From assembly GCF_005893125.1 (NCBI RefSeq), contig NZ_VCJS01000046.1:1-64000 (forward strand): a DNA stretch of 64,000 bases. The letters run 5' to 3'. Below are positions 1-64,000 of this stretch, in pieces. The position numbers and the translations under genes were made by a program. The notes under the pieces were generated by a model. It had not been told where the DNA came from. It saw only the letters and a list, made by a program, of their open reading frames with translations, and ran no database searches. This DNA is from Nonomuraea basaltis (GTDB taxonomy: Bacteria > Actinomycetota > Actinomycetes > Streptosporangiales > Streptosporangiaceae). Each line of letters begins with the position of its first letter. Position 1 is the first letter of the stretch.

Positions 1-106
1 AAAATTTTCGAAGTCGTGTTACTACACTCTCGGCCCTTCGCGGCACCTCGAAGCTCGCTACAGGCCATCTACCTGCAGATTCTCGCTAACCATTCGCCAC
101 GTGTGA

Positions 107-549
107 CTACGAACTGCGGAACCCGGGTTTCGGGAATGCCTTCGCCAGGCCGGCCGCCACGGCGGGCGGCAGACTGGCCGCGGTGGAGCCAAGCAGCCGG
201 ACGCTCGACAGGTCGTACCGTTCCTGGACCCGGGCGTTGAGCAGTTCGATGGCCATGGCAGGCCCCACGAACACCGTCCCCGTCCCGAACGACTCGATCA
301 GCCGGGCGAAGCGGGCGGGCGTGAAGCGCGGCAGGGTCAGCGCGGCAGGCGGGCGTCCAGGGCGTTGACGAGCATGGTCTGTCCCGCGTTGCTGCCGATG
401 GGGAACGCGTGCAGGAAATGCCGGGAGTGTGACAGTTTGCGGCGTCGCGGATGGGCGGAGACGCCGTAGGCGAGATTGGCGTGGGTGGCGCCGACCCCTT
501 TGGCCCGGCCCGTGGTGCCGTATGACGGGATGCTCAGCGGTTCCCGCAC
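107..549 (-). pseudogene. AMP-dependent synthetase/ligase fragment
   Basis: Relic of an adenylate-forming enzyme (acyl-CoA synthetase type). The 5' part, about 549-340, encodes a degenerate P-loop-like signature SYGTTGRAKGVGATHANL, close to the family's TSGTTGxPKGV...HxN motif A3. It then continues in another frame (about 345-107) with FARLIESFGTGTVFVGPAM and LSSVRLLGSTAASLPP, typical of the following N-terminal subdomain. Both ends and the frame are broken, so it cannot make a working ligase. The N-terminal ~150 residues and the whole C-terminal half are absent. No neighbour supplies the missing parts. Confidence 0.7.
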
Positions 550-632
550 CTGAGAGGCAGGAACGGCTGAACATCCCTGTCACCACAAAGCATTTGCGAT
601 CAACCCTGCGCTGCATCAAATTCGCGCGGGAT

Positions 633-1316
633 TCAGCCCAGTTCACCCGCGAGACCCGCACGCTTGATCCAGTGTCCCCAACGAGGGCTTCGCGAGAACC
701 GCTCAGCGATGAGCTTTCCGGATGGCAGGGCTCCATCGGGACATCGATTCTCTTGAGCCCACTGCCAGACGACGCGGTGAAAGGCCGCGATGTCGGTGTC
801 GCGACCTCGAGTGTCTCGCGGAGGCGGAACGACATCACCAACGCTGTCCGATCCGGGTTCGGACACCATTGGCACTTCAATAGATGGCGTCGCCTCGTGT
901 CTCTCCCTGGAGTTGGACCTCGCTGAGAGCCGGCGAACCTGGGACATCAAGAGCTCGTAGCTGCCGATCAAAGCGGCGCTCGGCCAGGCGGCGATGATCC
1001 GGCCGATCATGCTCGATTCGGCAACCGCGATGTTGGCGCCGAGGCTGGCAAGGCTGCCGATCACAAGAAGGGTCCAGGCCAGCGTGCCGCCGCGGGAGCC
1101 GTACCGATTGGACAGGAGGATGGACATCGAGGCGACGACGATCGTGCCGTCGACGGCGAGCGGAATCAGCACCGCCGCCAAGGGGTCTTCTCCATGACGC
1201 AGGCAGAGTTCGTGCATGTGGCGGAAGGAGACGACCGCCGCGATTACGGCCAAGAGCGTGACGCCCGCGATGGTCGTACGCTGGATGTTGCGCACCGCGC
1301 GAATATCGGAATCCAC
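633..1316 (-). CDS. DUF2637 membrane protein (SpdB-like, mobile-element type)
   Basis: 227-residue protein of the DUF2637 family, common on actinomycete conjugative plasmids and integrative elements, where such SpdB-like proteins are associated with plasmid spread. Roughly residues 15-35, 50-68, 78-100 and 105-123 are hydrophobic and form about four membrane segments, followed by a soluble basic tail. The start is GTG at 1316 with a GGGGAGGG ribosome site about 8 bases upstream. The last ~35 residues (AERFSRSPRWGHWIKRAGL) recur in a second copy at 5065-5218. A recombinase tail lies upstream, so this looks like the residue of an integrated element. Confidence 0.75.
   Translation of the reverse strand: MDSDIRAVRNIQRTTIAGVTLLAVIAAVVSFRHMHELCLRHGEDPLAAVLIPLAVDGTIVVASMSILLSNRYGSRGGTLAWTLLVIGSLASLGANIAVAESSMIGRIIAAWPSAALIGSYELLMSQVRRLSARSNSRERHEATPSIEVPMVSEPGSDSVGDVVPPPRDTRGRDTDIAAFHRVVWQWAQENRCPDGALPSGKLIAERFSRSPRWGHWIKRAGLAGELG
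634..773. repeat. Direct repeat copy 1 (3' end of DUF2637 gene)
   Basis: About 140 bases encoding the C-terminus of the DUF2637 protein recur at 5065-5218 in the same orientation with only scattered mismatches and a few small indels (for example CGCACGCTTGATCCAG, GAACCGCTCAGCGATGA and CTCCATCGGGACATCGATTC are shared). The two copies bracket about 4.3 kb of accessory genes. Confidence 0.85.
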
Positions 1317-1352
1317 CGCTCAGCCCTCCCCACCAGGAAGAACGAGTCGGGC

Positions 1353-1705
1353 GGAGGCCGTGAACGGCATGTACGTATCGAGTGTGTCCCCCCTCGGACA
1401 CATACCTTTTGCATACGTGGGGGGCCAGGGACAACCTGAGCCTCCGCGAGTTGTTTCTGAGGCTTGTAGGTCAGCCGCCGCCCCGTCTGGGCGTAGAGCT
1501 CGGCCTTGTCGACCGGATCAGCCTCCTGAATGACCTTGACCAGGTCACCAAGTGCGATCATCACGGCGTGAATCTCCTCTCGCGTCATGCGGCGTCGGCC
1601 GCTGGACTGTCGTAGCTGCGGCTGAGCAGTCGGCGGCTCAAGCAGCTGTCCCACTCTTGTACCGTGCCGTTCCAGCAGCTCGTCCGCCGTGAGGATCGTC
1701 CTAGA
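1353..1705 (-). pseudogene. Serine recombinase C-terminal fragment
   Basis: C-terminal end of a large serine recombinase of the type found in actinomycete integrative elements. The readable part contains EEIHAVMIALGDLVKVI and EADPVDKAELYAQTGRRLTY. It then continues in a second frame with APHVCKRYVSEGGHT, a typical tail of these proteins. The catalytic N-terminal resolvase domain is missing and there is a frameshift near 1430, so it is not functional. Together with the DUF2637 gene it marks the remnant of an integrated element. Confidence 0.6.
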
Positions 1706-1801
1706 CACCGCGCACGGCTCTCGTCGGCAGGTGGACACCGTCCGGTTGCGGCGTGGCCGCCATGCCGACGAGAGCTTCGCAAGTGGGGGAGCGCCCGTCA
1801 G

Positions 1802-2263
1802 TCATGTGGGCAGAGGGATGGGGCGGTCCACGACCGTCTCGTAGACCAGGTCGGTGGCGATGGAGCCGACACGGGCGAGTTCGGAGGTGATCTGCTCGAG
1901 GTCGCTCATGCCGGTGGCGACGATCTCCATCACGTAGCAAGACTCCCCCGTGACACGCAGACAGCGCACGATCTGCGGTTGGCCGGCCAGAGTGGCGGTG
2001 ACCTTGTCGTACAGCGAACCGTGGACCTTCATGCGGACGATCGCGCGCAGGGTGTAGCCCAAGGCTTCGGGCTCGACGCGCGCCCGATAGTCCCCAATGA
2101 CTCCGTGCTCCTCCAATGAGCGCAGGCGGGTCCGCGTGGCCGAGACACTGAGCTGGATGGACTCGGCGAGCTTGGCCAGGGTCGCGCGGCCGTCGGTCTG
2201 GATGGCGGCGATCAGGGCACGGTCCACGTCGTCCAGCAGACTGGCGGCTGGTGTGTTGGTCAT
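1802..2263 (-). CDS. Lrp/AsnC family transcriptional regulator
   Basis: 153 residues, the normal length of a complete Lrp/AsnC regulator. Residues ~8-60 form the winged helix-turn-helix (LLDDVDRALIAAIQTDGRAT, then LSVSATRTRLRSLEEHGVI). Residues ~70-145 form the ligand-binding RAM domain with a VTGESCYVMEI core. The start at 2263 was chosen because the N-terminus then matches the family; the frame is open further upstream but without similarity. It is divergent from the phzF-like gene, with 94 bases between the start codons. Lrp proteins usually control the adjacent divergent gene, so it probably regulates the phzF-deaminase pair. The effector is unknown. Confidence 0.9.
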   Translation of the reverse strand: MTNTPAASLLDDVDRALIAAIQTDGRATLAKLAESIQLSVSATRTRLRSLEEHGVIGDYRARVEPEALGYTLRAIVRMKVHGSLYDKVTATLAGQPQIVRCLRVTGESCYVMEIVATGMSDLEQITSELARVGSIATDLVYETVVDRPIPLPT

Positions 2264-2357
2264 TCGTGCAGGATCCCGCAGATTCTGCGCCGAGACCACC
2301 GATAGTCGATCGATTTGGGGTGTGACACCCCCATTCGAGATCCCTAGCGTTGATCTC
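2264..2357. promoter_or_regulatory. Divergent promoter region, lrp-like / phzF-like
   Basis: 94 bases between the two divergent start codons, with lower GC than the genes. It contains GATAGTCGATCGATTTGGGG and GTGTGACACCCCC, an area suited to an Lrp-type operator. The exact sites cannot be fixed from one copy. Confidence 0.4.
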
Positions 2358-3248
2358 ATGACGACATGGACACCGTTCTTCTTCATTGATGTCTTCGCTG
2401 AGCGTCCTCTGACCGGTAACCCGCTGGCGCTGGTGCCGGACGCGGACGGATTGACTGTGGATCAGATGCGCGCCATCGCCCGCGAGTTCAACCAATCCGA
2501 GACCACCTTCCTGCTCCAGCCCACCCAACCCGGTGCCGCGTGGCGGCTGCGGTCGTTCACTCCGATCGGCGCCGAAGTCGACGGTGCCGGCCACAACGCA
2601 CTCGGCGCCTGGCTGTGGCTCGCCGACCAGGGACTGACCGGAGACGAACCGTCACGGACACTGATGCAGGAGATCGGCGCGGACGTGCTGCCGGTCGAGG
2701 TCGTCCGCCAGCCCGGGCGAGGTGTCCGGATTGTGATGGAGCAGTCCTCACCCGTGTTCGGGCCCGTGGTCGAGGACGCACGTCGCCTCGCTGCCGCACT
2801 CGGACTCAGGCCCGAGAACCTTTCACCTGATCAGCCGGCGCAGGTCGTCTCCACGGGAGTTGCCCACTTGCTCGTCCCGCTGGTCGATCGCCCGGCTGTC
2901 GACGGCACCGCTGTCGAGCCTCGGGCCTTGGCTGCGATCCTGGCCGAGGCGGGCGCCGAAGGCTGCTACGTCTACACCAGCGCACCCGGGGAGCCCAAGG
3001 CGGACGCCTACAGCCGGTTCTTCAATCCCACCGTGGGCATCGTCGAGGATCCGGCCACCGGCACGGCTGCGGGCCCGCTCGCCGCCCTGCTCACTCGTAC
3101 ACAACGGCTCCATGGGGGTCTGGTCGTCATCGAGCAAGGCCATGAGCTCGGGCGGCCCAGCCGGATCCAGGTCGAGGTCAACGGCGACCGGGTACGGATC
3201 TCCGGATCCGGGATCGTCACGGGTCGCGGAGAACTCAGGCTCGCATGA
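2358..3248 (+). CDS. PhzF family isomerase
   Basis: 296 residues, full length for the PhzF family (phenazine biosynthesis isomerase and relatives with the diaminopimelate-epimerase fold). Glu48 in FNQSETTF occupies the position of the catalytic Glu45 of PhzF. VDGAGHNALGAWLWL (~76) and VEDPATGTAAGPLAALL (~232) are family signatures. There are no other phenazine genes nearby, so the substrate is not phenazine-related by context; most family members have unknown substrates. The gene overlaps or abuts the deaminase gene downstream and diverges from the Lrp regulator, which probably controls both. Confidence 0.9.
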   Translation: MTTWTPFFFIDVFAERPLTGNPLALVPDADGLTVDQMRAIAREFNQSETTFLLQPTQPGAAWRLRSFTPIGAEVDGAGHNALGAWLWLADQGLTGDEPSRTLMQEIGADVLPVEVVRQPGRGVRIVMEQSSPVFGPVVEDARRLAAALGLRPENLSPDQPAQVVSTGVAHLLVPLVDRPAVDGTAVEPRALAAILAEAGAEGCYVYTSAPGEPKADAYSRFFNPTVGIVEDPATGTAAGPLAALLTRTQRLHGGLVVIEQGHELGRPSRIQVEVNGDRVRISGSGIVTGRGELRLA

Positions 3249-3265
3249 AACCGGGGAGGACCACG

Positions 3266-3763
3266 ATGACCGTCGACAATCTCACCTCCACTGACCTCGC
3301 TCATCTACGCCGTTGCATCGAACTCGCCACCCAAGCCCTCGAGGCGGGCGACGACCCGTTTGGATCCGTTCTCACGGACGCCGATGGAGCCGTCCTGGCT
3401 GAGGACCGCAACCGCGAGGCCACCGCCAATGACCCGACCGCCCACCCCGAGATCGCCCTATCCCGGTGGGCGGCAGCGAACCTCACGCCACGGCAGCGAT
3501 CAACTGCCACGGTATACACGTCGGGCGAGCACTGCCCGATGTGCTCGGCGGCTCATGCCTGGGTCGGGCTGGGCCGGATCATCTACATCCACTCCGCCGC
3601 ACAGCTCGTCGAGTGGCGCACAGCACTCGGGCGCCCCGCCTCACCCGTGCGGAGCCTGCCGATCACCGAGATCGCACCCGACATCCCTGTCATAGGGCCG
3701 GTGCCACCCCTGGACAAGGAGATGCGGGACCTGCACACCCGGGCAGCCAGACGTCCCGACTGA
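3266..3763 (+). CDS. Nucleoside/guanine deaminase-like protein
   Basis: 165 residues of the zinc-dependent cytidine/deoxycytidylate deaminase fold. His60 and Glu62 (TAHPEIAL) and Cys90/Cys93 (GEHCPMCSAAH) supply the zinc ligands and the proton-shuttling Glu. The middle residue of the usual HAE is Pro, and the usual PCxxC is HCxxC. These variants mark a subfamily rather than loss of function, since all ligands remain. ATG at 3266 was chosen because GGGGAGGA lies 5 bases upstream; an in-frame ATG at 3245 overlaps the phzF stop (ATGA). It is likely co-transcribed with phzF. Substrate not determined. Confidence 0.85.
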   Translation: MTVDNLTSTDLAHLRRCIELATQALEAGDDPFGSVLTDADGAVLAEDRNREATANDPTAHPEIALSRWAAANLTPRQRSTATVYTSGEHCPMCSAAHAWVGLGRIIYIHSAAQLVEWRTALGRPASPVRSLPITEIAPDIPVIGPVPPLDKEMRDLHTRAARRPD

Positions 3764-3934
3764 GCACCGTCGGCGCCCTTTTACCAGGAGGGCATCAAGA
3801 GCCTGACAGATCAGCCCCGCTCCGGCCGGCCACCCACTCCAGCGCGCGCCCTGACGGCGCGCTGCCATTTGGAGGCGCGGTGGAGCAGATCATGAGCCGT
3901 GGCCGCAGTTCGCCTGCTGTCGTAGTGTCCTGGG

Positions 3935-4402
3935 ATGGCAAGGACATTGCGGCTGGCGGTCGCGCAAAGCACGGTGCCTGAGGATCCGACCGATCCGAGG
4001 ACGCTACGGGCGAGTGGGGCGGAAGTGCGCAGCCTGATGGAGGAGGCCGCTGCGGCCGGTGCGCGACTGGTGCAGTTCCCAGAAGGAGCGATCACATATC
4101 CGAGCAAGCACGTGATGTCTTCCGGCCCGCCTGGAACGCTGGCAGTGGCGGACTGGAGCCGCGTCCCTTGGGACGTGCTGCGCGAGGAGGCCAAGTCGAT
4201 CGCGAGCCTGGCCGGAGAGCTTCGCCTCTGGGTGGCCTTCGGCTCGATCCACCCACTGACCTCGCCGAACCGGCCGCACAACAGCCTGTATGTGGTCAGC
4301 GACCAGGGGCACCTGGTTGCACGGTATGACAAGGGGGATCCCCGGAGCGAGACACGCACGGCGTTCAGCTTGCCTCGCGGAGCGGCTGAAACTGAACGTT
4401 GA
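3935..4402 (+). pseudogene. Truncated carbon-nitrogen hydrolase (nitrilase superfamily)
   Basis: N-terminal half of a nitrilase-superfamily enzyme. LAVAQSTVPEDP opens the domain, RLVQFPEGAITYPSK carries the catalytic Glu, and NSLYVVSDQGHLVARYDK reaches the region of the catalytic Lys. Similarity stops at about 4331; the last ~25 residues (…SLPRGAAETER) are out of family and overlap the antitoxin gene on the other strand. The nucleophilic Cys is missing, so the product cannot be active. The cut coincides with the arrival of the toxin-antitoxin module. Confidence 0.8.
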
Positions 4403-4664
4403 GCCGCACTTCGAGTGCTTCAGCGAGACGTTCCAGCATGGGGATGGTGGGCATGGTGCCTCCGGCCTCGAAGCGCGCGACCGCGGGCTGCTTGAGGCCG
4501 GTCCGCTCAGCCAGTTCAGCCTGCGTAAGCCCGAGTTCCTCGCGGCGCTGCCGTACCGCCTCCCCCAACTCGAACCGAAGGCGAGCGGCCTCATAAGCGG
4601 CACCGGCACCTGGACGGCTCATGATCTCGGCACGCTTGTCGGCCCACGCCTTGCGCTCAGCCAT
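4365..4664 (-). CDS. XRE-family antitoxin (HigA-like)
   Basis: 99 residues. The helix-turn-helix occupies ~40-95 (LGEAVRQRREELGLTQAELA, TGLKQPAVARFEAGGTMPT). The N-terminal ~35 residues are a charged helix that probably binds the toxin. ATG at 4664 has AGGAG 8-9 bases upstream; ATG 4670 or GTG 4673 would overlap the toxin stop. Toxin-before-antitoxin order is the HigBA arrangement. It likely autorepresses through the palindrome at 5013-5028. It is intact, unlike most neighbours. Confidence 0.85.
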   Translation of the reverse strand: MAERKAWADKRAEIMSRPGAGAAYEAARLRFELGEAVRQRREELGLTQAELAERTGLKQPAVARFEAGGTMPTIPMLERLAEALEVRLNVQFQPLREAS

Positions 4665-4669
4665 GGCCA

Positions 4670-5014
4670 TCACTCCTCGTCTGCCGTGTGCGCCTCGGCG
4701 ATACAGCGCTCCATGGCCCGTATCGCCCGCTCGATCTCACCGGCCTCGCGCATCCGCTGCTTCTTGAACACCGTGAGCAGGATGATCCTCCTACCCGAAG
4801 CGATCCAGTACGAGATGCGCACAGCCTCGCGAGAGAGATGGAATCGGAGTTCCCGAAGCTTGCCGTGCAACTGCATGGTGTACGGCTCGCCGAGCAGCAC
4901 ACCCCGCTCCGCCAGGAGGTCGACATAGAAGTCGGCCGTCTCCTGATCGTCCTGGCTGAGAGAGTCGAACCACTTGTCGACCTCCGGCTCCAGTTCCACC
5001 TCTCCCCAAGTCAT
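4670..5014 (-). CDS. RelE/HigB-type toxin (Gp49-like)
   Basis: 114 residues of the phage-derived Gp49/HigB toxin family. Typical features are VDKWFDSLSQDD, LHGKLRELRFHLSREAVRI, YWIASGRRIILLTVFKKQRM and a C-terminal Glu-rich helix. Family members are ribosome-dependent or free mRNA interferases, and the Lys/Arg-rich beta sheet (KLRELRF, FKKQRM) is retained. The start ATG at 5014 lies inside an inverted repeat and only ~9 bases after a TATAAC box, so the transcript may be leaderless. The reading frame is open upstream, but that part lacks similarity. Confidence 0.85.
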   Translation of the reverse strand: MTWGEVELEPEVDKWFDSLSQDDQETADFYVDLLAERGVLLGEPYTMQLHGKLRELRFHLSREAVRISYWIASGRRIILLTVFKKQRMREAGEIERAIRAMERCIAEAHTADEE

Positions 5015-5029
5015 AACACGGACGTTATA
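5013..5029 (-). promoter_or_regulatory. Toxin-antitoxin promoter and operator
   Basis: ATAAC at 5013-5017 and GTTAT at 5024-5028 form an inverted repeat around a six-base centre. On the minus strand TATAAC (5029-5024) reads as a -10 element 9 bases before the toxin ATG, so a leaderless transcript repressed by HigA binding to the same palindrome is a reasonable reading. Confidence 0.5.
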
Positions 5030-5064
5030 CGGCGGGCAAGTGCGCCGTCCTGCGAATGGCGTAT

Positions 5065-5218
5065 CAGCCCAGTTCACCGGCCAGGCCCGCCTTCAGACCC
5101 GCACGCTTGATCCAGCGTCCCCAACGAGGACTTCCCGAGAACCGCTCAGCGATGACTTTCCGGACAGCAGGGCTCCATCGGGACATCGATTCTTCTCTTG
5201 AGCTCATCGCCAGACGAC
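5065..5218. repeat. Direct repeat copy 2 (orphan DUF2637 C-terminus)
   Basis: Second copy of the segment at 634-773. On the minus strand it encodes VIAERFSGSPRWGRWIKRAG, the DUF2637 tail, with no gene body attached. It directly abuts the toxin promoter on one side and the LLM relic on the other, so it may mark a recombination junction. Confidence 0.8.
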
Positions 5219-5235
5219 ACGATGCTCTCGGACGA

Positions 5236-5670
5236 TCAGCCCGCAGTCGGTGCTGGTCGGTCGAGGACGGTGGTGATGGCAGTGAGGATGTCGGCGGGTT
5301 CGGTGCGCGTGCTGTAGTTGGGACGTACGTCGATCCAGGCGATGACGCCGTCGGCGTCACATCAATGGTCGCCAGGCGCTTGGCGAGGACCACCGGATGG
5401 CGGTACGGCAGCAGCAGTACACCCGTCCCGAGCAGGATCCGTTGCGTAGCCGCGGCGACGAAGCTCAAGCAATCGAGCGGATCGAAGTACGGCAGCGACG
5501 GCGGGAGCTCGAAGCGTCCGACCATCGCACCGGGGGATAGCGCGATGTGCTCCGGCAGGTACAGCGACTCGAAGCCGCAAGCCTCGGCGTACTGGGCGTA
5601 GGCCACGATTTTGTCAGGGTCGACACCGTAGTAGGGGCGTGCTATAGCTGATTTCGAACTTCATCGTCAT
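5236..5670 (-). pseudogene. LLM class F420-dependent oxidoreductase, internally deleted
   Basis: Start MTMKFEISYSTP at 5670. A frameshift follows, then YYGVDPDKIVAYAQYAEACG, LPEHIALSPGAM and LGTGVLLLPYRHPVVLAKRL, all typical of the luciferase-like N-terminus. The sequence then jumps, in another frame, directly to GVIAWIDVRPNYSTRTEPAD and a C-terminal end at 5236. About 150-200 residues of the barrel are deleted. Non-functional. Confidence 0.75.
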
Positions 5671-6008
5671 TCCTCCAGCTAGCCGATGCGATGAATGGGC
5701 AGTCGCCGGTCGGTGTGGCCCCGGTTTTGCGGCGGTATCGTGGTCTCGCCATGCGTCGACGACCTCCTTTACCCCGCCTGCCGCAGGCACGCGAGAACCT
5801 TGTCGTCAGCGTCAAGGCAACTTGCGCCCGGTCACGGAGCCGGGGGCAAGCAGCACCCGCTGTCGAGCGACAGTGCGATGGGCCCGTGCGCTACCTGACG
5901 CCGTAACCCCTGCGGTCGGAGACCTCGACGTGTTCCTTGTCGTCACCGGTGAGGTCGTCGGCCTTGCTGGAGATGATGTCTTTGCCGACCGCCTCATCCG
6001 CCGCGATG
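5671..6008. other. Non-coding stretch, nothing recognised
   Basis: No reading frame in this 340-base stretch shows family similarity or a convincing ribosome site. It is probably scarred flanking DNA between the LLM relic and the IS5 tail. Confidence 0.5.
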
Positions 6009-6157
6009 AGCGCTGTGGAGGAGCGCAATACCGCCGAGCGCTGTATCAACCGGATCAAGGAGTGGCGTCGGCCGGACTTCCGCTTCGACAAGACCCGGAG
6101 AGCTGCTTGGCCAGGCTTCACCTGCGAGGCGCCATCCTATGGATCCGGCGCCTCTGA
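6009..6157 (+). pseudogene. IS5-family transposase C-terminal fragment
   Basis: Encodes ERNTAERCINRIKEWR, the region with the last catalytic Glu of IS5/IS4-type DDE transposases. It then continues after a one-base frameshift with LARLHLRGAILWIRRL and a stop. Only the final ~45 residues survive. Confidence 0.7.
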
Positions 6158-6501
6158 CCGGCCTAAAGATCCAAGCGCCGAGCACGGTCAGCACGTGAGG
6201 TGGAGCAGCTCCGCGACGGGATCCAGCATGCCGGGCAGGTGGGGGAGTGGCGTCGATCACCCGCTCGGCCTGGCCGCCGGCGTCGCCGGCCACCGCCGCA
6301 TCGGCTCCGAGCTCCAGCACCTTGGCGCAACTGGGGCTCGCCGGTGCCTCGGCGGTGCGCGCAACGGTCCGACATGGTGGTGACGGCGCTGGCGCGGGTG
6401 CGCCAGAACAGGATCCATTCCCCGCAAATGGCGCGATAGGACGATGGTGACCCGGTCACGGCGGCGCGGGACCAGCGTTTCTCGCATGCCGGACAACGAA
6501 C
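6158..6501. other. Spacer between IS5 relic and lanthipeptide exporter
   Basis: About 340 bases without a supported gene. Several short frames are open on both strands, as expected at this GC content. One minus-strand frame (LELGADAAVAGDAGGQAERV) faintly recalls a dehydrogenase, but not enough to call. No clear terminator was found after the exporter gene. Confidence 0.4.
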
Positions 6502-8409
6502 TCAGGCGTACTGGTCCGCCTGGAGCCGGTACATGGTCGCGTACGGCCCGCCGGCCCGCATGAGCTCGTCGTGATCGCCGTGCTCGGCGATCCGCCCGGC
6601 CTCGAACACGTAGATGCGGTCGGCTCTGGCCACCGAAGCGAGCCGGTGCGTCACCAGGATCACCGTTTTGCCGCGGGTGGCCAGCTTGGCGACCTGGTCG
6701 AAGATCTCGATCTCCGCCTTGGGGTCCAGTGCCGAGGTGGGTTCGTCGAACACGAGCACGGGCGCATCCCTGAACCACGCCCGCCCCAGCCCGATGCGCT
6801 GCCACTGGCCGCCGGACAGCTCGGTCCCGCCCATGAACTCGCGGGCCAGCAGGGTCTCCCAGCCGTCGGGCAGCGCGGCGGCCACGGCGTCGGCGCCGCT
6901 GGCCACGCTCGCCCGCCAGAGCCGGTCGCGGTCGCCGGCAGCTTGCGGGCGGCCGAGCGTGAGGTTGACGCGGGCGGTGGCCGGCCAGCGGGCGAAGTCC
7001 TGGGTGACGAGGGCGACCCGGTCGAACACGTCCTGCCGGCGGAGCCGTTGGATGGGGACGCCGCCCCACGTGACGCGGCCGGAGGCCGGCAGGTAGAGAC
7101 CGCTGAGGAGTTTGGACATGGTGCTCTTGCCGGAGCCGTTGGCGCCGACGAAGGCCACGATCTCGCCCGGCCGGATGACGACGTCGGCGCGGTCGAGGGC
7201 GGGTCGGGTCTGGCCGGGGTAGGTGAAGGTGAGGCGCTCGGCGCGGATCTCGACGGGGTGCGGGGGAAGCGGGACGGGTCCGCTGGTCATCCGGTGTCCG
7301 GCAGCCTCGGCGCAGGCGCGTTCCCATTCCAGGACGTACAGGCCCTGCTCGTAGACCTGGTTGATGGACATCACCAGGCTGATCAGGCCTGCTTTGGCGG
7401 TGCGGATGGCGATGACGGCCGCGCCGGCGACGGCGAGCGGGATGGTGCCGGCGATGAGGAGCAGGCCGAGGGTGGCGTAGGTGAGCACGCCGGCCGCGCC
7501 GGACACGGCGTCGCCGGCCAGCCCCAGGCGGGCTTCGTCGCGGCCGAGCCTGGCCTGTTCGGCCTCGGCGCGGGCGGAGAGCCGGTGGTAGTGGCCGAGC
7601 AGGAAGCCGCCGGCGCCGTGGGCGCGTACTTCGGGGGCGACGTCGCGGCCGGTGAGCAGGCCGCTGAGGACCTCGAGTTGGCGGCTGAGCTCCATGTGGC
7701 GTCTGGCGGAAGCGAATCTGGCGCGGGCGGAGCGTACGGCGCTCCAGCCCTTCGGCACCACGGTGGCCAGCAGCAGCGGCAGGAGCAGCGGGTGCAGGAC
7801 GCCGAGCACGGTGGCCACCGCGACCAGCGTGGACAGCCCGGCGAGTAGCTGCGCCGCCTGGGTGATCACGACGCGGGCGGCCCTGGTGCCCTGCCTGGCG
7901 GCCTCCAGCAGGTTGTGGAAGCCGGGCGATTCCAGCGCGGCCAGCTCCGCGCCGGTCGCCAGCCGGAGCAGACGGGTGTAGGCGAGGCGTTCGATGGTGG
8001 GCCCGAGGCGGCTGGCCGCCGCCTTACCGGCGGCCCGGGCGAGGCTGCCTGCCGCGGCCGCGCCGGCCATGACCAGGAGCGCGGGCACGGCTGCCGTCAG
8101 CCGCTCGGTGGAGGGGCCGCCGGTCATGAGCGGGACGAGCACGTGGTACGTGGACATGAGCGTGACCACGGTGGCAACGCCCGCAATCAGCTCGGAGACG
8201 AGCACGACCAGGAGCTCCTTGGGCGCGGCCTCCCTTCCCAGCCGCACGGTGACGGCGACCAGGCCGGGCAGCTCGCGGGCCATGGACAGGAACCCGGTGC
8301 GTACGCCGGCGCCCTCGTGCTTGAGCTGCCCGGCCGAGGCGCGGATGCCGCTGCCGAACAGCGGGTCGCGTTCCGAGGACGGGGCGTGTCCCGTGCGATG
8401 GCGGCCCAT
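6502..8409 (-). CDS. lanT: Lanthipeptide ABC exporter (fused permease-ATPase)
   Basis: 635 residues. Residues ~45-370 are an ABC type-1 membrane domain with about six hydrophobic segments. The C-terminal ~230 residues are the ATPase, with Walker A GANGSGKST, signature LSGGQWQR, Walker B VLVFDEPTSALD and the switch His in LVTHRLA. There is no N-terminal C39 peptidase domain, so it should export the peptide but not cut off its leader. The ATG at 8409 shares one base with the lanC1 stop (TGATG), which indicates coupling. Precursor, cyclase and exporter form one minus-strand unit. Role by context: export of, and possibly self-protection from, the lanthipeptide. The symbol is generic. Confidence 0.85.
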   Translation of the reverse strand: MGRHRTGHAPSSERDPLFGSGIRASAGQLKHEGAGVRTGFLSMARELPGLVAVTVRLGREAAPKELLVVLVSELIAGVATVVTLMSTYHVLVPLMTGGPSTERLTAAVPALLVMAGAAAAGSLARAAGKAAASRLGPTIERLAYTRLLRLATGAELAALESPGFHNLLEAARQGTRAARVVITQAAQLLAGLSTLVAVATVLGVLHPLLLPLLLATVVPKGWSAVRSARARFASARRHMELSRQLEVLSGLLTGRDVAPEVRAHGAGGFLLGHYHRLSARAEAEQARLGRDEARLGLAGDAVSGAAGVLTYATLGLLLIAGTIPLAVAGAAVIAIRTAKAGLISLVMSINQVYEQGLYVLEWERACAEAAGHRMTSGPVPLPPHPVEIRAERLTFTYPGQTRPALDRADVVIRPGEIVAFVGANGSGKSTMSKLLSGLYLPASGRVTWGGVPIQRLRRQDVFDRVALVTQDFARWPATARVNLTLGRPQAAGDRDRLWRASVASGADAVAAALPDGWETLLAREFMGGTELSGGQWQRIGLGRAWFRDAPVLVFDEPTSALDPKAEIEIFDQVAKLATRGKTVILVTHRLASVARADRIYVFEAGRIAEHGDHDELMRAGGPYATMYRLQADQYA

Positions 8410-9500
8410 CAGCCGGCCAGGAACAACTTCGAGGCGATCGGGTCGCCGCCGGTGACGACCAGCAGGGCGAGGGCGATCCCGGCGGCGCCGGAGAGCAGGC
8501 CAGGTCCGGTGACGTCGAAGCCCAGCGGCAGGCGGCTGTCGTAGGCGTCGCACAGCCGGTCGAACAGGTCCTCCACGGCGAGGGCGAACCGGTCACGCGG
8601 GTGCGTGGCGAAGGCGGCCGTGATCAGCATGAGCCCGGCCAGCCCGTGGCACACGCCCGGCCCCTCCAGCCCCCAGCTCTCCGGAGCTTGGAGTAGCTGG
8701 GCCATCGCGTCGTCGGCGGCCCGCTGATAGCGGGGTTCGCAGAGCGCGTCGCCAGCCAGGCGGAGGGCGCGGGCGATGCCGGGCACCCCGTAACACCAGG
8801 CGGCGCGGCGCGGCGACGGATGCCATGTCACGCGGTCGACGCCCGCGGGCCACGCGGTACCCCATCGGTCCTCCCTGGCCAGGCCGAGCAACCAGTCGGC
8901 GACCGTCCTGATCGCCCGGCTCTCCTCCGGAGCGGCGCCGGCAGGGCGGTCCGTGCAGAGCAGGGCGAGGACGGCGAGCGGTCCGGCGGCGCCGTGGGCG
9001 AGGCCGCAGTCGGCGTAGCCGTCGGCGACCTGCCAGGCTGCGGGGACGTGACGCATCGGATACGGCGGTCGTGCGCCCGCTCCCCCGGCCAGGGCGGAGG
9101 CCACCTCGTCCCGTTTGCTCATGGGCGGACGCAGCAGCAGGTAGAGGCCTGCTCCCGCGGTGCCGGAAATCAGGTCGTGATCGGCTACGGGGCCCACGGC
9201 CGCGTCGATCCTGCCGAGCAATCTCTCGTAGCGGCCGGTGTCCCCGCGTAGCGATGCGGCGGCCGCGCCCAGGGCTGCCACCCCCCCGTCGAAAAGACCG
9301 GCCGTTCCCGCAGCCCCAGCACGCATTCCGCAGGTGAGAAAACGATGGCCGATCATGCCCCACCCATTATTGGAATCCATTTTGTCAATAGCCGAGTACA
9401 GCGGGATAATCGCCACCGCAGGATATTCCGCGCTACGAGCCGCCACCTCCCGCGCGATGGCGAGGGCGGCGGCCCGCCTGGAGGGGCTCGTCAGATGCAC
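8409..9500 (-). CDS. lanC: LanC-like lanthionine cyclase, copy 1
   Basis: 363 residues from a GTG at 9500 that overlaps the last ten bases of the precursor gene; a longer frame to 9572 exists but lies wholly inside the precursor gene. Zinc ligands are Cys236 (WCYGVPG), Cys284 and His285 (VCHGLAG). The likely acid/base His169 is in GLAHGAAGP. DLISGTAGAGLYLLL near residue 110 is the usual first barrel helix pair. The reaction is zinc-activated addition of Cys thiols to dehydroalanine/dehydrobutyrine. It is shorter than LanC2 and differs from it in sequence, so this is not a recent duplication. Confidence 0.85.
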   Translation of the reverse strand: MHLTSPSRRAAALAIAREVAARSAEYPAVAIIPLYSAIDKMDSNNGWGMIGHRFLTCGMRAGAAGTAGLFDGGVAALGAAAASLRGDTGRYERLLGRIDAAVGPVADHDLISGTAGAGLYLLLRPPMSKRDEVASALAGGAGARPPYPMRHVPAAWQVADGYADCGLAHGAAGPLAVLALLCTDRPAGAAPEESRAIRTVADWLLGLAREDRWGTAWPAGVDRVTWHPSPRRAAWCYGVPGIARALRLAGDALCEPRYQRAADDAMAQLLQAPESWGLEGPGVCHGLAGLMLITAAFATHPRDRFALAVEDLFDRLCDAYDSRLPLGFDVTGPGLLSGAAGIALALLVVTGGDPIASKLFLAG

Positions 9501-9700
9501 ATGCCCGGGGCCTTGGCCCCGTACGTGGGCGTGCAACCATTGCAGGCCGTGTGGGAGCAGGTGCCGCTCCACGAATACCCGCAGGTGCTGTCGCCGCCGC
9601 TGCAGGCGTAGACGGGAGGCACGGCGTCGGTCTCGACGAGCAGCTCGATATCGAGATCGAAGACGTCGTCGGCGAGGTCGGCCTGGGCCACTGGGCTCAC
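9491..9700 (-). CDS. lanA: Class I lanthipeptide precursor peptide
   Basis: 69 residues, GTG start at 9700 with GGAAGG 9 bases upstream; TTG at 9706 is too close to it. The leader contains the FDLD motif at residues 14-17, the recognition box of class I dehydratases. The core region after about residue 29 has six Cys (33, 40, 48, 53, 56, 68) and ten Ser/Thr (34, 38, 39, 43, 45, 47, 49, 51, 57, 59). The Cys-rich stretch reads GTCSHTACNGCTPTYG. Cys33 has no core Ser/Thr before it, so it must pair with a downstream residue, form a disulfide or stay free. No leader peptidase gene is seen nearby. Confidence 0.85.
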   Translation of the reverse strand: MSPVAQADLADDVFDLDIELLVETDAVPPVYACSGGDSTCGYSWSGTCSHTACNGCTPTYGAKAPGMCI

Positions 9701-9863
9701 GGTCAATTTCCTTCCGTTGTGGACTCGAACAGAAAGGGACCTTACCCAGGATCTTCGGCTGCCCATCGCACGCTTGCAGAAAATGCGAAGTGTTCGGCGG
9801 AACGCGATTCTACTGTTAGTCTCAGCCACCATTGTCAGGCCGAGTAAATAGAAGGCAAGGTGT
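9701..9863. promoter_or_regulatory. Divergent promoter region of the lanthipeptide locus
   Basis: 163 bases between the precursor (minus) and lanB (plus). It is noticeably more AT-rich than the flanking genes and is the only candidate promoter region for both arms. A purine-rich GAAGGCAAGG lies just before the lanB ATG. No operator could be assigned. Confidence 0.5.
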
Positions 9864-12836
9864 ATGGCAGAGCTCGTAGCCGCCGACTTCGCGTTGCTGC
9901 GCATGAGCGTACTCCCGGCGGAGCACGCGGAGCGCACCCGTTCCGACCGCGGCCACCCGGCGGGCTACCTGCGGTCGATCACCGCCGATCCTTTCGTCAG
10001 GGAGGCGATCGCGGTGTCGAGCCCGTCGCTGGCGCGTACGCTCGATCTGGTGCACGAGGGGCGTCCGGTGGCGCGGAAGAAGCTGCGGCGTGCGGTGATC
10101 TCCGCGACCAGGTATGTGCTGCGCATGGCGACCAGGCCCACGCCGTTCGGGCTGATGGCGGGGGTGGCGGAGGTCCGCTTCGACGACGCGGGGAAGGTGC
10201 GCCTGGGCGATCGGCATCAGAAGCTGGCCCGGCCCGACATCGGGTGGTTGCTCGACGTCGTACGTGACCACGAGCGCCGCCCCGAGGTGCTGCGCCGGCT
10301 GCGGGTCGTGCTCAACGGCCTGTGTTACGCCCGCGGCGACCGGCTGGTGTTGCCGTATCTGCCGCGCGAGGGCGAGAACGGGGTGCGGGAGGTGTCGGTG
10401 CGGATGACGCCGATGGTGTGGGCGGTCATGGAGCGGGCCGGGCGCCCGGTGGCGTTCACCGAGCTCGTGGACGAGTTGCTCGCCGCCTTCCCGCAGGGGA
10501 CCAGGAAGAAGGCGGAGACCGCGCTGGCCGGACTGGTCGAGCGCACGGTCCTGCTGACCGACCTCGTGCCGCCCGATGACGCCCCCGACCAGATCGCGCA
10601 CGTCACGGAACGGGCCGGCGTGCCGGGGCTCGGTGCGGTCGCCACGGCCCTGCGGTCCTACGCCGCCACCACGGTGGGCGAGGGGTTGCCTGCCTGGCAG
10701 GCGGTGCTGAGCGCCGCCGAGGAGGTCAGGGGCGGGCACCACGCCCCGCACGTGGATCTCAGGCTGGACGCGGACGTGCACCTGCCGCGAGTGGTCGCGG
10801 CCGAGTTGGAGGAGCTGGGCCGCACCCTGGTCAGGATCACGCCGCCGGACCGTGACACCGGGCATTTGCGCGGCTACTACGACGAGTTCGTGGACAAGTA
10901 CGGCACCGCCCGTCTCGTCCCGCTGAAGGAGCTGCTCGACCCGGAGCTCGGCCTGGGCGGCCCGGCGGGCTACCGCGGCTCGGAGCGTCCCGAGGGCGAT
11001 CCTGAGCAGGATCGTTACCGCAGCCAGGATCGTTACCGCAACAAGGTGCTCGGCGAGCTGGCCCAGGGCGCGCTTTTCGACGGCAGGCGGGAGGTGGAGC
11101 TGGACGACGCCACGCTGGACCGGCTGGCCGGCCGGGACGACGGCCGGCTGCCCGAGGTGCTCGAGTTCGGCACGCATCTGCTGGCCGGCTCGGTGGAGGG
11201 GCTCAACGACGGGGATTTCCGGCTGGTGCTGGCGAACATGCCGCTTTCGCGCCGTACCGGGGCGATGACGGGCCGGTTCACGTACTTCCTGGATGAGCTG
11301 CGTGAGCAGACGGCGCGCATGTGGCGCGACGCCGGAGGCGCCGTGCCCGCGCAGGTGACGTTCCAGCCGACGTGGGCCAGGGTCACGAACGTGGCCAGGG
11401 TGCCGACGCTGGTGGAGCGGACGCTGCCGATCGGCACGTTCGCCGACCCCGGCCAGGAGGCGGTACTGTCACTCGACGACCTGGCGGTCGGGGCCGCCGA
11501 GGACAGGTTGTTCCTGTGGTCGTCGCAGCTGGGCGCGGAGATCGTGCCCGCGACACCGCACATGCTGGTTGTGCCGAAGCTGGCGCTCGACGCCATGCGG
11601 TTCGTGTACGAGCTGGGCGAGGTCAGGCACAGGGCGTGCGACGGGTGGGATTGGGGGCTGGCGGGGACGGTGCTGCCGTACCTGCCGCGGATCCGCCGTG
11701 GCAGGTCGATCCTGGCCTCGGCGATCTGGCGGCCCGCCATGGAGCTCAACGACGTCAAGGCGGCCGAGTCGGAGTGGGGGCGGCGGTTCGACGCCTGGCG
11801 GGAGCGGTGGCAGGTGCCGTCCGAGGTGTATTTGACCAACGGCGACAACCGCATCGGGCTCGACCTGGACGCCCCGCTGCACCGCGAGGTGTTCCGGCAC
11901 GAGCTGGCCCGCAGGCCGAGCACGCTGCTGGTGGAGGCGCCGGGCGGTGACGGGTTCGGTACGGGCTGGCTGGGCGGCCGCGCCAACGAGCTGACCGTGA
12001 CGCTTCGCTCGACCGCGCCGGAGCCGCCGGTCCGCACGGCGGCCAGGGTGACCGCGCCGCCGCCGTGGCACCACCCGGGCGGGGAATGGGTGTACGCGAA
12101 GCTGTACGCGTCGGCGGACCGGCACACGGATCTGATCAGGCAGCGGCTGCCGGTGTTACGGGCGGCGCTGCCCGGGTCGGTGGATCGCTGGTTCTTCATC
12201 CGGTACTTCGATCCGGGACCTCATCTGCGCATCCGGTTCCACGGGGAGCCTGGGACGCTGAATCGGGAGGTGGTTCCGCTGGTGCACGATTGGGCGGCGG
12301 ACCTGTGCCGGGCCGGGCTCGCGCGTTCGCTGGTGCTGGACACGTACGAGCCGGAGGTCGAACGGTACGGCGGCGCGGAGGCGCTGGAGACGGCCGAGCG
12401 GCTGTTCGCCGCGGACAGCGACGCCGTGCTCGCGCAGCTAGGCGTGGGGCTGGACATGACGCCTGAGCTGCTGGCCGCCGCGAACTACGCCGACCTGGCG
12501 CAGTCCTTCCACGGTCCTGCCTGGGAGGAGTGGCTGCTGGCCGCCTATCCCGTGGACGATCACCATCGTGCGTTCCAGTCGGTCCGGCGTGCCGCGGTGG
12601 AGACGCTCGCGGAGCCCGATCCTCGGCTGCTGGAGATCTGGGGGCCGCGGAGGCGGGTCGCCGCCGAGTACGGCGAGCTGATCAGGTCCCTGCGCCGCAG
12701 GACGCCGCTGCCGGCACTCCTGCACATGCACCACAACCGGCTGATCGGCGTGTCCAAGCCGTCCGAGGGCGCCTCGTACGCGATCGCCCGCGGCGTCGTC
12801 CAGGCGCTGCGTGACCGGGCGAGGCACCGGGCATGA
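9864..12836 (+). CDS. lanB: Full-length class I lanthipeptide dehydratase (LanB)
   Basis: 990 residues, the usual length of a two-domain LanB. The N-terminal ~660 residues are the glutamylation domain (TRPTPFGLMAG near 90, then the GQEAVLSLDDLAVG and AIWRPAMELND regions). The C-terminal ~300 residues are the elimination domain (RWFFIRYFDPGPHLRIRFHG, DTYEPEVERYGG, LLHMHHNRLIG). The enzyme uses glutamyl-tRNA to glutamylate Ser/Thr of the precursor and then removes glutamate to give Dha/Dhb. ATG at 9864 follows AAGGCAAGG. It overlaps lanC2 by ATGA. No internal stop or frameshift; appears functional. Confidence 0.93.
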   Translation: MAELVAADFALLRMSVLPAEHAERTRSDRGHPAGYLRSITADPFVREAIAVSSPSLARTLDLVHEGRPVARKKLRRAVISATRYVLRMATRPTPFGLMAGVAEVRFDDAGKVRLGDRHQKLARPDIGWLLDVVRDHERRPEVLRRLRVVLNGLCYARGDRLVLPYLPREGENGVREVSVRMTPMVWAVMERAGRPVAFTELVDELLAAFPQGTRKKAETALAGLVERTVLLTDLVPPDDAPDQIAHVTERAGVPGLGAVATALRSYAATTVGEGLPAWQAVLSAAEEVRGGHHAPHVDLRLDADVHLPRVVAAELEELGRTLVRITPPDRDTGHLRGYYDEFVDKYGTARLVPLKELLDPELGLGGPAGYRGSERPEGDPEQDRYRSQDRYRNKVLGELAQGALFDGRREVELDDATLDRLAGRDDGRLPEVLEFGTHLLAGSVEGLNDGDFRLVLANMPLSRRTGAMTGRFTYFLDELREQTARMWRDAGGAVPAQVTFQPTWARVTNVARVPTLVERTLPIGTFADPGQEAVLSLDDLAVGAAEDRLFLWSSQLGAEIVPATPHMLVVPKLALDAMRFVYELGEVRHRACDGWDWGLAGTVLPYLPRIRRGRSILASAIWRPAMELNDVKAAESEWGRRFDAWRERWQVPSEVYLTNGDNRIGLDLDAPLHREVFRHELARRPSTLLVEAPGGDGFGTGWLGGRANELTVTLRSTAPEPPVRTAARVTAPPPWHHPGGEWVYAKLYASADRHTDLIRQRLPVLRAALPGSVDRWFFIRYFDPGPHLRIRFHGEPGTLNREVVPLVHDWAADLCRAGLARSLVLDTYEPEVERYGGAEALETAERLFAADSDAVLAQLGVGLDMTPELLAAANYADLAQSFHGPAWEEWLLAAYPVDDHHRAFQSVRRAAVETLAEPDPRLLEIWGPRRRVAAEYGELIRSLRRRTPLPALLHMHHNRLIGVSKPSEGASYAIARGVVQALRDRARHRA

Positions 12837-14170
12837 CGGGGCCGGAAACGATCCGGGCCGCCGAGATCGTCGAGGAGGTGGCGCGGCGGCTGGCCGACCC
12901 GGTCGAGGTGTCACGGGTGGCCTCGACCAACACCGACCGGCTCCTGGACGGCCGGCAGCCACTGGTGTGGCATGCGATGTCGCTCAACGAGGGGTTCCTC
13001 GGGGTGGCATTGCTACACAGTGAGCTCGGGCGGCGCGAACACGCCCACGCGTTCCTGGCGGCCGCGGCCGGTGCGCAGGCCAGGAAGCACGCGTTGATCG
13101 ACGGGTTGCCGGCATTGCTGTTCGCGACGCGGGCGGCCGCCGCCCAGCCGGGCGACTACGCGTCCCTTCTGGGGCGGGCGGAGTCGATCGTGCGGAAGAT
13201 AGCGCGGCAGCGGGCCGAGGCGGAGCTGTCCCGGCTGGAACCCGGCCGGGCGGGGGTGGCGTTCAGCGCGTACGACGTCATCGAGGGGCTCACGGGGCTG
13301 GGCCGCGTGGTGCTGTCGTACGGGGACACCGAGCCGCTGTCCTACCTGATCGCGCTGACCGAGCCCATCGAGGTGGCGGGCACGCCGGTGCCGGGCTGGC
13401 TAGTGTCGCACGCGCCGCTCAGCGGGGCGCCGGCCGGTGACGGGCATTTCAACCTGGGGCTCGCGCACGGCATCCCAGGGCCGCTGGCGCTGCTGGCGGT
13501 CGCGTACCGGCGGGGATTCCGGCTGCCCGGCCACGAGCAGGCCATGGAACGCGTGGCGGGCTGGCTGCTGGACTGGGGAGACGGCGGGTTGTGGCCGCCC
13601 ACGGTGACGTTGCGGCAGCAACTCGACCGGGCCGGCGTGCGGACGCACGGGCACGCGGAGCCGGAGACGCCGGATCGCACGGTTCCGACCGCGTACAGCC
13701 GCACGCTCCCGGCAGCGTCGCACTTCCGCCCTGCCTGGTGTTACGGCACGCCTGGTGTCGCACGGGCGCTCTTCCTCGCGGGGCAGGCCCTCGACCGGCC
13801 CGAATGGCGGCAGGCGGCGGTCCGCGCCCTGCATGAGACCCTGGCCCGTCCCTGGGACGAGTGGGGGATGGTGGACGCGGGGTTGTGTCACGGCTGGGCC
13901 GGGATGCTTCATGTCACCTGCCGCGTCGGCCGGGAGAGTGGCGACCGGGCGCTGCTGGCCGCGGCCGACGCCCTGGCCGGCCGGATCGTGGCCGAGTTCG
14001 CCGAGGACGCGCCGTTCGGGTTCCGGTATTCCGGTACGGGAGGCATCGAGGTGGCGCCCGACCGGGTCGGCCTGCTCGAAGGGGCGGCAGGCATCGCGCT
14101 GGCGCTCCACCACTACTGCGGCGGCGAGCCGCCCGCCACAGGCTGGGACGCCGCCCTGCTTCTGAACTGA
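12833..14170 (+). CDS. lanC: LanC-like lanthionine cyclase, copy 2
   Basis: 445 residues with a complete set of LanC residues: Cys303 (WCYGTPG), Cys352 and His353 (LCHGWAGM), and His212 in GLAHGIPGP. The start codon overlaps the lanB stop by four bases. It carries ~40 residues around 260-295 not found in copy 1, and overall it aligns only loosely with that copy. Having two apparently intact cyclases in one cluster is uncommon. The two may make different rings on the single six-Cys precursor, or one may serve a partner that has been lost. Confidence 0.9.
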   Translation: MTGPETIRAAEIVEEVARRLADPVEVSRVASTNTDRLLDGRQPLVWHAMSLNEGFLGVALLHSELGRREHAHAFLAAAAGAQARKHALIDGLPALLFATRAAAAQPGDYASLLGRAESIVRKIARQRAEAELSRLEPGRAGVAFSAYDVIEGLTGLGRVVLSYGDTEPLSYLIALTEPIEVAGTPVPGWLVSHAPLSGAPAGDGHFNLGLAHGIPGPLALLAVAYRRGFRLPGHEQAMERVAGWLLDWGDGGLWPPTVTLRQQLDRAGVRTHGHAEPETPDRTVPTAYSRTLPAASHFRPAWCYGTPGVARALFLAGQALDRPEWRQAAVRALHETLARPWDEWGMVDAGLCHGWAGMLHVTCRVGRESGDRALLAAADALAGRIVAEFAEDAPFGFRYSGTGGIEVAPDRVGLLEGAAGIALALHHYCGGEPPATGWDAALLLN

Positions 14171-14187
14171 CAGAAGGAGACCTCCGC

Positions 14188-14460
14188 ATGGTGGGTCTGC
14201 AGGACCTCGTCGGCGACGTGGAGGGGTCCCTCACGCGTCACCTGGGGAAGAAGGCGCTGTTCAGGGGCGGCGCGATGCGCGACGTCGCCGGGATCGCCTC
14301 CGTCGGCGACATCAACAGGGTGGTCACGGGGAGCGGGTTGCGTGCCCCTGGCGTGCGCCTGGTGAAGGACGGCACGGTCATTCCACCTGACCGCTACACC
14401 TCTCCGTCCCCCTACGGCTATGCCGGGCTCGGCGACGTGGTCGACCCCGGCAAGGTCATC
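14188..14460 (+). pseudogene. Cupin/JmjC-like oxygenase, truncated by IS remnant
   Basis: ATG at 14188 with AGAAGGAGA 7 bases upstream, 17 bases after lanC2. About 91 residues are in frame. LVGDVEGSLTRHLGKKALFR, GLRAPGVRLVKDGTVIPPDR and GLGDVVDPGKVI match the N-terminus of cupin_4/JmjC-type 2-oxoglutarate oxygenases. Similarity ends at ~14460, exactly where the IS1182-like sequence begins. The iron-binding HxD...H core would lie further on and is lost. It was probably a tailoring hydroxylase of the lanthipeptide operon. The remaining frame runs on into IS sequence. Confidence 0.65.
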
Positions 14461-15175
14461 AGTTCGGCGGCGTGGCGGGACCGGTCTCGGTGGCCGCCAC
14501 CTGCCACGACGATCCCGGCCCGCGTCCGGACGAGACGGGGACCACCAGCGCCGGCACGAAGACGAACCGCGCGGTGTGGTACTTGGAGGCGACCTTCCGG
14601 CCCCGAGTATGGCAGGGCGGGGGAGCCATCACCCCGCAGGTCGGGCAGTCGAACCCCTCGACCGCCTCGGCGGCCTGCTCTGGTGTCAGTTCTGTCAGAC
14701 CAGTCTCGCGGAACCCACTCACACAACCTGGAGGTTCTGCGAGGAGTTTGCGATCGGTAACCTGGACCAAAATGGGCAGCAGATCCAGCGCTTTCTCCTT
14801 CAGGCCATGCGCGGCGACCCGAGCGCGGAACTCACTCAGCACGCTGTGATCTAACCCGGGATCGTCCAGTTCCAGCGACAGCGCGTACTTCCAGCCCATC
14901 CCGAACTCGGCGCGGTCGGTCGCCGCCCGGTCGGTCAGGTTCTCCTCCTTCTGCAGCACGGTGATCAACGCGAGCATCCCCAGGGACAGGCCAGGGCGCC
15001 CGCGGGTGCCGTACTCCTGCGCGAATTCGGCGTCAGCGAATGATTCGCCCAGCTCATCGCGGACCCGCATGGCCAGCGGGTAGGCACCCTTGGCCGAGGC
15101 GGCCCTGGTCACCTTCGCGGTCATCTCCGGAATCTGCGGCCACGGTCGCGGCTGCACCGACACCACACGCCTCAT
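14459..15175 (-). pseudogene. IS1182-type transposase remnant
   Basis: Residues ~15-125 match the N-terminal domain of IS1182-family transposases (MRVRDELGESFADAEFAQEY, GRPGLSLGMLALITVLQKEE, GMGWKYALSLELDDPGLDHS, VLSEFRARVAAHGLKEKALD). The central DDE core is missing. The remaining ~100 residues (CVSGFRETGLTELTPEQAAE, FDCPTCGVMAPPPCHTRGRK) resemble the family's Cys-rich distal part. The gene is internally deleted and its stop is formed at the junction with the cupin gene, so it is not mobile by itself. Confidence 0.65.
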
Positions 15176-15177
15176 TC

Positions 15178-15616
15178 CATGGCCGGGCTAGGAAACCGGC
15201 CGCAGAGGGCATCGTCGTGGCAGATCAGCCCAAGATCACGGATGTCGCAGGCGTGTCATCGCAATGGGCCACCAGGGTCCCCGATGGGCGCAAAGTGCCG
15301 CTACCGCCGGGCAACGGCGCAAGGAAGGGCACCTTGCTCGTCACGGACTCTGGCGCGGTCTCTGGACCCTTCGGGACGGAAAGGTGCAAGACGAGGCGTT
15401 CTCGAGACTGATGGCCGCCGAGCATGACGCCGTGGAAGCCGACGCTCTCCGAGGATTCCTCGGCACCGGGATCGGCAGCTGACTCAAGGGGTACCTGTCA
15501 TGCGATACGCCAGTGCCGCCACCGAACAAGCCTCCCGATGGCCGCGCGATCGCCCGCTTCCTGACTTTCACGGTCCACGATCAGCACGCGATCATCGGCC
15601 TGACGGCGCCGGCGAA
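15178..15616. other. Unassigned stretch with degraded plus-strand coding
   Basis: Plus-strand frames change every ~100-150 bases. The sequence includes DQPKITDVAGVSSQWATRVP (from ~15215), DGKVQDEAFSRLMAAEHDAV ending in a TGA at 15480, and ARFLTFTVHDQHAIIGLTAP ending with TAG at 15618-15620. This looks like one decayed gene that once ended at the CTAG site now used by IS5. I do not recognise the family. Confidence 0.35.
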
Positions 15617-15666
15617 CTAGGGTGTGTCCCGTGGATCTTTATGGCGGATTGGTGTAGATCATCCGT

Positions 15667-15896
15667 GTGGATGAGGAGCGTCTGAGTCGTCATGATCTGA
15701 CGGACGAGGAGTGGGAGCGGCTGGTGCCGTTGTTGCCCGTCAATCCGCGTCAGGGTGGTCGTTGGGCCGATCACCGGATGGTGATCAACGGGGTGTTCTT
15801 CCGGACGTGGATTCCACCGTGGTGCGCGCCCACCAGCATGCCGCCGGAGCGCGCCTGGCGCCGCCGACCGACTTCCCTGTAAAGGGGACGCCGTAG
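15667..15896 (+). pseudogene. IS5 transposase N-terminal part, internally deleted
   Basis: GTG start at 15667. LSRHDLTDEEWERLVPLLPV and WADHRMVINGVFFRT are the usual N-terminus. The sequence then jumps to STVVRAHQHAAGARL in a shifted frame, skipping the WRDVP...W-core segment that carries part of the catalytic domain. It stops at 15896. Confidence 0.7.
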
Positions 15897-15907
15897 ATCA
15901 CAAACCG

Positions 15908-16414
15908 GTGAAGGGCCGGGAGGCGCTGGGCCGCTCTCGAGGTGGGTTCAGCACCAAGATTCACCTGGTCGCCGACCGGCGCTGCCGCCCGATCGCGACG
16001 ATGGTCAGTCCTGGTCAGCATGGGGACAGCCCGTACCTCCGGCGCGTGCTGGAGCGCGTACGGATCCTGCGTCACGGCTTGGGCCGCCCTCGTCAGCGTC
16101 CTGGGCGGGTCTTGGCCGACAAGGCGTGCTCCTCGCGTGGCAACCGTGCCTACCTACGCCGGCGCGGGATCAAGGCGGTCATTCCGATCAAGAAGGACCA
16201 GCAGGCCAACCGCCGTAAGCGAGGTCGCAAGGGCGGGCGACCACCCGGCTTCGATGCCGAGCGGTACCGCGAGCGCAACACCGTCGAACGCTGCGTGAAC
16301 AAGCTCCGCAACGACCGGGCGGTGGCCCTGCGCACCGACAAACGCGAGTGGATCTATCAGGGCACCATCGACGTCGCCTCGATCAGGATCTGGCGCCGCG
16401 AGCCAACTCCGTGA
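15908..16414 (+). pseudogene. IS5 transposase C-terminal part
   Basis: 168 residues. LGRSRGGFSTKIHLVADRRC opens the second half of the DDE domain. VLADKACSSRGNRAYLRRRG holds the second Asp and ERNTVERCVNKLRNDRAVAL holds the catalytic Glu. The part is uninterrupted but separated from its N-terminal part by a deletion and frame change. Confidence 0.75.
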
Positions 16415-16429
16415 TCCACAGGACACGCT

Positions 16430-17539
16430 CTAGTGTCCTGAGTCAGAAATTCGTCGGCAATATGAGGCGAGGGCGTCGAGTATTTCTTCTGCGGTCTTGG
16501 TCCAGACGAAGGGCTTAGGATCCTCGTTCCACGAGGCGATCCAGGCGCGGATGTCGTGTTCCAGCGCGTGCACTGTTTTGTGGACTCCGCGGCGGATCTG
16601 CTTGGTGGTCAGTTCGGCGAACCAGCGTTCCACCAGGTTCAGCCAGGACGAGCCGGTCGGGGTGAAGTGCAGGTGAAAGCGCGGGTGCGCCAGCAACCAC
16701 TTCTTGATAGCCGGCGTCTTGTGAGTGGCGTAATTGTCGCAGATCAGGTGGACATCGAGCTCAGCCGGGACCTCGTTGTCCACCTTGATCAGGAATTTCT
16801 TGAATTCGACCGCGCGGTGCCTGCGATGCAGCGAGCCGATCACCTTGCCCGAGGCCACGTCCAGGGCCGCGAATAACGTGGTGGTGCCGGCCCGGACATA
16901 GTCGTGGGTGGCCCGCTCGGGCACCCCGGGCATCATCGGCAGTACGGGCTGAGACCGATCCAGTGCCTGGATCTGCGACTTCTCATCCACGCACAACACC
17001 AGCGCCCGCTCCGGCGGATCCAGGTACAGGCCGACCACGTCATGCACCTTCTCCACGAAGAACGGATCGGCCGACAGCTTGAACGTCTCCGAGCGATGCG
17101 GCTGAAGGCCAAAAGCCCGCCAGACTCGAGACACCGTCGACTGCGACAGGCCCATCTGCCTGGCCATCGCCCGCGTCGACCAGTGCGTGGCGTTGGCAGG
17201 CTTGGTCTCCAGAGTGCGTGCGATCAGATCCGCCACCTGCTCGTCGCGCACCGTCCGCGGCCGCCCCGGGCGCGGCTCATCGGCCAGGCCCGCCAACCGG
17301 TCGGCCAGAAAGCGCCGACGCCACTTCGAGACCGTCTCCCGCGACACCCCGACCTGCTCGGCCACCACCTTGGTGGACACCGGCAAGCAGTCCTCACCAA
17401 TCGCGTCGCATGCCAGGATCAGCCTGGCCCGCAACGCCAGATCCTGGGCACCCTTACGCCGCCGCACCCACCGCTCAAGCTCAGCCCGCTCTCCATCGGT
17501 CAGGTTCAGCGGCTCAACCTTTGGTCCTGGACGTCCCAT
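16430..17539 (-). CDS. IS630-family transposase
   Basis: 369 residues. N-terminal helix-turn-helix (VAEQVGVSRETVSKWRRRFL, then a second HTH ~115-140). DDE domain: LVLCVDEKSQIQALDRSQ carries the first Asp, HLICDNYATHKTPAIKKWL the second and TGSSWLNLVERWFAEL the final Glu. This is a full-length member with no frameshift. The stop codon TAG is read through the outer edge of the element into the CTAG target. Confidence 0.93.
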   Translation of the reverse strand: MGRPGPKVEPLNLTDGERAELERWVRRRKGAQDLALRARLILACDAIGEDCLPVSTKVVAEQVGVSRETVSKWRRRFLADRLAGLADEPRPGRPRTVRDEQVADLIARTLETKPANATHWSTRAMARQMGLSQSTVSRVWRAFGLQPHRSETFKLSADPFFVEKVHDVVGLYLDPPERALVLCVDEKSQIQALDRSQPVLPMMPGVPERATHDYVRAGTTTLFAALDVASGKVIGSLHRRHRAVEFKKFLIKVDNEVPAELDVHLICDNYATHKTPAIKKWLLAHPRFHLHFTPTGSSWLNLVERWFAELTTKQIRRGVHKTVHALEHDIRAWIASWNEDPKPFVWTKTAEEILDALASYCRRISDSGH

Positions 17540-17574
17540 AGCAAAACACTAGACGAATTTCTGACTCAGCACAC
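16433..17574 (-). mobile_element. IS630-family insertion sequence, apparently complete
   Basis: Terminal inverted repeats GTGTCCTGAGTCAGAAATTC (left) and GTGTGCTGAGTCAGAAATTC (right, complement) differ at a single position. They enclose one intact transposase gene. Both ends are flanked by TA (16431-16432 and 17575-17576), the IS630 target. That TA belongs to the CTAG duplication of the neighbouring IS5, so IS630 arrived second. Likely still capable of movement. Confidence 0.85.
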
Positions 17575-18587
17575 TAGCGGAACAGATGGATGAGTTCTTC
17601 GGCTCGCTCGGTGCGCTCGATCCAAACCTCGCGACCGCGGCGCTGTCTTTTGATGAGCTGTGCGGCATGCAGCCTGTGGCAGTAGCGGGTCATGCTGCTG
17701 TGCGCGATCTTGACTTCCGCGGCCAGCATACTCATCGTCATGGGCCGGTCCAGCGAGAAAAGCACCTCGGCACGGATCGGTCCGATGAGTTCGGATAGCT
17801 GATCTGTTGCCGGCGCGGCCGACCTGTGCCATAGCTGCTCAGCGCCGGAGAGCGGATACGCGATCCAGACGGCATCGGGGCTGTCCAATCTGGCGATCAC
17901 CGCACGCTGGCCCGCAAGCATCGGCAGCAGGACTATGTGACGATTCCCGAGATCGAAGCTGCCAGATTCCACGTCACTGATCAACAGACCTTGTTCCCCA
18001 TACCGAATGCGGTCGCTCAGGGCGCCCAGCAGCAACTCCTGCCCGCCGCGAACCGCGGCGATCCCCACACGTTCGATCTCTTTGTCGAGCAGCGGGCGGG
18101 CCCGCCGCCAGAGCGGCTCGGCAGCCTTCCACACGTCGGCGAGCGCGGAGGCGTATCCACGCAGCCACTGATCGGGCCGTTCAGCGACCCCACGCCAGTG
18201 CGCAGGTGGAGAGCCTGCGCCAAAGGTCCGCTCCAGGTCGTCGATCAGCCACGAGGGATGCATGTCATGCAACATTTCGATCTGAGCCTGGACGGACACA
18301 TCCTCCACCGTCATGCGCGGCACCACGCTGTCGGGTACGACCGAATAGCCGGGTACCGCGAGCGGGCGCGCCGCTTCACGTCCAGCGAGGCCAACAGCGG
18401 CCTGGATCGTCCGCCGCCACACCTGGGGCAAGCCTCTCGCCCGGCCGGCCAGCGCATCGGTGATCATGGCGAGCGCGGTGAGGCTCGGATTGATCGACAG
18501 AGAGAGGCGCGGCGCGGAGGAGATCCGCAGCTCGGTACAAATATTTACCTTGGACGTCACGGTCATCCTAGGATGCACATCAGTCAT
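17574..18587 (-). CDS. ArsR/winged-helix transcriptional regulator
   Basis: 337 residues. A large N-terminal effector region of unknown type (DMHPSWLIDDLERTFGAG near 95-115, a Trp/Arg-rich ~150-190) precedes a C-terminal winged helix (LFSLDRPMTMSMLAAEVKIA, SSMTRYCHRLHAAQLIKRQR). This is the layout of actinomycete 'ArsR family' proteins of about 330 residues. The start at 18587 was chosen at MTDVHPRM; the frame is open further upstream but without similarity. Its stop TAG lies in the CTAG into which IS5 inserted, so the protein seems intact. Target genes unknown; no Cys metal site is evident. Confidence 0.7.
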   Translation of the reverse strand: MTDVHPRMTVTSKVNICTELRISSAPRLSLSINPSLTALAMITDALAGRARGLPQVWRRTIQAAVGLAGREAARPLAVPGYSVVPDSVVPRMTVEDVSVQAQIEMLHDMHPSWLIDDLERTFGAGSPPAHWRGVAERPDQWLRGYASALADVWKAAEPLWRRARPLLDKEIERVGIAAVRGGQELLLGALSDRIRYGEQGLLISDVESGSFDLGNRHIVLLPMLAGQRAVIARLDSPDAVWIAYPLSGAEQLWHRSAAPATDQLSELIGPIRAEVLFSLDRPMTMSMLAAEVKIAHSSMTRYCHRLHAAQLIKRQRRGREVWIERTERAEELIHLFR

Positions 18588-18908
18588 CAGTGATCGTCTT
18601 AATGAAGCTTTGATTTCTCTGTCTTGTCGGACATCGCCAAGGCTGTCATAGGAGCCAGCCCGGCAATATCCACACCGCGCATGACAGGTTGCGCAGAACG
18701 GCCAAAGACCGAGCAGGCCCAAGGCTCGGGCGCCGTACAGCAGGAGTGCAACAGAGCAGCGTGCGTTTCGGCATACCGCGCCGCCCCACGAGTACGGCAC
18801 TCCGATCGTCTTGAGTGCGGCGGCGAGGGCGACCGCGCCCCTGCCCGAGGTTTGGATCGCTGCGAGTGTCGCCGGGTCCAGCACTTGGCCGATCTGCGAT
18901 CGATGCAC
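18588..18908. other. Intergenic stretch upstream of the ArsR-like gene
   Basis: About 320 bases. It is AT-richer just before the regulator start (18560-18640), where its promoter should lie. Further right only decayed sequence leading into the integrase tail is seen. Confidence 0.4.
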
Positions 18909-19034
18909 GATGCCCAGGGCAGCAGCGCGGGCACCAGCGTCACAGAGGCGGTCTACCGGCACCAGCTCAAGCCGGTGATCACCAAGGGCGCCCACACCAT
19001 GAACACAATCTTCGGCGACAAGCCGACGGGTTGA
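18909..19034 (+). pseudogene. Tyrosine integrase C-terminal fragment
   Basis: Encodes SAGTSVTEAVYRHQLKPVIT and MNTIFGDKPTG then a stop. This matches the extreme C-terminus of actinomycete tyrosine recombinases, in which Tyr of VYRHQ lies downstream of the active-site region. The catalytic core is gone. It marks another lost integrative element. A GC-rich imperfect hairpin (19088-19118) follows and may be its old terminator. Confidence 0.6.
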
Positions 19035-19161
19035 GTCCGAGTGAGTTGGCTCCCCGATTGGCTCCTATCGACTTCCAGAAACGGAAAAGGGCCCGACCCG
19101 CTTAGCGGATCAAGCCCTCTACCTGGTCAAACTGGGTCGGGGTGGCGGTGTGCTGGTTCAG

Positions 19162-19228
19162 GACATAGGAAACCCATGTCGCAAGACATAGGAAACTTCA
19201 GCAGGGTGTGTCTCGAGACATAGGCAAC
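19162..19228 (+). repeat. Three GACATAGG(A/C)AAC repeats at the IS481 left end
   Basis: GACATAGGAAAC at 19162-19173 and 19185-19196, and GACATAGGCAAC at 19217-19228, in the same orientation, directly upstream of the IS481 transposase. The third overlaps a TGTCTCGAGACA palindrome. Probably the left terminal repeat and internal transposase-binding sites. Confidence 0.6.
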
Positions 19229-19253
19229 TGTCGCGATCAAGAGCCTGGGCGGT

Positions 19254-19999
19254 GTGTCCAAGGCCAGAGTTGTCATCGCCGCCGTTGTCGTCGAGGGACG
19301 GACCCAGGCAGAGGTCGCCCGCTCCTACGGAGTGTCCAAGGGCTGGGTGTCCAAGCTCGTCGCACGCTACCGGGCTGAGGGCGAGGCGGCGTTCGAGCCC
19401 CGGTCCCGACGGCCGCACACCTCACCGACGGCGATCGACGCCGATACCGTCGAGTTGATCGTCCGGCTGCGCAAGGAACTGTCCGACCAGGGCCTGGACG
19501 CCGGTCCCGAAACCATCGCCTGGCATCTTGCCCACCATCATGCGCGTACGGTGTCGCGAGCCACGATCAGCCGCTACCTGACCCGGCTCGGCCTGGTCGT
19601 GCCCGAACCGAAGAAGCGGCCCCGCTCGTCCTACATCCGTTTTGAAGCGGAGTTGCCGAACGAGACCTGGCAGGCCGATTTCACTCACTACCGGCTGGCC
19701 GGCGGCACCGAGGCCGAGATCCTGTCCTGGCTGGACGACCACTCCCGCTACGCCCTATCGGTGAGCGCGCATGCCCGCGTCACCGGGCCCATCGTGCGCG
19801 ACACCTTCCGCCAGGCGGTCAGGGCCCACGGCGTGCCCGCCTCCACCCTGACCGACAACGGCATGGTCTTCACCACCCGCCTGGCCGGCGGCCGCGGCGG
19901 CCGCAACGCCTTCGAACACGAACTGCGCCGCCTGCACGTGCAGCAGAAGAACTCCACCCCCAACCACCCCACCACCTGCGGAAAGGTCGAGCGTTTCCA
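19254..19999 (+). pseudogene. IS481-family transposase, 3' end lost
   Basis: Helix-turn-helix at ~15-40 (RTQAEVARSYGVSKGWVSKL). Integrase core with WQADFTHYRL (first Asp), LTDNGMVF (second Asp) and KVERF (catalytic Glu). Family similarity stops right after KVERFQ, where GTGCGCC begins. About 50-60 C-terminal residues are missing; the frame runs on to 20168 through unrelated sequence. All three catalytic residues remain but the fold is incomplete. Confidence 0.8.
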
Positions 20000-20168
20000 G
20001 TGCGCCACGAGGCGCATGGTCGTATCCCCGGTTCAGCCGGGAGGAACTCGGAGGGAGGTTCCTGGGTCCGATGGCTTACCCAGCGCCGAAAGGCTTATGG
20101 GGACAAGAGCGGGACAAGAGCATGCCAGGAAACCGCAGGCCGTGCCCAGCGTTGATGGCGCCCGGTGA
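20000..20168 (+). other. Possible group II intron 5' fragment
   Basis: Begins GTGCGCC, consistent with the GUGYG start of group II introns, exactly where the IS481 transposase similarity ends. It continues with short complementary GC-rich blocks (CCCCGGTTCAGCCGGG, GGAACTCGGAGGGAGGTTCC) that fold into stems, as in intron domain I. Similarity to a specific intron cannot be checked here. It ends where ISL3 sequence starts, so the catalytic 3' domains are missing. Confidence 0.4.
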
Positions 20169-20218
20169 TCCTGGTTCTGGCGATCTTTGTGTGGCGGCGT
20201 CACGGATCGTGAGCAAGT

Positions 20219-21825
20219 TCAGTGGGCGCAGAGGATGATTTTCCGGAGAAGGTCGAAGTTGGCTCGGCCGTATCGGCTTCTCTTGAGCGCCTTGACTCTC
20301 GTCACGTTGCCCTCGACTGCGCCTGAGCTGTGGGGCAGGGTGAGACCGTTGACGACGGCGTCCAGGTCGCGGCGGATGCCGTGGGTGAAGGAGTGCAGGG
20401 CGGGCAGGTCATCGGCGTCGACGGCCGCCATCCACGCTTGCAGGGTCTCGGCCGTACCGGTCAGCGTGGTCATCATCTGGGCGAAGGCGGCGACGTGGCC
20501 GGCGGTGGCGTCCAGGCGGGGGCTGCGAGCCCGTAGGTCGGCGAGTCTGGCCTGCTCGTCCGGGATGAGCCGGTCGGGGCGGCGGGTGATCCACCGGGTG
20601 ACCTCGCGGATGGTCGGGGCCGAGGAGGGTGTGTGAGCTGCGGTGGCTGAGGACCGCAGCGGGTGCAGATAGCGGCGGACGGTCTGTGGACTGCCGCGAT
20701 ATCCCTGCGCTTGGATCTCGCGGGTGAGGCGGGCGGCGTCGGTGCAGCCGTCGTTGAACCGCTGGATCAGATAGGGCAGGTAGGGAGTGAGCAGGTCGGA
20801 CCGTCCGGTCGCCTTGGCCAGCAGGTCCTCCACCGACGCGGCGCGGGCGAACCTGCGGACGGTGGGCCGGGACAGCCGCAGCTTGCGTGCGATCGCCGAG
20901 ATCGTCCAGTCCTTGGCCACCAGGTCGTGCACCGCGGTGTAGCGTTCACGAGTCCGGACGATGAGCGGGCATTCCTCGTCCGATGGCTGATCTGGCATCG
21001 GCTCTGGCGGGAGCGCGTTGTCGAGCTGCTGGTCGCCGGGTTCCTCGCGGGCGGGTTCAGCGTCATCGGCGTCGGGTTCACGCAGGTCGGCGCGGCAGGC
21101 GATGACGGTCTTCTCGACCGCGTCGCAGAGGTTCCGCCAGAGATGGAAGCGATCAGCAATGTGAATCGCCTCGGGTGCCCCGGCTTTGGCCCCTGCCGCA
21201 TAGGCTCCGGCCCGGTCTCTGCAGATCACGCGGACGCCGGGATGGTCGCGTAACCACTGCTCCAGGGCGTCGGCGGTCCGGTCGTCCAGCACATCGATGG
21301 GCTGGTGGGTGTCCATGTCGATCAGCACGGTGGCGTAAGAGTGCCCGCGTTTCTTGGAGAAATCGTCGACCCCGAGCACGGTGACTGGCCGATCTCGGGA
21401 TCGGGCAGGGCGCGGACCAGACCGATCAGCGTGTCCCGGCCGACGCGTACGCCGAGTCGCTCAAGCAGCCGGGAGGCGGCGCGCCCAGCCAGTGCCAGCG
21501 CCATCAGCTCCAGCAGCCGGCGCAGCAGTTTTGTGCGGCGGGCGTAGCGCCGGGTGAGACCGGGCACCGGTTCGGCGAACGTCCGGACCGGGCACGCCGG
21601 GTTCTGGCAGGTCAGGCGGCGGACCGTGAGCGCGATCAGGACCGGGCGGCCCGCAGCGGGCAGATCATGCAGCAGCCGGCGGTAGCGGCCATGCACCCGC
21701 GAGGAGAATGTGCCGCACGCCCGGCAGGGCGCCGGCCCGCCCTCGGTATGCGCCGTGACCAGCACGTAGTCCCCGTGATCGGTCACCTCCTCGACGAGGA
21801 GTTCGGCCAGGTGGGGGAAGAACAT
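20219..21825 (-). pseudogene. ISL3-family transposase with one frameshift
   Basis: The N-terminal part has the zinc finger (PCRACGTFSSRVHGRYRR, RRLTCQNPACPVRTFAEPVP). The rest has the DDE domain (LGVDDFSKKRGHSYATVLID, HIADRFHLWRNL, SSGAVEGNVTRVKALKRSRY). The two parts join near 21380: loss of one C in PEIG-(P)VTVLGVDD shifts the frame. Otherwise the gene looks complete, from MFFPHLAELL at 21825 to the stop at 20219. Terminal repeats were not located with confidence. Confidence 0.85.
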
Positions 21826-22039
21826 CCGCAGGCAGCAGGCATCGCCCGCCACCGCATGCTGCGCACAGGGCACAATGAACCTCGCGGCCGCTCAGGTGAT
21901 GATCAAATTCTTGGTCGAACAAGATCCTCACGGAGCGGCCGCATCTATACGTGGCCAGTTACACGATTGCGATCAGCCCCTGCATCAACGTCCCGGCCAC
22001 CGTCTGTGACGGCACCACACAAAGATCGCCAGAGCCCGC

Positions 22040-22460
22040 CGCCTGCCCGGCTGGGCTCAAGTTTCATGACAGGATCGGCGTGCCAGACGGTGATGTCGTA
22101 GCCGAGGAAGCGGGCCGCCCCGGTGCGGGCGTGGGTGATCAGTGTCTTGCCCGCCGACAGGTCCAGCTTGAGGTCGTCGTGCAGGAACTGGGTCAGGCGG
22201 GCCTTGATCTGCTCGGCCTCGGCTTTGGGACCGGTGAATCCGAGGGATCTGGTCGTCTGCGTAGCGGCAGTAGCGCAACCGCCGTAGACCGGATCGCGAG
22301 GATCGGCGCTGGGCAGGAGGCGCTGCTGCTTGCGCAGGTGGCGGACTTCGGCACGGTCGCTGCGGTGGCGGGCCCGTGCCATCTGTCGCGAGACCTGGGT
22401 GTAGGCAGGGTTATGCGCCCTGCGCTTTCCTCGAGTGTAGGCGTACCAGGGGGCCGAGGG
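22040..22460 (-). pseudogene. Group II intron reverse transcriptase fragment
   Basis: Reads TRGKRRAHNPAYTQ and EVRHLRKQQRLLPSADPRDP, then LRYCRYADD (the reverse-transcriptase catalytic box) in one frame. After a frameshift it reads LGFTGPKAEAEQIKARLTQF, LDLSAGKTLITHARTGAARF and LGYDITVWHAD. This covers roughly RT blocks 4-7. The N-terminal fingers and the maturase and endonuclease domains are missing. It is on the opposite strand to the intron-like 5' fragment at 20000, so the two are not one simple intron. Confidence 0.75.
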
Positions 22461-22774
22461 CCCGGTCATCACTCCGTACAAGGGCAAGGGCAAGGGCAAG
22501 CCCGAGTCCCAGAAACGGGCCAACCGCTCACATGCCCGCCTTCGCGGACCCGGTGAACGCGCAAACGCCCAGCTCAAGAGCTGGGGAATCCTCCGCAAGC
22601 TCGCTGCAGCCCCAGCAAGGCCGGCCACCTGTGCAAGGCCGTCGCCGTCCTTCAGAATCACCGAGTTGCGCAGGCAGCGTGAGGATGAAAAGCATTCACT
22701 GAAATTTTTCATCCCGGTTGGTGCCTGGGGACGCCCCACCGCCACCCAACAGCTCACAGCCTCAAGCGTCGCCT

Positions 22775-23695
22775 CTATGATCGTCCTCGCCGTGTGACGG
22801 AGGGGGCGTGACCGTAGGTCTGGCGGTAGAAGGCGGCGAACCGGCCTAGATGCACGAAACCCCAGCGGAGCGCCACCTCTGTAACAGTTGTCCGGCTGCC
22901 TGTCGCTGCGATGTGGAGAAGATCGGCGTGAGCCCGGGCCAGCCGTACAGCGCGCAGATAGCCCATGGGCGTTGTCTGCAGGTGTTCGCAGAAGCCCGAT
23001 TGAAGGGTACGGACGCTCACCCTTGCCGCAGTGGCGATGTCTCTCAGGGTGATCGGTTCGGCGGCGTGCTCTTCGCAGAAGCGGCGCGCGCGTCGAAGTG
23101 CCGCGGAGGTCGATGGGGCACTGGGCTCACCGAGTTCGGCAGAGTAGGCCGGCGCGAGGTCCGTATCGAAGTACGGGCTCAGCAACCGGCCCAGCGTGGC
23201 TGCCATCAGCCGGTCTTCCGGTTCGACGGCGCGCCGCGCGCCGTCGAACGGCACCCCCAGCGTGCGGACCGCGCCCGTTGCCCGGGACCTGATGACGATC
23301 TTCAGCATGTCGTCGATGCCGTGGCCACGTAGGAATTTGTCGGCGAAGTCCCGCTCCAGATCGGTCGCCCGCAGGCGGAGCTGTCCGAGGGTCGCCACAC
23401 CGTGGCGGGTCAGGCAGGCGACCCCGTCGCGCGAGGCGAACGGATTGTTCCAGCGCCAGCGCTCGGCGTATTCCTCCACGAAGTCCGGCCGGAACATGGT
23501 GAGGTACTGCTCCTCGCCATCGCTTCCCAGCGCCAGATACGCGGGGTTCTCGGCCACGAACGCGTCGATCCACCCGAGATGGACGGCCAAGGCCTCGGCC
23601 AACGCCGGATAGAGCTCCCCCTTTCGAGTCCCGGCCACCTGCTCCAGCACCTTGATGAGCTTTCGGTATTCCAGCAGTTCCACGGATCCGTCCAT
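22775..23695 (-). CDS. AraC family transcriptional regulator
   Basis: 306 residues. The N-terminal ~190 residues are a ligand or GAF-like sensor region with no recognised domain. The C-terminal ~100 residues are the double helix-turn-helix (RFCEEHAAEPITLRDIATAA, VSVRTLQSGFCEHLQTTPMG, VTEVALRWGFVHLGRFAAFY, YGHAPS). ATG at 23695; the frame is intact. It stands alone between the IS region and the small lipoprotein, on the same strand as the catabolic locus but more than 600 bases downstream of it. Link to that locus unproven. Confidence 0.85.
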   Translation of the reverse strand: MDGSVELLEYRKLIKVLEQVAGTRKGELYPALAEALAVHLGWIDAFVAENPAYLALGSDGEEQYLTMFRPDFVEEYAERWRWNNPFASRDGVACLTRHGVATLGQLRLRATDLERDFADKFLRGHGIDDMLKIVIRSRATGAVRTLGVPFDGARRAVEPEDRLMAATLGRLLSPYFDTDLAPAYSAELGEPSAPSTSAALRRARRFCEEHAAEPITLRDIATAARVSVRTLQSGFCEHLQTTPMGYLRAVRLARAHADLLHIAATGSRTTVTEVALRWGFVHLGRFAAFYRQTYGHAPSVTRRGRS

Positions 23696-23728
23696 CGCAC
23701 TCGTTCATCGCCTCGGGGGGAGGCCGTT

Positions 23729-24091
23729 TCATCCATTACTTGACCAACTGATGCTCGGCGGCAGCGGCTCCAGCGGCGGCGTCTGCTGATGGGAGAATCC
23801 GTCTACGTCTCCAAAGACGATCGCCCCGTTCCGTACTTCTGGCCGAGCCGGTTGCGACGCTTTCCACACCAGACGTCTCGTCTGGTGCTCCTCTGCCTCG
23901 ATGAAAGAGACCCTCTCGCCGTCACACAGCGGAACCACGGATCTGAATCGCCCTTCGTCCGTACGACCCATCGCGACAGGCCGGGGATGGGGCTCGCCGA
24001 GGATGGGTATGCACCCAGTCAACGCCGTCAGGCCGATTGGAAGAACAAGTCCTTGCGCGACTAGCAATCGAACGCGTCCAGATTCGCTCAT
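23729..24091 (-). CDS. Small putative lipoprotein, unknown function
   Basis: 120 residues from ATG 24091. The N-terminus has a hydrophobic stretch (VRLLVAQGLVLPIGLTALTG) ending in LTGC, a lipobox with Cys ~27. The remainder (RSVVPLCDGERVSFIEAEEH, PEVRNGAIVFGDVDG) is a short beta-rich domain without a named family. An in-frame start at 24157 would place the lipobox too far in. It may be a cell-surface protein of the actinomycete type; no function can be given. Confidence 0.6.
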   Translation of the reverse strand: MSESGRVRLLVAQGLVLPIGLTALTGCIPILGEPHPRPVAMGRTDEGRFRSVVPLCDGERVSFIEAEEHQTRRLVWKASQPARPEVRNGAIVFGDVDGFSHQQTPPLEPLPPSISWSSNG

Positions 24092-24318
24092 CGATCCTCT
24101 GTCAACGTAGGTAGGTGTGGGCTCTTCTTGGCTTGCCGCGTGTAGACGTTGCCGCACCCCTCAAGCCGGCCGATCAAGGCGTCGACGAGGAACGTGGGGC
24201 AGAAGTTGTCTCTCGAGGTTCAGGTGGGGCCGGGGCGCGCCAGGGGTAGCGGGCCGCCGGCGGAAGGCCGGTCCGTCCACGAGTAGACGCCACCTGCCAT
24301 CAACGGCCTAACAAAGTA

Positions 24319-25269
24319 CTAGAAGGCGATGGATGGGAGAAGGCTGGCGAACTCCTCGATGAAGCGGTCGACCATCTGGATCTCCTGGGTGTCCAGGACG
24401 TGGGCCGGTGCGCGGCAGTAGGGGCTGTCGATGAGACCTCGCCGTACTGAGATCAGCTTTTCCGTCGCGATGATGAGCTCGGTGTCGAGCATCCAGTAGG
24501 AGATGTACGGAAGGAGCCGTCGGTACAGCGCCTCGCCCGCGGCCTCCTCGTTCCCGGCGAACAGGCGCCAGATTTCGAGGTAGATCTCCACGAAGGAGCA
24601 GCCGGGCTGGGTGCCCACGGCTCCCCGTCTGATGGCGTCCGGCAACTGGACCCCCGCGTAGCCTTCGACCGCGAGCATCGGTGGGCGCTCGTTGCCCAGT
24701 TCCTCGATGAGCCGCCCGGGCGGGCTTGATTCGACCTTCACGAGCTTGAGGTTCGGAAGATCGCGCGCAATGGCCACGATGCTCTTCGCGTTCAGGCTCG
24801 TCCCGGTCTCGGAGGGGGCGTACTGCAGGACCACCGGAATGGGGGCGACGGCTTCGGCGACGGCCCGCACGTGGGCCAGGACGGCCTGCCGCGAAGGCCG
24901 CAGGAAGTGTGGCGGCAGGAGGTTGATCAGGTCTGCTCCGGCGGCCACGACCTCGCGAGCCCTCGACGCGGCGAGGAGCGTGGCGTGGTCCTGGATCGCG
25001 ATGATCGCGGCAACATCAGGACGCTCGCGCGTCTCCGCGAGCAGCACCGAGGTGAGTTCCCGTCGCTCAGCATCGGAGAGCTTATGGAACTCCGAGGCGA
25101 AGCCGGGGAACATGACGCTCGTCACTCCGGTGCCCAGCACGTGCCGGACTACGCGCCGGAACCCCGGCACGTCGATCTCGCCCCGCCAGGTGAACGGCAC
25201 CTCGAGAACTGGCGACACACCGCGGACCAGCACGGAGGCATCACCGATCGACGTCTGGGTCAGAGTCAT
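24319..25269 (-). CDS. DHDPS/N-acetylneuraminate lyase family aldolase
   Basis: 316 residues, TIM-barrel class I aldolase family. The Schiff-base Lys is in LKLVKVESSPPG and the proton-relay Tyr in VVLQYAPSETGT. MFPGFASEFHKLSDAERREL replaces the usual GTTGE loop, which argues against true DapA. In sugar-acid pathways this family supplies 2-keto-3-deoxy acid aldolases or dehydratases, and the setting fits that role. It is the last gene of a six-gene minus-strand run, separated by 51 bases that contain a copy of the locus palindrome, so it may also be transcribed from its own promoter. Confidence 0.85.
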   Translation of the reverse strand: MTLTQTSIGDASVLVRGVSPVLEVPFTWRGEIDVPGFRRVVRHVLGTGVTSVMFPGFASEFHKLSDAERRELTSVLLAETRERPDVAAIIAIQDHATLLAASRAREVVAAGADLINLLPPHFLRPSRQAVLAHVRAVAEAVAPIPVVLQYAPSETGTSLNAKSIVAIARDLPNLKLVKVESSPPGRLIEELGNERPPMLAVEGYAGVQLPDAIRRGAVGTQPGCSFVEIYLEIWRLFAGNEEAAGEALYRRLLPYISYWMLDTELIIATEKLISVRRGLIDSPYCRAPAHVLDTQEIQMVDRFIEEFASLLPSIAF

Positions 25270-25293
25270 GATTTCCTTCCGAATTACAGATTA

Positions 25294-25305
25294 ATCTTCG
25301 ATATA
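25294..25305. promoter_or_regulatory. IclR-regulon palindrome, half-site A
   Basis: ATCTTCGATATA, the left half plus centre of the locus palindrome, 25 bases upstream of the aldolase start. The right half is poorly conserved (ACCAGGC), so this is a weak copy. Confidence 0.4.
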
Positions 25306-25320
25306 CCAGGCATAAAAGGG

Positions 25321-26049
25321 CTAGAGGAGTCCCTGGATCACGCCGCCCATGACCGCGGCCCGCTCGCAATCGCTGAGCGGCCAGTCGATCACGCGCTTCA
25401 GCTCGGCCGCCGGGACCGTGTAGGGTGAATCCGTCGAGAAGAACACACGGGCCGGGCCGATATCGGGATGGGAGCCGAAGTCCGTCAGGACGGTGTCCCA
25501 GGGGGCGTAGCAGGTGTCGGCGAAGAGATTCGGCGCCCGGAGGAGGGCCGGAACGGCGTCGATCCAGAAGTCGGTGGCACCACTTCGCCCCATGAGGAAT
25601 GACACTTCTGGATACCGTCCGCAGAGCAGGGCCAGCGGCAACGGCAACGCGGTGGGCGGGGTTCCGGTGCGTACGTACACGGGCCAGCCCGCATCCGCGG
25701 CGAACCGCAGCAGCGGATCGAGCAGGCCGTCGAGCAGATCGAAGCCCTGGAGCACCGGGTCGACGGCCAGGGCGCGGGCACCGTTGTCCCGTGCGCGGCG
25801 CAGTTCGTCGACCGCGGCGTCGCCGAACCACGGGTTGGCGACCGCGTAGGCGATGAGGCGCCCCTCCGAGATCATGGCGGCCTGGGTCGTCAGGTCGTTC
25901 CCGCGCCGGTTGTCGACTGCGGTGGCCCGTTCGTCGGGGGCGACGAGACAGCGGTCGATGCCGAGGCGGTCCATCGAGGTGAGCAGGTCGGGGACGGTCA
26001 GCGCGGCTTCCCTGCACTGTCCGATCCTGACATGGGCGTCTATGATCAT
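25321..26049 (-). CDS. Amidohydrolase-2 family protein 1
   Basis: 242 residues. MIIDAHVRIG opens the barrel, but the second His of the usual HxH metal site is Arg. FADTCYAPWDTVLT and VFFSTDSPYTVP replace the late GSDxP motif (Asp retained in STDSPY). Shorter than the family's ~280-300 residues. Members act as lactonases, decarboxylases or hydratases. The start overlaps the end of the next upstream gene by four bases. It is the most divergent of the three tandem members and may be metal-poor or a partner subunit. Confidence 0.8.
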   Translation of the reverse strand: MIIDAHVRIGQCREAALTVPDLLTSMDRLGIDRCLVAPDERATAVDNRRGNDLTTQAAMISEGRLIAYAVANPWFGDAAVDELRRARDNGARALAVDPVLQGFDLLDGLLDPLLRFAADAGWPVYVRTGTPPTALPLPLALLCGRYPEVSFLMGRSGATDFWIDAVPALLRAPNLFADTCYAPWDTVLTDFGSHPDIGPARVFFSTDSPYTVPAAELKRVIDWPLSDCERAAVMGGVIQGLL

Positions 26050-26927
26050 CGCGTCCTCGTGAGTCCGAGCGCGGAGAGCGCATCCATGTGGACGATCTGG
26101 TCGATGACCTCGTCGGGAACACGGGGCATGCGGGTACCATCAACAATGTCGTTGACCCGCCCGATCCCGTCGATGGCCTCGTCAGTGGTCGCGATCGGGA
26201 AGTCGGACCCGAGCATCAACTTGTTCGTCACGTTCCACTCGACCGCCGCGACGAGGGACTCGTAACACACCCAGGGCCGCAGATAGATCGATGACACATC
26301 CGCGTACACATGGGGATGCTTGCGAATCGTGACCACGGTCTCCCGCCCCCACGGATGGCCCATGTGCGCCATCACGATCCTCAGCTCGGGGTGCCGCAGC
26401 GCGATCTCATCGGTCACCAGCGGATAGGTGTAGCGCAGCGGGGCATGCCGGATGGGTGAGGCACCTTGGTGAAAGAGGATCGGCAGGCCGCGCCGCTCGC
26501 AGAAGTCGTAGAACCGCAACGCCGGTTCCCCGAGCGGGTCGAAGTCCTGGTAGTTGGGCCCCAGCTTGACGCCGACCAGACCGAGGTCCATGCAACGTTC
26601 GGCTTCGTCGAGGGCACCGGGATCCGTCGGGTTCACCGACATGAACCCGATCCGGCGTCCTAGGCCGGCCGCGGCGAATTCCGCCGTGGCGTCGTTGGTC
26701 CTCTCCGGAGCGTACGGCAGGCCGGTCATGAGTTCCGGATCGGGAACGGCGATGTTGAAGACGATGGACACGTCCGCCGCGAGAGTGGCCTGGTCGTAGT
26801 CCTTCCACGTGTTGGTGGTGGTCACCGCCCGGTCGGTGCGCCATCCGTCGAAGGAGCGCTCCTCCTGCGGTGGCACGACATCCCGGTGCGTCGGGGTATG
26901 CGTGTGCACATCGACGATCATGACCAC
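26046..26927 (-). CDS. Amidohydrolase-2 family protein 2
   Basis: 293 residues with a full metal-site set. VDVHTHTPTHRD has the HxH pair; LPILFHQGAS (His), RIVMAHMGHPWG (His) and LMLGSDFPIATT (Asp) follow. The family includes sugar lactonases of oxidative L-fucose/L-rhamnose-type routes and 2-pyrone-dicarboxylate lactonase-like enzymes. By context it is the best candidate for the hydrolytic step of this pathway. It overlaps both neighbours (10 and 4 bases), so translation is coupled. Confidence 0.85.
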   Translation of the reverse strand: MVMIVDVHTHTPTHRDVVPPQEERSFDGWRTDRAVTTTNTWKDYDQATLAADVSIVFNIAVPDPELMTGLPYAPERTNDATAEFAAAGLGRRIGFMSVNPTDPGALDEAERCMDLGLVGVKLGPNYQDFDPLGEPALRFYDFCERRGLPILFHQGASPIRHAPLRYTYPLVTDEIALRHPELRIVMAHMGHPWGRETVVTIRKHPHVYADVSSIYLRPWVCYESLVAAVEWNVTNKLMLGSDFPIATTDEAIDGIGRVNDIVDGTRMPRVPDEVIDQIVHMDALSALGLTRTR

Positions 26928-27682
26928 TCTCCGCTGAGGAGCCGGCGCGGGTTGTCGTCGAGCATCGCCTCGCGCTGTTCATCGGTGATTCCCCAGCCGT
27001 CGAGCTCGAGCACCCGGGCGACCGCGTAATCCTGGCTGGCGCGTTGCGACAGCCCGGCGTCCGACCCGAACAGCACCCGGTCGGGCGGCGCCTGCTGAAG
27101 GATCCGGCGTGCGGCGTACGGCGGCGTTCCGCAGATGCACAGGAAGAGGTTGGGCGTCTCCTGGGTGCAGGCCAGAGCCTCGCGCCAGCAATCGTGCAAC
27201 CCTCCGTGCCCAAGGACGAAGGCGACCCTCGGGTGGCGCCTGGCCAACGCCGCGATCTGCGCCGGAGTGGAATAAGGCGGTGTGCCGTCGTGCGAGAGCA
27301 CGATCCCGCCGGCCGCGCCGACCGTCTCGCAGATGGGATCCAGAGCGAGCTCGTGCGGGCTGAAGCCCTGGAGCCACGGATGGAGCTTGAGTCCACGCAG
27401 CCCGAGGACGGTGAGCAGGCGCTCCGCCTCCTCCAGCGCGCCCGGCCGTCGCGGGCTCACCGTGCCGAGGCCGACCAGTCGCTCCGGGCAGGCGCCGACG
27501 AACGCGGCGAGTTCGTCGTTGGCCTCCGGAGTCGGGTTGAACAGCCCGTCGTGACTCAGCACGACCGCACGATCGATGCCCGCCGAATCCAGGAAGGCCA
27601 CGAAATCACCCGTGTCGAAGCCGGCTCCGCTGAGCCAGCTCGCCGTGTGCCAGGCGGGCGCGTGCGTATGAAAGTCGATCAA
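26918..27682 (-). CDS. Amidohydrolase-2 family protein 3
   Basis: 254 residues. IDFHTHAPAWHT has HxH; GLKLHPWLQGFSP, GIVLSHDGTPPYST (His), AFVLGHGGLHDCW (His) and VLFGSDAGLSQ (Asp) complete the site. The LDDNPRRLL ending is the standard C-terminal helix. It overlaps the creatininase-like gene by four bases. With the two other members it forms a tandem set whose mutual similarity is low, so they probably act on different intermediates rather than being recent copies. Confidence 0.85.
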   Translation of the reverse strand: MIDFHTHAPAWHTASWLSGAGFDTGDFVAFLDSAGIDRAVVLSHDGLFNPTPEANDELAAFVGACPERLVGLGTVSPRRPGALEEAERLLTVLGLRGLKLHPWLQGFSPHELALDPICETVGAAGGIVLSHDGTPPYSTPAQIAALARRHPRVAFVLGHGGLHDCWREALACTQETPNLFLCICGTPPYAARRILQQAPPDRVLFGSDAGLSQRASQDYAVARVLELDGWGITDEQREAMLDDNPRRLLSGEWS

Positions 27683-28383
27683 GATGACCTCTCGAATTCG
27701 CGCATACAGGTACTGAGAGCGGCGATGATGTGGTCGAGCCTTTCCCGCGAGCGTGCGACCTCAGCCTGGCTCGGGTCGTCGGTGAACCCGTCGATGGCCG
27801 CCCAGATCTCGGGGCTGTGCATCGTGATGCCCTCGACCTGGTACGGCACCGCGGGCGCGTTCCTGGGCTTCACCTCGCCTACGAGATGGGGAGCGATGAC
27901 GCGGACCAGACCGGTCTCGAACTCGCCCGCGTGCCCGGGAGCCGCCGGGAGCAGGTGCCAGTAGTCGAGGTGGCCCACCGCTATGCCGAGCCTGGACGAG
28001 GCTTCCGAAGCCGCCGCATGGCAGAGCCCCGAGTTTCCGCCGTGCCCGTTGACGAGGAGCACCTTTCTGGCTCCCGCGGCGGCCAGGCAGTTCAGTACGT
28101 CGCCGATGAGAGCCAAGAGGGTCGTGGGGCGCAACGAGATGGTGCCGCCGAAGGGCAGGTGGTGGTCCGAGGCCCCGACGACGATGGCAGGCGCGACGAT
28201 CACGGGCACGCCGGCTCGATCGGCGGCCCGTTCGGTCACCACCCCCGCGATGAGGGAATCGGTGCCGGTGGGAAGGTGCGGGCCGTGCTGCTCGACCGCT
28301 CCCACGGCGATCACCACGACGGCCCCGGGAAGCAGCGATCGCAACGTCTCTCGATCGAGATCAGCCCACTTGTACGCCGTCAT
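27679..28383 (-). CDS. Creatininase family protein
   Basis: 234 residues, the normal size. VGAVEQHGPHLPTGTDSLIA contains the metal-binding Glu, His and Asp. VLLVNGHGGNSG and GHAGEFETGLV hold the remaining His and Glu ligands. The family comprises binuclear metal amidases (creatinine, formamides, mycofactocin maturation). ATG at 28383 overlaps the Gfo/Idh stop (ATGA). Together with RidA nearby it suggests that a nitrogen-containing intermediate or an amide is handled in this pathway; the substrate is unknown. Confidence 0.88.
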   Translation of the reverse strand: MTAYKWADLDRETLRSLLPGAVVVIAVGAVEQHGPHLPTGTDSLIAGVVTERAADRAGVPVIVAPAIVVGASDHHLPFGGTISLRPTTLLALIGDVLNCLAAAGARKVLLVNGHGGNSGLCHAAASEASSRLGIAVGHLDYWHLLPAAPGHAGEFETGLVRVIAPHLVGEVKPRNAPAVPYQVEGITMHSPEIWAAIDGFTDDPSQAEVARSRERLDHIIAALSTCMREFERSS

Positions 28384-29339
28384 GCGGCGGCCCGCCGGAA
28401 CACCGCTTCGCTCACCCGCATGGCCTGAAGCCCGTCGTTCAGATCCGGGTGTGGGTGGAGCTCTCGTCCGCGCACCAGGTCGACGAATCGGCTGAGCTGG
28501 AGATCGAAGCACCGCGTGACGCGATCGACGGGGAAGCTCACGTTCTCCGTGCCTTTCGCGTCGCGCAACTCGAGCTCGAAGGTGTCCAGCCGCAGCGTGG
28601 CTGTTCCGAGGTCGCCCAGCACAGTGATCTCACAGGGCGGCAGCGCCTCCGTCAGCCAGCCGAACTCGGCGAGAACCTGGGTGCCGTCCGGGTAGCGCAG
28701 CCTCGCTCCGATGAGGTTGGCGGCCGCCAGACCATCGCGGGTGGGCATCGACCACGCGTCGCAGATGTCCGGCACCCCGCCGATCAGGAACGCGAGCCAG
28801 TCGAAGAGGTGCGAGCCCTCATGGATCACCGGCGCCCCGTGGGCGAGGGTCGCCTCGATACGCCGGGCGTGCGCCTTGTCCGCGGGACGGCGGACCTCGT
28901 CGTAGATGTGGGCCCGGACGAGGAGACGGGCGCCCAGCCGGCCGCCCTTGATCCACTCTCGCAACCGGGCCAGCGCCGGATCGTGCCGATAGGTCAGCCC
29001 GACCTGCAGGCGCCGCCGCTGTGCGGTGGTCAGGTTCTGGAAGGCGCCGGCGTTGGTGATCGGCTTCTCCGCCAGGACGAACCAGTCTTCGGCCAGCAGG
29101 CGTGCGGCCAGGTCAGAGGTCACCCAGGGCGGCGTGGCCAGCACGAACGCGTCGATCTTGTGTGCCGCGATCGCGTCATCGACTGACGCTTCCGTACGGA
29201 ACGCGTCGCCGGCCACCTTGCGGCGATCGGGTGAGGGGTCCACGAGGCAGGCGATCGTGACCTCTGGATGCCTGGTCAGCGCGGGGAGATGCGCCGTCAT
29301 CCCGATGTCCCCCAGACCGACCAGTGCCACCCGCGTCAT
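28380..29339 (-). CDS. Gfo/Idh/MocA family oxidoreductase
   Basis: 319 residues. N-terminal Rossmann fold with VALVGLGDIGMTAHLPALTR, then WFVLAEKPITN (the conserved EKP with catalytic Lys) and a C-terminal substrate domain (GLTYRHDPALARLREWIKGG, HEGSHLFDWLAFLIGG with the late Asp/His pair). Family members oxidise or reduce sugars and inositols with NAD(P). It is the first gene of the six-gene run 29339-24319 and is preceded at 29355-29375 by a well-formed palindrome 16 bases before the ATG. Start ATG at 29339. Confidence 0.88.
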   Translation of the reverse strand: MTRVALVGLGDIGMTAHLPALTRHPEVTIACLVDPSPDRRKVAGDAFRTEASVDDAIAAHKIDAFVLATPPWVTSDLAARLLAEDWFVLAEKPITNAGAFQNLTTAQRRRLQVGLTYRHDPALARLREWIKGGRLGARLLVRAHIYDEVRRPADKAHARRIEATLAHGAPVIHEGSHLFDWLAFLIGGVPDICDAWSMPTRDGLAAANLIGARLRYPDGTQVLAEFGWLTEALPPCEITVLGDLGTATLRLDTFELELRDAKGTENVSFPVDRVTRCFDLQLSRFVDLVRGRELHPHPDLNDGLQAMRVSEAVFRRAAA

Positions 29340-29354
29340 GTCCCTATCACTCCA

Positions 29355-29375
29355 ATCTTCGATATTTTGAAGATA
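29355..29375. promoter_or_regulatory. IclR-regulon palindrome B
   Basis: ATCTTC-GATATTTT-GAAGAT followed by A, an almost perfect inverted repeat, immediately before the Gfo/Idh start. The position next to the start codon is consistent with repression of a leader-poor promoter. Confidence 0.65.
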
Positions 29376-29428
29376 GTTTCGCTATATTGGATAGACTACT
29401 CTCGACTATCTGTCCCGACAAGGGTCGC

Positions 29429-30220
29429 CTACGGGGCCTGGGCGCCGAGATGGCGAGAGATGTGGTCGGCCAGCTGGGTCAACCCCTCCTTGGCCTTGCG
29501 AGTAACGGCCGCGGTCAGGTCCTTGGCGAAACCGGTCACCCCCACCGCGCCCGCCACCTTGCCCTGGGCGTCGAAGAACGGTACGGCGACACAGCCGACC
29601 CTCGCCTCTTCCTCCTCGTCCTCCACTGCGAATCGCCGGCTCCGGATCTCGACGAGCTGAGCCTTGAACGTCTCCACCCCTCCCGTGGGCGCCTTGGGGC
29701 CGGTGGCCGGCTTCATCCGCGACAGGAGCGGCTCCAGTTCCTCTTCCGACAGGAAGGCGGCGATCGCCTTGCCCAGGGCGGTGAGGTTGAAAGGCGACAC
29801 CTTTCCCGGATAAGTGTCGAACTGGATGATGCCGGGCGAGGCGGCCTTCGCCACGTACACCACGCTGGCCCCGTTGAGTACGCCGATGTGCACCGGCATG
29901 TCCAGCCGTTCGGCGAGCTCCTGCATCTCGCGTTGGGCGATGGTGGCCAGGTCGGCCTTCCGGGTCAGTTGTACCGCCAGGCCGTACAGTGCGAGCGTGG
30001 CCTGCCAGAAATGACTGCGCCCGACGACTCGGCGGGAGGCGTAACCGCGAAGCTCCAGGGTGTAGACGATGGAAGCGCAGGTCGCCATGGGAATGCCGGT
30101 CTTCCTGGCCAGGGCGGTCAGAGTGAGACCACCGTTGGCGGCGACGAGCGCTTCGAGCACTGTGAGCGTGCGACCCGCGGAAGGAGACGGATCACGGTCG
30201 GAGCTCTTGGCGGTGGACAT
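29429..30220 (-). CDS. IclR family transcriptional regulator
   Basis: 263 residues, complete. N-terminal winged helix-turn-helix ~15-75 (RTLTVLEALVAANGGLTLTA, KTGIPMATCASIVYTLELRG) and C-terminal effector domain ~90-255 (YVAKAASPGIIQFDTYPGKV, FNLTALGKAIAAFLSEEELE, CVAVPFFDAQGKVAGAVGVT). ATG at 30220. IclR proteins bind palindromes near their targets and respond to small acids. Here a related AT-rich palindrome lies before iclR itself and before the surrounding catabolic, transport and secreted-enzyme genes, so this protein is the natural candidate for their repressor. Confidence 0.9.
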   Translation of the reverse strand: MSTAKSSDRDPSPSAGRTLTVLEALVAANGGLTLTALARKTGIPMATCASIVYTLELRGYASRRVVGRSHFWQATLALYGLAVQLTRKADLATIAQREMQELAERLDMPVHIGVLNGASVVYVAKAASPGIIQFDTYPGKVSPFNLTALGKAIAAFLSEEELEPLLSRMKPATGPKAPTGGVETFKAQLVEIRSRRFAVEDEEEEARVGCVAVPFFDAQGKVAGAVGVTGFAKDLTAAVTRKAKEGLTQLADHISRHLGAQAP

Positions 30221-30262
30221 GGCGCAAGTGTAAAACGCGAGCGACCTCGAACGCGGTCCGAG

Positions 30263-30281
30263 ATTCGATAATTCGTAGATA
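30263..30281. promoter_or_regulatory. IclR-regulon palindrome C (before iclR)
   Basis: ATTCGATAATTCGTAGATA, a diverged copy of the palindrome 43 bases upstream of the iclR start, compatible with autoregulation. It overlaps an AT-rich stretch (TAAGTACCATATCTCG). Confidence 0.45.
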
Positions 30282-30344
30282 AGTACCATATCTCGAAGCT
30301 CATGGTCCACACTTCCGCGACGCGACTCGCTCGGGATGGACTCG

Positions 30345-31451
30345 CTAACGCAGCAGCTCCCGCACATCCTCCTGGAGCTCCACGCCCAGCCCGGGCGCAT
30401 CCGGCAGGCGGACGCGCACTCCGTCGGAGTCCAGAGGTGCGGCGAGCACGTCCTCATCGTAGTAATACGCACCGATGATGTCGGAGGGGATGTCCTCACA
30501 CAGACGGGGAAGCGCGCAGGCCACGTGCAGTTGCGCCGCCGCGCCGACCCCCAGCTCACCGTTCGAACCGATCAGGACCTCCACCCCGAACGCCTCGGCG
30601 ACCCGGCCCATGGCCACCGCCTGTTCCGGACCTCCGCTCTTGCCCACGTACAGGCTCACCACATCGCACGCCTGGGCCCGCACCACGTGCACGAGGTCTC
30701 CCATGCCGAAGACGCTCTCATCGGCGACGATGGGCAGGCCACGGCCGCGCAGCTCGCGCATGCCCTCAAGGTCTCCCGGCTCGACCGGCTGTTCCAGGAA
30801 CGCCGGGCCGTGACCACGGACTCGCTCCAACGCACGCTCGGCGTCCCGGCGGCTGTAGCCACCATTGGCGTCCAGGCCCAGGAGGGTTTGCGGCCCGGCG
30901 AGCCCGCGCGCCAAGGCCACCCGCTCGCTGTCCGCGTCGACGTCCATGCCGATCTTGACTTTGAACGAGGCGAAGCCGGCGGCGCGGGCGGCCGCGTGCA
31001 CGCGCCGTAGCCGTTCGCCGTCACCGCTCAGCGAGCACTTGATGGGCACCTCGGTCCTGAAGGGACCGCCCAGTGCGGCCGCCAAGGGAACGTCCAGCGT
31101 CCGCGCGTAGGCGTCCCACAGAGCGATCGACATGCCCGCCTTGGTGAAGGGATTGCCGGCGAGCGCCAGGTCCATACGGCTCTGCAATGCGGCCACCGGC
31201 ACGAGCGGCTGACCGATGATCGCCGGGGCCAGGACCTGCCTGATGACATGCTCGGCCGTGACGGCGTCCTCACCGCTCCACGACAAGGTGGCGCTCACCT
31301 CTCCGATGCCCGATATCCCGGCCGAGGTCTCCACCCTGACCAGCAGGAAGTCGGAACGATCGTGTGCCCCCCGAGCGCCGACCACCACCAGGTCCGGCCG
31401 CACGGCGAGGCTGACCCCGGCGGTGTGAACGGATTTGACGGTCGCGATCAT
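30345..31451 (-). CDS. Enolase-superfamily dehydratase (mandelate racemase/MLE type)
   Basis: 368 residues from ATG 31451, with GGAGG 5 bases upstream; ATGs at 31454 and 31463 are also in frame. The barrel carries KVKIG (KxK acid/base pair), LDANGG (first metal Asp), AFLEQPVE (Glu), IVADES (Asp/Glu) and LYVGKSGG (second Lys), the set of the muconate-lactonising/dipeptide-epimerase branch. A sugar-acid dehydratase or a cycloisomerase role fits the locus; the exact reaction is open. Divergent from ridA across a palindrome-bearing promoter region. Confidence 0.85.
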   Translation of the reverse strand: MIATVKSVHTAGVSLAVRPDLVVVGARGAHDRSDFLLVRVETSAGISGIGEVSATLSWSGEDAVTAEHVIRQVLAPAIIGQPLVPVAALQSRMDLALAGNPFTKAGMSIALWDAYARTLDVPLAAALGGPFRTEVPIKCSLSGDGERLRRVHAAARAAGFASFKVKIGMDVDADSERVALARGLAGPQTLLGLDANGGYSRRDAERALERVRGHGPAFLEQPVEPGDLEGMRELRGRGLPIVADESVFGMGDLVHVVRAQACDVVSLYVGKSGGPEQAVAMGRVAEAFGVEVLIGSNGELGVGAAAQLHVACALPRLCEDIPSDIIGAYYYDEDVLAAPLDSDGVRVRLPDAPGLGVELQEDVRELLR

Positions 31452-31487
31452 CATGACCTCCATCGCCCCGAGAGCTACAAAGGACGT

Positions 31488-31529
31488 CTCTTCGGTATTC
31501 AGAATGTAGAAACGCTATTCAGAAGATGA
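31488..31529. promoter_or_regulatory. IclR-regulon palindrome D (enolase/RidA divergent promoter)
   Basis: Two diverged copies in tandem: CTCTTCGGTATTCAGAATG (from 31488) and CTATTCAGAAGATGA (31515-31529), located between divergent genes so that both directions could be controlled. Confidence 0.5.
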
Positions 31530-31585
31530 AATTATGGGAGCCTCCCGTTCCCCACAAGTGGGTCCCCACACCAAGGTGAGATCAC

Positions 31586-31975
31586 ATGAGTCGCACCGCG
31601 CACAGCACCGCGAGCGCCCCAGCTCCACGAGGCCACTACTCGCAGGTCGTCACTTCCGGCGACCTCGTCGTGACGGCGGGCTTTGGCCCGGTCGACCCCG
31701 TCAGCCGCACGATCGTGGGCGAGGACATCCAGGAACAGACCCGCCAGACGCTGCGCAATGTCATGGCCGCGCTTGAAGCGGCGGGGTGTGGCATGCAGGA
31801 TGTGGTGAAGGTGACCGCGCACCTCGCCGATGCCGATCGGGACTGGGAGGGCTTCGACGCGGTCTTCCCCGAGTTCTTCGACCCGCCCTATCCCGTACGG
31901 ACCACAGCCGGGTCCAGCCTCGGCGACATTCTGGTCGAGATCGACGTCCTGGCCAGAAGAAACCCGGCCGCTTGA
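31586..31975 (+). CDS. RidA/YjgF family protein
   Basis: 129 residues, complete. GHYSQVVTSGDLVVTAGFGP is the N-terminal strand region. VVKVTAHLADADRDW and PPYPVRTTAGSSLGDILVEI contain the arginine that in RidA binds the substrate carboxylate. RidA proteins hydrolyse reactive enamine/imine intermediates to ketones. Its presence in the catabolic locus, divergent from the enolase gene, hints that an imine forms in this pathway or that a 2-aminoacrylate-like by-product must be cleared. It converges with the dehydrogenase gene, with 33 bases between them. Confidence 0.9.
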   Translation: MSRTAHSTASAPAPRGHYSQVVTSGDLVVTAGFGPVDPVSRTIVGEDIQEQTRQTLRNVMAALEAAGCGMQDVVKVTAHLADADRDWEGFDAVFPEFFDPPYPVRTTAGSSLGDILVEIDVLARRNPAA

Positions 31976-32008
31976 CGGAGGACCGCGTCCGGCGCGCCTG
32001 TGCGGCCG

Positions 32009-33253
32009 TCACGGCTTCCAGGTCAACTGGGCCTCGCCGTACTTCGCCGCCCGGACATCGCCGGAACGGGCGTGGCCTTCGAAGAGCTCCACCCGTGATG
32101 CCCGCCCGCAGACCTCGCCCAGCATCGCGCTGGCAGCCGGATCCGTCACCTCCTGATAGGTGACGGTCTTCAGGAACTTGCCGACCCACAGGCCGCCGGT
32201 GTACCGGGCGGCTCCCCGCGTCGGCAGGACGTGGTTGGTGCCGATCACTTTGTCCCCGAAGGACACGCAGGTCTTCTCGCCGAGGAACAGCGCCCCGTAA
32301 TCGCGCATGGCGTCCAAGGCCTTGCGGGGTTCGGCGGTGAGGACCTCCACATGCTCGAACGCATAGCGGTCGGCCAGGGTGTAGGCCTCGTCGAGCGATC
32401 CCACCACGTGAATCTCCCCGTGATCGCGCCAGGCGGGTCCGGCGTAGTCACGGGTCGGCATGCCCGGCAGCAGTTGCTCGATGTACTCGCGAACCGCGGC
32501 GGCCAGGGGGGCCGAGGTGGTGATGAGCACGGCCGGGGAATCCGGTCCGTGCTCGGCCTGGCTCAGCAGATCGACGGCCACGACGAACGCGTCGGCGCTG
32601 TCATCGGCGATGACGAGAATCTCGGTCGGCCCGGCGAACAGGTCGATGCCCACCTCGCCGAAGAGCTGGCGCTTGGCCTCGGCCACGTAGGCGTTGCCAG
32701 GGCCGGCCAGGATGTTCACCCTGGCGATGGACTCGGTTCCCAGAGCGAGCGCGGCGACCGCGTGCACCCCGCCCAGCACGTAGATCTCATCGGCACCGGC
32801 CATCCGCATCGCGGCGACGGTCACGGGCGGGATCTGTCCACGCAGGGGCGGCGTGCAGGCGGCGACCCGGGACACACCCGCGACCTTGGCCGTCACGATC
32901 GTCATGTGCGCCGAAGCGGTCAGCGGGTAGCGTCCGCCGGGAACGTACGCGCCGGAGGCGGTGACCGGCACGTGACGCTGGCCGAGCCGTACTCCAGGAA
33001 GCGTCTCCACCTCGAAGTCGGTCATGGATGCCCGCTGGTGCTCGGCGAACCGGCGCACCTGCTGCTGCACGAACCTGATGTCCTCGAGCGCCTGGTCGTC
33101 GACGCGCTCGACGATCCTGTCGATCGACTCTCGATCAAGCAGGAACGACTCGGGTGACCAGCCGTCGAAGCGCGCGGAAAATTCGCGTACGGCGGCGTCG
33201 CCGCGTTCACGTACGTCGTCGATGATCGAAGCGACGCTCTCCTTGACGTTCAC
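32009..33253 (-). CDS. Histidinol-dehydrogenase family oxidoreductase
   Basis: 414 residues with the HisD fold. VPVTASGAYVPGGRYPLTAS and ILAGPGNAYVAEAKRQLFGE (nucleotide region), DLLSQAEHGPDSPAVLITTS (zinc-ligand Gln and His) and FGDKVIGTNHVLPTRGAARY (catalytic His in GTNHVLPT). No other his gene is near. The gene follows an ABC sugar importer, as do HpsN-like sulfopropanediol dehydrogenases and other catabolic HisD relatives. It probably oxidises a polyol or hydroxyl group twice to a carboxylate, using NAD. The symbol hisD would be misleading. Confidence 0.85.
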   Translation of the reverse strand: MNVKESVASIIDDVRERGDAAVREFSARFDGWSPESFLLDRESIDRIVERVDDQALEDIRFVQQQVRRFAEHQRASMTDFEVETLPGVRLGQRHVPVTASGAYVPGGRYPLTASAHMTIVTAKVAGVSRVAACTPPLRGQIPPVTVAAMRMAGADEIYVLGGVHAVAALALGTESIARVNILAGPGNAYVAEAKRQLFGEVGIDLFAGPTEILVIADDSADAFVVAVDLLSQAEHGPDSPAVLITTSAPLAAAVREYIEQLLPGMPTRDYAGPAWRDHGEIHVVGSLDEAYTLADRYAFEHVEVLTAEPRKALDAMRDYGALFLGEKTCVSFGDKVIGTNHVLPTRGAARYTGGLWVGKFLKTVTYQEVTDPAASAMLGEVCGRASRVELFEGHARSGDVRAAKYGEAQLTWKP

Positions 33254-33303
33254 GGACTCTCCCTCGGATGTGAGCGGTCATGGGGTAGGAAGATCAGTGG
33301 TGT

Positions 33304-34158
33304 TCAGCCTTTCAGGGCGCCGGCGGTGAGTCCCTTGGTGATCTGGTTCTGCAGGAACGCGAACAGCACAAGAACCGGGACCGCGACGATGATCATCCCG
33401 GCGAACAGGGTGACCCAGTTGGTCCCGTAGTCGGCAGCCTGCCCGAGCTGGAAGAGCCCGAGCGGGATCGTCATCTTCTCGGGTGAGTGGATGAGCACCA
33501 GCGCGTAGAAGAACTCGTTCCAGTTGTTCAGGAAGCTGATGATCGTCACGGATGCCAGGCCGGGAGTCAGCAGGGGCAGGATCACCTGAACGAAGGCCCG
33601 GGCCGGCCCGGCGCCGTCCACCGCCGCCGACTCCTCCAGTTCGCGCGGCAGCGTGCGCAGGAAGCCGACCAGGACGAAGACGTTGAACGGCAGGTTGTAG
33701 GTCGCGTACACCAGGATCAGTCCGATCCGGGTGTCGAGCAGTCCCAGGTCCTGAAGGGTCAGATAGAGCGGGATGAAGGTCACCATCCACGGCACCATGA
33801 GCCCGGACAGGAACAGCGCCAGCACCACCCCACTGAAGCGGAAGGGGATGCGCGCGATCGGGTAGGCCGCGAACGCGGACAGCACGACGCCCAGCAGGGT
33901 GGCGGCGACGCTCACCAGCACGCTGTTGCCGAAGAACGAGCCGATGTCGGCGTTGGTCCAGGCAACAGCGTAGTTCTGCCAGCTCCAGTCCTTGGCGACG
34001 CTCCACGGGGAAGTGGCCAGGAACTCGCTGTTGGTCTTCATCGAGACGTTGAACACCCACGCGAACGCGGCGACCGTGGAGAACGTGATCGCCCCGAACA
34101 GGAGATAGATGATCAGATGGTGCCGCCGGAACGGCGCCCTAGTATTCGATCGAGGCAC
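33304..34158 (-). CDS. Carbohydrate ABC transporter permease (MalG type)
   Basis: 284 residues, six hydrophobic segments, with the EAA cytoplasmic loop at about 195-215 (LPRELEESAAVDGAGPARAF). Characteristic of the MalG side of the CUT1 family, which imports oligosaccharides or polyols. The start overlaps the end of the MalF-type gene by 20 bases. No dedicated ATPase gene is present, as usual for actinomycetes that share one MsiK-type ATPase. Confidence 0.92.
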   Translation of the reverse strand: MPRSNTRAPFRRHHLIIYLLFGAITFSTVAAFAWVFNVSMKTNSEFLATSPWSVAKDWSWQNYAVAWTNADIGSFFGNSVLVSVAATLLGVVLSAFAAYPIARIPFRFSGVVLALFLSGLMVPWMVTFIPLYLTLQDLGLLDTRIGLILVYATYNLPFNVFVLVGFLRTLPRELEESAAVDGAGPARAFVQVILPLLTPGLASVTIISFLNNWNEFFYALVLIHSPEKMTIPLGLFQLGQAADYGTNWVTLFAGMIIVAVPVLVLFAFLQNQITKGLTAGALKG

Positions 34159-35017
34159 GCTTCAGCACCCTGTTGAGAATCTGCGCGACGACGAGCGTCA
34201 CGACTACCAGCGCGATGCCCATCGCCGCCGCGTATCCGAACTCGGTCTGTTCGAAGGCCACCCGGTACATCAGGGTGCCGACGACGTCGGTGGAGCCGAA
34301 CGGGCCGCCACCGGTCATGATGAACACGAAGGCGAAGGCCTGTATGGTCTGCACGACCCAGAGCACGAGCATGACTCGGAGCGGATCTCGCAGCAGCGGC
34401 AACATCACCGACCGGAACAGCCGCCACTCGCCGGCGCCCTCGACGCGGGCGGCCTCCAGCACGCTCTTGGGCAGCCGCTCGAAGGCCGCGCACAACAGCA
34501 CGATCCAGATCCCGATGCCGTGCCAGACGGTGGTGAACGCCACCGCCGGCAGGGCGCTGGCCGGGTTGCCGAGCCACTCCGTGGCCAGACCACTCAGGCC
34601 GATGCTCTTCAACGACGGGTTGATCAGCCCGAGCGTGGGGTGGTACACGAACTTCCACATGAGAGCCACGACCGCGGCCGACAACACCACCGGTGCGAAG
34701 GTCACGAAGCGAAAGAGCCGCTCCCCGTGGATGCGCTGGGTCAGCGCCCAGGCGATCGCGATCGCCGGCGGGAACAACATGCATCCGCCGACGAAGGCGA
34801 GTATGAAGGTGTTCTTCACCGCGTTGAGGTAGTCCGGATCCCCGGCCAGGCTGGTGTAGTTGGCCGGGCCGACATAGCGGGATGACCCGGTCCTGGTCCA
34901 CTCGGTGAAGGAGATGCCCACCGTGCGGACCAGAGGGTAGAGGTAGAACACCCCGAGCAGCAGCAGTGCGGGGAGCAGGAACGGGATGACGATGCGCCGC
35001 TGGGACGATCGGAACAC
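34139..35017 (-). CDS. Carbohydrate ABC transporter permease (MalF type)
   Basis: 292 residues with six predicted membrane segments and the EAA loop (LPKSVLEAARVEGAGEWRLF near 185-205). It pairs with the MalG-type gene that it overlaps and follows the binding protein by 12 bases. CUT1 systems import saccharides of two or more units or sugar derivatives, consistent with the secreted GH43 and glycosidase-like genes upstream. Confidence 0.92.
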   Translation of the reverse strand: MFRSSQRRIVIPFLLPALLLLGVFYLYPLVRTVGISFTEWTRTGSSRYVGPANYTSLAGDPDYLNAVKNTFILAFVGGCMLFPPAIAIAWALTQRIHGERLFRFVTFAPVVLSAAVVALMWKFVYHPTLGLINPSLKSIGLSGLATEWLGNPASALPAVAFTTVWHGIGIWIVLLCAAFERLPKSVLEAARVEGAGEWRLFRSVMLPLLRDPLRVMLVLWVVQTIQAFAFVFIMTGGGPFGSTDVVGTLMYRVAFEQTEFGYAAAMGIALVVVTLVVAQILNRVLKRASIEY

Positions 35018-35029
35018 GGGGCTCCCCCT

Positions 35030-36364
35030 TCAGTTGCCGTACACTCGCCGCAGCCCCTTGTCGAGGCGCTCCAGAGTCTGCGCGGCGTCCTGTTCCCCGA
35101 ACAGCAGGCGGGCGATCTCGGGGTAGACGACCTTGCTCGCCTTGCTCTCGGTGATGCCGTAGGCTCGCGGCTTCAGCGCGTCGGCAGAGGCGAGGACCTG
35201 GTCGATGCCGGGAATTCCGGGCGGGCTCGGCACACCGGTGACCGCGGACACTTCGCCGATCTCGTGGGCACGCCTCGTCTGCGTCTCCACGCTGGTCAGC
35301 CGGCGGGCCCACTCGAGAGCCAGTGGGATGTTACGGCTCTTGGCGGAGATGGACATTTGCTGCAAGGCGGCCATCAGGGCGCTCTGGTCCCCAGCGCCGC
35401 CGGGAACCGTCGGGAAGGCCACGACACCGATCTGGAAGTCCTTGGGGATCACGTCCTTCATCTCACTGACGAGCCAGGATCCCATGAGGATCATGCCCGC
35501 CTTGCCCTGGAAGAACTGGGCCTGGGCGGCGGTGAAGTCGGTTCCCTTGAAGCCTTGCAGAAAGGCGTCCTTGTCCCGCAGGTCCTGCAACATCTGCAGA
35601 CCCTTGAGGAAGCCCGGGTCCTCGGTGATGTGCCCCTTCCCCTCGGACAGAACGCCGCGGGCCTTGTCATAGCCGACCGTTCGCAACCACAGGTGGTCGC
35701 TCCACATGCCCATGTACGGCTCGAAGAGCCCCGTGAGCGCGATCGGCGCCACGCCCTTGGCCTTGAGGGCGTCGCTCGCGGCGATCAGATCGTCCCAGGT
35801 CGCCGGGGGTTTGAGGGCATTGTCCTTGAACAGCTTGGCGTTGTAGAACAGCACGTGCAAGGACAACTCGGACGGGACGCCGTAGACGCCCCCGCTCTTC
35901 GGGTGCGACATGAACGCGCGGACCGTCGGGCTGAAGCGATCCAGCCAGGGCTTGCCGGTCTGAGGGTCGTTCTGCTGCAGGTAGGGCTTCAGGTCGAGCA
36001 GCGCCCCGTCGTCCGCCCACTCGACCAGGCTGGGGTTCGTGCCGTCGAACATGCCGTAGTCGACGTCCGGCGGAGTTCCTGCCCGCCAGCGCTGCTCGAT
36101 GCCGGGCCGCGCCTGCGTGTTGGCGAAGGTCAGCGAAATATCGGCGCCCTTGTAGTCCTTCCCCAACTGGGCGGCAAGATCTTCCAGGAGTCGCAGGCCG
36201 GGAGTCCCCTTCGCCGACAGCACACCGACCTCGATCTTGCCGCCCTTGATGGCGTCGTGCCAGCCGGCGGCAGCGGGACCGGCGTTCGCGGCCTCCTGCC
36301 TGCCGGCACAGCCGGCGAGCAGGAGCGAGCACATCGCCAGAGCCAGTATTCGCCGCTTTTTCAT
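35030..36364 (-). CDS. Extracellular sugar-binding lipoprotein
   Basis: 444 residues. MKKRRILALAMCSLLLAGCAG is a lipoprotein signal with Cys19 (LAGC). The rest is a type 1 extracellular solute-binding fold (KIEVGVLSAKGTPGLRLLED, GVYGVPSELSLHVLFYNAKL, FFQGKAGMILMGSWLVSEM). It is the first gene of an operon with two permeases and the HisD-type dehydrogenase. The upstream region (36434-36477) carries two diverged palindromes, so import is likely under the same regulator as the enzymes. Confidence 0.92.
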   Translation of the reverse strand: MKKRRILALAMCSLLLAGCAGRQEAANAGPAAAGWHDAIKGGKIEVGVLSAKGTPGLRLLEDLAAQLGKDYKGADISLTFANTQARPGIEQRWRAGTPPDVDYGMFDGTNPSLVEWADDGALLDLKPYLQQNDPQTGKPWLDRFSPTVRAFMSHPKSGGVYGVPSELSLHVLFYNAKLFKDNALKPPATWDDLIAASDALKAKGVAPIALTGLFEPYMGMWSDHLWLRTVGYDKARGVLSEGKGHITEDPGFLKGLQMLQDLRDKDAFLQGFKGTDFTAAQAQFFQGKAGMILMGSWLVSEMKDVIPKDFQIGVVAFPTVPGGAGDQSALMAALQQMSISAKSRNIPLALEWARRLTSVETQTRRAHEIGEVSAVTGVPSPPGIPGIDQVLASADALKPRAYGITESKASKVVYPEIARLLFGEQDAAQTLERLDKGLRRVYGN

Positions 36365-36433
36365 GATCTATCTCCGTTCACGGGCTACCGTCGGGCTGTT
36401 GTGGCCACCTGGAGCCCACACCACCCCGGATAG

Positions 36434-36477
36434 TTATATTCAATATTTCGAAACTAATTCCGAGAGTTTGGAAATAG
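36434..36477. promoter_or_regulatory. IclR-regulon palindromes E (transporter operon)
   Basis: TTATATTCAATATTTCGAAA (36434-36453) followed by ATTCCGAGAGTTTGGAAATA (36457-36476). Both have TTC...GAA arms like the locus motif but with more mismatches. About 70-110 bases upstream of the binding-protein start. Confidence 0.5.
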
Positions 36478-36553
36478 TATCCCCAGCTGATACCACGCAC
36501 AAGGAGATGCCCGGTGGTGTCCTCTCCGGCGCCAAGAGACGCCCGCTCTCGCG

Positions 36554-38677
36554 CTACGAGGCCGGCATCGAACTGAAGGCGACCAAGCCGTCAGTCCACA
36601 CCCCAGGCACCCGCGTGCTCTCGGTCCAGGGGTTGCGGCCGAGCGCGGCACCGTTGTGGCGGTAGATCCCGAGCTCTCCGGAAGCCGCCGTCGCGATCAG
36701 GTCGCCGAGGCCGTCACCATCGACATCCTGTACGTCGAGCCGGGCGGTGTTCGCCCACATGGTGCCGACACGGTAAGCCGACGAAGACTCCGGCCGCGCC
36801 GGGTCCCACCGCCACAACGGCGCACTGCCAGGACCGGCGGGTGAGCCGGGATGAGGCAAGATCCACAACGAGCCGTCCCCCTCCCGGATGATCAGGTCGC
36901 GCTTGCCGTCCCCGGTCGCCTCGCCGAATCGCACCACGTCCGTACCTTGCAGGCCCACCGCTATGTCCGACCAGTTGCCGGCCGACAACCACGGGCTCGA
37001 GGTGGCCCGGCCGTCATGCAGCCAGAACCGCAGATTGCCGGCCGGCATCCGGGACAGAAGGTCCGGACGGCGGTCGCCGTTGACGTCCTCCAGGATCACG
37101 GCGGCCGCGTTGTTCCAGCCGCTCATGCCGAAGACCTTGCTCGTCGGGCTCCACGCCCGTGCCGGATCCGCGGCGGAGTGCGGGTGGAACCAGACGCTGC
37201 CGGTGCCCGCGGGATCGCGGATGAACAGGTCCATCGCACCGTCCAACGTGACATCGCCAAGGGTGAGCACGTCGGGGCCGGCCCAATCGATTCCGGCCAG
37301 TTGCCTGGTGGTGCGACTCCACGGTTGCGCCGGGTCGCCGGAGTGTGGGTAGTGCCAGAGCCGCCCGTCCCGGTCCAGCCCTACAGCGTCGCCGGGTTTG
37401 ACGGGCCGGGGTCCACCTCCGGGATCGTCATCGCCCACCAGGAGCGCGGCCACGCCCGCGCTCGCCCCGGCGATGGTCGCGAGCACAGCGGCGCCGCCCT
37501 TCGCGACGGCGGTGGCCACCCCGCCGGTGGAGATGACGGCGACCCCGGTGTCCGAGGTCGACCAGGTCACCTCGGCGGTCACGTCCCGGCTCGTACCGTT
37601 GGCGAGCAAGGTGGCGCGGAAGGCGGCCGTGGCCCCCGCGTCCACGGTGGCCGACCGGGGCTCGATCCGCAACGTCGCGGCGGCCGACTGCGGCGGATTG
37701 ATGGCGAGAAGGTGGTAGCCGGCCGCCCAGCCCCCTACCCGAATGCCGACCGGCCAGGGATTCTCGCCGGCCGGAGCACCGTTGTGGTAGTAGATCCGCA
37801 GGTCGCCCGCCGCGTCGGTGGCCACGAGGTCGCCCAGCCTGTCACCGTTGAGGTCCTGCACATCGAGTCGCACGTCGTCGGCCCAGGTCGTGCCGAGCCC
37901 GTACGGGCTGGCCGGATCAGCCGCGAGCGTGGACATCCGCCGCTCGGCGCGCATCTTGACCTTCTTGCTCCAGCGCCACAGCGTCTCCCGTTTCGCTGGA
38001 CGAACAGGCTCCTCCCCGGCGGTCGCGGCCGCTGCGACACCTGGGTGAGGCAGCACCCACAGCGAACCGTCGTCCTCGCGGATCACCAGGTCACGAAGTC
38101 CGTCACCGGTCAGGTCGCCGAAGCGGACGACGTCGGTCCGTTCAAGTCCTTCGGCGATGTCGTACGGCGGCACCGTCAGCCAGGGGCTCGCGGTCGTGTT
38201 GCCGTCATGCGGCCATACCCTGAGGTTTCCGCCGGCCTGCCGGGCGAGCAGATCGGGCCGGCCGTCCCGGTCGACGTCCTCCACCAGGGCCGAGGCCACC
38301 CCGTTCCAGCCGTACATGCCGAGCACCCTGGCATCGGGTGCCCAAGCGGCCCCGTCGCGGGTCGGGTGATAGCCCACCGAGCCGTCGCCCGGGGTCCGGG
38401 TGAAGAGATCCGGCATCCCGTCGAGCGAGATGTCCGACAGCTGTAGAAGGTCCGGCGCCTGCCAGGCGCCCGCCACCGGCCGTCGGCTCTCTTCGGTCCA
38501 TGGCCGGACAGGGTCGCCCGTGTACGGGTGGATCCAGAGCTGGCCGGCGCTGTCACGGGCGACGAGATCTCCTGGGGCGACCGCGCCGGTCCTGGCCGCG
38601 GAGGAGCGCGCCGGGACGGCGAGCGTGGTCAGGCAGACCAGAACCGCCATGACCGCTTGTGGTAGGGATCTGCGCAC
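36554..38677 (-). CDS. Secreted FG-GAP repeat protein with Ig-like domain
   Basis: 707 residues from GTG 38677 (GAGGAG 7 bases upstream). N-terminal signal peptide (LPQAVMAVLVCLTTLAVPAR then SSAA). Two related halves (~30-310 and ~440-705) each contain FG-GAP/VCBS-like repeats with D-x-D-x-D-G calcium loops (DVDRDGRPDLL, DLTGDGLRDLV, DVNGDRRPDLL, DVDGDGLGDLI). They are separated by a bacterial Ig-like domain (~345-425, TLRIEPRSATVDAGATAAFR). No catalytic motif; probably a surface or substrate-binding beta-propeller. It follows the glycosidase-like gene by ten bases, same operon. Confidence 0.85.
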   Translation of the reverse strand: MRRSLPQAVMAVLVCLTTLAVPARSSAARTGAVAPGDLVARDSAGQLWIHPYTGDPVRPWTEESRRPVAGAWQAPDLLQLSDISLDGMPDLFTRTPGDGSVGYHPTRDGAAWAPDARVLGMYGWNGVASALVEDVDRDGRPDLLARQAGGNLRVWPHDGNTTASPWLTVPPYDIAEGLERTDVVRFGDLTGDGLRDLVIREDDGSLWVLPHPGVAAAATAGEEPVRPAKRETLWRWSKKVKMRAERRMSTLAADPASPYGLGTTWADDVRLDVQDLNGDRLGDLVATDAAGDLRIYYHNGAPAGENPWPVGIRVGGWAAGYHLLAINPPQSAAATLRIEPRSATVDAGATAAFRATLLANGTSRDVTAEVTWSTSDTGVAVISTGGVATAVAKGGAAVLATIAGASAGVAALLVGDDDPGGGPRPVKPGDAVGLDRDGRLWHYPHSGDPAQPWSRTTRQLAGIDWAGPDVLTLGDVTLDGAMDLFIRDPAGTGSVWFHPHSAADPARAWSPTSKVFGMSGWNNAAAVILEDVNGDRRPDLLSRMPAGNLRFWLHDGRATSSPWLSAGNWSDIAVGLQGTDVVRFGEATGDGKRDLIIREGDGSLWILPHPGSPAGPGSAPLWRWDPARPESSSAYRVGTMWANTARLDVQDVDGDGLGDLIATAASGELGIYRHNGAALGRNPWTESTRVPGVWTDGLVAFSSMPAS

Positions 38678-38687
38678 GACGATCTCC

Positions 38688-41150
38688 TCACAGAACGATG
38701 GTGGAGCCGGGCGACGCAGTCCGAGCGTGGCCGTTGACATTGATCGTCTTGAGCCCGGGCAACGGTGGGACGTGCAGGAGCACACGAGGCCGAGTGCGCC
38801 AGCGCCACTTCGCCCGGAACGTGACGTCGAGCGTCCGTCCTTTGCGCCCGAGACGGAACCGCAGGTCGGCCGGGCCGTACTGGGTCGGAATGCCGTCGAA
38901 GACGGTCTCCTCCCGCTCGCTCAGCCAGGGCAACGGGCACAGACGCAGGAGGTGGAGTTCGTCGTCCTTGAGCGCATCGTCGACCACCGCCTTGAGAAGA
39001 TGCCAGGTGACCAGCGCGGAGGTCGACAGCTGGCCCTGCATGCCGTGACGGTGCTCGTTGGAGACGAAGGTCTGCGGCGACAGTCCGGCGACCGCCAGGC
39101 TGTAGAGCCCTTCGAGAAAGCGGGGACGGTCACCGGCCCGCCACGTGTGCGACAGGTTCCAGCTGTAGCAGGGCTCGCAACTGGAGACCTCGTGAAGCAG
39201 CACAGCACGGTGAATGGGATTGGAGCGGACATCCCACAGCTGGGTGTTGGGACCGACGCGGAAGAAGTCCAGGTGTGAGCGCATCAGCGGGTCGTCGGCG
39301 TCGAACACCCCCGCCCACACGAAGAACAGCGGGCCGCCGTCCAGAAGGAACGCGTCCTGAAAGATGTGGAAGGGCCGGTCGGTGAAGTCGGCCTTGGGGA
39401 CGGGCTGTGCGGACCCGTCGGGGTGCCGCCAGGTCGGGGCCCCCTTCATCAACTCGCGGTAAGCCTTGACCAGGGCATCCTTGAACGCCTTGCGAGCGGC
39501 GTCCAGCTCGCTCGCCCGCGGATGTTCGACCCGCCGCAGGAGCCGGACCGCTGTGGCCAGCCCCTTGTAGCACCAGGCCTGGGACCAGATCCCCTGCGTT
39601 TCGAGCAGTTCGTCGGTGGCGACCGCCTTGGGCATCAAACCATGGACACCGTCGTGGTCGGTGTTCTCGCAGGAGTCCTTGACGAAGTCGCAAGCCTTGA
39701 CGATGACGTCGAGCCATTCGTCGATGAAGGCCTTGTCACCACTGAGCAGCGCGTGGTTCGCGATGCTCTGCAGGATGGCCCCGTGGTCCGACAACCAGTC
39801 GAAGGCCCGCAGGTGTGCGGGTGAACCCAGATAGCCGGGATGGAGCTGGTAGGCCGAGCCTGGCGGCTTCCTGGTGCCCTGCGTGGATTTGAACAGCCGC
39901 AGATGCTTGCGCGCGATGCCGTGTCGGCCCAAGGGGTCGAGCAACATGTGGAAGACCATCGAGGTGGGGGTGGCCCACAGCACGTCGTAGCCGAACGAGC
40001 CGGTGAGCAGCGTGTGGTCTCCTGTTTCCGGGCTCTTCTCACCGACGATCTCGGTGAGTTCGACGAACCGTCGCAGAGCCTCGTTGATGTACGGCTCGGG
40101 CGTGTGAATGGTCGCCCCTTTGTCGGCCGTGGCCGACCAGTAGGCGTTCGCCTCGGCGAGTGCTCCGTCCCACCCGAGCGCCAGCTCGCGATCGAACTCG
40201 GCGCGGGCCTGTGGCCTCATGGCCACCAGCAGGTCAATGTGCGAACCGCTCTGGACGTCCAGGGTGAGCTTGAGGTCGTAGACACGTTCGGCCGGGGTCT
40301 CTTCGAACGTCGCCTGATCGGGCCGTAGGAGCGCGGTGCCCAGGCGGATGGTGTTGTCCAGGTGCTGGATGCGTACTTCGCGCGGTTGGCCGCCCGGGTT
40401 GTAGATCGGGGCCAGCCGCATCCGGCCGGGCAACGCCGCCTGTACCGGATCGTATTCGAGTGTCACACCGTTCTCGTCGGCGTACCCGTCCCGGAAGAAC
40501 ACGTGCCGTCGCGACATCCGCACCACGAACGGGAGTTTCTGCGGTGCCCGGAGCGGGTCCACGCTTTCGATCTCGAGCCGCACCCACGCGTACAGCGGGT
40601 CGGTCTCCCGCTCGTAGTCCCCGCCTCCGCCCAAGTGGCCGAAGACGGACTGCCGGACGATCACTCCTTGCGGTAACCGCCACCGGGTCCACAGCACCGG
40701 GGCCGCCGTCTCCTGCCACCAGCCCTGCTCGCCGATGCCGAGATCGTCCTGCCACATGTACCGTTTCTGCGTCACCGGCGCGGGAAACCCGCCGTGGAAG
40801 TCAGGCGGCAGGAACTGCAACTGCATGCCCTGCCCCTGGTACTTCATCACGTTGTCCTTGGTGGACCAGGCCGGCCCCGGCTCGCACATCAGCATGCCGT
40901 TGTAGAACACGTTGAACCGGAACAGATGCCCCTTCCACCCTATGGGGGTCCACTCCTGGCGCTGCGGCGCCCACCAGGATCGAGCGATGGTCAGATTCGG
41001 TTCGGGAGTGCCGGTGGACGGGACGGCCGCCACCGATTCAGAGGGACCGGCTTCAGAGGGACCGGCGTACGCGCCTGAGGTGGCCAGCACGCTGCCCGCG
41101 GTGGCGCCACCGGCCAGCGATAAGAAGCGTCTACGGGCGAGACGGGACAT
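38688..41150 (-). CDS. Tat-exported (alpha/alpha)6 glycosidase-like protein
   Basis: 820 residues. SRLARRRFLSLAGGATAGSV is a twin-arginine signal. Residues ~60-300 form a beta-sandwich-like N-domain. ~330-700 is a helical-barrel region (YINEALRRFVELTEIVGEKS, FGYDVLWATPTSMVFHMLLD, SQAWCYKGLATAVRLLRRVE). A beta tail ends at the C-terminus. The layout is that of glycoside hydrolases with a six-hairpin barrel, but the GH family is not assigned here. An Asp-rich loop (ENTDHDGVHGLM) could hold acid residues. First gene of a two-gene unit, preceded by palindromes at 41232 and 41253. Confidence 0.75.
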   Translation of the reverse strand: MSRLARRRFLSLAGGATAGSVLATSGAYAGPSEAGPSESVAAVPSTGTPEPNLTIARSWWAPQRQEWTPIGWKGHLFRFNVFYNGMLMCEPGPAWSTKDNVMKYQGQGMQLQFLPPDFHGGFPAPVTQKRYMWQDDLGIGEQGWWQETAAPVLWTRWRLPQGVIVRQSVFGHLGGGGDYERETDPLYAWVRLEIESVDPLRAPQKLPFVVRMSRRHVFFRDGYADENGVTLEYDPVQAALPGRMRLAPIYNPGGQPREVRIQHLDNTIRLGTALLRPDQATFEETPAERVYDLKLTLDVQSGSHIDLLVAMRPQARAEFDRELALGWDGALAEANAYWSATADKGATIHTPEPYINEALRRFVELTEIVGEKSPETGDHTLLTGSFGYDVLWATPTSMVFHMLLDPLGRHGIARKHLRLFKSTQGTRKPPGSAYQLHPGYLGSPAHLRAFDWLSDHGAILQSIANHALLSGDKAFIDEWLDVIVKACDFVKDSCENTDHDGVHGLMPKAVATDELLETQGIWSQAWCYKGLATAVRLLRRVEHPRASELDAARKAFKDALVKAYRELMKGAPTWRHPDGSAQPVPKADFTDRPFHIFQDAFLLDGGPLFFVWAGVFDADDPLMRSHLDFFRVGPNTQLWDVRSNPIHRAVLLHEVSSCEPCYSWNLSHTWRAGDRPRFLEGLYSLAVAGLSPQTFVSNEHRHGMQGQLSTSALVTWHLLKAVVDDALKDDELHLLRLCPLPWLSEREETVFDGIPTQYGPADLRFRLGRKGRTLDVTFRAKWRWRTRPRVLLHVPPLPGLKTINVNGHARTASPGSTIVL

Positions 41151-41231
41151 GGGATCTCCTCCGGACGAGGGTGGGGGTGCAAACTGAGGCTCCAGCGCAG
41201 CCGATCAGTTCGTGCATGATCTGCGAGCCTC

Positions 41232-41273
41232 TATCTTCGGCATTTAGAATTTATATCTTCCATATGAGAGAAA
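41232..41273. promoter_or_regulatory. IclR-regulon palindromes F (glycosidase-like operon)
   Basis: TATCTTCGGCATTTAGAATT (from 41232) and ATATCTTCCATATGAGAG (from 41253). The first keeps the left arm and centre of the motif. 80-120 bases upstream of the 41150 start. Confidence 0.55.
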
Positions 41274-41344
41274 TCTAGCCCCCGGCACCGGCTGAAGACA
41301 ATGGTTGCCCGGAGGGCTTGCCACAATTACTCTCATATAGAGAA

Positions 41345-41368
41345 CTATCTTCTAAATATCGAAGATAG
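41345..41368. promoter_or_regulatory. IclR-regulon palindrome G (best copy, before GH43)
   Basis: CTATCTTC (41345-41352), eight central bases TAAATATC, then GAAGATAG (41361-41368): perfectly matching eight-base arms. It lies 21 bases before the GH43 ATG, on the plus strand, and faces the opposite copy F across about 90 bases. Confidence 0.7.
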
Positions 41369-41389
41369 TGTGAGAGTGAAGGAGATGCG

Positions 41390-42538
41390 ATGTCCCCCCC
41401 ATCGCCCGCTCGGCGTGGCGGCACCGTCATGGTTGTGCTCGCCATGGCTCTCCTGGCCTTGTGGCCGGCCCGTCCCGGCTCAGCGGCCGCCGCGTCCGGG
41501 CCGCTGGAGATACCGAAGAAGCTTGTCGCGCAGGACTTCCCCGACCCGGACGTCGTTCGGGTCGGGAGCACCTGGTACGCCTACGCCACCAACAACTCCG
41601 CCCACGTCCCGGTGGCGAGCGCACCGACGATCGACGGGCCTTGGACGGTACGCGGCGACGCGATGCCCGGCGGCCCGTCACCGAGCTGGGCACGGGCCGG
41701 CCGGACCTGGGCGCCCGACGTCCATGCCAACACCGACGGCACGCTGACCATGACCTACACCGCCTGGCACAGCGCTTCCGGGCGGCAGTGCATCGGCGTG
41801 GCCACGGCCACCAACCCGCTCGGCCCGTTCACCCCGTCGGGTGGCGGACCCCTGCTGTGCCCGCTCGCGATGGGCGGCGCGATCGATGCGAACACCTTCG
41901 TCGCCGCGGACGGCACGCGCTACCTGCTCTGGAAGAACGATGGCAACGCGATCTCGAGTGCCAGTACGTTATGGCTGAGCAGAACGGCGAACAACGGAAC
42001 GACACTTGTCGGCTCAGCCACCGCGTTGATCTCCGCGCCGGTGGGCCAGGTGATCGAGGCGCCGGACATCGTGCAGCGCGGCGGCCGGTTCGTCCTGTTC
42101 TACTCGGGCGGTGATTACGGCGGCTGCGGATACCTCACGTCCTACGCCACCGCCACCAGCCTGAACGGCCCCTGGACTCGCGCAGGTTCGCCGCTGATGA
42201 CGACGGCCAACACAGGGGTGTGCGGCCCGGGAGGCGCGGATGTCGTGACGGCGGCCACCGGCCTGACAGGGGGCGACAAGGTCGTCTTTCACGGCTGGGT
42301 CAACGGCGCACGGCACCTGTACTCGATCGATCTTTCCTGGGTGAACGACCTCCCGGTACAAGGCGGCAGCCGCAGATCATCCCTGGACGGGGATGGCCGC
42401 GCCGAGCTCGCCCTCGTTCAGTCCGACGGTCAGATCCGTGCCTGGCACAACGACACGGGCTTCTCCGCGATGCCCTACGGCAATTCCGTCATCATCGGCG
42501 ACGGATTCACCGACCCCGTCAACCCGATGTTCATCTGA
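41390..42538 (+). CDS. Secreted GH43-family glycoside hydrolase
   Basis: 382 residues. The N-terminal ~35 residues are a signal peptide (GGTVMVVLAMALLALWPARP, then SAAAASG). Five-bladed propeller with the GH43 triad: Asp in AQDFPDPDVVRVG (general base), Asp in GGAIDANTFVA (pKa modulator) and Glu in GQVIEAPDIVQRG (acid). Family members are arabinofuranosidases, xylosidases or arabinanases. The last ~50 residues (LDGDGRAELALVQSDGQI) are an FG-GAP-like add-on. GGAGATGCG precedes the start. Likely releases pentose-containing oligosaccharides for the adjacent importer. Confidence 0.88.
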   Translation: MSPPSPARRGGTVMVVLAMALLALWPARPGSAAAASGPLEIPKKLVAQDFPDPDVVRVGSTWYAYATNNSAHVPVASAPTIDGPWTVRGDAMPGGPSPSWARAGRTWAPDVHANTDGTLTMTYTAWHSASGRQCIGVATATNPLGPFTPSGGGPLLCPLAMGGAIDANTFVAADGTRYLLWKNDGNAISSASTLWLSRTANNGTTLVGSATALISAPVGQVIEAPDIVQRGGRFVLFYSGGDYGGCGYLTSYATATSLNGPWTRAGSPLMTTANTGVCGPGGADVVTAATGLTGGDKVVFHGWVNGARHLYSIDLSWVNDLPVQGGSRRSSLDGDGRAELALVQSDGQIRAWHNDTGFSAMPYGNSVIIGDGFTDPVNPMFI

Positions 42539-42604
42539 AACTGTTGAGCGGCGCCTGACTCGCACGCTGTTGGGCGCATGCGGGCATGACGCGGCCGGGT
42601 CAAC

Positions 42605-42636
42605 GGCGGGCTCACCGGGTGTCCGGTGAGCCCGCC
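42605..42636 (+). terminator. Strong hairpin terminator after GH43 gene
   Basis: GGCGGGCTCACCGG (42605-42618), loop GTGT, CCGGTGAGCCCGCC (42623-42636): a perfect 14-base stem with a 4-base loop, 66 bases after the stop. No U-run follows, which is normal in actinomycetes. Confidence 0.8.
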
Positions 42637-42664
42637 ACCGCACCGAGAACTCACTGTGGGAAGG

Positions 42665-42845
42665 TCAGAGGGCAGGGGTCAACCCGTTCAACGGTTGGAG
42701 CGCCCTGAGCCGCAGTAGATCCGCATTCAGCAGGTCCAGTTCCCCGATCAGCTCCAGCGCCTGCCGCCGAACCCGGGCCGCCGCCACCGTATCCCCGGCC
42801 GATTGGCGGATGTCGCTCAGGTAGGGGTGGTAACCAGTAACGCCG
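42665..42845 (-). pseudogene. Possible TPR-type regulator C-terminal fragment
   Basis: The last ~57 residues of a frame, GYHPYLSDIRQSAGDTVAAA through RALQPLNGLTPAL. The alternating Ala/Leu helices (ARVRRQALELIGELDLLNAD) recall the final TPR helix of AfsR/SARP-type regulators. Upstream the frame changes into unrelated sequence at the Tn3 relic. Very uncertain. Confidence 0.3.
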
Positions 42846-42867
42846 AAAGGGGGCAGTCTCCTGGTCA

Positions 42868-43254
42868 CGGACGTTCCTGCACGGCCGGGCGTGGACGCGT
42901 GCTGAGGGGCCGACGGCGTTGTTCGATCAGTCGGTGGCGTGGCTGCGGCGGCACCGGGTGCTGCTGCCTGGGGCGACGGTGCTGGAACGTCTGGTGGCCA
43001 GCGTCCGGGAGCAGGCCGACGAGCGCTTGTACGCGACGGTGGCGCGTCATGCGTCGTTGCGGCGGGAGCTGTCGGGGCTGCTGATGGTTCCTGAAGGGGC
43101 GCGGATGTCAGAGCTGGAGCGGCTGCGGCGGGAGATCCGCCTGTACCGCCGGGCGGGACGCGTGTCGGCTCCGCCGGTGGACGCCTTCGTCGAGCTCCTC
43201 CGCCAGGAGGCCCCGGCCCTGAGCGCCCGCACCGCCATCTGGCCGCGCACCTGA
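42868..43254 (+). pseudogene. Tn3-family transposase N-terminal fragment
   Basis: FLHGRAWTRAEGPTALFDQS then VAWLRRHRVLLPGATVLERL, VASVREQADERLYATVARHA and LLMVPEGARMSELERLRR are the DUF4158 N-terminal domain of Tn3-type transposases. The >800-residue remainder is absent. Confidence 0.75.
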
Positions 43255-43380
43255 TCACCCCACGACAGACCGGAGGTTGGTCGATCCGTGCATCATCCGC
43301 AGTCGCAGCGACAGCGGTGTCCCGCGGCGCGAACAGCCAGGGGCACTGCAGCGCCTTGGTCACCACGCCAGTACCGCGCC

Positions 43381-45042
43381 CTAGCTGATGATCTTGCCTG
43401 GGTTGAGGTTGCGGCCGGGGTCGGCGCCGACGAAGAGGACGCTCAGGAGCTGGACGCCCGGTTGGGAGATGTCGTCGGCCAGCCAGCGGGCGTGCTCCGT
43501 GCCGACCGCGTGATGGTGCGACAGGGTGCCGCCGGCATCGATGAACGACTGCTGCACCGCGGTCTTGACCACGTCGTACTGCGCGATCGGGTCGCCTTCG
43601 GCCTGTTTGAAGGCGAAGGTGAAGTAGAGGCAGGCGCCGCTGTGGTACGAGTGCGACAGGTGGCACATGATCCAGCCCTTGACCCCGAGTTGCTCGAAGG
43701 CCTTGTTCGCGCGCTCGATCGTCTGGTCGTACAGCGGAAGCAGCTGGGACCACGCGGCCGAGGTCTCGGACACGTCGGCGAGCGCGCCGCGGTCGAGGAT
43801 GAAGTCCCGGATGTAGGGGGTGTCGAACTTCTTCTGGTCGTACAGTTCGCCCGGTCCGGATCCGACGCAGAATCCGCCGTGCTCGGCGGCGATCTTCTTC
43901 ACCAGCTTGCGTTGCCGGGCGACATGCTCGGCGCTGCCTTCGTAGCCGATGAACGACAGGCACAGCCGTTCGAGATCCCAGCCGCGCAGCTTGAGTACGG
44001 TGATCAGCGCGGAGCTCATCAGCTTCGCGACGCCCTTACTGGTTTTGCGGGTGGCGAACGAGAAGGCGCTCTCGCGAGCGTCGGAGATGCGGGTGATCGA
44101 CGGGGTCGCGTCGCTGGCCGCGATGGCGCGCATCGCCGCCACGCCTCGTTCCCAGTCGGGGAAGAAGTAGCCGAGCACCACGCGCTTGCCGGGGATGCGA
44201 TGCACCTGCACGGTGGCCTCGGTGATGACGCCCAGGCGGCCTTCGCTGCCCAGGATCATCTCGCGAACGCTCGGTCCGGTCGAGGTGACCGGCACTGCGC
44301 GCGTCGCAAGGATGCGGCCCGGCTGTACGACGCGGACCGCCCGGGTGATGTCGGCGATGTCGCCGTACTTGTCCGACTGCATACCCGACGAGCGGGTCGC
44401 GATCCAGCCGCCGAGACTGCTGTAGGTGAAGCTGTCAGGGAAGTGGCCGAGCGTCCAGCCGCGTTCGCCGAGTTGCTGCTCCAGATCGGGGCCGAGAGCA
44501 CCGGCCTGGATCCGTGCCAGTCCCGAGTCCTCGTCGATGGCGAGCACCTGGTTCAGCCGTCCCAGGTCGAGGGACACGACCTGGCGGTGCTCGTCGGCCG
44601 GCGCTTCGAGGCTGCCGGAGATGTTGCTGCCGCCACCGAACGGGATCAGTACGGCGTCGGCCGCGACGACCGCGTCCAAAACCGCGGACACCTCGGCCTC
44701 GTCCGCCGGGTACACGACCACGTCCGGGATCCGCCGCAGGTCGCCGGACCGGATCCGCAGCAGATCACGCAGGCTCTTGCCGTAGGCGTGCACCACCCGG
44801 TCCAGTGCGGCGTCGATCACCTGGTCACCGCCGACTGCTTCGGTCAGCGCCGCGCGCAGTTGCGCGGTGAGTCGCGACTGCGGCACGTCGAGATCCGCGA
44901 AGTCCATGGGCGGCCGGGGTGCCGCGTTCAGGTCCACATCGATGATCTTCTGCACGAACGGCGCCAGCGAGGGTTTGTCCTCGTGCGAGAAGGCGACCCC
45001 TTCGACGCCCCAGCCCCACCACTTCATGTGCTGCACAGTCAT
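43381..45042 (-). CDS. Alkyldihydroxyacetonephosphate synthase-like flavoprotein
   Basis: 553 residues. FAD-binding PCMH domain ~90-260 (PDVVVYPADEAEVSAVLDAV, VLIPFGGGSNISGSLEAP, GHFPDSFTYSSLGGWIATRS, SGMQSDKYGDIADITRAVRV, GSEGRLGVITEATVQVH). The C-terminal cap ends with FIDAGGTLSHHHAVGTEHAR, containing the HHH stretch typical of alkyl-DHAP synthases. WWGWG at the N-terminus is also a family mark. ATG 45042 has AGAGGG 7 bases upstream; ATG 45057 would overlap the LLM stop. The family makes ether bonds on DHAP, and the neighbouring acyltransferase fits a lipid role. Confidence 0.85.
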   Translation of the reverse strand: MTVQHMKWWGWGVEGVAFSHEDKPSLAPFVQKIIDVDLNAAPRPPMDFADLDVPQSRLTAQLRAALTEAVGGDQVIDAALDRVVHAYGKSLRDLLRIRSGDLRRIPDVVVYPADEAEVSAVLDAVVAADAVLIPFGGGSNISGSLEAPADEHRQVVSLDLGRLNQVLAIDEDSGLARIQAGALGPDLEQQLGERGWTLGHFPDSFTYSSLGGWIATRSSGMQSDKYGDIADITRAVRVVQPGRILATRAVPVTSTGPSVREMILGSEGRLGVITEATVQVHRIPGKRVVLGYFFPDWERGVAAMRAIAASDATPSITRISDARESAFSFATRKTSKGVAKLMSSALITVLKLRGWDLERLCLSFIGYEGSAEHVARQRKLVKKIAAEHGGFCVGSGPGELYDQKKFDTPYIRDFILDRGALADVSETSAAWSQLLPLYDQTIERANKAFEQLGVKGWIMCHLSHSYHSGACLYFTFAFKQAEGDPIAQYDVVKTAVQQSFIDAGGTLSHHHAVGTEHARWLADDISQPGVQLLSVLFVGADPGRNLNPGKIIS

Positions 45043-45053
45043 GGTCAGCCCTC

Positions 45054-45998
45054 TCATGTTCCGGCGAGCTTGGCGACGACCGGGGCCATCATGTCCACGG
45101 ACTCCAGCGCGATCCCGACGGAGGAGAAGCCGAACCGCTCGCGGCGCAACAGCAGGTCCTGGACGATCTCCTCGACCGACCCGAACAGGGCGTGCGGGGT
45201 GCCGAGTGCCTCCTGCGGGGGGAGTCCGAAGCTCGCGGCCAGGGCGTTCGCAGTCTCGGTACGGTCGTGACCGACCAAGGCCAGATGGATCCTCGTCTGC
45301 AGCACCAGGTGCGCGAAGCGATCATCTGCCGCCTCGCGGATCCAGGCGATCTTCCGCTCCGTCGACGCCACGGTCGCGTTCGCACCGGCCGACTGGTCGA
45401 TGACGCCCTTGTGCATGTTCATGTTGACCGCGACGACGTCGGCCTCGCGTGCGGCCAGTGACAGCACTCGCTTGCCGCCGCCCCCGACGATGATCGGTGG
45501 ATGCGGTCGCTGCACCGGCTTGGGCGTACCGTCCAGACCTCGTACCTGGTAGTGGTCTCCTTCGTAGACGCAGGGTGCGTCGGCGAACAGGCCCTTGAGT
45601 ACGGCGAGCGCCTCTTCGAGCCGCTCGATCCGGATGCCGGGCGGATCCAGCGTCAGACCGGCGCGCTCGTAGTCGGTGAGCAGCCAGCCCGCCCCCAATC
45701 CGAGGTCGAACCGCCCGCCGGAGAGCACGTCGAGGGTCGCGGCCTCCTTGGCTAGGACGACCGGGTGGCGGTAGTCGTTGCAGAACAGCATCGAGCCGAT
45801 CCGTAACGTGCTGGTCGCGTTGGCCGCGGCCATCAGCGCCGCGATCGGTGCGATCTGCTCGTCCAGGTGGTCGGACACGGTGAGGCTGTAGTAGCCGAGG
45901 TCCTCGACCTTGCGCGCCAGCCGAGCCCAGGACGTAGGTGAGATCTCGGACGGTGACGAACATTGCACCGTGAAACGGAACGGCTTATCGGCCGGCAT
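45054..45998 (-). CDS. LLM class F420-dependent oxidoreductase
   Basis: 314 residues, TIM-barrel luciferase-like family. LARKVEDLGYYSLTVSDHLD, MLFCNDYRHPVVLAKEAATL, VLSGGRFDLGLGAGWLLTDY and PVQRPHPPIIVGGGGKRVLS are typical of the TIGR03621-like actinobacterial branch. Complete. It overlaps the acyltransferase gene by 14 bases and, depending on the chosen start, the synthase. Probably uses F420H2 to reduce an unsaturated lipid or metabolite of this operon; the substrate is unknown. Confidence 0.88.
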   Translation of the reverse strand: MPADKPFRFTVQCSSPSEISPTSWARLARKVEDLGYYSLTVSDHLDEQIAPIAALMAAANATSTLRIGSMLFCNDYRHPVVLAKEAATLDVLSGGRFDLGLGAGWLLTDYERAGLTLDPPGIRIERLEEALAVLKGLFADAPCVYEGDHYQVRGLDGTPKPVQRPHPPIIVGGGGKRVLSLAAREADVVAVNMNMHKGVIDQSAGANATVASTERKIAWIREAADDRFAHLVLQTRIHLALVGHDRTETANALAASFGLPPQEALGTPHALFGSVEEIVQDLLLRRERFGFSSVGIALESVDMMAPVVAKLAGT

Positions 45999-46680
45999 CT
46001 CGAACTCCTTGATCGTGAAGGGCGGCCACCGCCGCCTGCATCCTGGCGGCGAAGGAGGCCACCGGCTCGCCTGGCCGTGGTACGAGCGGCTCGCCGAAGG
46101 CCACCCGCACCGGTGGACGTCGCGGCCGGGGCCAGCTCTGTCCGCGTGGCATCGCGTCGTACGCGCCCGTGATGCCCACCGGCAGGCACGGCAGCAGCTT
46201 GGCCACACATAGCGCGGCCGCGCCGGGCCGGAACGCGCTCATCAGGCCATCGCGTGAACGGGTACCTTCGGGGAAGATCAAGAGGCTGAAGCCGCTGTCG
46301 AGCAGCCAGCCCGAGGCGCCACGCATCGGCCGGTCCCTGCCACGGTCGATCGGGAAGGCGTTGAACACCAGCCCGGTCAAGACAGCTCGCAGCCGACTGT
46401 CGAAGAAGTAGTCAGCGGCCGCTCCGACGGCGAGCCGGCGGGTCAGTGGCAGCGGCAGGTGCGTGACCAGCACCGGCGCGTCCAGGTGACTCGAGTGGTT
46501 CGCCACGACGACCAGCGGCCCGGCCGCCGGCGCCCGGCCGATGATCTCGAGCCGGGTGAGCGACCGCACCAGGGGTTTCAACAACGCCCGTTGCAGGACG
46601 ACCCGCAGCAGTCCGGCAGCTCTCGACTCCAGCCACACGGGCAGTGCCGGCCGGCACGGCTCATCGGCCTGGGCATTCAT
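45985..46680 (-). CDS. PlsC-type 1-acylglycerol-3-phosphate acyltransferase
   Basis: 231 residues. The HX4D motif NHSSHLD carries the catalytic His/Asp pair. RGRDRPMRGA, LLIFPEGTRSRDG (acceptor-binding EGTR) and LLPCLPVGITGAY follow in the expected spacing. The N-terminal segment is hydrophobic enough for membrane association. First clearly complete gene of the unit with the LLM and alkyl-DHAP synthase-like genes, which together suggest synthesis or modification of a glycerol- or DHAP-based (ether) lipid. Confidence 0.88.
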   Translation of the reverse strand: MNAQADEPCRPALPVWLESRAAGLLRVVLQRALLKPLVRSLTRLEIIGRAPAAGPLVVVANHSSHLDAPVLVTHLPLPLTRRLAVGAAADYFFDSRLRAVLTGLVFNAFPIDRGRDRPMRGASGWLLDSGFSLLIFPEGTRSRDGLMSAFRPGAAALCVAKLLPCLPVGITGAYDAMPRGQSWPRPRRPPVRVAFGEPLVPRPGEPVASFAARMQAAVAALHDQGVRDAGR

Positions 46681-46775
46681 CGAGCGTGACCTTGTATTTC
46701 GTGGCGTCCGATCCGGCCTCGCTGACGAACTCCTCCAGGTGCTCGCGCAGCGCTTCCTTTGGCGCGGCGACGTCG
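46661..46775 (-). pseudogene. C-terminal tail of an unidentified gene before plsC
   Basis: About 37 residues (APKEALREHLEEFVSEAGSD, ATKYKVTLDECPGR) read like a genuine protein end and overlap the acyltransferase start by 20 bases, as expected for an operon partner. Upstream the frame dissolves into Arg-rich non-coding sequence. The family cannot be recognised. Confidence 0.3.
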
Positions 46776-46970
46776 CGAACGCCTTCGCCCCGCCGCCTCA
46801 ACCGCCGTCTGACAGGAACCCGCCCACCTCGCACCGGCCCTCGTCGGCGACGGCCCGCGTTTCGAGCGCCCACGGGCTCAACGGCAACCCGAAGGCGAGT
46901 GAGAGAGTGTGCCGTTTGCCGGATACGCGCTGCTTGACGCATGTTCTCGCAGGCCTCCACTCTTTGGGCA

Positions 46971-48191
46971 TCAGCCGACGTCAACGGGCAACCGTGTGAA
47001 CCCCCTGAAGGTCAAGCTGTCCCGGCGTTCCGGAACCCCGTTGAGCGCAATCTTCGGAAAGCGACCAAGCAATGCGGGCAGCGCGATCTCGGCCTCCAGC
47101 CTGCCCAATGGCGCGCCCACGCAGTGGTGGATGCCACCGCCAAAGGACAAAGGCGCATTGCCTGTGCGGTCGAGTTCCAATCGGTCGGGCTCGGCGAAGC
47201 GGTGAGGGTCGCGGTTGCCGGCGCCGAGATAGGCGACGACCCGCTCACCGGCCGTGATCGTGATGCCGCTGAGTTCGATCGGCTCGGCCACGCTGCGCGG
47301 GACGATCTGCGTCGGGCTGTCGAAACGCAGCAGCTCGTCGACGGCCGAAGGTGCGAGGTCGGGCCGTTCCCTCAGCAGGTCCATCTGCTCCGGATGCTGC
47401 AGGAGCGCGAAGAGCCCGTTGCCGAGCAGGTTGGTAGTGGTTTCCAGCCCTGCTCCTAACAGGAATCCCGCGGTGGTGAGCAGCTCATCCTCGCTGAACC
47501 GGTCATCGGCCTGCTGAATGGCGATCAACTCGCTCAGCAGATCATCGGCTGGTCTACGCCGACGCTCCGCGACCAGGCTGATGAAGTATTCGCGAATGGC
47601 AGCAGCAGCCGAATCGGCCTGGCTCAGCACGTCCGGCGTAATGACTTCAACCACCTGGGTCCATTGGCGGACCAAAGGCGGGAACCGCGACCGGTCCTCG
47701 GCCGGCACGCCGAGAATCTCGCCGAGTACGATCACCGGCAGCTGAAGAGCGAAGGCGTCCATGAAGTCGAGCTCGCCGCTCATGCCGTCGAGCAGGTCGT
47801 CAACCGTCCGCGCAATCTCCGCGCGCAGGGCCTGCACCCGCCGGGGAGTAAAAGCCCCGCTGACGAGCCGGCGCAGCCGGGTGTGGTCGGGCGGGTTACG
47901 CAGAAGCATGCTGGTGAACAGCAATCGCAGCGCCGGATGCGCCGACCAATCCGCGATAGCGGGAAACGCCCCCAGTCGATTGTCCGGCGACTGGTGTCGC
48001 ATGCGCGGATCGCGGGTCACCGCCACACAGTCGGCGTGGCGGGTCACCACCAAAGTCCCGTCTGCGGCCCGTACGACGGCTGAGATCCGACGCAACCGGT
48101 CATACCGCGGATACGGGTTCTCCCTGCCGGCGGTCGTGGCCAGCTCGTCGAGCAGGGTCATTGCCTCGGGACTCTCCACCGCACCTGACAT
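46971..48191 (-). CDS. Cytochrome P450
   Basis: 406 residues (ATG 48191; ATG 48203 is an alternative with GGAAGAG upstream). I-helix LLGAGLETTTNLLGNGLFAL with the oxygen-activating region AGLETT, K-helix ExxR in ELLRFDSPTQ, and heme ligand loop SFGGGIHHCVGAPLGRLEAE with Cys in HHCVG. Soluble bacterial class I type, which needs ferredoxin and reductase; neither is in the window. It stands alone next to a transposase relic, with no obvious biosynthetic partners. Substrate unknown. Confidence 0.92.
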   Translation of the reverse strand: MSGAVESPEAMTLLDELATTAGRENPYPRYDRLRRISAVVRAADGTLVVTRHADCVAVTRDPRMRHQSPDNRLGAFPAIADWSAHPALRLLFTSMLLRNPPDHTRLRRLVSGAFTPRRVQALRAEIARTVDDLLDGMSGELDFMDAFALQLPVIVLGEILGVPAEDRSRFPPLVRQWTQVVEVITPDVLSQADSAAAAIREYFISLVAERRRRPADDLLSELIAIQQADDRFSEDELLTTAGFLLGAGLETTTNLLGNGLFALLQHPEQMDLLRERPDLAPSAVDELLRFDSPTQIVPRSVAEPIELSGITITAGERVVAYLGAGNRDPHRFAEPDRLELDRTGNAPLSFGGGIHHCVGAPLGRLEAEIALPALLGRFPKIALNGVPERRDSLTFRGFTRLPVDVG

Positions 48192-48304
48192 GAGACCTCG
48201 CATTCGCTCTTCCAGCTCGCCTTGACGACAGAGAATCAAGTGCCGTAGCTGGTTTGGTTCGCCCTGTTTTGTGGCGACACGCCGAGCGAGTTCCTTCGAT
48301 GATC

Positions 48305-48482
48305 GGCGTGCGACCGCAATGCCTCCAGCCCGCCGGCCTGCCAGGCTCGATATCAGGCATAGGCAGGCTTTCGCGAGACTCTCAGCTGCTTGGCCACCTG
48401 CGACGGCGCCACGTCGGCAGCGAATAACTCCCCGGCCTGCATGCGCACCTGCTCGCGCTTCGCTCTGGCGGCAGGGGTAGAC
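48305..48482 (-). pseudogene. IS630-type transposase N-terminal relic
   Basis: QVRMQAGELFAADVAPSQVA then KQLRVSRKPAYA, a stop codon, and YRAWQAGGLEALRSH in the same frame: the N-terminal helix-turn-helix of an IS630-type transposase with an in-frame stop. The DDE domain is absent. Confidence 0.6.
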
Positions 48483-48580
48483 CACCTCCATCCGGATACC
48501 GCATCCCACCGGCATAGTCACCGACCTGGAGAAAGACAGGCAACCACGCCGAGGCACCTCAACCTTTCAACCCCTGTAGA

Positions 48581-48817
48581 CTATTTAGTTGTGTATTCAA
48601 AGTACCACTTAATTCGTTCATTTTCGATATTCCACACCCAGTAGCAGTCGCTCAGGACGCGATAATAGTGGGCGTACTGATTTCTCTCAATCCAGCAGCT
48701 ATCGTCTGACCGAAACGGGCCAGCTAGGTGCTTGAGATTGGGGTCCGTCGAGGCATTGCTTGCCGTGACAGCCGTCGCGCTAGGAGCCCCTGCCATCCCT
48801 GAACCGAGTATCATCAT
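48581..48817 (-). CDS. Small secreted protein, unusually AT-rich
   Basis: 78 residues from ATG 48817. The C-terminal ~45 residues are rich in aromatic residues and carry two Cys (SCWIERNQYAHYYRVLSDCY, WVWNIENERIKWYFEYTTK). Read upstream without a stop, the frame gives KRAAAVSSIVT before MMILGSGMAGAPSATAVTA, an excellent signal peptide, but no ATG/GTG/TTG start codon is found there. The gene body has lower GC than its surroundings. Similar small secreted actinomycete proteins have unknown function. Either a rare start codon or an upstream deletion is involved. Confidence 0.5.
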   Translation of the reverse strand: MMILGSGMAGAPSATAVTASNASTDPNLKHLAGPFRSDDSCWIERNQYAHYYRVLSDCYWVWNIENERIKWYFEYTTK

Positions 48818-48839
48818 TGTTACGATTGAACTGACGGCT

Positions 48840-49440
48840 GCCGCTCTCTTGAGGATGTGATAAAAAGTCTCGCCTTTCCGTTCCGGATTGGGGCGCTGAA
48901 CGCTTTGTCGACAAAGCCAGAGGAGTGGCCATGTTCGCTTTTCCTTGCTCAGTCACGTCGCCACGCTTGGGAATGAACGTAGTGGTGGAATGCGACAGCG
49001 GCTATCCAGATCGCGTCGTCCGGAGTGCGTGTTTCGTACAGCGCGCTGTACGAGCTGACGCAGGCCTCTTTCGTGGAGGCTACGGATCGGCCGGAGGGGC
49101 CCGACTCCGACGAAGCGGAGTTGATCCACTCATGCCGTTCGAGCAGTGGCGTAGTGCTGGGCCAGGCCCTGCTGGCCGGGCGTCGTAGGCTTTCCACCCG
49201 GCCAGTGCATCGCGCGGGCAGCGGCCGACAGCAGCTGCTGGCGGACGTGCTCGGTGCGGAAGCGGCCCCGACTCGCTGTTCAACCCTTGTAACGAAACTC
49301 CCGAGCCTCAAGCGGGGACATGTAACGAAACGCTGTGCGAGGGTCCAAGCTGCGGCCTTCCCGTCCGCCAGCCCGCCACCGGCCGGCCTCGCCGCTTCTG
49401 CTCAACCGCCTGCCGCGTCAGCGCCCATCGCGCATCCCAG
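48840..49440. other. Stretch with no supported gene
   Basis: Six hundred bases in which frames on both strands are short and compositionally unconvincing. The stretch 48840-48930 is AT-rich and may hold the promoter of the small secreted gene. Probably relic sequence leading into the transposase tail. Confidence 0.4.
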
Positions 49441-49454
49441 GCGCGCACGGCGCA

Positions 49455-49600
49455 ATGCGATCGACTACGAGCGCAAGCCCTCGCATAGCGAAGCCCACCT
49501 GACCGTGGCCGCGATCACGCTGATGACCCGCCGCCTCACCAGGAAGAACGCCACCCCCAAATGGACCGGACAGCAATCGGCCTCAGCACAGGCCGCTTGA
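49455..49600 (+). pseudogene. IS5/IS4-type transposase C-terminal tail
   Basis: AIDYERKPSHSEAHLTVAAI then TLMTRRLTRKNATPKW and a stop: the family's conserved C-terminal segment with the final Glu-containing helix. Nothing upstream belongs to it. Confidence 0.65.
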
Positions 49601-49630
49601 TCAACTAAGGGTGCCGGTTGGGCCCCGGTC

Positions 49631-50311
49631 TCAGTCCCGGTCGCCCCGCGCGAGCCGGTGCCGGCGCATGAGCAGGGCGAGCGTCCCGGCCAGGACTAGC
49701 ACAACGACGGCCGCGCCGCCAGCGGCCGGGGCCCAGCCGGCACCCGCTCCAGGGTCCGTGCCCGTGCCGTTGTACGCGGCGACCGGCGACGGCGACCCGG
49801 ACGGCTTCGCAGGGGTGCCCAGGGCGGCGATCAGCTCGGCGTCCATGGGGCCGACCAGGTTCTCGAGCCCGGTGCTCCGCTTACCACCGGGCCGCAAGGG
49901 CCCCGTGCCGGGGTCGATCGGCACGTTGCCCGAGCACAGGCTGGAGGTCAGGCTGACGCCCGGAACCGGCTCGGACAGCTCCGACTCATCCGAGGCCGCG
50001 AAGACCAGGTATCTGCCGCCCCGCTCGAACGGGTAGCCGCACGAAGCGGTGTCGGCGTCGGTCGCGAGCGTGAACTCGGCGGTGGGCGCGCCCTTGTAGA
50101 CGTTGTCCACCCGGAAGGTGTAGACGTCCGGCGAGCGCGGGCCGATGGCGGTCCCTTCTGCCACGGTGCCGGTAAACACGGCGTCCGCGTGCTCCACGGC
50201 CTGGGCGGGAGTCCGGATCGCGCAGGAGCATGCGTAGGCCGCGGTGGACGTGCTCCCCAGCACGCAGGCGACGAGGGAGAGAAGAGCGAGCAATCGGATC
50301 ACCATGCCCAT
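49631..50311 (-). CDS. Secreted membrane-anchored protein with TIMP/NTR-like domain
   Basis: 226 residues. Signal peptide ~1-27 (LLALLSLVACVLGSTSTAAY), mature start at ACSCAIRTPAQAVEHADAVF. The Cys-Ser-Cys N-terminus followed by ADAVFTGTV and TFRVDNVYKGAP is the pattern of netrin/TIMP-like domains found in actinomycete surface proteins. A low-complexity linker (SPSPVAAYNGTGTDPGAG) leads to a C-terminal membrane helix (GGAAVVVLVLAGTLALLMRR) and a basic tail. Likely a cell-surface protein, possibly a protease inhibitor or ligand binder; not proved. Confidence 0.75.
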   Translation of the reverse strand: MGMVIRLLALLSLVACVLGSTSTAAYACSCAIRTPAQAVEHADAVFTGTVAEGTAIGPRSPDVYTFRVDNVYKGAPTAEFTLATDADTASCGYPFERGGRYLVFAASDESELSEPVPGVSLTSSLCSGNVPIDPGTGPLRPGGKRSTGLENLVGPMDAELIAALGTPAKPSGSPSPVAAYNGTGTDPGAGAGWAPAAGGAAVVVLVLAGTLALLMRRHRLARGDRD

Positions 50312-50344
50312 ACGACGTACCGGACCCGGCGATCAGTTCACTCT

Positions 50345-50470
50345 TCCCCGGCCTGCCCTGAACCGGCTGCGCGGCGCGGTCCGCTACGAGCACGAGGCGG
50401 CAGGCGATCTCATCCATGTGGACATCAAGAAGCTCGGCAGGATCCCATGGCGGCGGTTGGCGGATGCACG
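50345..50470 (+). pseudogene. IS481-type transposase fragment
   Basis: RYEHEAAGDLIHVDIKKLGR (with the first catalytic Asp in HVD) continues in a second frame with GGGWRMHGRDSDA, a hallmark of IS481/IS3-type cores. Only ~40 residues survive. Confidence 0.6.
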
Positions 50471-50519
50471 GCCGCGACAGCGACGCCGCCCCCGTATCTC
50501 TATGCGCACCGGCCCGGCC

Positions 50520-51150
50520 AGGCAACTCCGGAAACGACACTGGGCTGGGAGCGCGTATGTCAGCCGATCGGGGGCCCGGGCTTTGGTTCTGAAAACAAGA
50601 AGACCCGGTGCGTCAAGCCGTCATCAGCCACGATGCGGGCCCTCAGCCAACCGCATAGCCCGCCAGCTCTGCCTGCGGTGACGCCTATTCCGTACCTGCA
50701 CACCCACCGCATGGTTCGCACCCGCCCCGATTTGCGACCGTGAGGGTTCAAAGACACCCCCCGAGCGGGAGACTTTGCAGTGCTGAACCCGATCGGTATC
50801 TGGCAGGAGTGGCCAACCTGCCCCGAGCCACGTATCCGCCTCGTCCTCACCGACAGCGGCTGCGACACTGTCGCCGCGCGCGGTTAACGTCTCAGCCCTT
50901 AAGCGCATCCCGGCTAAGCCCGCATTGTGCCGTCAGCCGCCGCGCCGCGTTAACCACGTCGACAGCGACGCGTCGCCATCTAGCAAGCGCCGGCGCCGGT
51001 CAGCAGCACCAAACACGGCGGCTCACTATCCGAAGAACGCAATCTCTACGAAGCGGTTCGGATAGCAAAAGGACTATGTTCGCCCCTACCTTGCCTTGCG
51101 TAGAGGCAACGGAGCAATCGCTCAGCGTGCACTCGATCATCAGCTTATGG
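50520..51150. other. Stretch with no supported gene
   Basis: About 630 bases without convincing coding. Only the last ~100 bases are noteworthy as the leader of the repeat-bearing secreted peptide, with AGGGAGG just before its ATG. Confidence 0.4.
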
Positions 51151-51165
51151 CTATAGGGAGGTACC

Positions 51166-51372
51166 ATGCGACGGACCCTGCTCACCTTTGTTGCGACTGC
51201 CGTTCTTGGCAGTTTCATCGCATCGCCGGCAGTCGCTGCCGCAACACCAGACTGGGGTGGGGTCATCTACAGCGAAGAGCAGGCAGTCGCTGCCGCAACA
51301 CCAGACTGGGGTGGGCTCATCAACAGCGAAGAGCAGGCAGCCGCCAACACCGACTCCGTGCGTTTCGGTTAA
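51166..51372 (+). CDS. Secreted peptide with two tandem 18-residue repeats
   Basis: 68 residues, ATG 51166 with AGGGAGGT 5 bases upstream. Signal peptide MRRTLLTFVATAVLGSFIAS with cleavage expected after PAVA. The mature part consists of ATPDWGGVIYSEEQ and ATPDWGGLINSEEQ joined by AVAA, then AAANTDSVRFG. The repeat begins inside the signal peptide, so the signal-peptidase-like AVAA sequence itself is duplicated before each ATPDWGG unit. No Cys; acidic. It might be a processed extracellular peptide or signal. No family recognised. Confidence 0.7.
   Translation: MRRTLLTFVATAVLGSFIASPAVAAATPDWGGVIYSEEQAVAAATPDWGGLINSEEQAAANTDSVRFG
51229..51336 (+). repeat. 54-base tandem duplication in the secreted-peptide gene
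   Basis: Two adjacent 54-base units (51229-51282 and 51283-51336) differ only near GTCATCTAC/CTCATCAAC. In frame, so each encodes 18 residues. The near identity suggests a recent or conversion-maintained duplication. Confidence 0.9.
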
Positions 51373-51530
51373 CTGAGGACGTAGGGCCGATGCGTTCTCG
51401 GCTGGTGGAACGCACGCGAGCTCGATGAGGCTGGGCGGTTGAGGCCACCCGGGGGTGCAGATGGCAAACGCGGCCCTTGATGATCGTTGGGTGTCTACGC
51501 CGGTCGATCAAGAACAGGGGCCGCGTTCGC

Positions 51531-51840
51531 GTGCCATCATCCCCGATCAATGTGCTCGCCCGCCACCTGGAGCCCGTCTCCGTTGCCAATCTGCCGAGTG
51601 ACCTGCCCGATCTGCCGGCCCTGGCTGAGGTACTGAATGCGGTCCCCGACCCGCGCAGCCGCCGGGGACGCCGCTACCGGATCGGTCCGCTGCTGGCGTT
51701 ATCCCTGCTGGCCGTAATCGGCGGCGCGACATCCATGGCCAAGATCACCCGGTTCATCGCCGGGTACGATCCCGAGTTGCGTGCCCGAGCCGGTCTGCCC
51801 GGCACACCCCAGCTGGCCGCCACTACCAGCGACCGGCAAC
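51531..51840 (+). pseudogene. ISAs1-family transposase N-terminal fragment
   Basis: From GTG 51531: LPDLPALAEVLNAVPDPRSR, GRRYRIGPLLALSLLAVIGG, ATSMAKITRFIAGYDPELRA, the DDE_Tnp_1-associated N-terminal domain of ISAs1/H-repeat elements. It ends near LAATT; the following residues to the stop at 51935 do not match. Catalytic domain absent. Confidence 0.7.
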
Positions 51841-51952
51841 TGATCGTTATTGACGACGTTCAGCGTCGTCGCTCCCGGTCTCTGGGAGAAACACATGGGT
51901 GGTTTGCCGAGCGCCACACGCTCGTTCGTCGTTAGGTAAGAGGAGGTCAACG

Positions 51953-52122
51953 ATGAAATTCGCACTGCTGCTGTTCGATCCCGAGAATTACTGGGAATCG
52001 ATTTCGAAGGAAGAGATGGGGGCGGCACTGGCCGAGCATGCGGCGTTCGCTCAGTACCTGCGGGAACGGGGCGTCGTTTTCTCAGGAGAGGCCCTGATGG
52101 ACCGCCCCGGGAATCTTGGAGG

Positions 52123-52130
<8 letters not shown>
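51953..52130 (+). pseudogene. YCII-domain protein, truncated by IS3
   Basis: ATG 51953 with AGGAGGTCAACG directly upstream. MKFALLLFDPENYWESISKE and EHAAFAQYLRERGVVFSGEA match the first ~50 residues of YCII-related proteins, commonly adjacent to ECF sigma factors. Similarity ends at the IS3 boundary near 52125, where ACTTACGAATGACG begins. The catalytic-type His/Asp region and the remaining ~60 residues are lost. Confidence 0.65.
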
Positions 52131-53454
<1,324 letters not shown>

Positions 53455-53473
53455 GACTCCCAGCCTTCCAGTC

Positions 53474-54500
53474 TTGGGAGCCTCCAACCAACCCAGTGCA
53501 GCTCAAACACCGCACGGACAGTCCTCGGCTCATCGTCCACAGCGAGCAGGTCGAGAGTCTGCGCGGTGGCGAGCCCGGAGACATAGTCCGCGATCGAGCC
53601 CTCCGCACCGGCCACTCTGGCCGCCGCCAGTCGCAATGCCAGGGGAAGATGAGCGCACACGTCACCGAGCTCGGCGACCGCGACCGGTTCGGCATCAGCC
53701 CGGTCGGCGCCCAGCAACCGCGTTAGCAATTGGCTCGTGTCCTGGGGAGTGAGTCCACGCACTACACACACGCGGGCACCGTCGAGCGCCACGAGTCCGG
53801 TGAGCTGGCGCCTGCTGGTGATGATGGTGAGACAGTCGGGGTCGCCGGGCAGTAGGGGGCGAACCTGCTCGGCGGATCCCGCGTTGTCCAGGATCACCAG
53901 GACGCGCCGGCCCGCCAGCATCGATCGGTAGGTGGCCGTGGCGGTTTCCACGTCAGTGGGGATCCGCTCGCTGGGCATGCCCAACGCCCGGAGAAAAGAG
54001 GTGAGCACCTCGATCGGGGCGGCTGGCTCATGCGTGCCGTGGCCGTGCAGATCGACAAAGAGCTGGCCACCGGGAAAACGGCTCGCTACCCGGTGCGCCC
54101 AATGCACCGCCAGCGCGGTCTTGCCCATCCCCGCGGTGCCGACCAGTGCCGCTACCGTCATGTCCGCCGCGGCGACCATCTCGTCCAGCCACGCCAACTC
54201 GGCGGCTCGGCCGGTGAAAGCCCCGACGGCCGGCGGCAGCTGCCGGGGAACCGGACCTGCGACAGGCTGTGCCGCTGGGCAGTCGAGAGCAGGGTCCGAG
54301 CGCAGCACCTGCTCGTGCAGTGCACGCAGGGCGGCGCCCGGTTCGATCCCCAGATTCTCGTCCAGCAGACGGTGTACATCCTGGTAGGCAGCCAACGCCT
54401 CGGACTGCCGACCGGACTGGTACAACGCGAGGATCCGCTGACCCCAGAGCCGCTCCCGGAACTCGTACCGGGAGGTCAGCACGGCGAGCTCAGACGACAT
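53474..54500 (-). pseudogene. SARP/AfsR-type regulator, both ends lost
   Basis: Residues ~1-70 are the end of a bacterial transcriptional activator domain (LAVLTSRYEFRERLWGQRIL, GRQSEALAAYQDVHRLLDEN). ~90-340 is an NB-ARC ATPase (AALVGTAGMGKTALAVHWAH Walker A, RRVLVILDNAGSAEQVRPLL Walker B, LTIITSRRQLTGLVALDG). The N-terminal DNA-binding domain is missing at the 54500 side, next to the stop of the large secreted gene, and the TPR C-terminus is cut by the IS3 at about 53480. Not functional as a regulator. Confidence 0.8.
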
Positions 54501-54513
54501 CGCGAATTGAGTG

Positions 54514-57500
54514 CTACAGCAGTACCCGGGGCGGGAAAGCGGTGACGGCGTCGGCGATGGTCTGGGCCACCGCCCTGTGGTATTCGGGGTTGCGCTTGCC
54601 TCCGGTCAGATACCCGGGCCTGACCTGGTGGGGGCTTCCCGGATCGGCTACCGCGGCGGCGATGTCGACGACGTCGTTGGCGCCGTAGTTGGTGTAGTTG
54701 GCCATCAGGTCCGCGTTGATCTCCTGGCGGCGTTGCTCGCGAGGATCATCCGCTGGTAGGCCGAGTGCTGGGATGGTCGTGACCACGACGCGGACGAGGT
54801 TGCCGTCGGGGCGCCGGGTGTGCCGGGGACTCGTCGGACTGGATGTGTGCATGAGCCGGGTGAGCGACTGCTTGATGGTGGTGGTCTCCATCCCCGCCAG
54901 GACGTCGTTCGCGCCGAGGCTGACGATGACCGTGCGCAGGTTGGGTTGCACCTGAACGGTTCGGTCGAGGGATTGGTAGGCCTGGTAAGCGGTTGGCGCG
55001 CCGAACCCGAGGGAGGCTCCGGGTACGCCATAGAGCGTGGTGGTGACGTCGAAATTGCTGGCGGCTGTCTGGTAGGCGCGCACATCGGACACCAGGCCGC
55101 GCAGGTCGCGGCCGATGACGAACCGCTTGGTCGCGCCGACCGCCCAGGCAAGGGCGACCGAGGACTGGTGCACGCCGTTAACCCACAGCGAGGCGTACTT
55201 GCCGGGGGCGTTGTAACTCACGACAAGGTGGGTCCAGACGTTCAGCTCAGCGCGCACAGTGGACATCGCGCTGACGAACGGGCCACCCAAGGTGTCCTCG
55301 GTCGGCAGGTGGAAGGCCCATCTTGGGGTCGCGCCGCCGGTGTACCGCACGTTGAAGCCGAAGTTGCGATTGCCCTCCGCATCGATGACGGTCTGTTCCG
55401 CCGCTCCGTTGGTGACCTTCACCCAGACCGAGACGGCGTAGCTGTAGTCCGTGACGAACGGGGGACGCGGCGCTGTAGCCGTTCCGGTGCCGTCAAAGGC
55501 GACCGACCCGCCGCGCTCGGGGCTCCAGGTGGCACCACCGTTGAGCGTCAGGGGGTTGCTGCCCGTGGTGTCACGTGCGGTGGTGCCGCTGCCGTCGTCG
55601 AGCCGCCACAACCCGGCCGGGAGCACGCCCTCCTGCGCGGCGTTGACCAGACCGCCTGGCAGTGGCATCCCGCCATCGGCCAGTTCGCCTGGCAGGTGGT
55701 CGACCCAGGTGGCCTCGTTCGCGCCGAGTGGGGCCGCCGCGGTCAGCTGGTCGCCCAGCACCGCGACGGTGCCGTGTGCGTTGTCCGAGGTGGACACCAG
55801 GACGCCGGCCAGGTAGCGGGGACCGTCCAGCAGGATCGTGAACGGGGTCCCGGTGGTGTCGGTCGTCGCGTTGCCGTTGGCCAGCAACGTCGGCTCGCTC
55901 AGGTTGTTCGCCGCGTGATGCGCCGGCGAGTACTTCACCGCGTTGGGCAAGTGCAGGCTCACCGTGAGGTTGCCCGTGCCACCGGCCGGGTAGGCGACCG
56001 GGTCGCTGAGCACCTCGCCGCCGGCGGGCAAGGTGATCGTGGCCTTGCCGCCGAAGGCCAGCGCGACCGGCGCCCTGACGAGGCCGGGCCCGGTGCCGGT
56101 TTGGGCACCGAGGCTCGCCGCTGCGATGGTCACCGGGATGTTGGCGTGCGGGTTGGCTACTCGGACCCGTACAGACCCGCCGGTGACCTTCGGCTTGAGC
56201 ACAGTGCGCAGCGTTTGGTCGGCGAAGCCGACGCCCCCCGGCGTCGGCTTCGCCGCATCCGCCGGCGCGGCCCAGGCACCGATCCAGCCGGCCGCGACCG
56301 GTCGCGGTGCGATGGCCAGCACGTGCAACGCAGGAGAACAACTACCTGGCAGCATGCTCGTGCCGTAGTTGGGCAAGGTGATCGATTTGACCGTCTTCGT
56401 GGGATCGGTGGGCACGAACAGCGCCGTCAGCCGCGGCGCATGGTTGTGCCACGGTGTGCCGCCCAAGTTCCAGTACGGCAGCACGACCGCGGCATTCTTG
56501 GTCTCCTGTAAGAGCCAGTCGGTCAGCGCGGGGACTCTGGAGTCCTGAGTGGTTTCGTCGGTGTAGCGGATGGTCGCCGTCGCCGCCCGAGTGTCGCCGC
56601 AGGTGGAGGCCGCGAGCAGGCCGACGGCGGTGGATTTGACCTGCTGTGCCGCGGGGAACGGGATGGTCTGCCCGATTGCGATCACGTTGTCGGCGCCGTC
56701 GGCCCGAGCGGCCGGCATGGTGAAGGTGGCGCCGTTGACGGTTACGGCGGCACCAGGGCCGTACCCGGCCGCCGCAAGGTTCTGCGTGGAGAGCGAACTG
56801 GACATCAGGTCGAGATCCGCGCGAGTGCCGTCGGCCCCGATGCCGTCGTTGTTCATCGCGGCGGTGAAGTCAGCCGCGGTGACCTTGTTGATCGGTATCG
56901 CGGTGATGTAGTCCACCAGGGCCTTGTAGCCGCGCGACGCCACGTTCTTCCCGGCGATCGTGATCGTCAGCCGGTGTACGCCCGCGCCCAGATGCGCGCC
57001 ACCAAGCGGTTGGTGGATAGAGAAACCGCGGCCACCGTCATAGGAGTCCCACGGGGTCTCGTCGGTGCGCATCAAGGGTTTCTTGTTGACGGCGATACGG
57101 AACTGGCCGCCTTCCGGGCCTTTGGCCAGCCCGACCCCCAGCGCGTAGTCGGCCTCGATGCGCGTGCGGAAGGTGAAGTCGATCGACTGGCCCGGCTCAG
57201 TGGCCATGAATCCCACTGCCCCGCCTCGGGACGGCGTGTAGGCCGGGTTGTCGGCGTCCCGGGGAATGTTCACGGTCGGCACGTTCTGGGTGGGCGGCTG
57301 GCTCATCGTGACCTGGGCGGGATCCTCCGCCTCGGACCGCGAAGTCTCGCTGAGGGTCAGGTAGTCGACGCCGATGGTGTACCGGTCGCCCACCGAACTG
57401 GGGTTGGTGCCGACCACTTTGATGGTCAGCGTGTGGCTTCCCTTGGGTATTCGATGGACACCCACGTTGTGCCTGGCTGTCTGCCGGATCGGGTGGTAGC

Positions 57501-59949
57501 CGTCGAACTCCTGAGTGGGATCGCCCAGCCGCCGGCCGTCCAGCTCGAAGATCATCCTGCCGATGTCGGTGGATCTGGTCATGCCCAGCGACATGTTGAA
57601 GTCGGCGTCGTCGGAGGTGTCGAACGACAGAGACAGGGACTGGCCGGACGCGTTGCCGACGAACCACAGCGCCTGGCCGTTCGACCAGCCGATCTCCGCG
57701 TTGTGCTGCGTGTGCACCGGCCGGTTCTGCCCGGCAGGCTGTGACTGGGGCATGTTCTCGGCCTCGATCCGCGTGGCCCCCTGCCCGGCCTGCGGGGCGA
57801 CGTAGAACGTGTACGGCTCGGACTCCGGCGACAGCTTGTGCGCGTCGTCGAAGCTGCTCACGTGTAACGTGTGGTATCCGGGCGACAGGCTGGCCGGCAG
57901 CGGGATCCAGTTAGGAGCGTTGTCGTTGTGGGGGATCCAGCCGCCGTTGGTGCCGAACACCCGGTTGTAGACGCAGTCGGTAGTGCCGGGCAGGGTCTCG
58001 GTGCCCGCGCCATTGAACGTGTACGTGTAGCCGACGATGTTGGGCGCGCCATTGGACCGCACCGAGATGTTGCCCGGCGCGCCGGTTGGTGCACCCCAGT
58101 AGTTCTTCGGATAGTCCACACTGGTCTCGATGGTCGGCGCGACCGTCAGCGGGGTGGACCGCGTGGTGAAGTGGTACCAGTCGCTGTACCCGGCGTTGGT
58201 GTTGTGCGGGTGGCCAGGATTGTTGTCCACGTAGACCCGGAACTTGTAGTCGCCGTTGCCCAGGTCGTCCGGTTCCCGCCAGCCTCCCTCGGTGCCGGAG
58301 GCGATCCGGACACCACCGCCACTGCCGAGTGGCCGTGACTCGTCGGCCGTCGTCACGTGATACCACAGCGCCGGGTTGAGCGGCGGATCGTTGTTGTCCG
58401 TAGCCTTGGCGTAGAGCATCGGGTGGGCGTCCGGTGTGACGACCTTTCCGTTGCAGTTGACCGCGTTCGACACCCGCAGGTCGTAGGCCTTGTTGGGCGG
58501 GTAGGAGAACTCCACCTCCAGCACCGGGTTGTTGTCGAACACCTTCCACTGCAGGTCGTTGCCCTCGTCTGGGGCAAGCAGCCCGAAGTTCAGTGCGGTG
58601 TACCCGTGGTCGATGCCTTCCTGCACGAAGCTCGCGGCGTTGTACTTGACCGCGCGCCCGCCGCCACAGTCGACCTGGGCATTGGACCACTGCCGGTCCA
58701 GGAACCGGCCCGCGGGGCCGGGCCACCGGGTGCCTGAGTCGAAGTTGCCCGCACCGTACAAGTCCGTGGGCTCCGGGTTGTCGCAGTTGTGCGAGGAATG
58801 CAGCTGGCCGACGATGAAGGAGCCGCTGAACAGAATCGGCCGGGCCCCGTTCTGCCGGGGCTTGAGATCCCAGAAGCCCACGCTGAAGTACGACCGCGCG
58901 GTCCATGTCCCACCGCACTGGGATTTGCGGTCGTAGCAGCGACCGACCCGCACCGGGTCCGGCGTGCGCCACTTCGGGGTCCAACCGGCGTTGGTGGTGA
59001 CCTCGGTCCACTGCTCCCGGTTGCGGGCGAAGTGCGGGTCGATGAACAACGGGTACCGCACGCCCGGCCCGGTCAACGCGCCGGCATCAGGAGTGAGCAC
59101 CATCTCGACCGACGAATGCCCGCCTTGGCGGACCTTCGACCGGGCCAATGACTTGGCGGTGGCGGGAATCTCGGTCACCTTGGCGCCGCCGGCCGACACC
59201 GCGGTCGGCGCGGGTCCGGCCTTCGGGTCATGGCTGGAGTCCCACATGCGCGGCGCGGAGCCGATGAACACGGCGGTGCCGGTTTTGTCCATTGCGGACA
59301 CCCGGCCGTCGTCTTCGATGCGCAACGCGAGGTTGGTCGCCGTCACGGTCTGCTTGAGCGCGGCCAGCGCAGGATTGCGCGCCGCCCGGGCATCCCGCAC
59401 CACGAGCGTCTGCACGTAGGTGTCGGCCTCGGCGATCATCTTCAGGTCGACACCGGGCAGCACATCGGGATACGTGGCGGTGTTGCCGGTGAGAACTGGC
59501 TTGGGTAGTTCATCCGGCCACGTCACGGCCAGGGAACCGTCACCCTCGGCAACCCGTGCGATCGGGACGTGACCACCGCCGGAGAAGGCCATGTCCACCG
59601 CCGTGGCCACCGGAGCGACGGTTCCGTCCGGATGGGACTTCAGCGTTGTGTCGATGCCCCGCCAGGCGCCGTTTTTCTTGACGCGCACCGGCCGCGCGTT
59701 CGACCGCAGTGTGAAGCTGCCCTTCGGGTTGGCCAACACCTCGGTGGTTTCGGTGTTCTTGTCCTGGATCGGCACGGCCTTGCCGGTTTGCTTGGCCAGC
59801 CGTACCGCCTCGGCCTCAGTAGCCGCACTGGTCGCGGTGTCCGCGGGCGGAGCGGCCAATGGGACCGCTGCCGCGACGGGTGTCAGCGCCCCGGCGGCGA
59901 GTAACGCCGCCAGTATGACTGTGACGGATCTGGACGCCGTTCTACCCAC
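54514..59949 (-). CDS. Very large secreted multidomain protein with LamG-split SGNH domain
   Basis: 1811 residues. Signal peptide 1-28; N-terminal region (~45-330) like that of secreted RHS/LamG wall proteins. A DNRLRE-like/Fn3-like middle (~480-700) and two carbohydrate-binding-like modules (starting at ATRIEAENMPQSQPAGQNRP and RSEAEDPAQVTMSQPP) follow. From ~1222 (WIGAWAAP) the chain is an SGNH/GDSL esterase-like domain with block I at 1399 (VLGDQLT, Gln in place of nucleophilic Ser), a LamG jellyroll inserted at ~1446-1630, block III GAND at 1679 and the late His at 1774 (SPHQVRPGYL). Downstream of the RHS/immunity pair; may belong to its export or display. Confidence 0.8.
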   Translation of the reverse strand: MGRTASRSVTVILAALLAAGALTPVAAAVPLAAPPADTATSAATEAEAVRLAKQTGKAVPIQDKNTETTEVLANPKGSFTLRSNARPVRVKKNGAWRGIDTTLKSHPDGTVAPVATAVDMAFSGGGHVPIARVAEGDGSLAVTWPDELPKPVLTGNTATYPDVLPGVDLKMIAEADTYVQTLVVRDARAARNPALAALKQTVTATNLALRIEDDGRVSAMDKTGTAVFIGSAPRMWDSSHDPKAGPAPTAVSAGGAKVTEIPATAKSLARSKVRQGGHSSVEMVLTPDAGALTGPGVRYPLFIDPHFARNREQWTEVTTNAGWTPKWRTPDPVRVGRCYDRKSQCGGTWTARSYFSVGFWDLKPRQNGARPILFSGSFIVGQLHSSHNCDNPEPTDLYGAGNFDSGTRWPGPAGRFLDRQWSNAQVDCGGGRAVKYNAASFVQEGIDHGYTALNFGLLAPDEGNDLQWKVFDNNPVLEVEFSYPPNKAYDLRVSNAVNCNGKVVTPDAHPMLYAKATDNNDPPLNPALWYHVTTADESRPLGSGGGVRIASGTEGGWREPDDLGNGDYKFRVYVDNNPGHPHNTNAGYSDWYHFTTRSTPLTVAPTIETSVDYPKNYWGAPTGAPGNISVRSNGAPNIVGYTYTFNGAGTETLPGTTDCVYNRVFGTNGGWIPHNDNAPNWIPLPASLSPGYHTLHVSSFDDAHKLSPESEPYTFYVAPQAGQGATRIEAENMPQSQPAGQNRPVHTQHNAEIGWSNGQALWFVGNASGQSLSLSFDTSDDADFNMSLGMTRSTDIGRMIFELDGRRLGDPTQEFDGYHPIRQTARHNVGVHRIPKGSHTLTIKVVGTNPSSVGDRYTIGVDYLTLSETSRSEAEDPAQVTMSQPPTQNVPTVNIPRDADNPAYTPSRGGAVGFMATEPGQSIDFTFRTRIEADYALGVGLAKGPEGGQFRIAVNKKPLMRTDETPWDSYDGGRGFSIHQPLGGAHLGAGVHRLTITIAGKNVASRGYKALVDYITAIPINKVTAADFTAAMNNDGIGADGTRADLDLMSSSLSTQNLAAAGYGPGAAVTVNGATFTMPAARADGADNVIAIGQTIPFPAAQQVKSTAVGLLAASTCGDTRAATATIRYTDETTQDSRVPALTDWLLQETKNAAVVLPYWNLGGTPWHNHAPRLTALFVPTDPTKTVKSITLPNYGTSMLPGSCSPALHVLAIAPRPVAAGWIGAWAAPADAAKPTPGGVGFADQTLRTVLKPKVTGGSVRVRVANPHANIPVTIAAASLGAQTGTGPGLVRAPVALAFGGKATITLPAGGEVLSDPVAYPAGGTGNLTVSLHLPNAVKYSPAHHAANNLSEPTLLANGNATTDTTGTPFTILLDGPRYLAGVLVSTSDNAHGTVAVLGDQLTAAAPLGANEATWVDHLPGELADGGMPLPGGLVNAAQEGVLPAGLWRLDDGSGTTARDTTGSNPLTLNGGATWSPERGGSVAFDGTGTATAPRPPFVTDYSYAVSVWVKVTNGAAEQTVIDAEGNRNFGFNVRYTGGATPRWAFHLPTEDTLGGPFVSAMSTVRAELNVWTHLVVSYNAPGKYASLWVNGVHQSSVALAWAVGATKRFVIGRDLRGLVSDVRAYQTAASNFDVTTTLYGVPGASLGFGAPTAYQAYQSLDRTVQVQPNLRTVIVSLGANDVLAGMETTTIKQSLTRLMHTSSPTSPRHTRRPDGNLVRVVVTTIPALGLPADDPREQRRQEINADLMANYTNYGANDVVDIAAAVADPGSPHQVRPGYLTGGKRNPEYHRAVAQTIADAVTAFPPRVLL

Positions 59950-59989
59950 GATTGTTGCCCCTATTACGAGTCCAGACTCGGAGCCTGGA

Positions 59990-60499
59990 TCACCAGTTGT
60001 TCAGGAAACGGAAGCCTTGCTTGTCATTGCCTTCTTCGAAGCCCATCGCCTCGATCGACCTGTCCTCGGGTGACCGGCGCAGGAAGGCGAGCAGCCCGCC
60101 GGCGCGACCATCGGTCAACTCGTTCGCGGCACGGAATTCGGCGTCCGGATCGTGTCCGATCATCACCGCCGCGCGGTAGAGCAATGCCATGGCAGGCAAT
60201 GGATCCCGCGGGTCGTCGGTGATCGTTTGCGCGATGGCCACCGCGAGGATGCCCGCCCGGAGCTCACGCGCGTCCTGATGGCGGACGGCGATGGACGCCG
60301 CCCGCTCGGCGAACGCGGTGAGCACCCGGTCACCGGCACGCGGAACGAACACCGCGGCCTGGTCGAACGCTTCGCCGTCGACAACCTCGAACAGCAGGTC
60401 ACGTATCTGACCATCACGCGCCGAAGGCAGTTCGTCGCGACCGTAGTTGATGTTCCTGCGCGGCTCGAGAATCGTGAACGACCGCTCCTGAAGAATCAC
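59990..60499 (-). CDS. Candidate immunity protein for the RHS toxin
   Basis: 169 residues, GTG 60499 with AGGAGG 8 bases upstream, five bases after the RHS stop. All-alpha looking (EAFDQAAVFVPRAGDRVLTA, FAERAASIAVRHQDARELRA, GILAVAIAQTITDDPRDPLP), soluble, no signal peptide. No known immunity family recognised. Position directly after the toxin-bearing gene and small size are what immunity proteins show; function is inferred only from that. It ends with GFEEGNDKQGFRFLNNW. Confidence 0.6.
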   Translation of the reverse strand: MILQERSFTILEPRRNINYGRDELPSARDGQIRDLLFEVVDGEAFDQAAVFVPRAGDRVLTAFAERAASIAVRHQDARELRAGILAVAIAQTITDDPRDPLPAMALLYRAAVMIGHDPDAEFRAANELTDGRAGGLLAFLRRSPEDRSIEAMGFEEGNDKQGFRFLNNW

Positions 60500-60504
60500 G
60501 GTGC

Positions 60505-63500
60505 TCACCTCCTGGGGGAACGCATGTGGTTCCCGTCCCACTTGTAGCCGGCGTCTGTGAACATCTTGATCTCCCGGGCAGTCACGGTCTGCCTGCCTTT
60601 CGCGGCATCCCAGAGGTTCTCGTACGTCAACGGCGACGCCACGTACACATCCTGCTTGTTCTTGATCACGATGTTGATCCAGGCGTCGTTCGTCGCGATG
60701 CTCCACTGGTCGTCAGGAATGTCCAGCACATCATGTCCTGGCCAATCCTTCGCGACAGCCGTGTCGGGAGTCCTGCCTATCACGGCTACGTTTCCCGATT
60801 TCGGCCTGCCGGCCCCGAAATCCGGGCAGCTGTTGTGGACGAGGACCGGGTGCTTGCCCACCTTGATGTAGTAGGTGTGCAGGCCCTCGACGGTGAGGTT
60901 GTGCGCGGACGCCACGCGCAGCGTCCCCAGCAGCAGGCCGCGGACCTTGACGCTGCCACCCGTTGGAGCGCGCAGGATGTCGTCACTGTCGAGTTGGTCG
61001 GCCCGCTTCCACTGGCCGTCAGTGGCGCTGTAGAACGGGTGGTCCTCGGTTGTGGTCACCTTGGCGCCGTCCTGAGTGACCAGGTCAAGCACCGTGTCGT
61101 CGTGGACGCTGACCGCCTTGACGGATCTCGGTTCGGTCTCACCGGTTTCCGGGTCCGTGGCCAGGACCTGGTCGCCCTCCTTGACCTCGGCGATGGGTTT
61201 GGTGCTGCCGTCGCCCATCACGACGAGGGTGTCGCCGGTGAAACTGCAGGACTCGCTTTCCCTGACCTCGTTGAGCAGCTTCCTGGCGGCCTTCAAGACC
61301 GAGCGCTGGCTGGCACCGCCGCGGCCGCGGCCGGCGCCTTCAAACGTGCCGATGAGCGCGTGGACCCGCAGAGCTTCTCTGAGGAGGAACTGGTGAGCAG
61401 TCTCATTGCAGAGCTGCCTGTCGTGGGTGCAGAAGACCATCAGTGCGCCGACGCTGTCTTCGGCGTTGTCGTCCTCGCCCATCGGCGTGACGATGTCGCC
61501 GCCGAACTTTTCCTTGACCTGCGGGATGATCACGTCCGCCGCGAGCGGGCTCCACGGCAGTTCGACGATGCCGTTGAGGAAGGCCGTGCCGGAGTTGTCG
61601 ACGACCAACGACCAGTTGCCGCCGTAGTCGATCCGCCCAGGCCTCCCCGGCCCCAAGGCGGTGGCCGGAGTCGGTGGCTTCGGACCCGCTACTTGCTTGT
61701 TGTCCGTGGCCCGGTAGCAATCGTCCATCAGGCAATAGATGGGACTCAGGCCGCTCGGGTCGCTGAGGGTCGTGGGGTTGTTGTTGGCGTAGGTGTAGGC
61801 GGCCCACTGTTGCGGTGTGGACGCGTCCAGCAGGGGGTCGACCGAGAGGAACCGGCCGGTGGTGGGGTCGTACTCACGAGCGCCGATGTCGGTCAGCCCG
61901 GTGACCTCGTTGTGCGGCTTGTCCAGGAAACCGCGCTTGTCCGGCCACGTTCCATTGGCTGCCAACGGGTTTCCGTAAGGATCCATCTCACGGCGCGTGA
62001 CGACGAAGCCGTCCTTGGTGCTTTGCAGCGCAACATGGTTGGTGCCGTGCTGGTCTGCCTGCACGTACTGGACGGCGGTGCCGCCGGCACGCAAGCCGAC
62101 GGTGATGCCGTTGTGCGCGTAGTACCGAGTGGCGGACACGTGCCCGGTCGCGTTGTCCCGCACGATTTCCTCGCCCGGCAGGAACAGCGTGGTCTTGCCG
62201 GGGTCGCGCCGCATCAGCTGGTTGTTGTCACCGTCGTAGACATACGACGTGGTGCCGGCCGAGGTAGTGATCGAAGCCAGGGTGCCGTTCTCGTTCCACG
62301 CCAGGGTTTGCTGGCCACCGGGCACGTCACGGCTGGTCGTGCTGCCGTTCGCGTTGTAGTCGTACGCGGTGTTCTTGGTGCCGGCAGGCCCCCTGGTCTC
62401 CGTGCTCGACAGCGCGTGCGGCCGGATCTTGTCCGGACCCGAGCCTGGGTAGTTGTACGTCGTGGTCGTATCGCCGGTCGCGCCGGGCAGCGCGTGCTGG
62501 ACCTGCTTCTTGCGCAGGCCAATGGGATCGAACTCCCACGTCGTCCAGTACGGCGCGGTACCACCGACGTTGACGCTGCCAGCCGTGGTGGACGGTGCGG
62601 CAGCGCAGTTGTCGGTCGCGCTCCAGGCCTGGGACAGACGGTTGAGCTTGTCGTAGGTGAAGCACTGGGTTCGCACCGGGGCGTTGTCGTTCGTGTCGCC
62701 CTGGGTGTTGACGAGCTTGGTGACGTTGCCGGCCGGGTCGTAGGTGTAACGGAGGTCGTCGACTTGCGGGAAGTCCTGCTGGGCGGACAGGTTGGCCTGG
62801 GTGACACGGCGGGTGTGCCGGTCCCGGTCGTAGGTCAGCCATCCGGCGCTTTCGTTGACGCCCAACGAGTACTGGGAGGCTTCACCGTAGGGCGTGTACG
62901 TCGAGTCGGAGACGTACTCGTTGTACCCCGTGGTGGACTTCGCCTGGCCGTACCGGTCGTACTCGATGGTGATCGTCTCGGAAGGCAGTCCACCAACGGC
63001 GGGTTTGGTGGCACTACGTAGCAATCCCGTTGTGGTGTACGACATCTGGGTCTCGTACAGCGTGGCGAACCCGGTCTCCCCGGCAGGGATCTGGATGGTC
63101 TGCTTGGCTACGTTGCCCAGGCTGTCGTACCGGGACACCCCGACGTTGTAGGCGCCCTTCGGGGTGTGCCGGGTGGTGTGCCCCAGCTTGCCGACACCGT
63201 TCGCCGCGGTGTCGTAGGTCCACGACGCCAGCTTGTTGGCCGCGGTCTTGTTCAGGGTCTTGTACTCGGCGACCTTGCGGCCCAGCTCGTCGTAGTCGTA
63301 GGAGATCTCCTGGCCCCTGGCGTCCTTTGTGGATTGGACCAGTCCGGAGATGTCGTAGGTCACCGAGCGGGCACCCGAGTCCGGGTCGGTCGCACTGGTC
63401 TGCCGGCCAAGGAAGTCGTAGCCGTACGACCACACGTTGCCGCCCGAGTCGGTCATCGACTCCAGTTGGCCCAACGCGTTGTGCTTGTAGGTGGTGGTGT

Positions 63501-64000
63501 GTGCCTCTCCGCCGGACGCCTTGGTCCCTAACGCGGTGGCGGTGACGACAGGCGGCGTGGTGTAGGTCATCAGCGCGGTGTTCTGGCCCCACACGTCCAC
63601 CACAGTGGTGCTCGGCACCCCACCGGGCGGCGGGATGACCGTGGTGCGGTCGCCGCCGTGGATGGTCTTGGTCTCCCGGGTCGCGTCGAGTCCCTTGTAG
63701 GCAGTGGACTTCGTGGGCCGGCCCGCGCCGTCGAACGTGGTGTGGGTGCGGTCGTCGACCACCGCGCCCGCCACCGCGACCAGCTTCGCCTCGGGCACGC
63801 CATCGGCGAGATACCGGTTGTTGCTCAGCACCTCCCAGCCATGCGAGTCGTAGAAGACGTCCTTGACGACACGTCTTTGCACTCCGTCCGGATTGGACAG
63901 ATCGTCGGACTGGACCTGACGCAGCTGGCCGAGACCGTCGAACAGACTGACCTTGGTGACGTAGTTGGTCAGCAGCCCGTTGTCCACCAACGTCTTGGCG
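60505..64000 (-). CDS. RHS-repeat polymorphic toxin with HINT domain (5' end outside window)
   Basis: At least 1161 residues; the gene enters from the right edge. The N-terminal ~700 visible residues are YD/RHS repeats (YGYDFLGRQTSATDPDSGAR, YDYDELGRKVAEYKTLNKTA, LRYTYDPAGNVTKLVNTQGD). They end with the RHS core marker DIGAREYDPTTGRFLSVDPL and YTYANNNPTTLSDPSG. After a linker, residues ~915-1053 are a HINT autoprocessing domain (CSFTGDTLVVMGDGSTKPIA, EDHPFYSATDGQWKRADQL, GLHTYYIKVGKHPVLVHN). The last 108 residues are an unassigned toxin module ending GYKWDGNHMRSPRR. Confidence 0.88.
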   Translation of the reverse strand, partial: AKTLVDNGLLTNYVTKVSLFDGLGQLRQVQSDDLSNPDGVQRRVVKDVFYDSHGWEVLSNNRYLADGVPEAKLVAVAGAVVDDRTHTTFDGAGRPTKSTAYKGLDATRETKTIHGGDRTTVIPPPGGVPSTTVVDVWGQNTALMTYTTPPVVTATALGTKASGGEAHTTTYKHNALGQLESMTDSGGNVWSYGYDFLGRQTSATDPDSGARSVTYDISGLVQSTKDARGQEISYDYDELGRKVAEYKTLNKTAANKLASWTYDTAANGVGKLGHTTRHTPKGAYNVGVSRYDSLGNVAKQTIQIPAGETGFATLYETQMSYTTTGLLRSATKPAVGGLPSETITIEYDRYGQAKSTTGYNEYVSDSTYTPYGEASQYSLGVNESAGWLTYDRDRHTRRVTQANLSAQQDFPQVDDLRYTYDPAGNVTKLVNTQGDTNDNAPVRTQCFTYDKLNRLSQAWSATDNCAAAPSTTAGSVNVGGTAPYWTTWEFDPIGLRKKQVQHALPGATGDTTTTYNYPGSGPDKIRPHALSSTETRGPAGTKNTAYDYNANGSTTSRDVPGGQQTLAWNENGTLASITTSAGTTSYVYDGDNNQLMRRDPGKTTLFLPGEEIVRDNATGHVSATRYYAHNGITVGLRAGGTAVQYVQADQHGTNHVALQSTKDGFVVTRREMDPYGNPLAANGTWPDKRGFLDKPHNEVTGLTDIGAREYDPTTGRFLSVDPLLDASTPQQWAAYTYANNNPTTLSDPSGLSPIYCLMDDCYRATDNKQVAGPKPPTPATALGPGRPGRIDYGGNWSLVVDNSGTAFLNGIVELPWSPLAADVIIPQVKEKFGGDIVTPMGEDDNAEDSVGALMVFCTHDRQLCNETAHQFLLREALRVHALIGTFEGAGRGRGGASQRSVLKAARKLLNEVRESESCSFTGDTLVVMGDGSTKPIAEVKEGDQVLATDPETGETEPRSVKAVSVHDDTVLDLVTQDGAKVTTTEDHPFYSATDGQWKRADQLDSDDILRAPTGGSVKVRGLLLGTLRVASAHNLTVEGLHTYYIKVGKHPVLVHNSCPDFGAGRPKSGNVAVIGRTPDTAVAKDWPGHDVLDIPDDQWSIATNDAWINIVIKNKQDVYVASPLTYENLWDAAKGRQTVTAREIKMFTDAGYKWDGNHMRSPRR

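Follow-up and report, generated by a model that had tools for sequence, protein, structure and literature searches.

Nisin uses one LanC, and haloduracin-type two-component class II lantibiotics use one synthetase per peptide; lanthipeptide chemistry still faces the question of how a single LanC chooses its rings among the many possible. A class I architecture with two LanCs has precedent, because it was noted in silico in 2010 in Frankia sp. EAN1pec, whose class I cluster I combines a LanA with two LanC genes, Franean1_1333 and Franean1_1336 (Marsh et al. 2010, PMC3091789). That cluster was grouped with methyltransferase-bearing clusters, its LanA was likened to one from Salinispora, and it resembles the locus reported here, as far as its gene content is described in that source, in being class I with two LanCs (PMC3091789). 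In the literature searched, we found neither a description of the two-LanC lineage to which our locus belongs nor a described product of its LanA family, and the core motifs of this LanA were absent from the literature among the matches listed.

The locus studied here lies in a 64-kb stretch of Nonomuraea DNA, hereafter the window, and belongs to class I of the lanthipeptide clusters. A single LanB and two LanCs accompany one six-Cys precursor with an FDLD leader box, and the genes form a divergent pair of operons, lanA-lanC1-exporter on one side and lanB-lanC2-JmjC remnant on the other (Table 1). The product is predicted to bear (methyl)lanthionine rings. All the parts named in a preliminary description of this DNA (a class I locus, one LanB, two different LanCs and a single precursor) were recovered, including a precursor whose six Cys fall within its final 37 residues. 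LanB matched PF04738 Lant_dehydr_N (591 bits, residues 41-676) and PF14028 Lant_dehydr_C (172.6 bits, residues 742-976) in Pfam, and TIGR03891 (172.9 bits) in NCBIfam, while LanC1 and LanC2 matched PF05147 LANC_like with 98.1 and 137.8 bits, respectively. The exporter, 88.0% and 83.8% identical to its orthologs in L001 and L012, had been read as a fused ABC protein without a peptidase domain, and that reading holds, as ABC_tran but no peptidase was among the six Pfam families matched at E <= 1. No leader protease was recognised within the cluster, and it is therefore presumably encoded elsewhere. Because the longest open reading frames were too long for two genes, the exporter ATG at 8409 and the LanC1 GTG at 9500 were inferred from orthologs and gene junctions: the exporter ATG shares one base with the lanC1 stop codon, making the exporter the third gene of the lanA operon, and on the other strand the lanC2 start overlaps the lanB end by 4 bases. 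Conservation of the lanA/lanB intergenic region is poor across six loci. The Nonomuraea host is a soil actinomycete; no tRNA was found in its 64-kb window, nor did any Rfam match there reach the gathering score.

Table 1. Features of the two-LanC locus, in window coordinates
Feature	Coordinates	Strand	Length and basis
ABC exporter gene	6502..8409	(-)	635 aa; Pfam, orthologs
lanC1 (second cyclase)	8409..9500	(-)	363 aa; PF05147
lanA precursor gene	9491..9700	(-)	69 aa, GTG start
Divergent intergenic region, lanA/lanB	9701..9863		presumed site of both promoters
lanB dehydratase gene	9864..12836	(+)	990 aa, full-length, both domains
lanC2 (LanB-neighbour cyclase)	12833..14170	(+)	445 aa; PF05147
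JmjC oxygenase gene remnant	14188..14481	(+)	match to N. solani protein
IS1182-like transposase fragment	14459..15175	(-)	NF033551, PF05598 DUF772

From its first Cys onward LanA holds ten Ser/Thr, and SGTC and TYG..APGMC are conserved in the six-Cys core of the seven LanA family members aligned. With the FxLD family (TIGR04363, the sole NCBIfam match of the precursor) it shares the FDLD leader box and a class I locus in an actinomycete, but it is set apart by that core and scores 21.1 bits, under the curated membership score of 30. The arrangement is shared by five orthologous loci in two genera (N. solani L001, and L012-L015), which keep LanA, both LanCs, LanB and exporter together, and it looks real for that reason. 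Like the haloduracin type, these loci have two cyclising enzymes each; they differ in having one precursor, class I enzymes and a single LanB. Since one lanA stands beside two LanCs in 6/6 loci, the window family lacks the two precursors per locus of a two-component lantibiotic. The likeness to haloduracin is closer in L020, L023, L026 and L031, all four of which combine a LanC1-type second LanC with two candidate precursors found by motif scans. As may hold in those loci, LanC1 of the window could serve another precursor encoded elsewhere, but this is very improbable here: a profile of seven LanAs found one intact copy per genome in 7/7 genomes, the lanC1 GTG lies in frame within the 3' end of lanA in 6/6 loci (the window and its five orthologs), and the two FxLD precursors of the window's genome that pass the TIGR04363 cut-off each adjoin their own LanB match. 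The only other clear match to the profile is a broken copy in the window's own genome, part of a second lanA-lanC1 pair located outside the locus; a weak match in G200 (E 0.0038) overlaps, by our reading of the frames, a regulator-like gene in a different frame. A loose motif scan for lanA also picked up three other frames within the 64 kb of the window and another two in L014, judged by eye to be chance. Because of the single intact LanA per genome and the lanC1 start inside lanA, the action of both LanCs on one precursor is the likeliest reading.

The two cyclases are only 37% identical and fall into separate groups in a tree of 50 LanCs, so a recent lanC duplication was rejected. The second LanCs of 11 loci form one side of one branch with support of 100/99, or 91/90 once outgroups and another five LanCs were included (35 of 50 rows used). 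LanC1 and LanC2, putative class I cyclases, both retain the equivalents of NisC D141, H212, C284, C330 and H331, the zinc ligands and catalytic Asp/His. NisC (2g02) and MadC (8byk) were PDB sequence matches of both, with the same catalytic and zinc-binding residues, although LanC1 is shorter than the structure chains (409 and 449 residues). An SH2-like domain is said to occur in all class I cyclases (PMC9889658). AlphaFold models built from two-sequence alignments were poor (mean pLDDT of 49.1 for LanC1 and 48.5 for LanC2), and PADLOC gave no match for either protein. The preliminary description had called both LanCs apparently complete; both are present with their catalytic residues, but the word is slightly generous for LanC1, because residues found near the N-terminus of its orthologs, by our reading the first toroid repeat, are missing from the window copy.

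It is possible, though unlikely, that LanC1 is non-catalytic or redundant, acting as a scaffold, a chaperone or a back-up of LanC2 or LanB while one LanC makes all the rings. Consistent with this, LanC1 ranks first in dN among the four genes compared, in 3/3 Nonomuraea pairs, and G178 has a single LanC genome-wide although its precursor is of the same type and keeps the six Cys and the invariant Ser/Thr. A second cyclase is therefore not strictly needed for the six-Cys scaffold, and any LanC1-dependent ring is hypothetical. The single-LanC relative, the dN rank of LanC1, its dN/dS (the highest of the four genes in two of the three pairs) and the residues missing near its N-terminus in the window also count against the two-cyclase pathway set out below. 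Against redundancy, D109, H169, C236, C284 and H285 of LanC1 are invariant in 11/11 second LanCs, a constraint not expected of a pure scaffold. In favour of the two-cyclase pathway, LanC1 is under purifying selection (dN/dS 0.33-0.41 in the three pairs).

We favour, with a probability of roughly one half, a single precursor that would be dehydrated by LanB and then receive its rings from two LanCs whose lineages separated long ago, LanC1 being accessory. From the observed genes, residues, conservation and linkage we infer the coupling, the catalytic steps and the division of labour as follows. LanB would dehydrate the single LanA, on which LanC2, encoded with LanB, would act as the general cyclase. 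LanC1, made from the lanA message and probably translationally coupled, since its start codon sits inside lanA, would share LanA as its substrate; its most likely task is to form or correct some of the rings or to accelerate a slow step. The ABC protein would export the peptide. More tentatively, the ancient lineages could be a cooperating pair with divided labour, in which LanC2 would form the usual rings from Ser/Thr to a downstream Cys and LanC1 those beyond its reach, e.g., a reversed ring at the first core Cys, or rings of other stereochemistry; in the two-precursor loci the same lineage would perhaps provide one cyclase per peptide. With two such different LanCs conserved beside one precursor, and a single-LanC relative of the same precursor type, the question of ring choice becomes testable on a defined substrate.

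The statement that class I clusters usually have a single LanC agrees with our sample of 42 loci, assembled by LanB similarity rather than drawn at random, in which 28 have one LanC, 11 have two and three have none within the fetched stretch. The number of Cys was considered as a correlate of LanC number and dropped, given six Cys with one LanC in L016, four with two in L024 and eight with one in L022. A search of 54 genomes from the genus and 298 from the family with a profile of the 11 second LanCs gave, below 1e-130 and by construction, those same 11, all in two-LanC loci beside LanB. No further or orphan second LanC appeared among the candidates scored in these genomes, a weak silence given that 33/177 (genus search) and 6/177 (family search) candidates were scored in the window's own genome; likewise, a class-wide search of 394 genomes returned only the window's own, with 4/177 scored there. 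The next-best matches (E 1e-92 to 1e-104) belong to five loci, L076-L080, each with the sole LanC found beside LanB, and these say little about LanC1 competence because the tree, with an open fork at this point, does not resolve them as the nearest relatives of the second-LanC group.

The downstream end of the locus bears on whether the window copy is still functional. Its JmjC gene is interrupted by an IS1182-like fragment (NF033551, 58 bits against a cut-off of 270, residues 34-131 of 238; also PF05598 DUF772), and what is left matches only residues 1-93 of a 374-aa N. solani protein that in full length matches PF08007 JmjC_2. Such a loss, the shortened LanC1 and the broken lanA-lanC1 pair elsewhere in the genome would suit a decaying copy with little or no product, the intact system persisting in relatives. 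We consider this quite improbable, as the reading frames of lanA, lanB, both lanC genes and the exporter are uninterrupted, and LanC1 dN/dS differs little between the window's two pairs (0.38 and 0.41) and the remaining one (0.33). In the five orthologous loci, which keep a full-length JmjC oxygenase, the preferred two-cyclase pathway would probably include a hydroxylation. An obligate pairing of JmjC with LanC1 was considered and dropped: no JmjC gene was seen in the two-LanC stretches L020, L023, L024, L026 and L031, and JmjC-like genes occur in the single-LanC stretches L017, L018, L022 and L025. In one comparison of fetched stretches, L016 showed no JmjC gene. The truncated JmjC gene at the locus end is an addition to the preliminary description, from which it was absent.

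The window encodes a 69-residue precursor, LanA, which carries an FDLD box and whose six Cys all fall within the last 37 residues. Among NCBIfam models it matches only that of the FxLD lanthipeptides (TIGR04363), scoring 21.1 bits where the cut-off is 30. In class I systems LanB uses glutamyl-tRNA to dehydrate Ser and Thr, and the zinc site of LanC is where Cys thiols are added to the dehydrated residues (PMC9889658). Three points suggest that both cyclases, LanC1 (encoded beside lanA) and LanC2 (encoded beside lanB), would act on the single LanA: only one precursor is present, the lanA message also carries lanC1, and the catalytic residues are retained. The two cyclases share 131 of 356 aligned residues (37%). 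The two operons diverge from a 163-bp gap.

Features of the two-cyclase locus and its flank in the window
Feature	Coordinates	Strand	Remark
lanA	9700-9491	minus	
lanC1	9500-8409	minus	
ABC exporter	8409-6502	minus	
lanB	9864-12836	plus	
lanC2	12833-14170	plus	
JmjC oxygenase gene, first part (remnant)	14188-14481	plus	cut by IS1182-like transposase fragment
IS1182-like transposase fragment	14459-15175		interrupts JmjC gene
DDE_3 transposase	16430-17539		IS-rich flank
ISL3-type transposase	20219-21379		IS-rich flank

Forty stretches around LanB relatives, picked by LanB score and by hand rather than at random, were fetched and examined together with the N. solani locus and the window's first 20 kb. 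In these 42 loci a LanC profile run on ORFs of at least 120 aa found 50 LanC ORFs, with two LanCs in 11 loci, one in 28 and none within the fetched stretches of L019, L030 and L048. In a midpoint-rooted tree of the 50 sequences, the 11 second LanCs (those of the LanC1 type) lie on one side of a branch with support of 100/99, and their 11 partners, the first LanCs, likewise form one side when only these two groups are counted. A further tree combined 35 of these 50 rows with three outgroup cyclase domains and five additional LanCs (L076-L080); in it the second LanCs again stay together, with support of 91/90 (one change in 89% of bootstrap trees). Each of the five added LanCs adjoins a LanB in a stretch where no other LanC was found; they form a separate group (99/98), whose branching order relative to the second LanCs and the remaining sequences the outgroup tree leaves unsettled. 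Upstream of lanC in L076 and L078, the open frame reads as a long PATPA-like repeat, perhaps another frame of a repetitive gene. A second-LanC profile was run on overlapping sets of 54 genus and 298 family genomes, scoring some candidates per genome, so that rarer members may be missed; its 11 matches below 1e-130 are the sequences it was built from, recovered by construction, and no further or orphan second LanC appeared among the scored candidates.

Equivalents of NisC D141, H212, C284, C330 and H331, whose numbering and roles follow passages of the MadC paper (PMC9889658), are present in all 11 second LanCs. Of the other 39, all have the His and 38 the Asp, with Glu in the remaining one; each zinc ligand likewise occurs in 38, the single gap presumably reflecting the contig end that cuts L034. 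An Arg precedes the first zinc Cys in 6/11 second LanCs versus 35/39 others. Both window LanCs read WCYG, and the second LanCs of L020, L023, L026 and L031 read WCHG, so that first and second LanC of these four loci differ at a position adjoining a zinc ligand; NisC Tyr285 is described, in a passage of PMC9934072, as analogous to LanCL1 His277.

The two-LanC loci fall into two families. The first comprises the window, L001 (N. solani, LanB 78% identical to that of the window), L012 (Nonomuraea) and L013-L015 (a second genus, g52), each with one lanA, and in all six an in-frame lanC1 GTG lies within the bases ATGTGC near the lanA end. All but the window carry a full-length JmjC gene, located after lanC2 (14249-15373 in L001) or, in L013-L015, after the exporter. 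The second family (L020, L023, L026 and L031) combines one LanB and two LanCs with two precursors proposed by motif scan, with FDLQLR, FDLEMR or FDLQMR leaders and 6-7 Cys, which makes these loci a candidate class I two-peptide system. L024 stands apart: it has two LanCs, of which the second sits on a long branch, and a single four-Cys candidate precursor.

The architecture itself has a precedent: Marsh et al. 2010 (PMC3091789) describe a class I cluster of Frankia that has a pair of LanC genes, and a further two-LanC cluster without a precursor. A 2024 study (PMC11251773) attributes the precursor to the closest cyclase "in clusters with multiple cyclases". None of three two-LanC phrases occurs in a 2020 survey (PMC7268733), and no paper on this product or LanC lineage was found in the open literature, subscription papers being mostly outside the scope.

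L016 (genome G178) is a natural relative with a single LanC. Its LanB is 61% identical to that of the window, and it keeps the exporter, a LanC2 and the precursor type, including all six Cys and every invariant Ser/Thr. This LanC2 falls inside the family's seven-row LanC2 group (100/100), adjoining the three of Nonomuraea (95/88). The L016 stretch contains no JmjC match and no lanC1, or piece of one, distinguishable from LanC2 (best other match E 0.25), and the whole genome (99% complete) has one LanC when all 130 candidates are scored with the second-LanC profile. Since lanC1 occurs in both Nonomuraea and g52, its loss in the L016 line would be the simplest history. Either LanC1 is dispensable for this scaffold, or L016 forms different rings from similar residues.

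Seven aligned LanAs share, in window numbering, C33-S-G, T39-C40, S43, S45-G-T-C48, T51, C56, T59-Y-G and A-P-G-M-C68, and from the first Cys the core spans 37 residues in the window, 40 in L001, L012-L014 and L016, and 38 in L015. The L016 peptide ends in APGMCY despite the absence of lanC1, which argues that the LanA C-terminal end is not conserved solely for the gene overlap. None of the ten residues preceding its first core Cys is Ser or Thr, so this Cys must react with a Ser/Thr lying farther off or later in the sequence, be oxidised to a disulfide or remain a free thiol. As L016 lacks LanC1, this stretch does not connect LanC1 with the first core Cys and would, if at all, speak against such a connection.

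Pairwise comparison of the three Nonomuraea loci (own Nei-Gojobori script) gave dN/dS values of 0.33-0.41 (LanC1), 0.28-0.35 (LanC2), 0.26-0.31 (LanB) and 0.15-0.22 (exporter). Of these four genes, LanC1 had the highest dN in 3/3 pairs and the highest dN/dS in 2/3. A profile of the seven LanAs recovered its own members in their seven genomes and no second intact copy; the single other clear match, a broken copy, lies in the genome that contains the window (14.3 Mb in 670 contigs, with contamination estimated at 8%), of which the window is contig C435. This copy belongs to a second lanA-lanC1 pair (L081, contig C330, about 1160-2090, minus strand), with a stop codon in the precursor core and a lanC1 split by frame changes over two frames. 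The window LanC1 lacks residues near the N-terminus that its orthologs possess, and a search of the 64-kb window did not recover the remainder of its JmjC gene. Together, the short LanC1 N-terminus, the broken JmjC and the broken C330 pair suggest that the window cluster may be starting to decay, though its five main genes are open. Positions 1-127 of the window and of L081 are identical, which probably reflects an overlap of the assembled contigs at a repeat. The IS-rich flank (14459-21379) has a G+C content of 64-68% versus 71-74% at 6001-14000, and an RHS repeat together with a pretoxin HINT domain occurs in a large ORF at 60505-63990.
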